A stretch of 40,078 nucleotides of DNA from a virus: IMG/VR virus record IMGVR_UViG_3300043395_002695, positions 1-40,078 of that record; one strand, 5' to 3'. Shown here piece after piece: positions 1 to 40,078 of the stretch (the stretch's first letter is position 1; every line of letters begins with the position of its first letter). The notes beneath the pieces were generated by a model, which saw only the letters and a list, made by a program, of their open reading frames with translations, was not told where the DNA came from and did not search any database. A program made the position numbers and the translations under genes.

Positions 1-168
1 ATGGGATTTACAGACACCGAAAGCTTTCGTAGTCCTAACTTGCTAGTTAAGCATAAGATGATGAAAGCCTTAGGATTGTCATATGACGAAAATGAACTGC
101 ATACAATCAACGGTGTTACTACAGATTGGGGTTTTGTTATTCCTAAGTCTCACAAAGGTAATAAATGA
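1..168 (+). CDS. small hypothetical phage protein (possibly 5'-truncated by the window)
   Basis: A frame opens with ATG at base 1 and ends with TGA at 166-168, giving 55 residues. Because it begins exactly at the window edge, the true start may lie upstream. The peptide is polar, with a lysine-rich segment (VKHKMMK), and has no motif I recognise. It overlaps the next start in an ATGA arrangement, which is typical of translationally coupled phage genes. Function unknown. Confidence 0.6.
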   Translation: MGFTDTESFRSPNLLVKHKMMKALGLSYDENELHTINGVTTDWGFVIPKSHKGNK

Positions 169-485
169 ACAAAGTAGTTCGCGATGGTCTTGTAGCAGTA
201 TTGTACAGTCCTGGCTATGGTGCCGGGTGGTACACATGGAATATCGGTCTTGATTTTGACAGTCTTGAACTTATTTTTGATCCAGGTCTTGTTTCTTTGG
301 TAGAAGAAGGTGATCAAGAAAAAATTCTAGCGTATGCCACACTCAAATGGCCCGATGCTCATTTGGGAGGTCTTGAGGACCTACACATCCAATGGCTTCC
401 TGAAGGCACTGAGTTTAGAATTGAAGAAAATGATGGATCGGAAGTTGTACTAATCATTGACCAAATAGATTGGATTGTAGCATAA
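165..485 (+). CDS. conserved hypothetical phage protein
   Basis: This is a 106-residue acidic protein. Its N-terminus (MNKVVRDGLVAVLYSPGYGA) has the look of a small protein family that recurs in marine T4-like phages, though I recall no function for it. It has no signal peptide or membrane segment. The start overlaps the previous stop (ATGA), and an AAAGG Shine-Dalgarno-like stretch lies just upstream. The next gene follows after 10 bases, so the first three genes read as one operon. Confidence 0.75.
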   Translation: MNKVVRDGLVAVLYSPGYGAGWYTWNIGLDFDSLELIFDPGLVSLVEEGDQEKILAYATLKWPDAHLGGLEDLHIQWLPEGTEFRIEENDGSEVVLIIDQIDWIVA

Positions 486-495
486 AGGAAATATA

Positions 496-789
496 ATGGC
501 TATCAAGTTTCCAGTGTCAACACCTACGCCTTTGTATGACTACACTCTGCGGTATAATAAACTGCATGAAGAAAGAATCATCAAGCACCGTAATTGGCAA
601 AACAATTGGCAAGACTTTTATGAAATGAAAATGAAGCAAGTTCAAGAAAGTCATAGAATCGCCAAAGCAGAATTAAGACGAGCTGAACTAGATCAAGTAC
701 ACCAGTATGAAGTTTTAGACAAAAGACATGCATACGCTAACTACCAGTATATGTTCTATGTAGGCACAAAATTTGATGTTTATATTTAG
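496..789 (+). CDS. hypothetical protein with a charged helical centre
   Basis: A 97-residue protein. Residues about 20-80 are rich in K, E, R, Q and H with almost no glycine or proline, so they should form a long amphipathic helix or coiled coil. The last residues (YMFYVGTKFDVYI) are aromatic. An AAGGAAA ribosome site lies 6-7 bases before the ATG. No family recognised. It sits between a small phage protein and the phosphoesterase with short spacing, probably in the same transcript. Confidence 0.65.
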   Translation: MAIKFPVSTPTPLYDYTLRYNKLHEERIIKHRNWQNNWQDFYEMKMKQVQESHRIAKAELRRAELDQVHQYEVLDKRHAYANYQYMFYVGTKFDVYI

Positions 790-798
790 GAGGCTATT

Positions 799-1386
799 AT
801 GCCCACAACTTTTGTAATTTCAGACACGCATTTCGGGCATGAAAAAACCTGTACAGTGTTTAAGCGTGAAGATGGTTCACCACTGCGTCCTTTTGCGTCA
901 GCTGAGGAAATGGATGAAACCATGGTAGAGCGTTGGAACGCCAGAGTTCGCCCTAACGACAAAGTCTATCACCTTGGCGATGTTGTGATCAACCGTAAAT
1001 CTCTGCACATCCTGCATCGCCTAAACGGGGATAAAGTTCTTGTTAAAGGCAACCACGATATTTTTAAACTTTCGGACTATACCGAACATTTTAGAGATAT
1101 TCGTGCTTACCATGTGCTGAACGGCATGATCTTTAGCCATGTGCCTGTGCATGAAGAAAGTCTTGCTCGTTTTGGCTGCAACATTCATGGACACTTACAT
1201 GCTAACCGTGTTATGACTGTAAAGCACAAAGGTGCCGCACCTGAAATAGATCCGAGATACTTTTGTGCCTGTGTCGAACACACAGACTTTGCTCCTATCA
1301 GTCTTGAAGAAATCGGGGACCGAATTAGAGCACAAGGCGGTCATGTGGGGTTTAAAAACGGTAACGGTCCTATCGCAGTTATGTAA
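799..1386 (+). CDS. calcineurin-like metallophosphoesterase
   Basis: A 195-residue protein with the full metallophosphoesterase motif set: D9-x-H11 near the N-terminus, GD at 60-61, GNHD at 84-87, a histidine at 114 and GHLH at 131-134. These residues bind the two metal ions and catalyse phosphoester hydrolysis. The size fits the compact single-domain phosphoesterases that are common in tailed phages, whose natural substrate is usually unknown. A strong AGGAGG site precedes the ATG. Its TAA stop is embedded in a late-promoter-like octamer at 1382-1389. The base composition looks richer in GC than the cassette that follows. Confidence 0.9.
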   Translation: MPTTFVISDTHFGHEKTCTVFKREDGSPLRPFASAEEMDETMVERWNARVRPNDKVYHLGDVVINRKSLHILHRLNGDKVLVKGNHDIFKLSDYTEHFRDIRAYHVLNGMIFSHVPVHEESLARFGCNIHGHLHANRVMTVKHKGAAPEIDPRYFCACVEHTDFAPISLEEIGDRIRAQGGHVGFKNGNGPIAVM

Positions 1387-1389
1387 ATA
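1382..1389 (+). promoter_or_regulatory. T4-type late promoter candidate (TGTAAATA)
   Basis: TGTAAATA followed by C matches the T4 late consensus TATAAATA at 7 of 8 positions. The TAA at 1384-1386 is also the phosphoesterase stop codon. The predicted transcript start, about 6 bases after the octamer, is near 1395, which leaves a leader of about 125 bases before the first radical SAM gene. Confidence 0.45.
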
Positions 1390-1390
1390 C

Positions 1391-1518
1391 ACTGAGCAGA
1401 CCCATTAAACTCGCAAGAGACGACACTCTGCTTCCGCGGCGCACGAAACATGGGATGGGCTGTGCGTCCGGGGTTGGTAGTAATCCTGTCACCTAGAAAA
1501 CTACCTTATACCTTTTTT
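1391..1518 (+). ncRNA. GC-rich structured leader RNA (candidate)
   Basis: This gap is visibly richer in G and C than the AT-rich gene after it. It can fold into three local stems. AGCAGA 1395-1400 pairs with TCTGCT 1427-1432 and encloses a CTC-GCAA-GAG hairpin (1410-1419) with a GNRA loop. GGCGCAC 1438-1444 pairs with GTGCGTC 1462-1468, including one G-T pair. GGTAG 1476-1480 pairs with CTACC 1501-1505. A T6 run (1513-1518) touches the ATG. CCCAT at 1401-1405 could also pair with ATGGG at 1450-1454 or 1455-1459. No riboswitch class recognised, and in particular no cobalamin-box sequence. Confidence 0.35.
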
Positions 1519-2976
1519 ATGTTTTCCACAGATTATAAAGATTTAGTTATACTATCAGGCGCTAATAACGATCCATTTTTCTATGCTTTTACAAGTCAAG
1601 AATATAAGGATTTGTCAATCGTTCCTACTATCCCGCATAGGTTAATTGGACCTTACAAAGTTGGTCATCGTGCTAGATTAGCTGGATATTCATGTCAGGT
1701 AGTAGATTTTTTTAATTACATTCCAGAAGAGCAGCTACAACAAATTTTAGATAGATTTGTAGGACCTAACACTATTTTAGGAATAAGTGTTACACACTTA
1801 TTTTTTAGCGATAACATTACAAATGATCCAGTTGTTCAAAAATTATTAAGAACAGCAATGTATGTAAGAAAAAAACACGGTAATAAAATTTTAGTAGGGG
1901 GATATAATTCTCCTAAATGGAAAAACTTTTTTAACGCAGAATTTGTTTTAGAAGGTAAAACAGAAAATAGTGTAATTAATTTTTTAAATTCAAATTTTAA
2001 TCACGGAATTAACAAAGCTGTAGTTCCATCGTGGGATATTACTTCGTGTGATTTTAAATGGCATATAGATGATCGTATTGTGCCTCAAGAAACATTGCCG
2101 TTAGAAACTTGCAGAGGATGCATATACAAATGTAGATTTTGTAGATTTGAAGGCATTGGCAAAAAACGCGGAACCTATGTGAGAGATATGTCACTTATAA
2201 AAGACGAATTAGTAGAAGCTTATGAAAAGTTTAATGTTACTAATTATCAGCTTTTAGATGATACTTTTAACGATGACATAGAAAAAATTAAAGACTGGCA
2301 TAAAATGGCTTCAAACTTGCCGTTCAAGTTAAAATATGCTGCTCATATAAGAGGTGACCTAGTTGAAAAATTTTCAGATTCTGCTCATTTGTTAGCAGAA
2401 TCAGGTCTTTATGGTTGTCATATAGGAGTAGAAACCCTACATCCTGTGGCAGCAAAGGCTATTGGAAAAGTATGGTCGGCTAAAAGAGCTAGAGATTACT
2501 TGCCCAGTCTTAAAGAAAATTCTTGGTCCGATGTTAACATAAGTGTAAATGCTATGGTAGGCTTACCAGGAGAAGACTTTCGAAGTGTTCATAGTATGTT
2601 CCGCTGGATTGTAGAACATAAATTTTCAACTGTGTTTTACCCTTTGCATTTAATAAACGCCAAAGAGACTGAATCTGAAACATTTAGCGAGTTTGATTTA
2701 GAAGCCGAAAAATACGGCTATAAATTCGATAAAGATTTAGAATGGGTAAGCCCTATTACAAATAGTTTAGAAGCCAGGAAAATAGCTAAAATTTTAAACT
2801 CTAAATCGGCCCATTTAACTCCAGCGGATTCTTGGGACAGTAATCTATTTGAAGGCCTGGGTATTCAACAGAAGACAGTTTTGGAAATGTCTAAAAAAGA
2901 GTTGTTTGACAGCGCAGACCTAAGAATCGGTATTACCAAATTTATAAATAAATATATTAACAGTTTTCAAAGTTAA
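1519..2976 (+). CDS. radical SAM enzyme with cobalamin-binding-like N-terminal domain
   Basis: A 485-residue protein. The cluster motif C201-IYK-C205-RF-C208 is the CX3CX2C that binds the [4Fe-4S] cluster and SAM. The later segment HIGVETLHPVAAKAIGK fits the SAM-binding strands of the barrel. The first about 180 residues resemble the Rossmann-like cobalamin-binding domain of B12-dependent radical SAM enzymes, but I see no DxHxxG motif. I chose ATG 1519 rather than the in-frame ATG at 1450, because the upstream 23 codons lie in the structured leader and look non-coding. The substrate is unknown; methylation or rearrangement of a lipid, sugar or peptide is possible. The gene is AT-rich and begins the cassette. 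Confidence 0.85.
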   Translation: MFSTDYKDLVILSGANNDPFFYAFTSQEYKDLSIVPTIPHRLIGPYKVGHRARLAGYSCQVVDFFNYIPEEQLQQILDRFVGPNTILGISVTHLFFSDNITNDPVVQKLLRTAMYVRKKHGNKILVGGYNSPKWKNFFNAEFVLEGKTENSVINFLNSNFNHGINKAVVPSWDITSCDFKWHIDDRIVPQETLPLETCRGCIYKCRFCRFEGIGKKRGTYVRDMSLIKDELVEAYEKFNVTNYQLLDDTFNDDIEKIKDWHKMASNLPFKLKYAAHIRGDLVEKFSDSAHLLAESGLYGCHIGVETLHPVAAKAIGKVWSAKRARDYLPSLKENSWSDVNISVNAMVGLPGEDFRSVHSMFRWIVEHKFSTVFYPLHLINAKETESETFSEFDLEAEKYGYKFDKDLEWVSPITNSLEARKIAKILNSKSAHLTPADSWDSNLFEGLGIQQKTVLEMSKKELFDSADLRIGITKFINKYINSFQS

Positions 2977-2988
2977 TAAGGATTTTTT

Positions 2989-3270
2989 ATGTATACAAAA
3001 CTAACTATAACGAAATCAATCGACGGATTACACAGTCCTTCGTATTCTGATTTATTCATAGAAGCAGAAGCTTTTTTGAATTCTCTGCTAGCTGAAAATA
3101 AAACAGATGGAGTTCTTGAGTATGTTTATTTACAAGACAATTCTAACAACATTGAATGTAAAAGAAAATGGGTAGATCAGCAGGCCGCCCAAGAATGGTT
3201 AGATGGTATAGGGGCCATACATAGAAAATACAATGCTTATTTTGAAATTGTAGAAATTCAAGACATTTAA
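2989..3270 (+). CDS. small hypothetical protein
   Basis: A 93-residue acidic protein with no recognised family. The pattern suggests a compact alpha/beta fold, with strand-like segments at each end (KLTITKSI, YFEIVEIQ) and a helix in the middle. The start has an AAGGA site about 6 bases upstream. It lies 12 bases after the radical SAM gene and just before a strong terminator, so the two genes probably form a transcript and might work together. Confidence 0.65.
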   Translation: MYTKLTITKSIDGLHSPSYSDLFIEAEAFLNSLLAENKTDGVLEYVYLQDNSNNIECKRKWVDQQAAQEWLDGIGAIHRKYNAYFEIVEIQDI

Positions 3271-3288
3271 GAAATCCGTATCACGCAA

Positions 3289-3296
3289 AATAAATA
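3289..3296 (+). promoter_or_regulatory. late promoter-like octamer (AATAAATA)
   Basis: AATAAATA followed by C has the same form as the motif at 34336-34343. It lies between the small gene and the terminator hairpin. Its predicted start near 3302 would fall inside the terminator stem, so its use for the desaturase gene is uncertain. Confidence 0.3.
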
Positions 3297-3297
3297 C

Positions 3298-3322
3298 AAG
3301 GTAGCTTACGCTACCTTTTTTT
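3298..3322 (+). terminator. Rho-independent terminator
   Basis: Perfect 8-bp stem AAGGTAGC (3298-3305) and GCTACCTT (3310-3317) with a TTAC loop, continuing into an uninterrupted T run to 3322. It closes the transcript that carries the first radical SAM gene and the small protein. Confidence 0.9.
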
Positions 3323-3326
3323 GTTT

Positions 3327-4148
3327 ATGAATCTTTTAAAATTTTTAGATCCAGACATCATATTTTCCAAACACTCAGATAAAAAAATCAAACTAATAAT
3401 ATTAACTGCTTATGCCTTAAGTATCTTTTGGTTTTTTACTTCTGGATTACCTTGGTATTTGATGCTGATTTGTTTTTATTCATCAGTTTTAATCTTAAGA
3501 TTGGGTGCTGAAATTGGCTACCATAGATATTTTGCACACAGGAGTTTTGAAACAACAAAACTTAAAAAATATCTATTATTGTTTTTAGGTTCTATTTTGG
3601 GCGTAGGTAGTTGCTTATCATGGGTTGCTGTACACAGGACTCATCATAGATTTAGTGATTTGGATAATGATCCACACAGTCCCAAAAATATAGGAATATT
3701 AAGAGTGTGGTTTACATTTTGGGACAATAATTGGCATGTTGATCCTGCTATAATAAAAGATATGTTAAGAGATCCTTATCAAATGTTTATACACAAAAAC
3801 TATTTCAAACTTTTAATAGCATGGATAACCTTATTGGTTTCTGGGTCTATGTTAACAGAATCTATGGTACCCATAATGATAGGATTTATTTTACCTTGTG
3901 CTACAACCAGTTTTTTCAGTGGAATTACAAATAGTCTAGGACACACCGTTGGGTATAGTAATTTTTAAACACACGACTCTAGTACAAATCATCTTTTTAT
4001 CCGTTGGTTATTTGTAATAGTGGGCCTACACAACAACCATCATTATAAACCAACAGCATGGAATTTTAATTTATTAAATCGGTGGTGGGAATTTGATCTT
4101 GACGCAGTGATTATAAAACACTTTTTTATAAAAAAATTATATGTATGA
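3327..4148 (+). pseudogene. fatty acid desaturase interrupted by an in-frame TAA stop
   Basis: The frame from ATG 3327 encodes a membrane desaturase of the acyl-CoA/acyl-lipid delta-9 type. Histidine boxes 1 (H66-RYFA-H71) and 2 (H103-RT-HH107) are present. TAA at 3966-3968 (codon 214) stops translation, but the same frame continues without a shift to TGA at 4146-4148. That part contains the third box HNNHH (codons 235-239) and a normal C-terminus. Aligned to the intact paralogue at 7069, the stop falls where that protein has Glu (SNF*THDSSTNH against QDYETKDTSTNH), so a single base change would explain it. The shortened product lacks an essential metal-binding box and should be inactive unless the stop is read through or is a sequence error. 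Several hydrophobic segments suggest an inner-membrane location. No Shine-Dalgarno site is visible. Confidence 0.85.
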
Positions 4149-6225
4149 TATTGTATTTTGCTCGGTTCCGCCCTTGGCCATAGATCGAGTTTATTCTGCC
4201 CCTGCACTGCTTAAGGGATTAGTGCAAAGCAAAGGATACAAATCAAAAACTTATGATTTTTCAATTGAACTTTATAAACAGTGCAACAAGGATCCTAAAG
4301 TTTACACTAACCTATTAGAATATTTTTGGTCAACTGCAAAAATTTTAAGTGATACTGAAAAAATAATTATTGAAAAATGGTATCAATCAGTTATCCACTT
4401 GTTGAAGAATTGCCCTACTAGATTTATAGGATTAAGTGTATTCAGTGGGTGGACTCAAAAAGCTATTTTGGAAATTTTATTGAAAGCACACGAAGAAGGT
4501 TTTGCAAATAAAATTGTTTTGGGCGGTCACGGACTTACAACCACAGTACACTATACTGCTCAAAAATTACTGCCTAACAAAAATATAAATGACAAAATCT
4601 ATACTTTTGAACAAGCATTACGATCGAAACAACTCTGTGATCATATAATTATAGGCGATGGCGAGTCTGGAATATTAGATCTACTAAGAAATAATTCAGT
4701 AAAGAATACACAGTACACAGACGAGCAATTTGATTATTTTCTACCTAACTATGATGATTACGAACTAGATTGTTATACATGGGAAAACGATGAAACAATA
4801 ATTGATGTAATTGGCAGTAAAGGGTGTGTCAGAGATTGTGATATGTGCGACATAAGATCAAAATTTGGCAATTATAGATTTAAAGACGGAGAAAGAATAG
4901 CAGACGAATTAATTGAACTTAATAGTACATATGGATTTAGAAAATTTAGATTTGTAGACAGTTTGACCAATGGCAGTTTATTGCATTTTGAAAAGTTTAT
5001 CAAAAGATTAGCCGAATATAATCAGCAAACAAATAAAAACATAGTATGGTCGGGCGAATACATTTGCAGAGACTTTACTAATAGTAAAAAAGACATTGAT
5101 GCTTATTATAGTATGTTAGCCGCCAGCGGCGCCCAAGGACTTACCATAGGAGCAGAATCAGGCAGTAATGCAGTTCTATCAGCTATAAACAAACAAACAT
5201 CAGTCGAAGCTTTATTTTTTGAACTTGAGTATTTTAGAAAATACAATATTACCAGTGTTTTGTTATTATTTACAGGCCATTGGTCTGAAACTGAAACGGA
5301 TTTTATTGACCATTGTCAATTGCTGGTTGATTTAGTGCCCTATAGTTTGTCGTCTACAGTGATAGGAGTAATGCTAGGCACCACTTTTGGATTAATACAT
5401 GGTTCTCCTAGTTTCGGTAATTCAGTAATTGAACGGCACAATGATAAATTTGTAAGACTATGGTTTAATCCAAATAACCCGACTAACACACTTAAAACAC
5501 GACTTAAGAGAAGGATTATAGTAAACAAACTTGCAACTGCTTTAAATTTGCCTATAGTAAATGAATTTATGTATTTGAAACCTGAATTTGATTTTTTAAG
5601 CGACAACTTAAATGACATTAATGAATTTTTTATAAACAAAGGTGGACAGCAAAGCGATATAGATATAACAAATTTTGTCACAACTTTTTTAAACAATCTA
5701 AATAATATTCAGTTCGAAGTTGAAATCGAAGTCTCCACTGTTAACACAGATCCCAGTGTTCATATATCGATAAACAATGATGTACTAGTTAACACTGTAC
5801 TCACAGACGGTGTTTATAGTTTTAGTAAAACTTTAAACGCTGAAAATTCTAATTTGGTAAAAATATCAATGGGCAATAAAAATATAAATGATACTATTGT
5901 TGAAAATAATATAATTATTAAAGACAAGTCTGTTAAATTTGAAAAATTGTTGATTAATAATGTAGATATTTTAAATCCAACAATTTATTACAATATAATA
6001 TCAATGTTTGAGGGTGCTACAAGATTAAATGAATTATCTATGGGTCTATTTAAAAACGATCAAACTCTTGAAATTAAATTCCCTAAAAATTTTACAGTTT
6101 GGATTAGTAAGAACTATAATTCAAATAAATCTTGGCAAAATATTACCAATAACGCACTGACAGACTCTAGTATACAAGAACTTGTTGCAAACCTAGAACT
6201 TCTTGTTGATCAAATTAAAATTTAA
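4141..6225 (+). CDS. B12-binding-like radical SAM enzyme with a C-terminal extension
   Basis: A 694-residue protein. The N-terminal about 200 residues look like a cobalamin-binding-type Rossmann domain (VPPLAIDRVYSAPALLKGL; KIVLGGHGLTT). The cluster motif C229-VRD-C233-DM-C236 is CX3CX2C, followed by a TIM-barrel region with TIGAESGSNAVL. After about residue 450 comes a long AT-rich, Asn-rich extension without a recognised domain. The arrangement follows that of the radical SAM gene at 1519, but the two are clearly diverged. The start overlaps the tail of the broken desaturase frame by 8 bases. Beside desaturases, an acyltransferase and sugar genes, lipid or glycan modification is a reasonable guess. 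The substrate is unknown. Confidence 0.85.
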   Translation: MYDIVFCSVPPLAIDRVYSAPALLKGLVQSKGYKSKTYDFSIELYKQCNKDPKVYTNLLEYFWSTAKILSDTEKIIIEKWYQSVIHLLKNCPTRFIGLSVFSGWTQKAILEILLKAHEEGFANKIVLGGHGLTTTVHYTAQKLLPNKNINDKIYTFEQALRSKQLCDHIIIGDGESGILDLLRNNSVKNTQYTDEQFDYFLPNYDDYELDCYTWENDETIIDVIGSKGCVRDCDMCDIRSKFGNYRFKDGERIADELIELNSTYGFRKFRFVDSLTNGSLLHFEKFIKRLAEYNQQTNKNIVWSGEYICRDFTNSKKDIDAYYSMLAASGAQGLTIGAESGSNAVLSAINKQTSVEALFFELEYFRKYNITSVLLLFTGHWSETETDFIDHCQLLVDLVPYSLSSTVIGVMLGTTFGLIHGSPSFGNSVIERHNDKFVRLWFNPNNPTNTLKTRLKRRIIVNKLATALNLPIVNEFMYLKPEFDFLSDNLNDINEFFINKGGQQSDIDITNFVTTFLNNLNNIQFEVEIEVSTVNTDPSVHISINNDVLVNTVLTDGVYSFSKTLNAENSNLVKISMGNKNINDTIVENNIIIKDKSVKFEKLLINNVDILNPTIYYNIISMFEGATRLNELSMGLFKNDQTLEIKFPKNFTVWISKNYNSNKSWQNITNNALTDSSIQELVANLELLVDQIKI

Positions 6226-6231
6226 TAAATA
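6224..6231 (+). promoter_or_regulatory. late promoter-like octamer (AATAAATA)
   Basis: AATAAATA overlaps the TAA stop (6223-6225) of the radical SAM gene. It is the same octamer variant as at 34336. A transcript starting near 6237 would carry a leader of about 155 bases before the acyltransferase gene. The surroundings are very AT-rich, so a chance match is possible. Confidence 0.3.
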
Positions 6232-6282
6232 AATTTAGCAACGCCATTTTTAAAAAAATGACGCCGGGAAATATTGACGCTT

Positions 6283-6299
6283 AAGGTAGTGACCTTTTT
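6283..6299 (+). terminator. weak terminator-like hairpin
   Basis: AAGGT (6283-6287) and ACCTT (6292-6296) can pair around an AGTG loop and are followed by T residues to 6299. The stem has only five pairs, so termination would be weak. Its position between the radical SAM gene and the sigma70-like promoter of the next gene fits a terminator. Confidence 0.35.
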
Positions 6300-6339
6300 A
6301 CCAACATATCTATGCTTGGAACGCCAACCGTATAAAGAA

Positions 6340-6368
6340 TTGACAATTCTTTTAGCTCTTAGTAAAAT
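6340..6368 (+). promoter_or_regulatory. sigma70-type promoter TTGACA-N17-TAAAAT
   Basis: A perfect -35 box TTGACA (6340-6345), a 17-base spacer and -10 TAAAAT (6363-6368). The expected start near 6375 gives a leader of about 17 bases to the ATG at 6392. The -35 box lies inside an inverted repeat, AAAGAATT (6334-6341) and AATTCTTT (6345-6352), which could be an operator or a hairpin. Confidence 0.7.
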
Positions 6369-6391
6369 AGTAGACCAACAATATTAGTACT

Positions 6392-7072
6392 ATGAGTAAA
6401 CCTTTGATTTTCTTGGGATCAAATTCAAACATAAGTCTTTTTTCGGAAACTGCTGAAGAAATGGGAATTCCAGTTTTCGGAATAATTGATGATCAGTATT
6501 ACGGCAATACTCAATCAATTGCGGAAGTTCCTATAGTTGGATCTGAAAAAACATTCGACTTTGAAAATAATAAAAAACAATACCAATTTTTTGTAGCGTC
6601 TAGTGTTATTCCTAAATTCGAAGGTAGTAAAATTAGGCGTTTAGAATTTATCAACTTATGTAACAGACATCAATTACCTTTAGCAACATTAAGAAATAAA
6701 ATTAGTCAAGTAAGCAAGTCAGTGATTGTTCACCCCGGAACTTACATAGGTTTCTGTGCAGCAATCGGCCATGGCTGCGAATTAATGCCACATAGTCAAA
6801 TACACACTCATGCTTTACTTGCTCATGACAGCATTTTAGGAATCAACAGTGTAATTGAAAGAACAGCGTTAGTATCAGGTAATTGCGTTATAAAAGAAAA
6901 TGCACACATAGGGTTTGGATCAGCAATTAGTAAGCTAGGCGGCGCAGTAATAGGAAAGAATGCAGTAATACACCCTCGATTAACTGTACTTAGAGATGTA
7001 GAAGACAATGAAATAGTTAGCCTAGCAGGTGATAACACAAGAAAAATTTATGGTAAGGTAGTAAGACAATGA
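6392..7072 (+). CDS. NeuD/PglD-like sugar O- or N-acyltransferase
   Basis: A 226-residue protein. The N-terminal about 85 residues form a Rossmann-like domain (PLIFLGSNSN start). From about residue 110 the repeats HPGTYIGFCAAIGHG, SILGINSVIE, NCVIKENAHIGFGS and AVIGKNAVIHPR have the hexapeptide periodicity of a left-handed beta-helix. This layout matches the NeuD/PglD sugar acetyltransferases, which transfer an acetyl group from acetyl-CoA to a nucleotide-linked or sialic-acid-like sugar. It is driven by a strong sigma70-like promoter and overlaps the next start by 4 bases (ATGA). It is a plausible partner of the NeuB-like enzyme 4 kb downstream. Confidence 0.8.
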   Translation: MSKPLIFLGSNSNISLFSETAEEMGIPVFGIIDDQYYGNTQSIAEVPIVGSEKTFDFENNKKQYQFFVASSVIPKFEGSKIRRLEFINLCNRHQLPLATLRNKISQVSKSVIVHPGTYIGFCAAIGHGCELMPHSQIHTHALLAHDSILGINSVIERTALVSGNCVIKENAHIGFGSAISKLGGAVIGKNAVIHPRLTVLRDVEDNEIVSLAGDNTRKIYGKVVRQ

Positions 7073-7821
7073 AATTGCAAATTAATAACCTTTTTATATT
7101 TCAATGTATAACACATTTAAGTATCATTCCTATGATAATGTATGCTAATTGGTATCATTGGGTAATAGCGTTTACAGTTTATTTCCTAACTGGCAGTATA
7201 GGTATGAGCGGCACTTTTCACAGGTTGCTCAGTCATAAAAGTTATCAAGCACCAAAATGGTGGGAATATTTAGGAACAGTATTGGCATCTATTGGGGGAA
7301 CAGGTAGCAGTATTGCGTGGTGTGCTGTACACAGAGAACATCATAGATTTACTGATACTGACCGTGATCCTCATAGTCCACATACCAAAGGATTTCTAAA
7401 GGTACAGTTTTTTAGTATGTTTCATCAACCTAATGTAAGATATGTTCCTGATTTACTTCGCAGTAATTTTCATATAAACATGCACAAATTCTATTGGTTG
7501 GTTCATGTCGTTTATGCGGCATGCTGTTATTTGATGGATCCTTTTGCTGTGGTCTATGCTTGGTTAATACCTAGTTTATTTTTATGGCATGCAGGCAGCA
7601 GTATCAATACTTTTAGTCACACACTGGGTTGGCAAGACTACGAAACTAAAGATACTAGCACTAACCATCCTGTATTAGGTTTGTTAATGTGGGGCGAAGG
7701 TTGGCATAATAATCACCATGCTTTTCCTGCCGACTATAGATTTGGAAAAAAATGGTGGCAAATAGATGTTACAAGATACCTAATAGAATTAGTAAGGATT
7801 AGACAGAATGAAAAATCGTAA
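7069..7821 (+). CDS. fatty acid desaturase (delta-9 type, intact)
   Basis: A 250-residue membrane enzyme with all three histidine boxes: H51-RLLS-H56, H88-RE-HH92 and H213-NN-HH217. These bind the di-iron centre that inserts a double bond into an acyl chain. Hydrophobic segments at about 8-45, 65-85 and 155-185 agree with the membrane topology of the family. The length is somewhat short but within the range of bacterial members. It is a paralogue of the interrupted gene at 3327. The start overlaps the acyltransferase stop by 4 bases and the next gene overlaps its end by 14 bases, so it is co-transcribed. Confidence 0.9.
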   Translation: MKLQINNLFIFQCITHLSIIPMIMYANWYHWVIAFTVYFLTGSIGMSGTFHRLLSHKSYQAPKWWEYLGTVLASIGGTGSSIAWCAVHREHHRFTDTDRDPHSPHTKGFLKVQFFSMFHQPNVRYVPDLLRSNFHINMHKFYWLVHVVYAACCYLMDPFAVVYAWLIPSLFLWHAGSSINTFSHTLGWQDYETKDTSTNHPVLGLLMWGEGWHNNHHAFPADYRFGKKWWQIDVTRYLIELVRIRQNEKS

Positions 7822-8563
7822 GCAATTGCCCTGTTGGGGCTATTTAAAAGACTGGCAAATTGATATGCCTGCTTTGTTTGAGTATTTAAAAAATGTTAAT
7901 TTGTTTAATTTTGACAGCTACAATGATATTAGGACTGATGCCAATGGGTCAATGAAGGACTTTGTTATTGCAAATGAATACTGCCATACAAACTTCTTTA
8001 AAGAAGATGAAGCCAACATGGGCAACAGCGATAAGTTCAGGCATGTTATGTTAACAGAATTTGACAAGTCTAAAAGTCGTGGTGCCGTTGAATTCAAATA
8101 CACTAACATTTATGAACGAACCAAACGATTGGATCCTACTAGTCCAAATTATTTGCCTGAAGCCGACGAATTAAATTATACAGTTAGAACCAAATATGCT
8201 CAAGGGGAACTGGCAAAGATAATGGATATGTTTACCAGCAAAGTTACAAGAACAAGACTGGCTTATGTTGCAGGAAATCACGAACTAAAAGCTCATGTAG
8301 ACTACGACCCAACTTATATCTGCAGATATCATATTCCTATTATTACAAATCCTAGTGTTAAGATGTACATGAAACGCAACGGACAAACCCTAAGCTACCA
8401 CATGCCTGCTGATGGCCGTGTATACTTTTTTAACACAGGTGTATTGCACTGGGTAGTTAATAAAAGCACTGAAGCAAGACTGCATCTCATAATTGATGTA
8501 CATGGACAAAGTGAATTAGACAATTTAGTCAGTTTAGACGAGCAAGCTGAAATACTTGTGTAA
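7808..8563 (+). CDS. aspartyl/asparaginyl beta-hydroxylase-like 2OG-Fe(II) dioxygenase
   Basis: A 251-residue protein. The C-terminal half carries the double-stranded beta-helix signature: H163-V-D165 (iron ligands), a conserved stretch RYHIPIITNP, H214 in GVLHWVVN (third ligand) and R224 (2-oxoglutarate contact). It resembles the aspartyl/asparaginyl hydroxylase family, which also includes enzymes acting on lipids and small molecules. In this cassette, hydroxylation of a lipid or sugar-linked acyl chain is possible; the substrate is inferred only. It overlaps the desaturase by 14 bases. Its stop is inside a TGTAAATA late-promoter-like octamer. Confidence 0.75.
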   Translation: MKNRKQLPCWGYLKDWQIDMPALFEYLKNVNLFNFDSYNDIRTDANGSMKDFVIANEYCHTNFFKEDEANMGNSDKFRHVMLTEFDKSKSRGAVEFKYTNIYERTKRLDPTSPNYLPEADELNYTVRTKYAQGELAKIMDMFTSKVTRTRLAYVAGNHELKAHVDYDPTYICRYHIPIITNPSVKMYMKRNGQTLSYHMPADGRVYFFNTGVLHWVVNKSTEARLHLIIDVHGQSELDNLVSLDEQAEILV

Positions 8564-8566
8564 ATA
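8559..8566 (+). promoter_or_regulatory. late promoter candidate (TGTAAATA)
   Basis: TGTAAATA with the upstream gene's stop codon TAA (8561-8563) embedded, as at 1382 and 21438. The predicted start near 8572 leaves about 16 bases before the NAD synthase ATG, with no clear Shine-Dalgarno site. Confidence 0.4.
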
Positions 8567-8587
8567 ATTTTAATTCAATCAACTATT

Positions 8588-9556
8588 ATGAGCCTCAAAC
8601 AACAAATTCTTACCTACAGTCGCCACGAAACCATGACACCATTAAGTACTTGGTTTGATTCCAAATTGGAACAACTTATTGATCAAGGTTTTTACTCAGA
8701 TCTTAATACTTTAGAAGACACTGGTCAAAAGCTGGTACAAGGCTTAAAAGACTATGGCCAAAAATATAATATTACAAATGTAGCCATCGGCATGAGTGGT
8801 GGCGTAGACAGTGCCCTAACTGCGGCACTGTTCAAACAAGCAGGTTGGACAGTAACTGGTGTAACTATGCCCATACATCAAAATCCTGCCGAAACTGAAC
8901 GCGGCATTGAAGCTTGCCAAGCATTAAAATTAAACCATGTGCATGTAGATTTAACCAAACCCTACGATGACTTGGTCAAAAGTATTAGTGCTTGGGACAG
9001 TCAAATCAACAATGCTGGCCATGTTATCCGTAGAGCCAATCTTAGAGTAAGACTGCGTATGATGACTGTGTACAATGTTGCCAGCAGTCTACGTGGCTTG
9101 GTGGGCAGCACCGACAACTTCAGTGAGCTGGCTGCAGGCTTTTGGACACTGCATGGTGATGTAGGCGACCTTGCTCCAATCCAAAGTCTTAGTAAGAGTT
9201 GGGAAGTGCCCAAACTGGCTGAAGTTTATGGCGTGCCCGCCAGCACTGTGTTTGCTAAACCCACTGACGGCTTAGGTATCAGTGATGGGGACGAAGCACA
9301 GTTTGGTTTCAGTTACTTAGAATTTGATATTGTTTTGTTATTATTGTGTGCTAAATTAGACTTGCAGACAAGACAGCAAGCATTAGAATATTTGCTGCCT
9401 GGCACAGCAGACATCGCCAAAGTTAATCGCATACTGGACCGCATTGCTGGCAGTACCTTTAAACGAACTAATCCATACAATCTACCGCACCCACAGGACA
9501 CAGATAGATATAATGGTTTACAAAATCTTGACACCGCGCTCTGGAAAAAAATATAA
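8588..9556 (+). CDS. nadE: ammonia-dependent NAD synthase-like enzyme
   Basis: A 322-residue protein of the NadE family, which makes NAD from deamido-NAD, ATP and ammonia. The PP-loop S70-GGVDS is present, and the STDNFSE segment (174-180) followed by GDVGDLAPIQSLSK matches the conserved deamido-NAD/ATP-binding region. There is no glutaminase domain, so it would depend on ammonia. No other NAD-salvage gene is visible in the window. It may replenish NAD for the NAD-dependent sugar enzymes or during infection, or it could be a repurposed amidating enzyme. Its base composition is richer in GC than the preceding cassette. Confidence 0.85.
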   Translation: MSLKQQILTYSRHETMTPLSTWFDSKLEQLIDQGFYSDLNTLEDTGQKLVQGLKDYGQKYNITNVAIGMSGGVDSALTAALFKQAGWTVTGVTMPIHQNPAETERGIEACQALKLNHVHVDLTKPYDDLVKSISAWDSQINNAGHVIRRANLRVRLRMMTVYNVASSLRGLVGSTDNFSELAAGFWTLHGDVGDLAPIQSLSKSWEVPKLAEVYGVPASTVFAKPTDGLGISDGDEAQFGFSYLEFDIVLLLLCAKLDLQTRQQALEYLLPGTADIAKVNRILDRIAGSTFKRTNPYNLPHPQDTDRYNGLQNLDTALWKKI

Positions 9557-9561
9557 TAGTA

Positions 9562-9569
9562 TATAAATA
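9562..9569 (+). promoter_or_regulatory. T4-type late promoter (TATAAATA)
   Basis: An exact match to the T4 late consensus, in the 38-base gap before the GNAT-like gene. The predicted start near 9575 gives a 20-base leader containing an AGGTAG ribosome site. Confidence 0.65.
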
Positions 9570-9594
9570 CCATTATAAAACTCCAGGTAGCGAC

Positions 9595-10035
9595 ATGATT
9601 TACACAATTAAAGACACACTAGACCCATTTGCCAATTATCTCAAGGACGATCCTGTGCGTCCCCATATTCCTTATGAACAGAGATTTGGCAGTAATAGGG
9701 CAGTGCTGGCCCTTACTGACGACAACACAGTCAAGGCTGTTGTCTGCACCAGATTGTGTAGCACAATTCCCACTAGCGAAGAAGAACTATTAACAGATAA
9801 CAGCGCCAATCCCGATACCGCTGTGTTTTATACTATTTGGAGTTACGCACCTGGAGCTGGTCAGCAACTTATTAGAGAAGGCTTGGCTAAGTTTCGTCAG
9901 GAAAATCCCAACATCAAGCGATTTGTGACCTTGAGCCCACCTACAGAACTGGCAAAAAAGTTTCATTTACGAAATGGTGCTCGTATATTCAGAGTTAACG
10001 ATACCACTGTTAATTATGAATATATAAACATATAA
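9595..10035 (+). CDS. GNAT-like acetyltransferase
   Basis: A 146-residue protein. The segment SYAPGAGQQLIREGLAKF resembles the acetyl-CoA pyrophosphate loop and helix of GNAT enzymes. The following KRFVTLSPPTELAKKFHLRN fits the late strand and helix with the typical 'residue beyond the substrate loop' pattern. Similarity to the GNAT-like domain of malonyl-CoA decarboxylase is also possible. The acceptor is unknown. An exact late promoter and a ribosome site precede the start. Confidence 0.6.
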   Translation: MIYTIKDTLDPFANYLKDDPVRPHIPYEQRFGSNRAVLALTDDNTVKAVVCTRLCSTIPTSEEELLTDNSANPDTAVFYTIWSYAPGAGQQLIREGLAKFRQENPNIKRFVTLSPPTELAKKFHLRNGARIFRVNDTTVNYEYINI

Positions 10036-10046
10036 TCAATAAATTT

Positions 10047-10817
10047 ATGAAAATCAAAAACTATGTGATAGGCGCTCACCGCCGAATCAACAGCACCCAA
10101 TGGGCATGGAAAGACACCAGCGCCGAAGGCGATATCTACAAAACTTACAGTGAAATGTACAGGCTCAGTCGCAGCAGTATGTACCATTTCCTTGAAGGCG
10201 AATGGGAAGAACTTGTATGGACGGAAGATATTGATAACATTGGTCAAGCAATGAAGTTAAATTGGACCAATGTCTACAATCTTTGGCACAGTGAACCCTG
10301 CAATATATTAGCAGTTGGGCCTGATGTGCAAATAGTTAAACCCTTAAAAATGTTTGGTGAGTTTGACGAATTTAGAATGTTTAATTGGACAGACCCAAAG
10401 TTCTATCATGATGCTAATCCATGGGGCATTGATTTACCCAATTACTTTAACGGTGACTTCAAATACTATCCACATACCATGAGCAAAGATGTGTGGGCCA
10501 TGGGTATGAATATGGCCAAAGATTGGGCAGGCAACGACACTACTCCTGAAACTTGGGGCAACGAACAGCTAATTGAAAATGCTATGTTTTGGAGTCAAGG
10601 TATCCGATTTGAAGATGCACACAGGCCAGATTTGTTTTATCAAGCTCACGGCCTGCCCTGGGTAGATATTGAACAAATGGATCAGTGGAACAACTACAGC
10701 TATCAAGATGCCAAAGTTATTCATTGGCACAGCAGTAGACACAGTCCTACCAAATTAAATTGTATGCAACAGGTAAACGACATGCTTGAAATTCCTGTGC
10801 ATTCGTGTAAAATATAA
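10047..10817 (+). CDS. putative GT-A-type glycosyltransferase
   Basis: A 256-residue protein. The segment NILAVGPDVQIVKPL looks like the strand carrying a DxD/DxQ-type motif (D-V-Q) of nucleotide-sugar transferases. The C-terminal AKVIHWHSSRHSPTKL resembles the histidine-containing 'ViHfhg' ending of GT8/GT-A-like enzymes. The family assignment is tentative because I see only these two partial signatures. Between sugar-biosynthesis genes, a transferase role is reasonable. The start lies 11 bases after the GNAT gene. Confidence 0.45.
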   Translation: MKIKNYVIGAHRRINSTQWAWKDTSAEGDIYKTYSEMYRLSRSSMYHFLEGEWEELVWTEDIDNIGQAMKLNWTNVYNLWHSEPCNILAVGPDVQIVKPLKMFGEFDEFRMFNWTDPKFYHDANPWGIDLPNYFNGDFKYYPHTMSKDVWAMGMNMAKDWAGNDTTPETWGNEQLIENAMFWSQGIRFEDAHRPDLFYQAHGLPWVDIEQMDQWNNYSYQDAKVIHWHSSRHSPTKLNCMQQVNDMLEIPVHSCKI

Positions 10818-10833
10818 CATTCAAGGATACACT

Positions 10834-11943
10834 ATGACCCAAATTAGTCAAAGGGATAAAGAACTATTTGAAAATTTATTTGTTCTAGAAGTAGCAAACA
10901 ACCACTTAGGCGATGTTGATCGCGGCCTTAAAATCATTAGAGATCACGGCACAGTAGCAAGATATAACAATGTCAAGTTTGCTCTAAAACTACAGTTTAG
11001 GGACAGCGCAGAATTTATTCATCCTGAGTTTCAAGGTAATACTGAAAATAGATATATTAAAAAAACTGAAGCTACTTATCTTACCAAAGAGCAGTACGCA
11101 AGACTGATTAAAGAAGTTAAAGCAGTAAATGGCATTCCAATGAGCACACCTTTTGACGAAAAGAGTGTAGACTTATGCGTTGAATTTGACATGCCCATTA
11201 TTAAGATTGCCAGCAGCGATATGAATGACTGGCCTTTGATTAATAAAATTGCTGATACTAAACGAGCTGTTATTGTCAGTACAGGCGGAGCCAGTGAAAA
11301 AGATCTAGATGATCTTGTTGTTTACTTTGAACGAAGAAACATTCCCTTGGCCATTAATCATTGTGTTAGTTTGTACCCCAGTGAAGATGATGAACTGCAT
11401 TTGGATCAAATTGATTACCTTCGTGATCGTTATCCTGGCCATGTTATTGGTCTCAGCACACATGAATATCACGATTGGTCCAGCAGTATGCTGATCAGCT
11501 ATGGCAAAGGCGCAAGAACTTGGGAACGACATGTAGACATTAATTATGGCGGTGTTGCTGTCAGTGCTTATAACAGTTTACCAGAACAGTGTGACACTTG
11601 GTACAAGGCTTTTCACAAAGCACAGGAAATGTGTGGTGGTTACAGCAACAGTCGCAGAGTTATTAGCCGTCGTGAAACGGAATATCTAGATGCACTGGTG
11701 CGTGGTGCTTATGCTCGCAGAGATTTAGAGCCAGGTTATGTATTGACCAAAGAAAGTTTTGCCCGAGACTTTTATCTCAGTATTCCTTTGCGTAAAGGTC
11801 AATTAAGCTGTAGAGAAGTGCTGGATGGCGAAAAACTAATTCAAGGTATCAAAGCAGACCAAGCATTGACCATTGACCATATCGACGGTCCTTACAACGA
11901 AAATCCTGCACTTAAAAATCTTATTCTTAACAGAGGTCTATAA
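10834..11943 (+). CDS. NeuB-like sialic acid synthase family protein
   Basis: A 369-residue protein. The N-terminal TIM barrel shows EVANNHLGD, STPFDEKSVD, PIIKIASSDMNDWPLI, AVIVSTGGASEKDLDD and HCVSLYPSEDDELHLDQI, all close to NeuB, which condenses phosphoenolpyruvate with an amino sugar to make a nonulosonic acid. The last about 65 residues (RRDLEPGYVLTKESF...) form the SAF antifreeze-like domain found in the same enzymes. I start at ATG 10834 because an AAGGA site lies 6 bases upstream; the frame extends further up but overlaps the previous gene. Its usual partner, a CMP-sugar synthetase (NeuA), is not in the window. It ends in a TAATG overlap with the next gene. Confidence 0.85.
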   Translation: MTQISQRDKELFENLFVLEVANNHLGDVDRGLKIIRDHGTVARYNNVKFALKLQFRDSAEFIHPEFQGNTENRYIKKTEATYLTKEQYARLIKEVKAVNGIPMSTPFDEKSVDLCVEFDMPIIKIASSDMNDWPLINKIADTKRAVIVSTGGASEKDLDDLVVYFERRNIPLAINHCVSLYPSEDDELHLDQIDYLRDRYPGHVIGLSTHEYHDWSSSMLISYGKGARTWERHVDINYGGVAVSAYNSLPEQCDTWYKAFHKAQEMCGGYSNSRRVISRRETEYLDALVRGAYARRDLEPGYVLTKESFARDFYLSIPLRKGQLSCREVLDGEKLIQGIKADQALTIDHIDGPYNENPALKNLILNRGL

Positions 11944-13796
11944 TGGCTAGAATGCGTGTAGCCGATTACATTGCTGAAAGATGTGTGGCAGCAGGTGCTG
12001 AACATGTATTTTTAGTTACTGGCGGTGGAGCCATGCATCTTAATGATGCTTTTGGTCGCAATAAAAAGCTAACCCCAGTATGTTTTCATCATGAGCAAGC
12101 AGCTGCCATGGCTGCTGAAAGTTACTATAGGACCACCAACAAATTGGCAGTACTTAATGTAACTACTGGTCCTGGAGGTATTAATGCATTGAATGGTGTT
12201 TACGGTGCGTATGTAGACAGCATTGGCATGATTGTGGTGTCGGGGCAAGTTAAAAACGAAACGCACTATAAGAATTATGATTTGCCCATGCGCCAGCTTG
12301 GGGATCAAGAAGTAGACATTGTCAGCATGGCTAGGCCTGTTGTAAAATACGCTACTACACTGCGAGATCCTCAAATGGTTGCTGAAGTAATGGACAAAGC
12401 ACTGTTTCTTGCTACACACGGAAGGCCGGGACCTGTTTGGGTCGATGTACCTGTCGATATCAGCAGCACTATGATTGAAACTGATGACTTACAGCCGTGG
12501 AAAGGTTCTATCAAAAAGTTAGCCGCTGACAAAGATGTTACAGCTAACACTAAACTTGAACTTCAAACACTGGTGCAGGCTAAAAGTTATAGAGAAATTT
12601 CACACATATTGGAAAAACTTAAGAAAGCCAAAAGACCTGTGTTGTTTGCCGGCGCTGGCGTTAGACTGAGTGGCCGGCATGATGAATTTTTGAAATTAGT
12701 CGGTCGTCTTAATATTCCCACTGTAACTGGTTGGAACGCACATGACGCACTGCCCAATGACAATGCTTGTTATGCAGGCCGTCCTGGCACAGTAGGAGAT
12801 CGCGCTGGCAACTTTACAGTGCAGAATGCAGACCTATTAATTGTACTGGGAAGTAGACTAAACATTAGACAAGTTAGCTATAACTATAAAAACTTTGCTA
12901 GTCGTGCTTACAAAATTCATGTTGACATAGATCGTGCAGAATTATTTAAACCCAGTTTGTTTACTGATTATAAAGTACAGGCTGACTTGGCGGAATTTAT
13001 ACCTGAATTCTTAGCCGCACTCGGCAAATATAAACCTAAGAAATCACACTTAGAATATCTTGATTGGTGCCAACAGCGAGTAGCAAAGTATCCAGTGGTT
13101 GTACCTGAATACAAGCATGGCGAAGAACATGTAAACCCTTACTTGTTTGTAAGAGACATGTATCAACAGTTAAATGACAAAGATATCATGGTTACTGGCA
13201 ATGGCAGTGCCTGCGTTATCAGTTTTCAAACTGCTGACATCAAACAGGGTCAAAGATTGTTTACCAATTCAGGTGATGCCAGTATGGGTTACGATTTACC
13301 CGCCGCAATTGGTGCTTGTTTAGCAAACAATAAACAACGAGTAATTTGTCTAGCAGGTGACGGCAGTCTTATGATGAACATACAAGAACTGCAAACTCTT
13401 GTTGGTTATAAACTGCCTGTTAAAGTTATTATTTTGAATAACTATGGTTACCTAAGTATTAAACAGACACAGCACAACTATTTCAGCGACAATGTTTTTG
13501 GTACCAGTCCAGACGATGGCGTTACTATGCCTGACTTTACAGAAGTTGCTAAAGGCTTTAAAATACCTGCACTGAAAGTAAAGACATGGGCAGACTGGCA
13601 ATCAAAAGCAGTGCAGTTGGCTATGAAATATGATGGCCCTGCTGTTATTGAAGTAATGTGTGATCCCAATCAAGTATTTGCACCTAAGTTGGCAGCAAAG
13701 AAATTAGCCGACGGTACAATGTTGGCGCCTAGTTTAGAAATGATGAGTCCTTTTCTTTCTGACGAAGAAATGGCAGAAAACACGATCAAAGATTAA
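11943..13796 (+). CDS. thiamine-diphosphate-dependent acetolactate synthase-like enzyme
   Basis: A 617-residue protein with the three-domain layout of the acetohydroxyacid synthase family. The catalytic glutamate is E51 in HHEQAAAMAAES. The ThDP/Mg motif runs from G472-D-G474 to N499-N500. It resembles family members found in surface-polysaccharide clusters, such as YerE, which adds an acetyl branch from pyruvate to a 4-keto sugar, more than a housekeeping IlvB. I do not see an IlvN small subunit. Next to a dehydratase, E1-type dehydrase and SDR, carbon-chain branching of a sugar is a good guess; another C-C ligation or cleavage is also possible. Confidence 0.8.
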   Translation: MARMRVADYIAERCVAAGAEHVFLVTGGGAMHLNDAFGRNKKLTPVCFHHEQAAAMAAESYYRTTNKLAVLNVTTGPGGINALNGVYGAYVDSIGMIVVSGQVKNETHYKNYDLPMRQLGDQEVDIVSMARPVVKYATTLRDPQMVAEVMDKALFLATHGRPGPVWVDVPVDISSTMIETDDLQPWKGSIKKLAADKDVTANTKLELQTLVQAKSYREISHILEKLKKAKRPVLFAGAGVRLSGRHDEFLKLVGRLNIPTVTGWNAHDALPNDNACYAGRPGTVGDRAGNFTVQNADLLIVLGSRLNIRQVSYNYKNFASRAYKIHVDIDRAELFKPSLFTDYKVQADLAEFIPEFLAALGKYKPKKSHLEYLDWCQQRVAKYPVVVPEYKHGEEHVNPYLFVRDMYQQLNDKDIMVTGNGSACVISFQTADIKQGQRLFTNSGDASMGYDLPAAIGACLANNKQRVICLAGDGSLMMNIQELQTLVGYKLPVKVIILNNYGYLSIKQTQHNYFSDNVFGTSPDDGVTMPDFTEVAKGFKIPALKVKTWADWQSKAVQLAMKYDGPAVIEVMCDPNQVFAPKLAAKKLADGTMLAPSLEMMSPFLSDEEMAENTIKD

Positions 13797-13797
13797 T

Positions 13798-14463
13798 ATG
13801 AAACGAGTTTTAGTATTAGGCGGCACTGGAGACATTGGCCAAGCTATTGTGCAGGCCTTTGACGGGGACACAGTCGTTGCAGCAGGTCATGAGATATGTG
13901 ACCTCAGCAGTGCTGGCCATGTTGAGTCGTTTATCAAAGCAAATGCGCCTTTTGACACCATTGTACACTGCGCTGGTTTTAATAATCCTAAAACATTTGA
14001 TTCGTTAACCACCGAAGAAATTGAAAAGAACTTACAGATTAATCTACTGGGATTTTTGCCTATTATTCAAAACAACATTGACTACTGGAAAAAATCCGGG
14101 AATGGTAAACTAGTAATAATCAGCAGTTTATACGGACAGTTTGGTCGACGAGGTCGTTTGCCTTACAGTGTCAGCAAACATGGTCTAATTGGCGTAACCA
14201 AGACCTTGGCTATCGAACTAGCGCCTATAGGAGTTATGGTCAATGCTGTAAGTCCTGGCTATATTGCTACTAAGATGACTACAAAAAATAACACAGCTGC
14301 TACTATTGAAAGACTAGTACAGGGCATACCCGCAGGCAGGCTAGGTCGTCCCGAGGAAATTGCAAGCTTAGTCAAATTTTTAGCCAGCGACCAAAACACT
14401 TACATAACAGGACAAGACATTGCAGTAGATGGTGGGTATACTGCTGGAGGTTTTCAACAATAA
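13798..14463 (+). CDS. short-chain dehydrogenase/reductase
   Basis: A 221-residue classical SDR. The NAD(P)-binding motif is G8-GTGDIG (8-14). HCAGFNNP sits where NNAG is usual. IISSLYGQ supplies the catalytic serine, and Y123-SVS-K127 is the YxxxK motif. The C-terminal AVDGGYTAGG is typical. It likely reduces or oxidises a keto group on the intermediate made by the neighbours. It begins one base after the ThDP enzyme and overlaps the cyclase start (TAATG). Confidence 0.9.
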   Translation: MKRVLVLGGTGDIGQAIVQAFDGDTVVAAGHEICDLSSAGHVESFIKANAPFDTIVHCAGFNNPKTFDSLTTEEIEKNLQINLLGFLPIIQNNIDYWKKSGNGKLVIISSLYGQFGRRGRLPYSVSKHGLIGVTKTLAIELAPIGVMVNAVSPGYIATKMTTKNNTAATIERLVQGIPAGRLGRPEEIASLVKFLASDQNTYITGQDIAVDGGYTAGGFQQ

Positions 14464-15617
14464 TGTTTAGCACAAATTTTAAAATACAAAAAACAGAATT
14501 TAGTTTTACCATCGATCCCACAGTCAGTGCTTTTACTGTGGCCAGTATTCCTAGACCATATGATGTAAAATTTGTTGACAGTGATGGTTTCGCTTGGCTT
14601 GCTGACACAATAAACTCAACCAAAGGTGCGCTATTATTGATTGATAGCAATGTTCGTAATCAGCTAATGGCTCATTTGAGTTTTACAGCGCCCACTTATC
14701 TTGTTGAAGCTGTGGAAGAAAACAAAAGCATTAACACTGTGCTTAAAATTTGCGATTGGTTACTGGAACAACGAGCCAATCGTGGTAGCCACTTGTATGT
14801 AGTGGGCGGCGGTATTGTACAAGATTTGGGTGCTTTTTCCGGTTATATGTACAAGCGAGGCATTCCGTGGACACTGGTACCTACTACACTATTAAGTCAA
14901 GCAGACAGTGGGCTTGGTGGTAAAACTGCGGTAAACTATGGTTCAAGTAAAAATGTATTAGGCTTATTCAGTGCGCCCCGTCAAGTATTAGTAGATGCAG
15001 AGTTTACTAGGACACTAACAGACTTTGACTTTTTAAGTGGCGGTGGTGAAATACTAAGACTATTAACCACAGGCGGTGCAAGTTCTTTTGAATTTCTTGA
15101 GCAGACCGTTGATCAGTTTGTTGCTCGTGACGCTGAAGCTATCCAACAATTAACTGCATCCAGTTTGTTTGTCAAACAATCAATTGTAGAAGCAGATGAA
15201 TTTGAAATAGATCTTCGTCGCAGTATGAACTATGGGCATAGCATTGGACATGCCATTGAAGCATTAAGCAACTACAAGATTCCACATGGTCAAGGTGTTG
15301 CACTAGGAATCTTTGTAGAGAATATGATTTCTGTTAATAGAAATTTGCTAGACAGTACTGTAGCAGACAGAATTTTCCGCACAGGACGCAAATTAATCAG
15401 CGATTCAGTTTGGCAAGAGTTCATCAATTTGGATGTTAGCAAACTGTTGCCCTATTTGTCCAACGATAAAAAAGCCCAGGGCACAACACTGCCAATCGCT
15501 ACGTTGGTCAGCCTAGGCAACATGCAATTCTTAGGATTGGAATTGAACGCAGACGGATTATTTGAAATTGAACAAGCAGTCAATAAGGTAAAACAAATTG
15601 AAAATATTGTTAGTTGA
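14463..15617 (+). CDS. 3-dehydroquinate synthase-like sugar-phosphate cyclase
   Basis: A 384-residue member of the dehydroquinate synthase superfamily. VVGGGIVQDLGAFSGYMYKR and LVPTTLLSQADSGLGGKTAV are clear NAD- and substrate-binding motifs. The metal ligands are E196, H259 and H275, with R252, N256 and H263 in place. The conserved lysine of the E-V-x-K motif is replaced: the sequence is E196-I-L-R199, and the flanking TTGG is unusual. This may mark a different substrate. Beside an FGGY kinase and a NeuB-like synthase, it may make a cyclitol or quinate-like ring for a glycan. A plain shikimate role is less likely. Confidence 0.8.
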   Translation: MFSTNFKIQKTEFSFTIDPTVSAFTVASIPRPYDVKFVDSDGFAWLADTINSTKGALLLIDSNVRNQLMAHLSFTAPTYLVEAVEENKSINTVLKICDWLLEQRANRGSHLYVVGGGIVQDLGAFSGYMYKRGIPWTLVPTTLLSQADSGLGGKTAVNYGSSKNVLGLFSAPRQVLVDAEFTRTLTDFDFLSGGGEILRLLTTGGASSFEFLEQTVDQFVARDAEAIQQLTASSLFVKQSIVEADEFEIDLRRSMNYGHSIGHAIEALSNYKIPHGQGVALGIFVENMISVNRNLLDSTVADRIFRTGRKLISDSVWQEFINLDVSKLLPYLSNDKKAQGTTLPIATLVSLGNMQFLGLELNADGLFEIEQAVNKVKQIENIVS

Positions 15618-16791
15618 TTTTGGTGCAACAAATATTAAATCTGTAGTCTATGACACAGACAGTGCCGCAGTAATTGACTTTGAAAGTGTTGCCAGTCCCA
15701 GTCAAACAAATCACGACACTGCACCGGCATTTACAGTACCTGTTAACTTGTACAGACAAGCCCTAGACATTACTGCTGGTAAACTGTTGGCCATGCATAA
15801 TGATGTAGACAGCATTTATATCTGTTCGGAAATGCATGGCTTTACCATGGACAATCAATACATTAGTTGGAAAGATAGTAGAGCTGATCTAAAAAAGATA
15901 GACAAGTTAGCCTTTTACAATGAAACAGGCTTAATTACACGCCCAGGTATTGCTTACGCTACCTTAAAAACACTAGAACCAAAAAATAAAAGAATTGGCA
16001 CTCTTGTAGATGCTGTGTTAGACTCTAGTATAGGAAATGACATAACATTGACTGCCAGTCAAGGCTTTGTAAACAAGTATACACAGTTACTCAGTACTAA
16101 AATTATAAACGAATTTGAAGGTCTATCAGTTGTTCCTTTGGCCCAAGGCTGTATAGGTACATACAGAAACAAAATGGTATATGGTGGTCTTGGAGATCTT
16201 CAAGCAGCTATTCTGGGCGCAGGCTTGGGTATTACCGCAGATATGGTCATTAACCTGGGCACAGGCAGTCAAGTTGCTGTACTTACAGACAGCTTAGATC
16301 AAGGAGATCTAAGACCCTATGTCAACGGTACTTGGGTTAGAGTTCTAAGTCATATTCCATCAGGCCGAGCACTGAATGTAGTTGCTGAACTAGTTGAACC
16401 ATCGAGGTTTTGGTCAATTTGGCAAAATTTAAACGCAGAAGAAATTTTAACCAGCGATCATCAACAGGTTGATTTGAATTTATTTGCCAGTGCTTGGCAA
16501 TATACTAATTGTAGTGGCTTTATTAGACTTCAAGAAAGTCAAACAGTACAACACTTTGTAGCCGCAGTTGCAGCAGCATGGGTCAGACAGTATGTTATTG
16601 CTATGCACAGACTTGATTGTAAAACAAATCAAACTCGGGTAGCGGTGTCCGGGGGATTGGCCCACAAGAGCCCATTCCTTATAGACTGTTTAACTACACT
16701 AAGTCCTGGTAGAACTTATTTTCAACCTAAACTAGCCACAGGTGAAGAAACACTAGACGGTCTCATAAAAATTCATGCTGACAAAAAATGA
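15598..16791 (+). CDS. FGGY-family carbohydrate kinase
   Basis: A 397-residue protein. It starts with TTG 15598 (MKILLVDFGATNIKS); the N-terminal phosphate-1 loop leaves no room for a later start. The second motif GLGDLQAAILGAG contains the likely catalytic base D200, and NLGTGSQV supplies another ATP-site loop. The family phosphorylates sugars and polyols (xylulose, glycerol, sedoheptulose and others). The 20-base overlap with the cyclase suggests coupled translation, so it may phosphorylate the cyclase substrate or product. It is shorter than typical members (about 480-500 residues). Confidence 0.8.
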   Translation: MKILLVDFGATNIKSVVYDTDSAAVIDFESVASPSQTNHDTAPAFTVPVNLYRQALDITAGKLLAMHNDVDSIYICSEMHGFTMDNQYISWKDSRADLKKIDKLAFYNETGLITRPGIAYATLKTLEPKNKRIGTLVDAVLDSSIGNDITLTASQGFVNKYTQLLSTKIINEFEGLSVVPLAQGCIGTYRNKMVYGGLGDLQAAILGAGLGITADMVINLGTGSQVAVLTDSLDQGDLRPYVNGTWVRVLSHIPSGRALNVVAELVEPSRFWSIWQNLNAEEILTSDHQQVDLNLFASAWQYTNCSGFIRLQESQTVQHFVAAVAAAWVRQYVIAMHRLDCKTNQTRVAVSGGLAHKSPFLIDCLTTLSPGRTYFQPKLATGEETLDGLIKIHADKK

Positions 16792-17606
16792 TTGAAATTA
16801 TAAACAACAACAGACAAATTTTAATAAGCGATCAGCATTCACTTTATTTGGAAGAAATTAAAGCAGGATTTGATCATTATTTTGACAGTGTTGACTGCAG
16901 CACTTCAGCAGGAATTTCAACAGTTGATTTCAGCAGTCCTGGTTGGCATACAGTAAAAGGCTATAACAAGCACAAAATCTTCTTTCCTTTTGTTGCCGAA
17001 CCACTGGCAACCACACAACAATATATTGACTTACTAGAACTGACATCAGGCGATACTATTCTTGACTTGGGTGCTTATTCTGGTTTGGCATCTATAATGT
17101 TTAAAGAAACAGTAGGTAAGACTGGGCATGTAATAGCAGTAGAAGCAGACCCCATTAATCATACAGCCTGTGCAACCAATTTTGCTGAATATGAAAAAGT
17201 AACAGGACTAACAATTGATTTAATATCTGCTGCTGTTTGGAATCATTCTAATGGACTTGCTTTTACATCCGATGGATCCATGGGTTCCGCTGCACGAGAA
17301 TTACTGCATGGAAAAAAGACTTCTATGCTCGTAAATTCTATAACCATTCCAGACATAGCTAAAAGATTTAACTTAGAAAAAGTTGACTGTATCAAATGCG
17401 ATGTAGAAGGAGCAGAAAGAGTAGTGTTTGATGATCTACAATGGTTTGAATCTTTTAAACCCAAATTGATTATTGAGGTTCATCAAACAGTAGATGCTGT
17501 TGCAGGCATTGAAAAATTAAAGACCATTGGTTATCAATTTGAATCACATGAACAAATTGGATGCGAGTATCCGTTGATGTTTGGAATTTATTCGAGTACA
17601 TTATGA
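16788..17606 (+). CDS. FkbM-family methyltransferase
   Basis: A 272-residue protein. TILDLGAYSGLASIMF (from about D89) is SAM motif I, AVEADPINHTACATNF follows, and KVDCIKCDVEGAERVVFDD is the FkbM signature. The enzyme most likely O-methylates a sugar hydroxyl. It overlaps the kinase stop by 4 bases and the epimerase start by 4 bases (ATGA at both ends), inside the sugar operon. Confidence 0.85.
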   Translation: MIEIINNNRQILISDQHSLYLEEIKAGFDHYFDSVDCSTSAGISTVDFSSPGWHTVKGYNKHKIFFPFVAEPLATTQQYIDLLELTSGDTILDLGAYSGLASIMFKETVGKTGHVIAVEADPINHTACATNFAEYEKVTGLTIDLISAAVWNHSNGLAFTSDGSMGSAARELLHGKKTSMLVNSITIPDIAKRFNLEKVDCIKCDVEGAERVVFDDLQWFESFKPKLIIEVHQTVDAVAGIEKLKTIGYQFESHEQIGCEYPLMFGIYSSTL

Positions 17607-18394
17607 AAATAGCAGTATTAGGCGCAAATGGATTTGTTGGCAGTAATTTGGCCAAACATCTTGCACACAAGCATCAAGTAGTGCCAGTTACAAGAAAAAC
17701 TCTAGACCTATTAGACTGTGTCAAAGTCGCAAAGTTTTTGACTAAAGAAAAATTCGATGTTGTGATTATGGCAGCAGCCACTATGACTGACAATCAATCA
17801 TTGGCAGATACAAGAAACAACTTAGGTATTTTTATGAACTTTTATAATAACAGTGACTTGTTTAAAAAGTTTATCAATTTGGGCAGTGGAGCAGAATACG
17901 ACAAATCGCAGAACTTAGACTGTGTCGAAGAAACAGAAATTTTTACAAGATTGCCACAGGACAGTTATGGATTTGGGCAAAATCTTAAAAGTAGACTCAG
18001 CGTAGAAAAACCAGGATTTTACAATCTTAGAATTTTTAACTGTTTTGGTAAAGGCGAGATCCCTACCAGATTGTTTCCAAAATTGTTAAAGACCAAAACA
18101 AAATTTGAAATTACTGATGATAGATATTTTGATTATTTCAGCATTCAAGATTTATGTACAGTGGTTGAAAGTTTTGTAGAAAATAATCATGTTGTTTACG
18201 ATGTAAACTGTGTATACGAAAATAAAATTAAAATAAGCCAAGCTGCTAAATTATTTGCTGATATTAAAAAATTACGACAAGAAATTGTAGTGGTCAGTAC
18301 CAGCAAGAATAATTATACTGGTAGCCACGAAAATTTATATTCACTGGGAATCGATTTGCAGGGGCTTGAACAGGGATTTAAAGATTATGTATAA
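17603..18394 (+). CDS. NAD-dependent epimerase/dehydratase-like protein with altered active site
   Basis: A 263-residue extended-SDR protein. I start at ATG 17603, where the Rossmann motif G-ANGFVG begins directly (MKIAVLGANGFVGSN). The active-site region reads S121-Y122-GFG-Q126, so the catalytic lysine of YxxxK is glutamine; the next lysine is three residues later. It could be a reductase or epimerase with altered chemistry, or a binding protein. NLGSGAEYD replaces the usual STDEVYG-type stretch. It overlaps the FkbM and next methyltransferase genes. Confidence 0.75.
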   Translation: MKIAVLGANGFVGSNLAKHLAHKHQVVPVTRKTLDLLDCVKVAKFLTKEKFDVVIMAAATMTDNQSLADTRNNLGIFMNFYNNSDLFKKFINLGSGAEYDKSQNLDCVEETEIFTRLPQDSYGFGQNLKSRLSVEKPGFYNLRIFNCFGKGEIPTRLFPKLLKTKTKFEITDDRYFDYFSIQDLCTVVESFVENNHVVYDVNCVYENKIKISQAAKLFADIKKLRQEIVVVSTSKNNYTGSHENLYSLGIDLQGLEQGFKDYV

Positions 18395-19169
18395 TATTGA
18401 TAGCTGTCCTGCATGCGGTTCTGACAACATTACCAAACTGCCAGCATACATGCATGAATTTGTAGCTTGGAGAGTAACGGGCTATAGACCCCATGGACAT
18501 TTGCCCATTAAAGGCGTACACTGTTTAAGTTGTCAATTTACCTGCAGCGACAGCAGATTAGATGACAGGGAAGAACAATTACTGTACGATGATTACCGGG
18601 GTGCCAGTTATAACCAACAAAGAATTGCATGCGAACCTACATATGAAAATTATTTAAATAATTTTGACAGCAACGAATACATGCAGATAAGACGATTTGG
18701 TATTATGGAATTAATAAACAAATATGTTGATGCTGCAAATATTCAAACTGTCTTAGACTACGGTGGTAATAAAGGCGAACATATCCCCCAAGTTTTCAAT
18801 CATGCCAAAAGATATGTTTACGATATCAGCAATGTTGGCTTGTTGCCGGGAGTAGAATTATTTGATGTAAATTCAACTGAGGTTATGGATTTTATCATGT
18901 GCTGTCATGTACTAGAACATAAATCCGAACCCGCAGAACTAATTGAGCAAATCAAGAAATACGCAGATAACAACACTTGGTTTTATATTGAAGTGCCTGA
19001 CAACGAAATTTATTCTCTGCCCGGTGCTGTATTTCACGAACATATAAATTCCTTTACTTACAAATCAATGGTATCACTTTTGAGTAGACACGGAATAGAA
19101 GTGGTAGAAATAATATCAACATCTGCTAACAATGAACATATAATGTGCGTATTGGGAAAACTTAAATGA
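18387..19169 (+). CDS. SAM-dependent methyltransferase with N-terminal zinc ribbon
   Basis: A 260-residue protein. Two cysteine pairs, C7-PA-C10 and HCLSC (about 45-50), form a zinc ribbon as in the sugar C-methyltransferases of the NovU/TylC3 group. VLDYGGNKGEH is SAM motif I and CCHVLEHKSEPAELI is the usual motif after the third strand. The long C-terminal domain of TylC3-type enzymes is absent, so it is a shortened relative or a different methyltransferase. ATG 18387 was chosen because the zinc ribbon follows it directly. It overlaps the previous gene by 8 bases and the next by 4. Confidence 0.75.
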   Translation: MYNIDSCPACGSDNITKLPAYMHEFVAWRVTGYRPHGHLPIKGVHCLSCQFTCSDSRLDDREEQLLYDDYRGASYNQQRIACEPTYENYLNNFDSNEYMQIRRFGIMELINKYVDAANIQTVLDYGGNKGEHIPQVFNHAKRYVYDISNVGLLPGVELFDVNSTEVMDFIMCCHVLEHKSEPAELIEQIKKYADNNTWFYIEVPDNEIYSLPGAVFHEHINSFTYKSMVSLLSRHGIEVVEIISTSANNEHIMCVLGKLK

Positions 19170-20119
19170 CAAAGAAAATAGTTTATGTAACAGGCTGTTT
19201 GGGTTTTATGGGCAGTCATGTCACTGAAGCTTGTTTAGCCAAAGGTTGGTATGTAATTGGTGTAGATAACTGTACCTATGCAGCCAATACAGGTTGGATT
19301 GACAGTTGGGACATGCGTTATCCCAATCAGTTTAATTTTATCAAATCGGACATCAATGACTTAGATAGGCTATATGACTGCGATTACATCATTAACATGG
19401 CTGCAGAAACTCATGTAGACAACAGCATTGAAGACAGCGACAGATTTGTACACAGCAATATAAATGGCGTACACAACATTCTTAAATTGATTAACAAAAA
19501 GAAACATCGTAGACCTGTGCTGTTACATTTTAGCACAGATGAAGTCTACGGAGATATTGAACAGGGCAGTCACACAGAAACGGACTTGTTAAAGCCCAGT
19601 AACCCCTACAGTGCTACCAAAGCAGCCGCAGACCATTTAGTAACCAGCTGGGGCAGAACTTATGGAGTTCCTTATGTTATTGTGCGCCCCACCAACAACT
19701 ATGGTATCGGGCAGTATGTGGAAAAACTTATTCCCAAGACTGTTAAGTATCTTACAGTGGGTCGTAGGATAGATCTGCACAACAATGGCACTCCTGTGCG
19801 TACTTGGTTGTTTGCTGGTGATACTGCACAGGCTGTTATTACTATTATCGAATCTGGCGTGCAAAATGAAATATTCAATATCAGCGGTAATTATGAAACA
19901 CAAAATATTGTAGTGGTTAAAAAGATCCTGGATTTGATCATGCAGGATAAAAACTATAACATCGAAGACCACATCGAACACTTGAACAGAATTGGGCAGG
20001 ATGTTCGATACAGCATAGATGACACAAAACTAAAACAATTGGGATGGCAACCTCAAGCAGAGTTTGACAAAGAGCTGGAAAAAATAGTACAATACTATCA
20101 AGAAAACTTTATTTGGTAA
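19166..20119 (+). CDS. NDP-glucose 4,6-dehydratase (RmlB/RfbG family)
   Basis: A 317-residue extended SDR with the dehydratase set: GCLGFMGS (NAD-binding), MAAETHVDNSI, T124-D-E126 in STDEVYGD and Y148-SAT-K152. The DE pair after the threonine is diagnostic for 4,6-dehydratases, which convert a nucleotide-activated glucose into its 4-keto-6-deoxy form. RPTNNYGIGQYVEKLIP agrees with RmlB. Whether the carrier is dTDP or CDP cannot be read, but the adjacent E1-type dehydrase usually uses CDP. No glucose-1-phosphate nucleotidylyltransferase is present, so the host would supply the activated sugar. Confidence 0.9.
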   Translation: MTKKIVYVTGCLGFMGSHVTEACLAKGWYVIGVDNCTYAANTGWIDSWDMRYPNQFNFIKSDINDLDRLYDCDYIINMAAETHVDNSIEDSDRFVHSNINGVHNILKLINKKKHRRPVLLHFSTDEVYGDIEQGSHTETDLLKPSNPYSATKAAADHLVTSWGRTYGVPYVIVRPTNNYGIGQYVEKLIPKTVKYLTVGRRIDLHNNGTPVRTWLFAGDTAQAVITIIESGVQNEIFNISGNYETQNIVVVKKILDLIMQDKNYNIEDHIEHLNRIGQDVRYSIDDTKLKQLGWQPQAEFDKELEKIVQYYQENFIW

Positions 20120-20122
20120 CAC

Positions 20123-21442
20123 ATGGAACAGATCCTACAACAAGTTAGAGAATATATTCAACGCAAGCAACAGACAAAAACTTGGCGCGAGGGTAAAGAC
20201 TTTGTCAACTATGCTGGTGCATACTATGATGAAAGTGAATATGTAGCTGGCGTGGAAAGCCTGCTAAAAGGTTGGTTGGCCATGGGCGATGCTGGCCTTA
20301 AATTTGAACGAGAGTTTCCTAAGCAGTTTGGCAAGACAAAAGGCATTGTTACAAACAGTGGCAGTTCTAGTAATTTGCTAATGATGGCCAGTTTGACCAG
20401 CAAGCGTGGTTATAACTTGCCTAAAGGTACGAAAGTATTGATGCCTATTGCAGGATTTCCTACCACATTAAATCCTACACTGCAAATGGGTTTTCAGCCC
20501 GTGTTTGTAGACATTGAGCTGGATACATTGAATCTTAACTTAGATCAAGTTGAAGCAGCCCTAAAACAACAGCCTGACATTCGTGTTATTACTTTTGCTC
20601 ATGTACTGGGCAATCCACCTAACATGTATAGGCTTATGGAATTGGTAAAACGGTATGATTTAATTTTATTGGAAGACTGCTGTGATGCACTGGGCAGTAC
20701 CTACGATGGCGTACCTCTTGGATCCTTTGGTCTAATGAGTAGTTGCAGTTTTTATCCTGCACACCATATGACCATGGGTGAAGGCGGTTATGTAGCTACA
20801 AATGACGCACAACAAGATATCATTCTTCGCAGTTTCCGTGAATGGGGTCGTGGCTGTTATTGCGTAGGGCCCGAAGCTAACAAGTTAAAGTGCGGCACTT
20901 GTGGCAAGCGTTTTAATAATTGGATTCCTACTCTGCCAGATGAAATCTTTGACCACAAATATGTCTACGATGAAATTGGCTACAACCTAAAACCAATTGA
21001 ATTACAGTGTGCCATGGGCTTAGAACAGTTAAAGAAACTGCCTGAAATTCATGAACTGCGAAAGCGTAACTATGCACTGCTGTTTGACATTTATAAAGAA
21101 TATGAAGAATTTTTCCACTTACCTCGAGCACAGGCCAAATCGGATCCATCATGGTTTGCTTTTCCCTTAACAATAAGGCAGGGCGCACCATTTAGTCGAA
21201 GTGATATAGTAGACTATTTGGAAGAAAACCTTATTCAGACTCGTCCGTATTTTGCTGGTAATATTATGTTACAACCAGCATACAGCCACTTGATGGATCC
21301 GATGGTAGCCAAGAATAATTTCCCTATGGCTACCCATGCTATGACACACACTTATTTCCATGGCACAAGTCCTGTTATTACGCCTGAACAGATTGCTTAT
21401 ATTGGAAAAATTGTTCGGGGCTTTATGAGTTTGTATGTGTAA
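20123..21442 (+). CDS. E1/RfbH-type 4-keto-6-deoxy-sugar 3-dehydrase
   Basis: A 439-residue DegT-fold enzyme. FYPAHHMTMGEGG carries H214 at the position of the PLP-binding lysine, which in E1 turns the enzyme from a transaminase to a PMP-dependent dehydrase. C245, C247, C257 and C260 with CGKRF match the [2Fe-2S] ligands of E1, with a longer insert between the second and third cysteine. It removes the C3 hydroxyl of a CDP-4-keto-6-deoxyhexose in the 3,6-dideoxysugar pathway. Its usual NADH-ferredoxin-type partner E3 (AscD) is not present. It lies 3 bases after the dehydratase; its stop is inside a late-promoter-like octamer. Confidence 0.9.
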   Translation: MEQILQQVREYIQRKQQTKTWREGKDFVNYAGAYYDESEYVAGVESLLKGWLAMGDAGLKFEREFPKQFGKTKGIVTNSGSSSNLLMMASLTSKRGYNLPKGTKVLMPIAGFPTTLNPTLQMGFQPVFVDIELDTLNLNLDQVEAALKQQPDIRVITFAHVLGNPPNMYRLMELVKRYDLILLEDCCDALGSTYDGVPLGSFGLMSSCSFYPAHHMTMGEGGYVATNDAQQDIILRSFREWGRGCYCVGPEANKLKCGTCGKRFNNWIPTLPDEIFDHKYVYDEIGYNLKPIELQCAMGLEQLKKLPEIHELRKRNYALLFDIYKEYEEFFHLPRAQAKSDPSWFAFPLTIRQGAPFSRSDIVDYLEENLIQTRPYFAGNIMLQPAYSHLMDPMVAKNNFPMATHAMTHTYFHGTSPVITPEQIAYIGKIVRGFMSLYV

Positions 21443-21445
21443 ATA
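21438..21445 (+). promoter_or_regulatory. late promoter candidate with embedded stop (TGTAAATA)
   Basis: TGTAAATA followed by C contains the E1 stop codon (21440-21442). The predicted start, about 6 bases downstream, coincides with ATG 21451, so the transcript may be leaderless. Confidence 0.45.
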
Positions 21446-21450
21446 CATGC

Positions 21451-21819
21451 ATGAGCTGGCATGATTTTGTTAGAGCAAGTTATGACTTGGTTATGGAAAG
21501 TGAAGGTCTGAGTGACACTTACTTAGACAACGAAGTTGAAACTTATGTTGTACACTTGTTGGCCAAAAACTTTGTTAAACTTAACATAAACGAAGAAGCC
21601 ATTGCCATACAAATCCTCAGCGGCAAAGATTACCAACACATAGGTGACGAGTGTTTGCTGATCAACAGTTATCCTCTCAAACGCAGGCGCTGGCCCACTG
21701 ACACTTACTATAGAGACATGGGCACCATAGCATATGGTATGGCCAATATAACTGTCATGGAATCAAATTTTGATAACGCCAGCCGTGTATTACACAATGT
21801 GTTTTGCCGAATAGGTTGA
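21451..21819 (+). CDS. hypothetical phage protein
   Basis: A 122-residue, mostly alpha-helical-looking protein (DFVRASYDLVMESEGLSDTY and further helices). No recognised domain. It is the first gene after the sugar block and belongs by style to the phage part of the window. No Shine-Dalgarno site is visible between the late-like octamer and the ATG. Confidence 0.7.
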   Translation: MSWHDFVRASYDLVMESEGLSDTYLDNEVETYVVHLLAKNFVKLNINEEAIAIQILSGKDYQHIGDECLLINSYPLKRRRWPTDTYYRDMGTIAYGMANITVMESNFDNASRVLHNVFCRIG

Positions 21820-21844
21820 TGTTTATTCAATAATGTGCTAACAT
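21816..21844 (+). promoter_or_regulatory. sigma70-type promoter TTGATG-N17-TAACAT
   Basis: TTGATG (21816-21821), a 17-base spacer and TAACAT (21839-21844). The predicted start near 21851 is about 21 bases before the small gene at 21872. Both boxes match the consensus at 4 of 6 positions. Confidence 0.45.
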
Positions 21845-21871
21845 TATGGCTCAATTAACTTTGGAGTTATA

Positions 21872-22027
21872 ATGTTCGAATCTATCGAAATCCGAAAAGC
21901 CGCAAATGGCTTTATCCTTGTTGTCCACACCGAGGACGAAGACAAGGAATATGTCTACGACACCAGTCGTAAACTCATGCGAGTGATTAAGCAATATATT
22001 GACGCAGACAACAAATCTGAAGAGTAA
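21872..22027 (+). CDS. small conserved-type phage protein
   Basis: A 51-residue protein from ATG 21872 to TAA 22025-22027, with a GGAG ribosome site at 21863-21866. The two strand-like halves (SIEIRKAANGFILVVHTED; KEYVYDTSRKLMRVIKQYID) suggest a small alpha/beta fold. No function recognised. It has its own promoter, and its stop is part of the first copy of a repeated regulatory element. Confidence 0.7.
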   Translation: MFESIEIRKAANGFILVVHTEDEDKEYVYDTSRKLMRVIKQYIDADNKSEE

Positions 22028-22089
22028 ACCTAAGTATTAACCCTTCAGTTTACTAGGGTATTGCAAATAATTCGCGTTTCTGTTATAAT
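22025..22089 (+). promoter_or_regulatory. stem-loop plus sigma70-like promoter module, copy 1
   Basis: The module starts with TAAACCTAAGTATTA (22025-22039), continues with a hairpin ACCCT (22040-22044) and AGGGT (22055-22059), and ends with -35 TTGCAA (22061-22066), a 17-base spacer and -10 TATAAT (22084-22089). The same order and spacing recur at 22335-22413. It drives the small membrane protein gene and resembles the promoter-plus-stem-loop cassettes described in T4-like phages. Confidence 0.65.
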
Positions 22090-22115
22090 TGCATTATTGC
22101 AAAAAAGGAAATTAT

Positions 22116-22337
22116 ATGACCCCAAAACAAATCGCTGTTCTTAACACTTTCAAAGTCCTTGCCATTGGCATTGGCGGTGGATTTTTTGTTGCTGCTTTGC
22201 TATCGTTTTTTACTCTTGAAGAAATTGGACTTGGCCTTGCTATTATTTTGCTGATCAGCGCCATGAAACTTACCTACGAGATGGAATTGAGTAAAGCAGA
22301 AAGCCTGGCTAAGTTGAACGAAATTAGCAAAAAGTAA
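22116..22337 (+). CDS. small membrane protein with two transmembrane helices
   Basis: A 73-residue protein. Residues about 12-31 and 36-52 are hydrophobic helices separated by a short TLEEIG loop, followed by a charged C-terminal tail. I start at ATG 22116, 6 bases after an AAGGAA site, rather than at an upstream TTG. Its size and topology recall small phage inner-membrane proteins such as superinfection-immunity proteins, but I see no sequence match. A sigma70-like promoter directly upstream suggests early expression. Confidence 0.75.
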   Translation: MTPKQIAVLNTFKVLAIGIGGGFFVAALLSFFTLEEIGLGLAIILLISAMKLTYEMELSKAESLAKLNEISKK

Positions 22338-22351
22338 TACCTAGGTATTAC
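22334..22351. repeat. 18-bp perfect palindrome GTAATACCTAGGTATTAC
   Basis: A perfect dyad that contains the stop codon of the membrane-protein gene (22335-22337). An imperfect copy is at 22025-22039. Each lies about 20-35 bases upstream of a -35 box, so both are candidate operators or stem-loop elements. Confidence 0.7.
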
Positions 22352-22413
22352 ATTTGGGCAATAACCCATCATTAAGAATGGGTATTGCTCAAAAATGGAT
22401 AATTTGCTATAAT
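22335..22413 (+). promoter_or_regulatory. stem-loop plus sigma70-like promoter module, copy 2
   Basis: TAATACCTAGGTATTA (22335-22350), then the hairpin GCAATAACCCAT (22358-22369) against ATGGGTATTGC (22378-22388) with a one-base bulge, then -35 TTGCTC (22385-22390), a 17-base spacer and -10 TATAAT (22408-22413). The hairpin overlaps the -35 box. The stem differs from copy 1 by paired changes (ACCCT/AGGGT against ACCCAT/ATGGGT). Confidence 0.65.
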
Positions 22414-22443
22414 AATGACATGATGAACACAAAAGGAGCTAGT

Positions 22444-23472
22444 ATGTCAGCAGTAATTCGTATCCGCAAGGGCACTTACCGTAATCAAGAAATTAAAGGT
22501 CAAGTGTTTGAATTGGTTGAGCAGTATAAGCGAACCGCTACTGGTGGGTTCGTTACTGTTCGCAATGGCGACAATTTCCCTGGCTTCCCTGACACTATTC
22601 GCGTCAAGGTCACGGGTGTTGATGCCTACGAATTTGTCAGCGGAGAAGATGCTGTGGAAACTGTGAAAGCCGCTCCTGTTGTAGCAGAGTCCGAGTCCGA
22701 CGATGCCGCAATGACTCGTATCCGTGAGCGTTTTGAAATTCTCACTGAAATGACCAAGGCCGCAACGAATGGTGACATTCGTGCTATGATTGTGTCAGGT
22801 CCTCCGGGCGTTGGTAAGAGCTATGGTGTTGAAACTGAAGTTGAAAAGGCCTGCTTGTTTGACCAAATTGCTGGCAAGCGCCTGCGAGCTGAAGTTGTCA
22901 AAGGCAGTGCTACCGCTCTAGGTCTGTATGTGACTCTGTACAAATATTCAGATCCCAATTGTGTGTTGGTGTTTGATGACTGTGACAGCATCTTGTTGGA
23001 CGATGTGGCCTTGAACTTGTTGAAAGGTGCTTTGGACTCGGGCAAGAAGCGCAAGATCTCTTGGCTCAGTGACAGTTCTATGTTGCGCCGTGAAGGTGTG
23101 CCTGATCAGTTTAACTTCAACGGTAGTATTATCTTTATTACCAACTTGAAGTTTGACAAGATGAAGAGCCAAAAGTTGCGTGACCACTTGGACGCTCTGC
23201 AAAGTCGTTGTCACTACTTAGACTTGACTCTGGACACTATGCGTGACAAGTTCCTCCGCATCAAGCAGATTGCAGGTGACGGCGAGCTGTTCCAGGACTA
23301 TGACTTTGGTGACATCGGTCGTGATGAAATTCTTGACTTCATGTATGAAAACAAGAACAGCCTTCGTGAAATGAGTCTGCGTATGGCGCTGAAGATTGCG
23401 GATCTCCGCAAGAGCTTTCCCTTGCGTTGGCAAGCTATGGCTCGTACAACCTGTATGAAGCCTGCCGAATAA
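22444..23472 (+). CDS. AAA+ ATPase
   Basis: A 342-residue protein. The N-terminal about 65 residues form a small basic beta-rich domain, followed by an acidic linker. Walker A is G119-PPGVGKS126, Walker B is VLVFDD with D178-D179, and SIIFITN looks like the sensor-1 strand. An R-rich C-terminal part follows. I chose ATG 22444 because a clean AAGGAG site is 5 bases upstream. No partner gene tells its function; phage AAA+ proteins of this size can act in DNA maintenance, remodelling or defence against the host. It looks richer in GC than its neighbours. It is expressed from the second promoter module. Confidence 0.8.
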   Translation: MSAVIRIRKGTYRNQEIKGQVFELVEQYKRTATGGFVTVRNGDNFPGFPDTIRVKVTGVDAYEFVSGEDAVETVKAAPVVAESESDDAAMTRIRERFEILTEMTKAATNGDIRAMIVSGPPGVGKSYGVETEVEKACLFDQIAGKRLRAEVVKGSATALGLYVTLYKYSDPNCVLVFDDCDSILLDDVALNLLKGALDSGKKRKISWLSDSSMLRREGVPDQFNFNGSIIFITNLKFDKMKSQKLRDHLDALQSRCHYLDLTLDTMRDKFLRIKQIAGDGELFQDYDFGDIGRDEILDFMYENKNSLREMSLRMALKIADLRKSFPLRWQAMARTTCMKPAE

Positions 23473-23488
23473 CCCCTGCCGTGTGCGT

Positions 23489-23524
23489 AACCGGCGTTCG
23501 CGCAAGTGTGATGTAAGCCCGGTT
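23489..23524 (+). terminator. possible stem-loop after the AAA+ gene
   Basis: AACCGG (23489-23494) can pair with CCGGTT (23519-23524) around a 24-base loop. There is no T run, so this may be an RNA-stabilising or processing element rather than a terminator. Confidence 0.3.
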
Positions 23525-23541
23525 TCGATAAAGGAATAAAA

Positions 23542-23796
23542 ATGTCAAAAGAAATTCCAGACCACCGCGATCAATTGGGTCAGGTTCTTAACCTAGGTGA
23601 CTGTGTGGCCTATCCGCAGAGTAATAATTTGGTTATTGGTGTTGTTCGTAAACTCAACCCTAAGATGATTGGGGTTCTTAGGATTGGTAAAAACGGTTGG
23701 GGTGTTAAAGAACTAAACAAATATCCTGTAGACTGTGTTAAACTGGAAGGGCCCGAAGTTACTATGTTTCTTCTTAAACATTCAGGGGAAAAATAA
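23542..23796 (+). CDS. small hypothetical protein, beta-rich
   Basis: An 84-residue protein with alternating hydrophobic strands (DCVAYPQSNNLVIGVVRKL; KMIGVLRIGKNGWGVKEL) that look like a small SH3-like barrel. No function recognised. An AAGGAA site is 6-7 bases before the ATG. It overlaps the next start by one base (TAATG). Confidence 0.7.
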   Translation: MSKEIPDHRDQLGQVLNLGDCVAYPQSNNLVIGVVRKLNPKMIGVLRIGKNGWGVKELNKYPVDCVKLEGPEVTMFLLKHSGEK

Positions 23797-24164
23797 TGCC
23801 GTGTATGAGTTATGATACTAATTGGGCCAATCACAGTGTTTATAAAGACAGTCGTGAATTGAAATTGTTAAAAGAAGAAGCAGATAAGTTGGCTCGTATT
23901 GCTTGTCAAGCTCTTTATGAACTTGAAAAAGTTGATCCCCAATCTAATGTGCTATCTATTCCCAGTGAACTGACGGTATGGTGGCGAGATCATAAAAAAG
24001 CAGATGCGGCCCGTGCAGCTGCTGAACTTAAGGAAAAGAATAAAAAAGCCGCACTGGCCAGGAAAAATGCTGAACTGAAGCGTAAGCGTCAAGCAGCATT
24101 GGCAAAACTAACTGATGAAGAACAGGCTGTATTTGGTCTAAAGGTGCATCATGGACAAGCATGA
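23796..24164 (+). CDS. coiled-coil hypothetical protein, member 1 of a tandem pair
   Basis: A 122-residue protein with a helical N-terminal part and a long A/K/E/R-rich helix (about 70-105). The stretch SELTVWWRDHKKAD and the C-terminal KLTDEEQAVFGLK recur in the next gene. It overlaps the next gene by 14 bases. Function unknown. Confidence 0.7.
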   Translation: MPCMSYDTNWANHSVYKDSRELKLLKEEADKLARIACQALYELEKVDPQSNVLSIPSELTVWWRDHKKADAARAAAELKEKNKKAALARKNAELKRKRQAALAKLTDEEQAVFGLKVHHGQA

Positions 24165-24462
24165 CATTTTAGAAATTATTGAAAAAGAAACTGCTAAACT
24201 AACTCCTGGTTATTGCAGGTATGCTAAACTGGCCATGTTGGAACTTGAGCGTAACGACATGACTTCGTTTGTTTTGCTGCGTAATGAAGAACTGCGAGTG
24301 TGGTGGTCAGGGGAAATTGCTAGAATTGAAAAACGATATAATCGTGCGGCCCAAGCTCGTTTAGAGTATGAAATTAAATTGTCAGCTTGGAATAAACTAA
24401 CTCCCGAAGATCGAAAGGTCCTTGGACTTCGTCGACCCATTGAACCCAAAGGAATGCAATGA
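24151..24462 (+). CDS. coiled-coil hypothetical protein, member 2 of a tandem pair
   Basis: A 103-residue protein with the same layout as its upstream neighbour: EELRVWWSGEI followed by a charged helix and KLTPEDRKVLGLR. The shared ELxVWW and KLTxExxxVxGL patterns point to an old tandem duplication. Function unknown. It overlaps the next start by 4 bases (ATGA). Confidence 0.7.
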   Translation: MDKHDILEIIEKETAKLTPGYCRYAKLAMLELERNDMTSFVLLRNEELRVWWSGEIARIEKRYNRAAQARLEYEIKLSAWNKLTPEDRKVLGLRRPIEPKGMQ

Positions 24463-24854
24463 GCGGTTACAATACTTACACTCGTTATCAACGCATTGAA
24501 GCACAAGCCAAGAGTTTGGGCTTTCGTTTAGGACGCCCCCCGCACCACTACAGTCCAAAAGATTACGGCGATATGGTCACACTGTATCCCGATGATACTG
24601 CACTGCCCATTTACAGCCGCGATGCTGAAATTTGGACCAGCACATTTGATGGCATCGAACTGTTTTTGACCGGTTGGGCAAAGGCACAACAGTATGACGC
24701 TATGTTGCGTATGACTGATGACAAGCGCCGCAAGCAATACGAAGCTAAAGAAGTTGAGCGTCAACGAGTAGCTAAAGAGCGTGAAGAAAAGCGAAAGATG
24801 TTTGCTATTCTGGCAAACAAATCCGAAAAACAAGTTGAAAAATTGGTGAAATAA
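24459..24854 (+). CDS. hypothetical protein with C-terminal coiled coil
   Basis: A 131-residue protein. The first about 85 residues look globular (YQRIEAQAKSLGFRLGRPP; DMVTLYPDD; DAEIWTSTFDGIELFLTGW). The rest is a K/E/R-rich helix. No family recognised. It is part of the run of overlapping small genes behind the AAA+ gene. Confidence 0.7.
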   Translation: MSGYNTYTRYQRIEAQAKSLGFRLGRPPHHYSPKDYGDMVTLYPDDTALPIYSRDAEIWTSTFDGIELFLTGWAKAQQYDAMLRMTDDKRRKQYEAKEVERQRVAKEREEKRKMFAILANKSEKQVEKLVK

Positions 24855-24865
24855 TGGAGACATAT

Positions 24866-24976
24866 ATGTTTGAAATTTGGGATGGTGATATGTTTTTGTT
24901 TACTGTGGCGTTCGAATCAGAGGCAGACCTGTATCGTGAACAGGGGTATACAGTAAAGGAAATTGTCAATGCTTGA
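24866..24976 (+). CDS. very small hypothetical protein
   Basis: A 36-residue protein with many acidic and aromatic residues (MFEIWDGDMFLFTVAFESEA). I prefer ATG 24866, since GGAG at 24856-24859 is 6 bases upstream; the in-frame ATG at 24854 would add 4 residues but would lack a site. It overlaps the next gene by 8 bases. Function unknown. Confidence 0.5.
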   Translation: MFEIWDGDMFLFTVAFESEADLYREQGYTVKEIVNA

Positions 24977-25148
24977 GCAGATTGTTTTAGTTGCTGTCTT
25001 GACTTTGCCCAATAGTTCCGCTATAGTGCAAGAAGTACAGGGCAGATATCAAACCATGCAGGAATGTCAGCGAGGTCGAACCAAAGCACTCACAGTGCCG
25101 GATCGATATCGCAAAAGTCTTGTATGTTTGCCAGTAGACCCAGATTAA
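24969..25148 (+). CDS. small probably exported protein
   Basis: A 59-residue protein from ATG 24969, with AAGGAA at 24956-24961. The N-terminus (MLEQIVLVAVLTLPNSSA) is short and hydrophobic, like a signal peptide ending near NSSA, although it lacks a basic start. Two cysteines (in MQECQRG and SLVCLPV) in the remaining part could form a disulfide. Function unknown. Confidence 0.5.
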   Translation: MLEQIVLVAVLTLPNSSAIVQEVQGRYQTMQECQRGRTKALTVPDRYRKSLVCLPVDPD

Positions 25149-25160
25149 CAAGGAATAATT

Positions 25161-26177
25161 ATGCCTCGCAAGAAAAAAGAAGTTGTGGAATCTAATCCAG
25201 AACACGACAAACTGATTGAAACATTAAAATTTACTCCACGCACTTATAAGATCTTACTGTGGGGCTATGGTGGTGAAACAGTCATGGGCACTGTCAGTCG
25301 TGCTACCTATGACTACTTTAGGCAACACAGAATTAGTGTAAGTGACTATGCTTGGGATTACAGTGACGATGATAATCCCCTGCCCGAAGTACCTGAAGAA
25401 CTGCAACCATTCACTCCTGGATCATGGCATGACTGTGATGACATGGGACACTGTTGGGGAGTAGATCGCAGTGCTGGCACTATACAAGTTCAAGATGAAA
25501 ACGACAATACAGTTTATGAAAAATCCTTAGACGATATCAGCGGTATGGGCGTTGACGAAGAAAATCCCGAACAGTCGGAACCTGAATGGACCTGCGGTGA
25601 CGAAATTTGGATTGACAGTCAACCCGCAGGCACTGTAGTGTTCATTGGCAACAGTAGTGAAAAAGGCACTTTCTTTGAAGGCGAAATTGAACTCAAATCA
25701 CCATTCAATCCAGGCCTTATTACACTGACCTACGACGAAATTGACGGTAATGAAATCATCACTAGCGTTCAATACGACGGTGAAGACATTGACAACTTTG
25801 GTGGCGACACTTCGGGCAAGAGTTCAGACTTTGGCTTTTATATTGCCGGCAGTCAAAAGGCCACAGGCAAGTGGGAACGATATAAAGACATGGATGATAT
25901 CAACTATGGCCTAACTGAATGGTTCCCTGCTAAAGTAAATCCCGTTCGTGAGGGACAGTACAATATTAAAACCAAAGATGGTTACGAATATCGTGCAGTA
26001 TGGACCGGAGAACGGTGGCGCCAGACTTGGAATGAAGATAAACTTAAAGTAACCGAGTGGCAAGGCATTGCTTACGATCCTGACGAGCATTTCTTGCGTG
26101 AAGAACTGGATCGACTTTATTTGGAATATCAAAGCCAGTCAGTCGACGATAACCAACCTGTAGAATTTAAAAACTAA
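25161..26177 (+). CDS. large acidic hypothetical protein
   Basis: A 338-residue protein. After a basic start (MPRKKKEVV) it is strongly acidic and rich in W, Y, G and D. Segments such as KILLWGYGGETVMGTVS and GLITLTYDEIDGNEIITSVQ suggest beta structure. No domain recognised. It precedes two smaller acidic genes with close spacing, likely one transcript; W-rich acidic motifs (WFPAKVNPVREGQYNIKT) might serve as binding repeats. Confidence 0.7.
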   Translation: MPRKKKEVVESNPEHDKLIETLKFTPRTYKILLWGYGGETVMGTVSRATYDYFRQHRISVSDYAWDYSDDDNPLPEVPEELQPFTPGSWHDCDDMGHCWGVDRSAGTIQVQDENDNTVYEKSLDDISGMGVDEENPEQSEPEWTCGDEIWIDSQPAGTVVFIGNSSEKGTFFEGEIELKSPFNPGLITLTYDEIDGNEIITSVQYDGEDIDNFGGDTSGKSSDFGFYIAGSQKATGKWERYKDMDDINYGLTEWFPAKVNPVREGQYNIKTKDGYEYRAVWTGERWRQTWNEDKLKVTEWQGIAYDPDEHFLREELDRLYLEYQSQSVDDNQPVEFKN

Positions 26178-26185
26178 GGAGTACT

Positions 26186-26380
26186 ATGATGGCAAAAAAA
26201 TTAAGCAAATTGGCAAAAGTAAATGAAAACATCAGCATCAATCGTTATGACAACGGTTGGATGGTTGAAGTTGGTGGTGTTGACGGCAACGGTGAATGGA
26301 AAACCGCTAAGATTCTTTGTAACACAGAAGATGAAATGCTGTATGTGGTCAAAGAATGGAACATGATGGAAATCAATTAA
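26186..26380 (+). CDS. small hypothetical protein
   Basis: A 64-residue protein with a beta-like centre (ISINRYDNGWMVEVGGVDGN) and a helical end. It has a strong AAGGAG site (26176-26181). Two ATGs are adjacent, at 26186 and 26189. Function unknown. Confidence 0.65.
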   Translation: MMAKKLSKLAKVNENISINRYDNGWMVEVGGVDGNGEWKTAKILCNTEDEMLYVVKEWNMMEIN

Positions 26381-26392
26381 AAGGAATAGATC

Positions 26393-26920
26393 ATGGCAGT
26401 TTGGAAAATTTCAACACTGGAAAAAAAGTCCTGCGAAGAACGCGAAATTTGGATCAAGGACGGAGAACAAATTGTTCGCGTCAATGGATTTCGTTGGGGT
26501 ACATTTACTGTAGAAACTACTGACGATAATCCCCCCGAAGGAATTACCTCTGACAATCCTGACGGTATTGACATGTACAGTTATTCGGGAGAAAATGCTC
26601 CTGACGGTGCTGAACTGGACAGCATGGATGATGGTTGGTTGGGTGATTGGGAATTTCCTGATGACATGGACGAAGATGAACAGCAACGCATCATGGATGG
26701 CTATGATGAAGATGCATACGAGTTCATGGAAAACGAAGGCTGGTACAACGACGAAACTGAAGCATGGTTGTTTGGTCCTTTGGAAATTGTTCGCATCGAT
26801 GAACCCACAGATACAGTAGTTGATCAACCAGAACCAGGCACTGCTCCACATAGGCCTACTGAAACGGCACCAGGTGTCGGCACCATTCTTGAGGGCCGAA
26901 AGAAACAATGGCCTTTTTAA
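26393..26920 (+). CDS. acidic hypothetical protein
   Basis: A 175-residue protein. The N-terminal about 45 residues are likely beta-rich (KISTLEKKSCEEREIWIKDG), followed by a very acidic D/E/W/Y-rich middle and a proline-rich tail (QPEPGTAPHRPTETAPG). The low-complexity acidic section suggests a flexible or DNA-mimic-like surface, which is only a guess. The last gene before a structured 3' region and terminator. Confidence 0.65.
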   Translation: MAVWKISTLEKKSCEEREIWIKDGEQIVRVNGFRWGTFTVETTDDNPPEGITSDNPDGIDMYSYSGENAPDGAELDSMDDGWLGDWEFPDDMDEDEQQRIMDGYDEDAYEFMENEGWYNDETEAWLFGPLEIVRIDEPTDTVVDQPEPGTAPHRPTETAPGVGTILEGRKKQWPF

Positions 26921-26923
26921 AGA

Positions 26924-27013
26924 ATTTGCCCTAAAGGCAAATATCAGTTAACGCTCTAAAACTAGCTCCTGCGTTAATTGATCTTTTAGCCCTGCTTCGG
27001 CAGGGTTTTTTTT
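26924..27013 (+). ncRNA. three-hairpin 3' region ending in a terminator
   Basis: Three consecutive stems can be read: ATTTGCC (26924-26930) with GGCAAAT (26936-26942); CAGTTAACGC (26945-26954) with GCGTTAATTG (26971-26980), with one G-T pair; and CCCTGC (26990-26995) with GCAGGG (27000-27005), capped by a TTCG tetraloop. It could be a structured 3' UTR or a small RNA processed from the upstream transcript. Confidence 0.45.
26990..27013 (+). terminator. Rho-independent terminator with TTCG loop
   Basis: A six-pair GC-rich stem CCCTGC/GCAGGG with a TTCG tetraloop, followed by T8 (27006-27013). It ends the acidic-protein operon just before the promoter of the helicase operon. Confidence 0.9.
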
Positions 27014-27040
27014 GACTTTGTTGTTTAAATCAAGTACAAT
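27012..27040 (+). promoter_or_regulatory. sigma70-type promoter TTGACT-N17-TACAAT
   Basis: -35 TTGACT (27012-27017), a 17-base spacer and -10 TACAAT (27035-27040). The start predicted 7 bases later falls on the ATG at 27047, so translation would begin at or next to the 5' end. The -35 box abuts the T run of the preceding terminator. Confidence 0.7.
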
Positions 27041-27046
27041 ACACAC

Positions 27047-28096
27047 ATGGTGAAATTTAATTACATTGAAGACTATGTTGAGTTTATTGGTGGCTATCGT
27101 GACATCAATAATCGACAGTTAGGTCTTTTTGACACAGTTCCTGCACCCGTAAGTCTGGCAAGATATGACATTAAAATTGTGGACAGTCTTGCCAGTCAAA
27201 CTGCTGAAAGAAATATCAGCTACACTGACAAACAAGCAGAACTGGCTAAAAAGATTGTGCTTAAATATCGTCGACAACTCAGTCAATTGCCCACGCCTGT
27301 TGAAGTTCCTGAAAACATCAGCAGGTACAGAATGGCAATTAGGCAAGTTGATAGAAGCCGCAAAGCTTACATTGAAAACAACAAATTAATTTTAAAATTT
27401 CCCTATGACAGCGAACTGATCACAGCCGTTAAAAATCAAAGCAAACAAGGTGATGGCTCAGCAGTATTTGATGCAGAAGAAAAAATTTGGCAGTTTGGTA
27501 TTACTGAAAGTGTTGTAAACTGGATCTGTGCTATAAGTGAAAATCACAATATTGAAGTTGATAAGTCTGTTACTGATTTATATATTAAAATCCTCGAGTG
27601 CGAACAAAAACCTTTTGCTATTGAACTTAGAGACACTGGTACGGGCTATGAAATTGTTAATGCTGCAGACAGTTTAAAAGAGTATATTGTTTCTTGCTTG
27701 GGGGGCTTTGGCTACGACAATATTGTGGCACTAATTGACAATGCAGAAGTATTAGGTTATACTGTGCCCAAAGAACTGTTGCTGGATTTTTATAGTAAAT
27801 TTAGAAGTGAGCTTACAGTAAGGCAACGGCTTTGTGTTAGCCGTAGGCAAAGATATTTTAGCAAAAATAAATTAGGTCTTGAAGAAATTGTGGAATATGC
27901 TAGGCGTACCAACAGACTACCGGTATATGTCTACGCTACAGGTTTACCAAAAACCAGCACCGAAGAAGTTAAATACTTAAGACAAGAAGGAGTTGATACT
28001 AAAATCAAATGCCTTGTCAGCGAAAGCAGATTGTTAGTGGGCACACGCAAACAAGCTTGGATCAAACAAGCTGAAAAAATCTTTTACATTGAATGA
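27047..28096 (+). CDS. HARP-like domain protein upstream of UvsW
   Basis: A 349-residue protein. Around residues 115-165, KLILKFPYDSELITAVKNQS and then VFDAEEKIWQFGITE resemble the HARP motif, which in SMARCAL1-type proteins helps bind branched DNA. The remainder shows basic stretches (RQRLCVSRRQRYFSK) but no enzyme motif. It is immediately followed, with a 4-base overlap, by the UvsW helicase gene. A role in guiding the helicase to forks or R-loops is plausible but inferred. There is no ribosome site; the transcript may be leaderless. Confidence 0.6.
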   Translation: MVKFNYIEDYVEFIGGYRDINNRQLGLFDTVPAPVSLARYDIKIVDSLASQTAERNISYTDKQAELAKKIVLKYRRQLSQLPTPVEVPENISRYRMAIRQVDRSRKAYIENNKLILKFPYDSELITAVKNQSKQGDGSAVFDAEEKIWQFGITESVVNWICAISENHNIEVDKSVTDLYIKILECEQKPFAIELRDTGTGYEIVNAADSLKEYIVSCLGGFGYDNIVALIDNAEVLGYTVPKELLLDFYSKFRSELTVRQRLCVSRRQRYFSKNKLGLEEIVEYARRTNRLPVYVYATGLPKTSTEEVKYLRQEGVDTKIKCLVSESRLLVGTRKQAWIKQAEKIFYIE

Positions 28097-29553
28097 CTAC
28101 CTGTATAATTGAAATCAAAGATGAAGTAAACTGTAAACTTCACAATCTTGAATTAACTGACCGCAAGCGATTAGTTGAAAAGTTCAAGTACGAAATACCT
28201 GGCGCAAGATACTTACCCGCAGTTAGACTTGGACGATGGGATGGTAAAGTGCCCTATTTTAATCTCGGCGGCACAACTTACATAAACTTACTGCCTGACA
28301 TTATACCCTTTGTTGAAGAACGGGGCTATGATATTGACATACAGGACAGTCGTGAATACAGTACAACATTTGAATTCGAACCTGTAACAGAAACTACTTT
28401 TGCTGACATCAAGTGGCCCAAGGGACATCCTGCTGAAGGCGAGCCTATTCTATTGCGTGACTATCAAGTAGAAATCGTTAATAAGTTTTTAGAGAATCCG
28501 CAGTGCATTCAGGAAGTGGCCACAGGCGCAGGCAAAACTATTATGACAGCAGCATTATCTGCAAGTGTGCAGAAATATGGTCGTAGTGTGGTAATTGTAC
28601 CCAGCAAGAGTTTGGTCACACAGACAGAAGCAGACTATATCAACATGGGCTTAGATGTAGGTGTGCTGTTCGGTGATCGCAAAGAATACACACGCACACA
28701 TACTATCTGTACTTGGCAAAGTCTTAACACACTATTAAAGAATACTAAAAATTACGAAGCAGATGTTACTATTCATGAATTTGTAGAAAATGTAGTCTGC
28801 ATCATGGTAGACGAAGCTCACAGTGCCAAAGCAGACGCACTAAAAAGCTTGTTAACTTCTGTATTTGCCACTACTCCTATTCGTTGGGGACTAACGGGTA
28901 CTATTCCCAAAGAAGACTATGCGTTTCAAGCACTGAACTGTTGTATTGGACCAGTCATGGGCAGACTCAGTGCCAGCGAACTTCAAGAAGCAGGCCATCT
29001 CAGCAATTGTCATGTAAATATAGTTCAATTGGTAGACTATGTAGAGTACAAAGACTATCAACAAGAACTTAGATACTTACTGGAAACTGAATCAAGAATT
29101 GACTATCTCAGTCAATTAATTAATAAAATATCTGAATCGGGCAATACATTGGTCTTAGTGGATCGTGTGGGTCCAGGCAAAGAATTAGCCAGTAAAATCA
29201 ATAATGCTGTGTTTGTGTCGGGCGCGACCAAAGCAAAGGATCGAAAGGAAGAATACGATGAAGTGGCTGTTTCAGATGGGAAGGTTATTGTGGCGACTTA
29301 TGGTGTGGCCGCTGTGGGTATTAATATTCCTAGGATCTTTAATTTGGTTCTTGTGGAGCCCGGAAAAAGCTTTGTCAGGGTTATACAGTCTATTGGGCGA
29401 GGTATTAGGAAAGCGCAAGACAAGGACCATGTTGAAATTTGGGACATCACCTCAACCTGCAAGTTCGCAAAACGACACCTTACCAAGCGTAAAGCATTCT
29501 ACAAAGAAGCCAACTACCCATTCAGTTTGGAAAAATTAGACTGGCAGGCTTGA
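28093..29553 (+). CDS. uvsW: UvsW-like superfamily 2 DNA/RNA helicase
   Basis: A 486-residue protein, near the length of T4 UvsW (about 500). Walker A is A143-TGAGKT149 (motif I), D240-EAH243 is motif II, LTGTIPK is motif III and Q432-SIGR436-GIR is motif VI. The N-terminal about 110 residues agree with the UvsW N-terminal domain (RYLPAVRLGRWDGKVPYFNL). UvsW reverses stalled replication forks and unwinds R-loops, switching T4 from origin- to recombination-dependent replication. It overlaps its HARP-like neighbour by 4 bases. Its stop overlaps the next promoter. Confidence 0.9.
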   Translation: MTTCIIEIKDEVNCKLHNLELTDRKRLVEKFKYEIPGARYLPAVRLGRWDGKVPYFNLGGTTYINLLPDIIPFVEERGYDIDIQDSREYSTTFEFEPVTETTFADIKWPKGHPAEGEPILLRDYQVEIVNKFLENPQCIQEVATGAGKTIMTAALSASVQKYGRSVVIVPSKSLVTQTEADYINMGLDVGVLFGDRKEYTRTHTICTWQSLNTLLKNTKNYEADVTIHEFVENVVCIMVDEAHSAKADALKSLLTSVFATTPIRWGLTGTIPKEDYAFQALNCCIGPVMGRLSASELQEAGHLSNCHVNIVQLVDYVEYKDYQQELRYLLETESRIDYLSQLINKISESGNTLVLVDRVGPGKELASKINNAVFVSGATKAKDRKEEYDEVAVSDGKVIVATYGVAAVGINIPRIFNLVLVEPGKSFVRVIQSIGRGIRKAQDKDHVEIWDITSTCKFAKRHLTKRKAFYKEANYPFSLEKLDWQA

Positions 29554-29577
29554 CAATTTTGTCAGTTAGTATATACT
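29550..29577 (+). promoter_or_regulatory. sigma70-type promoter TTGACA-N16-TATACT
   Basis: A perfect -35 box (29550-29555) starts at the helicase stop codon; -10 TATACT is at 29572-29577. The start near 29585 gives about 13 bases to ATG 29598. The -35 region overlaps a dyad TGACAA-TT-TTGTCA (29551-29564), a possible operator. Confidence 0.65.
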
Positions 29578-29597
29578 AGCTGAAATTTATTTTACTT

Positions 29598-30104
29598 ATG
29601 AGATTATTAACACTAGAACATAACGCAGCCTACGAGCTTAACGAAATACCCGAAGAAGTAGATGATGTAAGATTTTGTGTCTTAGACAATAGTGACCCAA
29701 AAGACCCTGACTACTTTTTTATACCCTTAATATTTTTAGAATCATTTAACAGCCCGGCACTAGTGCTAAACATTGGGGGCAATGTTGTAAAGATGCCCAT
29801 GGACTGGCAAATACTAATAGGTGAACCTGACTTGGGGGACTTAGAAGTAGTGCCCTTGACTAGTATTAATGATCGTGGGTTCAGTGCTTTTGCTTTTAAT
29901 CCTCTTGCAAGTTTTAGACCTGAATTTTTTAAAATCGAAGTAATTGATATATACCAAGATATTAAGTGGTATTTCCCCAAACTTAAACCTGGACAAATGC
30001 TGGCAGTACCTTTAGAAACTAACAAAGAAAAACCCTTGTGTGTTTACTTTGTTAAAGATATCAGTAGGCAAAGTGAAATAGTTAACTATACTAAATGTTG
30101 GTAA
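29598..30104 (+). CDS. hypothetical phage protein
   Basis: A 168-residue acidic protein with alternating beta-like segments (VRFCVLDNSDP; PALVLNIGGNVVKMPMDWQI; AVPLETNKEKPLCVYFV). The family is unknown to me. It has its own strong promoter just after uvsW and starts a run of tightly packed genes. Confidence 0.7.
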   Translation: MRLLTLEHNAAYELNEIPEEVDDVRFCVLDNSDPKDPDYFFIPLIFLESFNSPALVLNIGGNVVKMPMDWQILIGEPDLGDLEVVPLTSINDRGFSAFAFNPLASFRPEFFKIEVIDIYQDIKWYFPKLKPGQMLAVPLETNKEKPLCVYFVKDISRQSEIVNYTKCW

Positions 30105-30114
30105 AGGATAGATT

Positions 30115-30291
30115 ATGAAACTCGAACACGAATGGATTAGAGACCTGCACAAGTTAAGCATGATGTACAATGAGCAACGAGCACACAGAGATTTCCAAGC
30201 TGACGAAGTTTACAAGTTTGTGCAATGGGTCTATGAACAATATGGATACTTTTACAGTAAACCTGAGCTAACCAGTAAACATCACCAATGA
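30115..30291 (+). CDS. small hypothetical protein
   Basis: A 58-residue helical protein (MKLEHEWIRDLHKLSMMYNE) rich in aromatic and charged residues. AAAGGA lies 6-7 bases before ATG 30115. It ends in an ATGA overlap with the next gene. No function recognised. Confidence 0.65.
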   Translation: MKLEHEWIRDLHKLSMMYNEQRAHRDFQADEVYKFVQWVYEQYGYFYSKPELTSKHHQ

Positions 30292-31016
30292 CTAAAACTC
30301 TGGTAGTTTGTGGCTGTAGCTCAAGTTCTGCCAGTACTAGTCAACCTGGTTCAAGTTACGCTGAATTATTGGCTGATAAATTACGCTGGGACCTTGTGCA
30401 ATTAGCAAGACCTGGCATTAGCAATGGCGGTATAAGATTACAAATAGATGAATGCATAAAATTAAAACCAGATTTTGCTATCATTTCACCGACTTTTCAT
30501 GATCGAATTGAAATACCAATAAACAAATTTAATAGTGCAGTTGGTTTAAAAAATATAAATTATACCAATGTAGGGTACAATTTATTAAGCGAATCTCTGT
30601 CAAGTTTAGCTGTAAACAAATTAAACCCAGAGAGATGTCAACTATTATCCTCGGCCAAAACCACCGCTGTAAAATACTTTATTGATCAACTTTATGACAG
30701 TGATTGGAAACAACAGCTAGACACATGGATAATAAGAGATGGTATAACAGCACTATACCTTGCAGGAATTAATTTTATTGTTGTTCCTGACAATTTATGG
30801 TCAGTAGATTCTGTAAGACAAATAATACCTGATTTAATACCTGACCAGTTTTTGATTACTGATTCTAAAATGACACCGTCGCATGCAAGATTTTTACATC
30901 CTGTATTAGATCATGATCCTGGTTATCACAGTGACCCCGCAGGACAACAGTATCTCTCTGAAATATATTACGACATTATAATTAATTGGGAAAATTATGG
31001 GAAATCTAAAACCTAA
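30288..31016 (+). CDS. SGNH/GDSL-like hydrolase family protein
   Basis: A 242-residue protein. The N-terminus LVVCGCSSSSASTSQPGSSY followed by a helix and ARPGISNGGIRLQIDE follows the strand, serine loop and Gly/Asn-loop pattern of SGNH proteins, although the usual GDS is GCS. The C-terminal DPGYHSDPAGQQYLSEIYYD is placed like the last SGNH block. It might remove or attach an acyl group on a glycan, or be an inactive relative. It is more AT-rich than its neighbours, hinting at acquisition. It overlaps both flanking genes. Confidence 0.55.
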   Translation: MTKTLVVCGCSSSSASTSQPGSSYAELLADKLRWDLVQLARPGISNGGIRLQIDECIKLKPDFAIISPTFHDRIEIPINKFNSAVGLKNINYTNVGYNLLSESLSSLAVNKLNPERCQLLSSAKTTAVKYFIDQLYDSDWKQQLDTWIIRDGITALYLAGINFIVVPDNLWSVDSVRQIIPDLIPDQFLITDSKMTPSHARFLHPVLDHDPGYHSDPAGQQYLSEIYYDIIINWENYGKSKT

Positions 31017-31263
31017 CACAACTTATGTTTACGAGCAAGCAAATGGCGTAACCTACGCAAGAGAAATCGGGGCCAACCCCAGTACAAGAATTGAGATTGG
31101 CAGAACTGTTAGTCCTCGCGATTTGGAAGAACAACATTTATGGCAAAAAGTAAGGCAAGCTGCGAAAACCAACCCGGCTTTACAGGCCGAGATGGATCGT
31201 GTTATAATGTTGTATTACCTAATCAAAGAAGAAGAAAAGTCAATTTTTCATCACTCAGTATAA
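30997..31263 (+). CDS. small conserved-type phage protein
   Basis: An 88-residue protein. The N-terminal half (LKPNTTYVYEQANGVTYARE) is beta-like and the C-terminal half is helical (QKVRQAAKTNPALQAEMDRV). It overlaps the SGNH gene by 20 bases and the next start by one. No function recognised. Confidence 0.7.
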   Translation: MGNLKPNTTYVYEQANGVTYAREIGANPSTRIEIGRTVSPRDLEEQHLWQKVRQAAKTNPALQAEMDRVIMLYYLIKEEEKSIFHHSV

Positions 31264-31727
31264 TGAACAAACTATCAATCAACAATGAAATGGCACAGTT
31301 GGACGCCAAAAACTATGACTTTTATGATGAGTTGAACGAAGAAGAACGAAAGAAGTTCAGCACTTATCTTATGTTGCGCTATGCAGCTAGTGTGCAGGGA
31401 TCACCTGATCTCCAAGAATGGTATCTCAGAGCCACCAATGACCGCGTTAATCAAAACTTTTTTGATTTAAATAGACATCCAAAACTACAATGGTTACTGT
31501 GTACAACTGTTAGTCCTGGTATGGGTGTACAGCGACATTATTGGCAAGCCGCCAAAAAGAAAGACAGTGCAAACAGTAAAGCAGTAAAATTTATTCTTAA
31601 ATTGTATCCTCATTTAAAACAAGATGAAGCAGAACTGTTGGCCGGAATCAACACAGAAAAAGATCTCAAGCAGTTTGCACGACAAATGGGCATGACTGAT
31701 CAGGAAATTAAAAAGGAACTGGGGTGA
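31263..31727 (+). CDS. hypothetical helical phage protein
   Basis: A 154-residue protein that appears mostly alpha-helical (DAKNYDFYDELNEEERKKFS; YWQAAKKKDSANSKAVKFIL). I start at ATG 31263, overlapping the previous stop (TAATG), rather than at upstream in-frame positions within the neighbour. It ends with a 4-base overlap with the zinc-finger gene, suggesting translational coupling and perhaps a complex. Function unknown. Confidence 0.7.
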   Translation: MNKLSINNEMAQLDAKNYDFYDELNEEERKKFSTYLMLRYAASVQGSPDLQEWYLRATNDRVNQNFFDLNRHPKLQWLLCTTVSPGMGVQRHYWQAAKKKDSANSKAVKFILKLYPHLKQDEAELLAGINTEKDLKQFARQMGMTDQEIKKELG

Positions 31728-32407
31728 CAGTTACTTGTCAGTACTGTAAAAAATCCTTTACTAGAGAAAGCACATTGGCAGCTCATATGTGCGAGCCTAA
31801 GCGCAGGCATCAAAATCAAACAGATCCTGATGTACAGATGGGTTTCAAAGCTTATTTGCGTTTTTATGAAATTACACAGGGCAGTGCCAAATTAAAGACC
31901 TACGAAGACTTTGCCGGCAGCAGTTATTATTCAGCCTTTGTAAAGTTTGGTCGTCACTGTCGTGGTATTCGTTGTGTTAACTTTGCCAGCTACACCGACT
32001 GGTTGTTGAAAAACAATAAAAAACTAGATCAATGGTCTAAGGACGCATTTTATGTAGAATGGCTGCAACAGTATATGCGTAAAGAAAGTGTGGATGACGC
32101 TGTAGAACGAGCATTCAAAGAAATGCAGGACGCCACTGAAATAGACATAAACTTGCACAATGATTTTAAAAACTACTTTAGATACGGCTCAAGAAACAGA
32201 ATCTGTCACCACATTGCCAACGGCAGAATAAGTCCTTGGATCATTTATAACTGTGATACCGGAATAGAATTTCTCAGTGATTTAAATGAAGAACAATTGG
32301 CCATTATCATGCCTTGGATTGATCCTGACTTTTGGCAACAGAAATTTAGAGATTATGTAGCAGATGTTGAATACATCAAAAACATTTTAAAAGAAGCAGG
32401 CCTGTGA
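31724..32407 (+). CDS. phage protein with N-terminal C2H2-like zinc finger
   Basis: A 227-residue protein starting with GTG 31724 after an AAAGGA site. Residues C5-QY-C8 and H21 with either C23 or H29 make a zinc finger (CQYCKKSFTRESTLAAHMC). The remaining about 200 residues are rich in aromatic and charged helices and show no catalytic motif. The zinc finger suggests nucleic-acid or protein binding. It overlaps both neighbours by 4 bases. Confidence 0.75.
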   Translation: MTVTCQYCKKSFTRESTLAAHMCEPKRRHQNQTDPDVQMGFKAYLRFYEITQGSAKLKTYEDFAGSSYYSAFVKFGRHCRGIRCVNFASYTDWLLKNNKKLDQWSKDAFYVEWLQQYMRKESVDDAVERAFKEMQDATEIDINLHNDFKNYFRYGSRNRICHHIANGRISPWIIYNCDTGIEFLSDLNEEQLAIIMPWIDPDFWQQKFRDYVADVEYIKNILKEAGL

Positions 32408-32628
32408 CTGAAGTTCATATCAAAATTGAAGATATAAGTGAAGCTTACTATTTGTTAGACGAGCTAAAAAAACATGGTTTTGCAGTTAACCAAGATTTTG
32501 AATGGAGTTATTTTCCCACTAACTGGGACTATTTTACAAATACCAGCACAGACAGAGGCGTTACTTTTGCTTTTAAACAGGATGCCTCGGCAAGTTGGTT
32601 TTTACTAAAATATGGAAATAGATCTTAA
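32404..32628 (+). CDS. small hypothetical phage protein
   Basis: A 74-residue protein with GTG start at 32404, coupled to the zinc-finger gene. The sequence (MTEVHIKIEDISEAYYLLDE; GVTFAFKQD) suggests a small alpha/beta fold. No function recognised. Confidence 0.65.
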   Translation: MTEVHIKIEDISEAYYLLDELKKHGFAVNQDFEWSYFPTNWDYFTNTSTDRGVTFAFKQDASASWFLLKYGNRS

Positions 32629-32630
32629 AA

Positions 32631-33356
32631 ATGATTTATATCAACGGCGATAGTTATATGAAAATGTCCGATGGAAAAAATACCGGTGAATTTTTAGCTG
32701 CCAAGTTACAGACCACCGTTATAAACAATAGTATATTAGGGTCATCAAACGAAAGAATATTTAGAACAAGTTTGCGAGATTTAATCAATTTAAAAAAAAC
32801 AACCAATGAAAAAATTACAGCTATAATTGGTTTAAGTTACATATATAGAAAAAGTATCTGGGATCCGTTGGGACAAGACGACAGATGGAAACAAAGCAAC
32901 GACGGCGAATTTGCATGTTATCAAATATTTCAAGGAGAAAATTGGTTAGAAAAATTATTTAAAAATCAATCTTTTAATAATATGCCAGAACATTTAAAAA
33001 AATACAGTAAAGAAATAGCATTATTTTATAATCCTGAAGCAGAAGTAACAAATTTACTGCAATCAGTTGAACTTTTTTCTACTTGGTGTGAAAATAATAA
33101 TATCGATTACATTATTTTTTCGGGCCCCCGACAAGAAGATATAATAGATTTTACTGCACCATTTGTTGAACCTTTTTATAATTCTGTTGTAATAAAAAAA
33201 AATGTTTTAAACTTGTTTGAATTTAGTTTTTGTGAATATTGTGCATCACAAGGATTTAAAGGTTTTGATTTTGAAATTTTTGGGAAATATGCACATCACG
33301 GTCAAGCTGCTCATGAAAAATTTGCAGATTTTCTAATAGAGCAGTATAATTTGTAA
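32631..33356 (+). CDS. SGNH-like hydrolase family protein, AT-rich
   Basis: A 241-residue protein. MIYINGDSYM carries a GDS triad serine at about residues 6-8, ILGSSNERIF resembles the Asn-containing block, and KYAHHGQAAHEKFADFL provides a C-terminal histidine. These fit the SGNH fold better than those of the related gene at 30288. It is strikingly AT-rich, like the radical SAM cassette and unlike the flanking phage genes, which suggests a recent insertion. The substrate may be an acylated sugar. Confidence 0.6.
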   Translation: MIYINGDSYMKMSDGKNTGEFLAAKLQTTVINNSILGSSNERIFRTSLRDLINLKKTTNEKITAIIGLSYIYRKSIWDPLGQDDRWKQSNDGEFACYQIFQGENWLEKLFKNQSFNNMPEHLKKYSKEIALFYNPEAEVTNLLQSVELFSTWCENNNIDYIIFSGPRQEDIIDFTAPFVEPFYNSVVIKKNVLNLFEFSFCEYCASQGFKGFDFEIFGKYAHHGQAAHEKFADFLIEQYNL

Positions 33357-33357
33357 T

Positions 33358-33957
33358 ATGAAGTTTAAATCAGACATTGACATTGATTTCGCAGATAGAG
33401 ATCAAATTCTAAAATTACTCAAGCACACACCTGCTAGTATTATTCGCGACGATAAAGTCACTAAGCATAACACAGGTGTTTACTTTCAAGCGATACCACA
33501 AGATCCCTTTACTGGTCAGGCCAGTTTGGACTATGAAGCAGCAGAAGATCGTGGCTATCTTAAGTTAGACTTTTTAAATGTTAGTGTGTATGGTCGAGTA
33601 CAAAGTGAGCAACATCTAGTAGAACTAATGACTACAAAACCCGATTGGGCCAAACTGTATGACCGTGAATTCTGTGAGCAGTTAATTCATGTCAACGCAC
33701 ACTATGACACATTAATTAGAATGCCTGAACCGGTGGACAGTATCCCTAGAATGGCTATGTTTTTGGCAGTAATTCGTCCTGCAAAACGGCACTTGATTGG
33801 ACAGCCGTGGCGCGAAGTTGCTAAAACTATTTGGGACAAACCTCAAGATGGCAGTTATTTTTTTAAGAAGTCGCATAGCATATCTTACGCAACACTAGTA
33901 GCTGTAAACATGAATTTAAATGACCCTTCGTACAAGGGTAATGCTGCGACGCTTTGA
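33358..33957 (+). CDS. miniature DnaE-like (C-family polymerase palm) protein
   Basis: A 199-residue protein whose motifs follow, in order, those of the bacterial replicative polymerase DnaE: D6-I-D8-I-D10-F (PDxDxDF of the palm), H37-NTGVYF (HAxGVVI), D71 in LKLDFLN (KFDFLGL), FLAVIRPAKRHLIG (ALFRPGP) and K171-SHSISYATL (NKSHSAAYAL). The three catalytic aspartates are all conserved. The usual length is about 1,100 residues, so PHP, most of the fingers and the C-terminal domains are missing. It may be a domesticated polymerase core with another role, or a very small nucleotidyltransferase. It overlaps the opposite-strand gene by 42 bases. Confidence 0.65.
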   Translation: MKFKSDIDIDFADRDQILKLLKHTPASIIRDDKVTKHNTGVYFQAIPQDPFTGQASLDYEAAEDRGYLKLDFLNVSVYGRVQSEQHLVELMTTKPDWAKLYDREFCEQLIHVNAHYDTLIRMPEPVDSIPRMAMFLAVIRPAKRHLIGQPWREVAKTIWDKPQDGSYFFKKSHSISYATLVAVNMNLNDPSYKGNAATL

Positions 33958-34287
33958 ACGCTTTTGAGCGTTTTCTTTAAGGCTCAGTGCAGGCCCATAT
34001 TTTACCTCAACATCCTTACTGTTGAATGTCTTTAATGTTGGCCTAAATGGGTGCCATTCTGTTTTTAGAAATATGTTAATGGGCACCATTCTATTGCTTT
34101 CCCACCACCAAGCTTCACCCAGTTCTAAGTAAAGCCGTTTCTGCTCGGGTGTTTTTAACACAGCAAAATCATAGATGCTGGTTATTACATCATCTATGTT
34201 CTGTATGATTCCTATATATTCGTTCCCCCCATAAGTTAAAAAACTTAAAAAGGGATAGTCGTCTAATAATTTCTGATAGTCCTGCAC
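33916..34287 (-). CDS. conserved minus-strand phage protein
   Basis: A 123-residue protein, the only convincing minus-strand gene. It has a typical conserved-phage look: YPFLSFLTYGGNEYIGIIQN, LELGEAWWWESNRMVPINIF, TFNSKDVEVKYGP and a basic end (QKRSKRRSITLVRRVI). I recall similar proteins in marine T4-like phages, without known function. The start is GTG 34287; the region directly upstream offers only an exact late promoter (34293-34300), so the mRNA would be leaderless or nearly so. The 3' end overlaps the DnaE-like gene. Confidence 0.8.
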   Translation of the reverse strand: MQDYQKLLDDYPFLSFLTYGGNEYIGIIQNIDDVITSIYDFAVLKTPEQKRLYLELGEAWWWESNRMVPINIFLKTEWHPFRPTLKTFNSKDVEVKYGPALSLKENAQKRSKRRSITLVRRVI

Positions 34288-34292
34288 GAAGT

Positions 34293-34300
34293 TATTTATA
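34293..34300 (-). promoter_or_regulatory. T4-type late promoter (TATAAATA), minus strand
   Basis: Reads TATAAATA on the minus strand, 5 bases ahead of the GTG start at 34287. The predicted transcription start coincides with the start codon. It is divergent from the + strand promoter at 34336. Confidence 0.65.
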
Positions 34301-34335
34301 TGCTGTTATTTGTAGCTTTTTGAATATGGCTTTCG

Positions 34336-34343
34336 AATAAATA
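34336..34343 (+). promoter_or_regulatory. late promoter (AATAAATA) of the tail genes
   Basis: AATAAATA followed by C, 4 bases before ATG 34348. As with the opposite-strand partner, the predicted start falls at the start codon. It should drive late expression of the baseplate/fibre genes. Confidence 0.55.
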
Positions 34344-34347
34344 CTCT

Positions 34348-34848
34348 ATGCAGCAGATTAATACATACATCTACGACAATACGATCCTGATTCAGATAGC
34401 TACGGATCCAGAAATTGAACAAAGGAACAGAGTTGTGTACACTAGAACTATAACAGTCTACAAAGGTGTAGACAATATTATCAAAGTAAAAGTCCAAAAT
34501 CAGGATCAAAAACCCTATAATCTCACTAATGTACAGCCTTTGGTTTTTAGTGTCATTGACGATTATGTTACCAGCAACGCTAATGTTATATTTCAAAGCA
34601 ATGTAACAATCAGCAACGCCACAGCAGGCATCGGAACTGTAACTATCCCCGTTATAAACATTAATGCATTTGAGCGTGAACAGTACATTTACTCACTTTA
34701 TTACACAACAGGCAACACACAACAACCTGCTTATGTAGATGACAACTGGGGAGCTCAAGGGCAAATGGTTGTTGTGGGTACTGCATATCCTGAATTTACA
34801 GGCAATATATTTGTTGGCGACCCCGTAGAGGATTTGGGCACACTATAA
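34348..34848 (+). CDS. baseplate/tail-fibre-associated structural protein
   Basis: A 166-residue protein. Residues about 25-75 (RTITVYKGVDNIIKVKVQN; KPYNLTNVQPLVFSVID) resemble the N-terminal domain of baseplate upper proteins (DUF2479/BppU-like) and related phage tail proteins; the rest is beta-rich with Asn/Thr repeats. It directly precedes the giant fibre (TAATG overlap) and likely takes part in its attachment or in the baseplate. Structural rather than enzymatic. Confidence 0.65.
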   Translation: MQQINTYIYDNTILIQIATDPEIEQRNRVVYTRTITVYKGVDNIIKVKVQNQDQKPYNLTNVQPLVFSVIDDYVTSNANVIFQSNVTISNATAGIGTVTIPVININAFEREQYIYSLYYTTGNTQQPAYVDDNWGAQGQMVVVGTAYPEFTGNIFVGDPVEDLGTL

Positions 34849-37800
34849 TGACAATTAGCACAAGACGATTAAGATTACTACGCGGCAATGCAGCCGCAGT
34901 AGCTGCATTTACTGGGCTTCAGGGTGAATTGGTTTTTAATACTGATACATACACACTGCACCTGCAAGATGGCGCAACAGCAGGTGGCTATAGTCTTGCT
35001 ACTACTGCAGATTTAGCCAATATTAGTGCCAACGGCAATTATGGAAACAGTAATGTTGCTAGTTACTTAGCAAGTAATTCGAATGTAACAATTTTAACAA
35101 CTTCTAACATTACCTCTTACTCTGATATAATCGGTAATGTGTTTAGTGGTCAGTACTTAGTTTTAGGTAACGCTATAAACCAAGGCCAAAGTCCTTTTTT
35201 AATAGCCAATGTTAATAATGCAATTAATTTATTGACAGGTAATCGCGGCAACGGCAATGTCAGTATTCAATTGCGGGCAAATAATAACCTAACTGGCATT
35301 TATTTGCGAAATGATAACGGTTCGATGGGATTTAATACGGTCCCCAGCGGACCAAATATTGGTTATACTTTTACTTTTAACGGTAGTGCTTATGCCAACG
35401 AGTTTTACACTGAAGCCAATATGCCCACAGGATATCAGTTCAACACAACTGATGGGGACACTGGTCTTAGTCATGTAAATCTTGGTGGTAATTTAAGTGC
35501 TATTAGAATCCGTCAGGCTGGTCGCGAAACAGTTAAATTCTACAGCAACGATACTACCGAAATGCGTGGTAATATTGTTATCAGCGACGGTGTAAATTAC
35601 GGCCAATATCCTAATGCTTACATGCAGGTCTATGGCTATGCCAACAGCTATCAGCAGGTTGTTAACCAAAATCTAAGCAATAGTGCTGCCTCCAGCTCCG
35701 ACTTTGTTGCCACAGCAGACAATGGCAGCGACACTTCTTATTTCATAGACATGGGCATTAACAGCAGCCAATTTGCCAGCGACAGTTGGTTCCCAGAGTC
35801 TAGTACAATAAATGATGGTTACTTGTATGTTGTAGGTTACGATGCTGCAGGACCTAGTACAGGTAACATTGGTAATTTATATATTGGCAGTACAAATGGT
35901 GTTGTAAAAACATTCATAGGCAATACCTCAGATGCTAATGTAGTAACCACAGTCAGCACTAACTTATTTGCTGTCAGTGGAAACATCACAGCCACTGGTA
36001 CACTACGAACTAATGCTACAACCATATCATTAGGCTACCATGCAGGCAACAGTGGCCAAGGCGCACTGACTGTTGCTGTTGGTAACCAAGCAGGTGAAAT
36101 TGATCAAGGTCTGCAAGCTACAGCAGTTGGTGCTGGCGCTGGTAACTATGCTCAAGGTATTGGTACTACGGCAGTGGGTACTAATGCAGGAGCTGTTAAC
36201 CAAGGGCTTCGCGCGGTAGCTATCGGGGCCTTGGCAGGATCACAAAATCAAGGTCAATATGCTGTGGCTATTGGTAACTTTGCCGGCGGCACTAATCAAG
36301 CAAATAACAGCATTATATTAAGCGCCACAGGCACCAATTGGACTGCCAGTACTTCGGGTTTCTTTGTAGCACCTGTTGCAACTAGTACCACTGGCAATGT
36401 TTTATATTATAATACAACCACAAACGAAATAACTTACGGCGCTGCCGGCAGCACAAATTCGTTATCAAACGGCACCAGTAATGTGTCAATACTCACAGCC
36501 AATGGTAATGTCACAGTGACAGCAGCTGGCACAAAAACTTGGACATTAGGCACTGACGGAACATTAACATTACCAAGCGGCGGACAGATAGGTGAAATTC
36601 AGTATGCTGGTGGTATTGATTTGTTTGCGTCAAACGCAATGGCCTACACACAAATCAATTATAACAACACAAATTTTATCTATGCAGACTCTGGCGTTTC
36701 TGCATTGCAAACCCCTAATGCTTATGTAACTGCTGATACTCTCACAAAAAGAGCTTTGATTCAAGTAATAGATCCTGATACTTCAGCGGACAGTACTTGG
36801 AATTTTGCAGCCAACGGAGAATTAGCATTACCTGCCGATAGAGGAAAAATTGGTCTTAATTCTTATGTAAATGGCATGGACCTTTATAATAACAGTGGCG
36901 GTTCGGGCTATGTAAAAATGAATTTTGGTGACCAGTCTTATATGTGGGTCGATCCTGCAGGTGCCCACATTCAAACTTCTGGGGGTAATTGGGATTTTAA
37001 TGCCAACGGTGTATTGGTGGCCACTGGTAATATTGTAGCTAGTTTTGCCACAAGTCCAGCACCTGTAATTTCTGGTTATGCTTTTGACGGAGTTAGCGTA
37101 AACGCTAATATCGGAACATTCAATACAATTTATGGAACTATAGGCACTGCCTCACAAACAAATATTACAACTGTTGGCACTTTAACTGGTTTGGCAGTAT
37201 CCGGCACTACTAACACAACCACCTTACAGGTCGGTGGCAATGCTACTATTGGCAACTTAATAGTAACTGGTAACTCAACAATTATTGGTAATATTACCCA
37301 GATTAGCGGTAACAGTGGTCAATTCTTTGGTAATGCGGCCACAGGCTTTAACGCACTATACACAGGTATTGCCGCAGGCTATACACCGTTACAACAGACA
37401 ATCATACAGAGTAGTGGTAATTACAACGACTATGTGCAGATTAATTTGCAAAATATCAACAGCGGCAATGCAGCCACTGGTGACTATATTGTAACTGCTG
37501 ACAATGGATCCGACGCTACATATTTCATTGACATGGGCATTGCCAGCAGTAATTTCGATGGTTTGAGTGCTAATATTGTTGGTAATTCAGTTCGTGCAAA
37601 TGACGGTTATTTGTATACCATGGGCAACGGCTCAGGCAATCAGGGCGGTAACTTAATCTTTGGCACAGGCACAGTAGGCAAGGTAGTTAAGATTATTGCA
37701 GGTGGTGGTAATACATCAAATGTTGTTGCTACTGTTTCTGCAGGTGCATTTACAGTTAATGGCAATATAACAGGTTCTTACATATTGGGTAACGGTAGCC

Positions 37801-40078
37801 AGTTGACTGGAGTTGCAGCCGCTACAGCAACAACAGCACAATATGTAACTGGACTGACCAGCGCCAATGTAATAACGGCATTGGGCTATACACCTTCGAA
37901 TTACGGCGATGCAAACGTTGCAGCGTTTTCTGGTAATTTGAATCCAGGTAACATCATATTAGCCAACGCAAGTGGCAGAATACAATTTAAGGCTTCGGGC
38001 ACAACAAACGGTTCTTACATATACGACACACTTGGTTCTTTGTACCTGTCACCGAATACATCCTACTCGGCTACTGCAGGCGTTATTATAGCCGGTTCTG
38101 GATTTATTTTAGGTCCCAACAGTGCAAGAAACCTAACTCTAAACTATAACAATGTCAACGGCGCAGTTGGTCTCCAAGCCAACGTGGTAATTGGTACAAC
38201 ACAAGCCGGCGGCAACTTGACTGTAGCTAACAGTATTACAGCCAGCGGTAATGTAACTGGCAACTATTTTATTGGTAATGGCGCACTATTAACAGGTATT
38301 ACCGCCAGTGCTAATTATGGAAATACCAATGTTGCAGCGTTCTTAGGTGCATACGGCAGTAACACTATTGTAACTACTGGTAATATTACTGGCGGTTACT
38401 TCATCGGCAATGGCGCATTATTAACGGGCATAGCAGCAAGTTCTAACTATGGTAACACCAATGTAGCTGCATATTTGCCAACTTATACTGGAAATGTAAA
38501 TGCAGCTTACTATTTTGGTAATGGCAGTCAATTGACAGGAATTACTGCTACCACAGCCACAACTGCACAGTATGTAACAGGATTGACCAGTGCTAATGTA
38601 ACAACGGCTTTAGGATATACACCTACAAATTACAGTGACAGTAATGTAGGTTCCTATTTGTCTTCGGGCACCACCGGTGCAATAAGTGCATTGTCAGCAA
38701 CATTCCGTAACGGTGAACCCAATCCTAATTACAACACTTCACAAATAACATTTGGATATGCAGGCACTTCACAGTACCCTCATTTCATACATACTTTACA
38801 CAATGCTGGTTCAGGATCCTACAACGCTATTAATTTTTACACCAGCGATGGTACACAGAGTGGTGTATTCCCAACAAATGGTATATTAGGTTTAACTATA
38901 AGCAATGGTAAAATTGGCGTAGGTAATAACACTAATCCTTCCTATACCTTAGATGTAGCAGGTAATGCTTATGTAAGCGGCAATATATCAGCCTCATACT
39001 TTGTTGGTAATGGTAGTTTACTAACCGGCATTGTAGCAACATCTAGCTATAATGATTCTAATGTTGCTGCTTTCTTAGCCAATATTGGCAGTAACACAAT
39101 AACTACAACAGGCAATATTACTGGTAATTACTTTATCGGTAATGGAGCACTGTTAACTGGCATATCAGCCAGCGCCAACTACGGAAATACTAATGTTGCA
39201 GCGTTCTTAGGTGCATACGGTAGTAACACTATTGTAACTACTGGTAATATTACAGCTGGTAATTTAATTGGAAATGCATCAGGTACAACAGCTTCTTATA
39301 CAGGCAATGTAACTGGTAATTTCTTCATTGGTAACGGTTCTACTTTAACAGGTGTAACAAATTACAGCAATGCTAATGCTGTATCAATGTTAAGCACTAA
39401 TACCAATGTCATTATTGGTAACACTAACGTTTATCCGTTGCAGGGTAATATTACACAGGTATTCGTTGGTAATGCCACAGCACTAACCAGCGGCGGCAAT
39501 ACTGGCCCAACTTTGACCAATATACTGAATAATGCATACTATGATGCCGCCGGCGCACTACGCTATCGCAATACACAGACTGGTGCATTATCAATTGCAT
39601 TGGGTGGTTCAGGAGGAATTTCAGTAGGTGGAACAACTGGAAGTGTAACAGCCAATGCTGCTAGCGGCATGGGCGCATGGTTAACTCTTAACGGTACTAC
39701 TCTTCAAACATATAACAGTATTGGAATTACCAGTTCTGGCACAATAACAACCACTAGTGGTTCATTGGTAACTGGTGCGGCTGTCAGTACTTTGTTCAAT
39801 ACAGTGGCCAGCACTGTTAATATGGGTGGTGCGGCAACCACTATTGCCATGGGCGCAAGTACTGCAACAGTTACAATTGGTTCAGGTACTGGTAATCTTA
39901 CAGTTGGTAATATTAGTGCTGGTGGCAACATTACAGTCGGCAATGTTATTGGTCTAACCACAAACACAACTATTACTGCAGGCACATATACAACTACATT
40001 TGATAATGTGGGCAATGTCACAGTAAGTGGCAATTTGACAATCAACGGTGTATATGCTGGCTATGCGCCAGCTCGTGC
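34848..40078 (+). CDS. giant repetitive tail fibre / adhesin, 3' end outside window
   Basis: The frame stays open from ATG 34848 to the window end, more than 1,740 codons. The N-terminal TRRLRLLRGNAAAVAAFTGL and GELVFNTDTYTLHLQDG match the phage fibre N-terminal domain of the Mtd/hyaluronidase-like type. Around residues 400-480, repeats of the type AVAIGALAG and TAVGTNAG resemble the YadA-like head beta-roll. Later the units YFIGNGALLTGI and NYGNTNVAAFL recur, with a near-identical 145-base repeat 864 bases apart. The protein is rich in G, N, T, S and A, low in charge, and almost surely trimeric. A C-terminal chaperone domain may lie beyond the edge. It forms a host-recognition fibre. Confidence 0.85.
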   Translation, partial: MTISTRRLRLLRGNAAAVAAFTGLQGELVFNTDTYTLHLQDGATAGGYSLATTADLANISANGNYGNSNVASYLASNSNVTILTTSNITSYSDIIGNVFSGQYLVLGNAINQGQSPFLIANVNNAINLLTGNRGNGNVSIQLRANNNLTGIYLRNDNGSMGFNTVPSGPNIGYTFTFNGSAYANEFYTEANMPTGYQFNTTDGDTGLSHVNLGGNLSAIRIRQAGRETVKFYSNDTTEMRGNIVISDGVNYGQYPNAYMQVYGYANSYQQVVNQNLSNSAASSSDFVATADNGSDTSYFIDMGINSSQFASDSWFPESSTINDGYLYVVGYDAAGPSTGNIGNLYIGSTNGVVKTFIGNTSDANVVTTVSTNLFAVSGNITATGTLRTNATTISLGYHAGNSGQGALTVAVGNQAGEIDQGLQATAVGAGAGNYAQGIGTTAVGTNAGAVNQGLRAVAIGALAGSQNQGQYAVAIGNFAGGTNQANNSIILSATGTNWTASTSGFFVAPVATSTTGNVLYYNTTTNEITYGAAGSTNSLSNGTSNVSILTANGNVTVTAAGTKTWTLGTDGTLTLPSGGQIGEIQYAGGIDLFASNAMAYTQINYNNTNFIYADSGVSALQTPNAYVTADTLTKRALIQVIDPDTSADSTWNFAANGELALPADRGKIGLNSYVNGMDLYNNSGGSGYVKMNFGDQSYMWVDPAGAHIQTSGGNWDFNANGVLVATGNIVASFATSPAPVISGYAFDGVSVNANIGTFNTIYGTIGTASQTNITTVGTLTGLAVSGTTNTTTLQVGGNATIGNLIVTGNSTIIGNITQISGNSGQFFGNAATGFNALYTGIAAGYTPLQQTIIQSSGNYNDYVQINLQNINSGNAATGDYIVTADNGSDATYFIDMGIASSNFDGLSANIVGNSVRANDGYLYTMGNGSGNQGGNLIFGTGTVGKVVKIIAGGGNTSNVVATVSAGAFTVNGNITGSYILGNGSQLTGVAAATATTAQYVTGLTSANVITALGYTPSNYGDANVAAFSGNLNPGNIILANASGRIQFKASGTTNGSYIYDTLGSLYLSPNTSYSATAGVIIAGSGFILGPNSARNLTLNYNNVNGAVGLQANVVIGTTQAGGNLTVANSITASGNVTGNYFIGNGALLTGITASANYGNTNVAAFLGAYGSNTIVTTGNITGGYFIGNGALLTGIAASSNYGNTNVAAYLPTYTGNVNAAYYFGNGSQLTGITATTATTAQYVTGLTSANVTTALGYTPTNYSDSNVGSYLSSGTTGAISALSATFRNGEPNPNYNTSQITFGYAGTSQYPHFIHTLHNAGSGSYNAINFYTSDGTQSGVFPTNGILGLTISNGKIGVGNNTNPSYTLDVAGNAYVSGNISASYFVGNGSLLTGIVATSSYNDSNVAAFLANIGSNTITTTGNITGNYFIGNGALLTGISASANYGNTNVAAFLGAYGSNTIVTTGNITAGNLIGNASGTTASYTGNVTGNFFIGNGSTLTGVTNYSNANAVSMLSTNTNVIIGNTNVYPLQGNITQVFVGNATALTSGGNTGPTLTNILNNAYYDAAGALRYRNTQTGALSIALGGSGGISVGGTTGSVTANAASGMGAWLTLNGTTLQTYNSIGITSSGTITTTSGSLVTGAAVSTLFNTVASTVNMGGAATTIAMGASTATVTIGSGTGNLTVGNISAGGNITVGNVIGLTTNTTITAGTYTTTFDNVGNVTVSGNLTINGVYAGYAPAR
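35700..37640 (+). repeat. duplicated domain inside the fibre
   Basis: Two copies of a domain start near 35700 (ADNGSDTSYFIDMGINSS) and near 37490 (ADNGSDATYFIDMGIASS). Both continue with NDGYLY and end in a GNIT-type strand. The copies are clearly diverged in DNA, so the duplication is old. Confidence 0.7.
37790..38635 (+). repeat. second in-frame repeat family in the fibre
   Basis: The units at about 37792-37905 and 38517-38630 share GNGSQLTG, a TATTAQYVTGLTSANV stretch and TALGYTP. They interleave with the other repeat family, giving the fibre a mosaic of two repeat types. Confidence 0.7.
38250..39259 (+). repeat. near-identical in-frame repeat, spaced 864 bases
   Basis: About 145 bases (38250-38395) recur at 39114-39259, encoding YFIGNGALLTGI, an SANYGNTNVAAFLGAYGSN segment and IVTTGNIT. 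The DNA differs at only few positions in the core. The spacing is exactly 288 codons, so recombination between copies would keep the frame. A third, weaker copy begins near 38390. Confidence 0.8.

Follow-up and report, generated by a model that had tools for sequence, protein, structure and literature searches.

A phage protein as the predicted C-terminal half of a split minimal DNA polymerase III alpha subunit

The C-half gene and the split polymerase of group 2.2 phages

A split minimal Pol III alpha subunit was described in the "group 2.2" jumbo phages, which include Agrobacterium phage Atu_ph07, by Iyer et al. (2021, Viruses 13:63; PMC7824862). The window analyzed here, a stretch of 40,078 nucleotides from an uncultured phage (IMG/VR record IMGVR_UViG_3300043395_002695), encodes a 199-residue protein, P0001, which shares with the described enzyme the standalone C-terminal piece (C-half) with the metal- and template-binding motifs of DnaE. 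The other features were matched in relatives: the separate, distant N-terminal piece with the GRGS motif (N-half) in 12 of 12 whole genomes or assemblies and in a 338-kb relative, the co-resident family-B polymerase in 7 of 7 genomes, and the lack of other Pol III domains in searches with PF17657 and PF07733. P0001 is a new sequence that fits every feature compared, with no essential difference from a family already published in 2021. The parent observation being in print, the present analysis adds to it by locating the split more precisely, testing conservation, counting co-occurrence, predicting the structures of both halves, and including one non-jumbo member; the interest lies in the oddity of the enzyme and not in its newness. 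A literature search found no experimental follow-up on the split Pol III alpha.

The C-half gene lies at 33358-33957 on the plus strand, its ATG being located 1 nt after the stop of the gene directly upstream, and comprises the Mg2+- and template-binding part of the palm and reduced fingers. The ORF call and the translation agreed with the first-pass annotation, which had reported this ORF with the motifs DIDIDF, HNTGV, LKLDFLN, FLAVIRPA, and KSHSISYA in that order. All five are on the plus strand. DIDIDF (D6, D8, and D10; 33373-33390) aligns with PDxDxDF of DnaE, near position 400 of the E. coli chain. By hhalign, HNTGV (H37 to V; 33466-33480) corresponds to HAGGV, and KLDFLN (33562-33579), which holds the third catalytic aspartate, D71, to KFDFLG. 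The segment I-R140-P141-A-K143 (33772-33786) corresponds to FRPG, and F169-K170-K-S-H173-S-I-S-Y177-A (33862-33891) to FNKSHSxAYA, the latter in a second hhalign segment. The annotation had also placed these motifs nowhere else in the window. In a six-frame scan of its whole length, loose forms of four of them (DxDxD[FV], D[FI]L[NG], RP[AG][PK], and K[SA]H[SA]) clustered only at P0001. The protein lacks the GS-type nucleotide-binding motif of the C-family palm, a point that the annotation had overlooked, and no GRGS was found in any of the six frames of the 40-kb window.

Conservation was evaluated on 138 distinct C-half sequences with a minimum pairwise identity of 33%, in all of which D6, D8, D10, H37, G40, K69, D71, R140, P141, K143, F169, K170, H173, and Y177 are the same. 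The retention of the three catalytic aspartates that had been proposed (D8, D10, and D71) thus extends to every homologue in the set. Since the catalytic residues remain invariant in such divergent sequences, the pattern is that of a selected active site and not of decay. Decay of a dnaE gene captured from a host would agree with the short length of the protein and with the name "hypothetical protein" that several database entries of C-half homologues bear; against the full invariance of the catalytic residues, the identical position of the split in 20 genomes with both halves, and the deep divergence of the homologues across phages of alpha- and gammaproteobacteria, we regard this origin as most improbable.

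Profile searches placed P0001 among C-family polymerases, as the first-pass annotation had anticipated. PHROG 11778, "DNA polymerase," matched it from end to end (E=2e-61), a label that does not reveal that only one half of an active site is present; weak matches to further phage DNA polymerase PHROGs came through the KSHS region. Against 21 cellular DnaE sequences, hhalign gave E=1.3e-4 for the C-half, while a small C-half profile reached an E-value of only about 1.3 against DnaE, yet it was colinear in three places. The Pfam search with P0001 alone returned no match, the direct sequence search of the PDB returned a chance match only, and another scan of viral sequences, in which the query was the Vibrio C-half by itself, returned no matches. 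By tblastn, 90 phage records were recovered, each with one near full-length homologue and with identities up to 52%, the closest one in GenBank being that of Atu_ph07. Nearly all the genomes behind these records measure 280-490 kb; a few records are partial, and one is a circular phage of 141 kb. In the case of Atu_ph07 gp074 (10001-10576 of locus L002), the start given in the database (locus position 10082) is 81 nt downstream of the homologous start, and for this reason the annotated protein is devoid of the catalytic DxDxD.

The AlphaFold2 model of P0001, obtained with an alignment of 88 sequences, had a mean pLDDT of 93.8 and a pTM of 0.85. D8 and D10 are located on a predicted strand formed by residues 7-11 and D71 on another formed by residues 69-74. 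When this model was compared with the PDB by Foldseek, the top 8 matches were all Pol III alpha (E from 4e-3, probability up to 1.00), and the credible matches were exclusively structures of this enzyme (7pu7, 4iqj, 5lew, 2hpi, and 3e0d), so that the structural kinship with DnaE expected in the annotation was recovered. The N-half of a relative (L189) was modeled with a pLDDT of 89 and a pTM of 0.73, and its top 6 matches were all Pol III alpha, from the same enzymes as those of the C-half (E=2e-2). For both predicted structures, these Foldseek E-values are modest.

The N-half and the division of the DnaE palm

In five reference phages, PF07733, which models the DnaE palm in Pfam, missed the P0001 homologues and matched in each genome a second, short, and distant ORF, with nothing else above the cut-off. 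This ORF, the N-half, aligns to model positions 16-98, carries the sequence GVGRGSSVASY, equivalent to the GS motif of DnaE, and finishes in EFLK/N. Among 79 distinct N-half sequences with a minimum pairwise identity of 26%, the residues of GxGRGS, R102, and E106 never vary. In a survey of marine jumbo phages, PF07733 was present in 51.9% of one cluster (PMC9123017), and these matches plausibly represent the N-half of the split Pol III alpha.

The N-half profile aligns to residues 380-455 of Taq DnaE and 321-393 of E. coli DnaE, and the C-half starts with (P)DxDxDF at about residue 400 of the latter. The palm is therefore cut in a short loop that precedes the catalytic strand and, as one piece ends at EFLN and the other one begins at (P)DxDxDF, the two together rebuild one continuous DnaE palm. 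The N-half gave E=2e-9 against the 21 cellular DnaE sequences. When both halves were joined row by row in 20 genomes, for the purpose of comparison only, the value was 4.7e-14, with a probability of 98% and an alignment that was continuous across the split; the KSHS segment aligned separately, and large deletions were confined to the thumb and the fingers. The interval between DxD and HxxG, where the thumb would be, has 26 residues compared with about 110 in DnaE, and that between RP and KSH, in the fingers, about 30 compared with about 112. The fingers model PF17657 matched solely inside the C ORF, and no separate fingers gene was found with it.

By comparison with bacterial DnaE (Pol III alpha, family C; PF07733/PF17657), the split enzyme shares the catalytic motifs of the palm, RP(G/A), KSHS, and the fold. 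It differs in size and architecture, with about 370 residues in two chains instead of about 1150 in one, and in having no visible thumb, PHP domain, tandem HhH, OB domain, or clamp-binding tail. A complete bacterial DnaE was ruled out in view of the 199 residues of P0001, the missing GRGS in the window, and the short thumb interval. From the sequence comparison, P0001 is best described as the C-terminal half of a split minimal Pol III alpha and not as a complete miniature polymerase. Of the "miniature or domesticated C-family polymerase core" suggested in the first-pass annotation, the palm and fingers relationship with DnaE in a phage stands, while the self-contained enzyme does not, the GxGRGS half being encoded by a second gene.

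The DnaE of cyanobacteria is likewise encoded in two pieces, in that case joined by a split intein, and the division is located at the FNKSHS motif. By analogy, an intein could be thought to join the phage halves after translation. The phage split is placed elsewhere, the N-half finishes in EFLK/R, and the C-half begins with (M)KxxSDIDIDF; since the stop-to-stop ORFs have 188-246 aa for C and 165-199 aa for N, there is no room for intein halves. The likeness is thus limited to a DnaE in two genes, no joining is predicted, and the probability of an intein appears negligible to us. No fused N-C gene and no adjacent N and C genes were observed among 168 C ORFs and 91 N ORFs with their flanks, and the C-half was always a separate ORF.

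Co-occurrence of the two halves with a family-B replicase

The N-half was not found in the window, which is explained by the record being a fragment of 40 kb. It is present in the 338-kb relative, in which the C-half shares 74-75% identity with P0001, and also in each of the 12 whole phage genomes or host assemblies. The N-half is a gene of its own, separated from that of the C-half by tens of kb or more. The other large IMG/VR contigs had both halves in 7 of 13 N-bearing and in 2 of 12 C-bearing cases; as these records are often fragments, the absence of one half proves nothing. Some contigs of more than 180 kb (G042, G012, G056, G058, and G059) have one half only, which could be due to truncation or to real loss. 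The seven genomes with a family-B DNA polymerase are those of the five reference phages together with G002 and G018.

Taking into account this distribution, it can be considered whether the C-half alone would act as a miniature polymerase or as a DNA-binding protein. Its confident fold by itself and its permanence as a separate ORF speak for it; the lack of a GS motif, the N-half being encoded in all the whole genomes and assemblies, and GRGS residues there as invariant as the aspartates of the C-half speak against it, and we consider it very unlikely. The intein-joined, pseudogene, and single-chain readings were all rejected on the basis of ORF lengths and ends, conservation, and the missing GS motif.

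The evolutionary distances of N and C were correlated in 20 genomes (r=0.91). In a control with 7 genomes, the distances of the C-half showed a correlation of 0.88 with those of its antisense neighbor and of 0.77 with those of N. As any two vertically inherited genes correlate in this way, the value of 0.91 was not counted in favor of binding; it was rejected as evidence of interaction for being nonspecific, with the antisense neighbor correlating as well or better.

Two members extend the range of the family. Alishewanella phage Slickus01 (L295; 141,644 bp) has both halves on the same strand, about 11 kb apart, and, being smaller than 200 kb, indicates that this enzyme also occurs outside the jumbo phages of the original group 2.2. 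In a metagenome-assembled genome of Neomarinimicrobiota (L107/G018), there are contigs of such a phage with the N, C, and PolB genes, which reflect either infection or mis-binning.

Proposed activity and gene neighborhood

In the relatives, the C-half gene is usually preceded by SSB/UvsX and then UvsW and followed by primase/DnaB helicase genes, and the N-half gene usually adjoins a GroES-like gene, with a clamp loader nearby. In the window, the conserved upstream neighbor of this replication and recombination module is a UvsW-type helicase gene at 28093-29553 on the plus strand (PHROG 16, E=5e-77; ResIII, DEAD, and Helicase_C in Pfam).

Considering these data, a mechanism can be proposed. The DnaE palm is, as the comparison shows, distributed over two genes at the loop before the DxDxD strand, in such a way that an N subunit of ~175 aa supplies the dNTP-binding GxGRGS motif and a C subunit of ~195 aa the three metal-binding aspartates, the strands similar to HAGGV and KxDFLG, and the RPxK and KKSH elements of the fingers. 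Both subunits would associate noncovalently into one active site of the Pol-beta type, and the complex would add nucleotides by two-metal catalysis. It would bind DNA weakly and act distributively, because it retains little of the fingers and neither the thumb, the PHP domain, nor the C-terminal modules. Its gene neighbors and the co-resident family-B replicase point to an auxiliary polymerase in synthesis linked to recombination or repair and not to the main replicase, with recruitment probably by the UvsX, UvsW, primase-helicase, and clamp machinery of the phage. As judged from sequence, the N and C halves most likely come together in trans as an active auxiliary polymerase that binds DNA weakly and serves synthesis in repair or recombination. 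As a whole, we are rather confident that the best explanation of P0001 is a C subunit of the split, minimal Pol III alpha found in T4-like jumbo phages, with such an auxiliary role.

The same halves might form a nucleotidyltransferase of the Pol-beta fold with another substrate (end-tailing, primer synthesis, or modification of tRNA or nucleotides) instead of a templated polymerase. The loss of the thumb and of most of the fingers would be in agreement with it, as would a family-B replicase already owned by these phages, and invariant catalytic residues suit any nucleotidyl transfer. The fingers motifs RPxK and KKSHxxxY, however, are specific to DnaE and have been kept with their key residues invariant, and the genes are found in DNA replication and recombination modules; accordingly, we hold another substrate to be improbable, though it is the alternative to which we give the most weight.

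A polymerase active site split over two unlinked genes and strictly conserved in many phages already provided with a family-B replicase raises the question of the role of a second, minimal polymerase, and of whether a family-C palm can work without thumb and PHP. The chances seem evenly balanced that the two halves in trans, with about 370 residues in total and no thumb, constitute a working C-family polymerase smaller than any other known and have a role of their own beside the family-B enzyme; they would then be a living model of the core of palm and fingers as it was before further domains were added to the bacterial replicase.

The C-half gene overlaps at its 3' end with a convergent gene of PHROG 11637 (33916-34287, minus strand; 123 aa, function unassigned). 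This gene is the antisense neighbor of the C-half in most relatives, very divergent phages among them, and its product has a conserved WWWESNR and a basic C-terminus; a regulator or partner of the C-half is possible. Two SGNH/GDSL-like proteins with an N-terminal GDS-type motif, judged by eye, are encoded on the plus strand at 30288-31016 and 32631-33356; the second of these genes immediately precedes that of the C-half, and its product matches DUF6071 below the threshold. Farther upstream there are two large radical-SAM proteins (1450-2976 and 4141-6225, plus strand), an NAD-synthetase-like gene (8588-9556), and a cluster for sugar or cyclitol biosynthesis (11943-21442, plus strand) with a ThDP enzyme, an SDR, a 3-dehydroquinate-synthase-like cyclase, a methyltransferase, nucleotide-sugar epimerases, and a DegT aminotransferase, whose product may be a modified sugar. 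At the other end of the window, an ORF of 1743 aa without a credible PHROG match (34848-40076, plus strand) runs off the contig and probably corresponds to a repetitive tail or structural protein.
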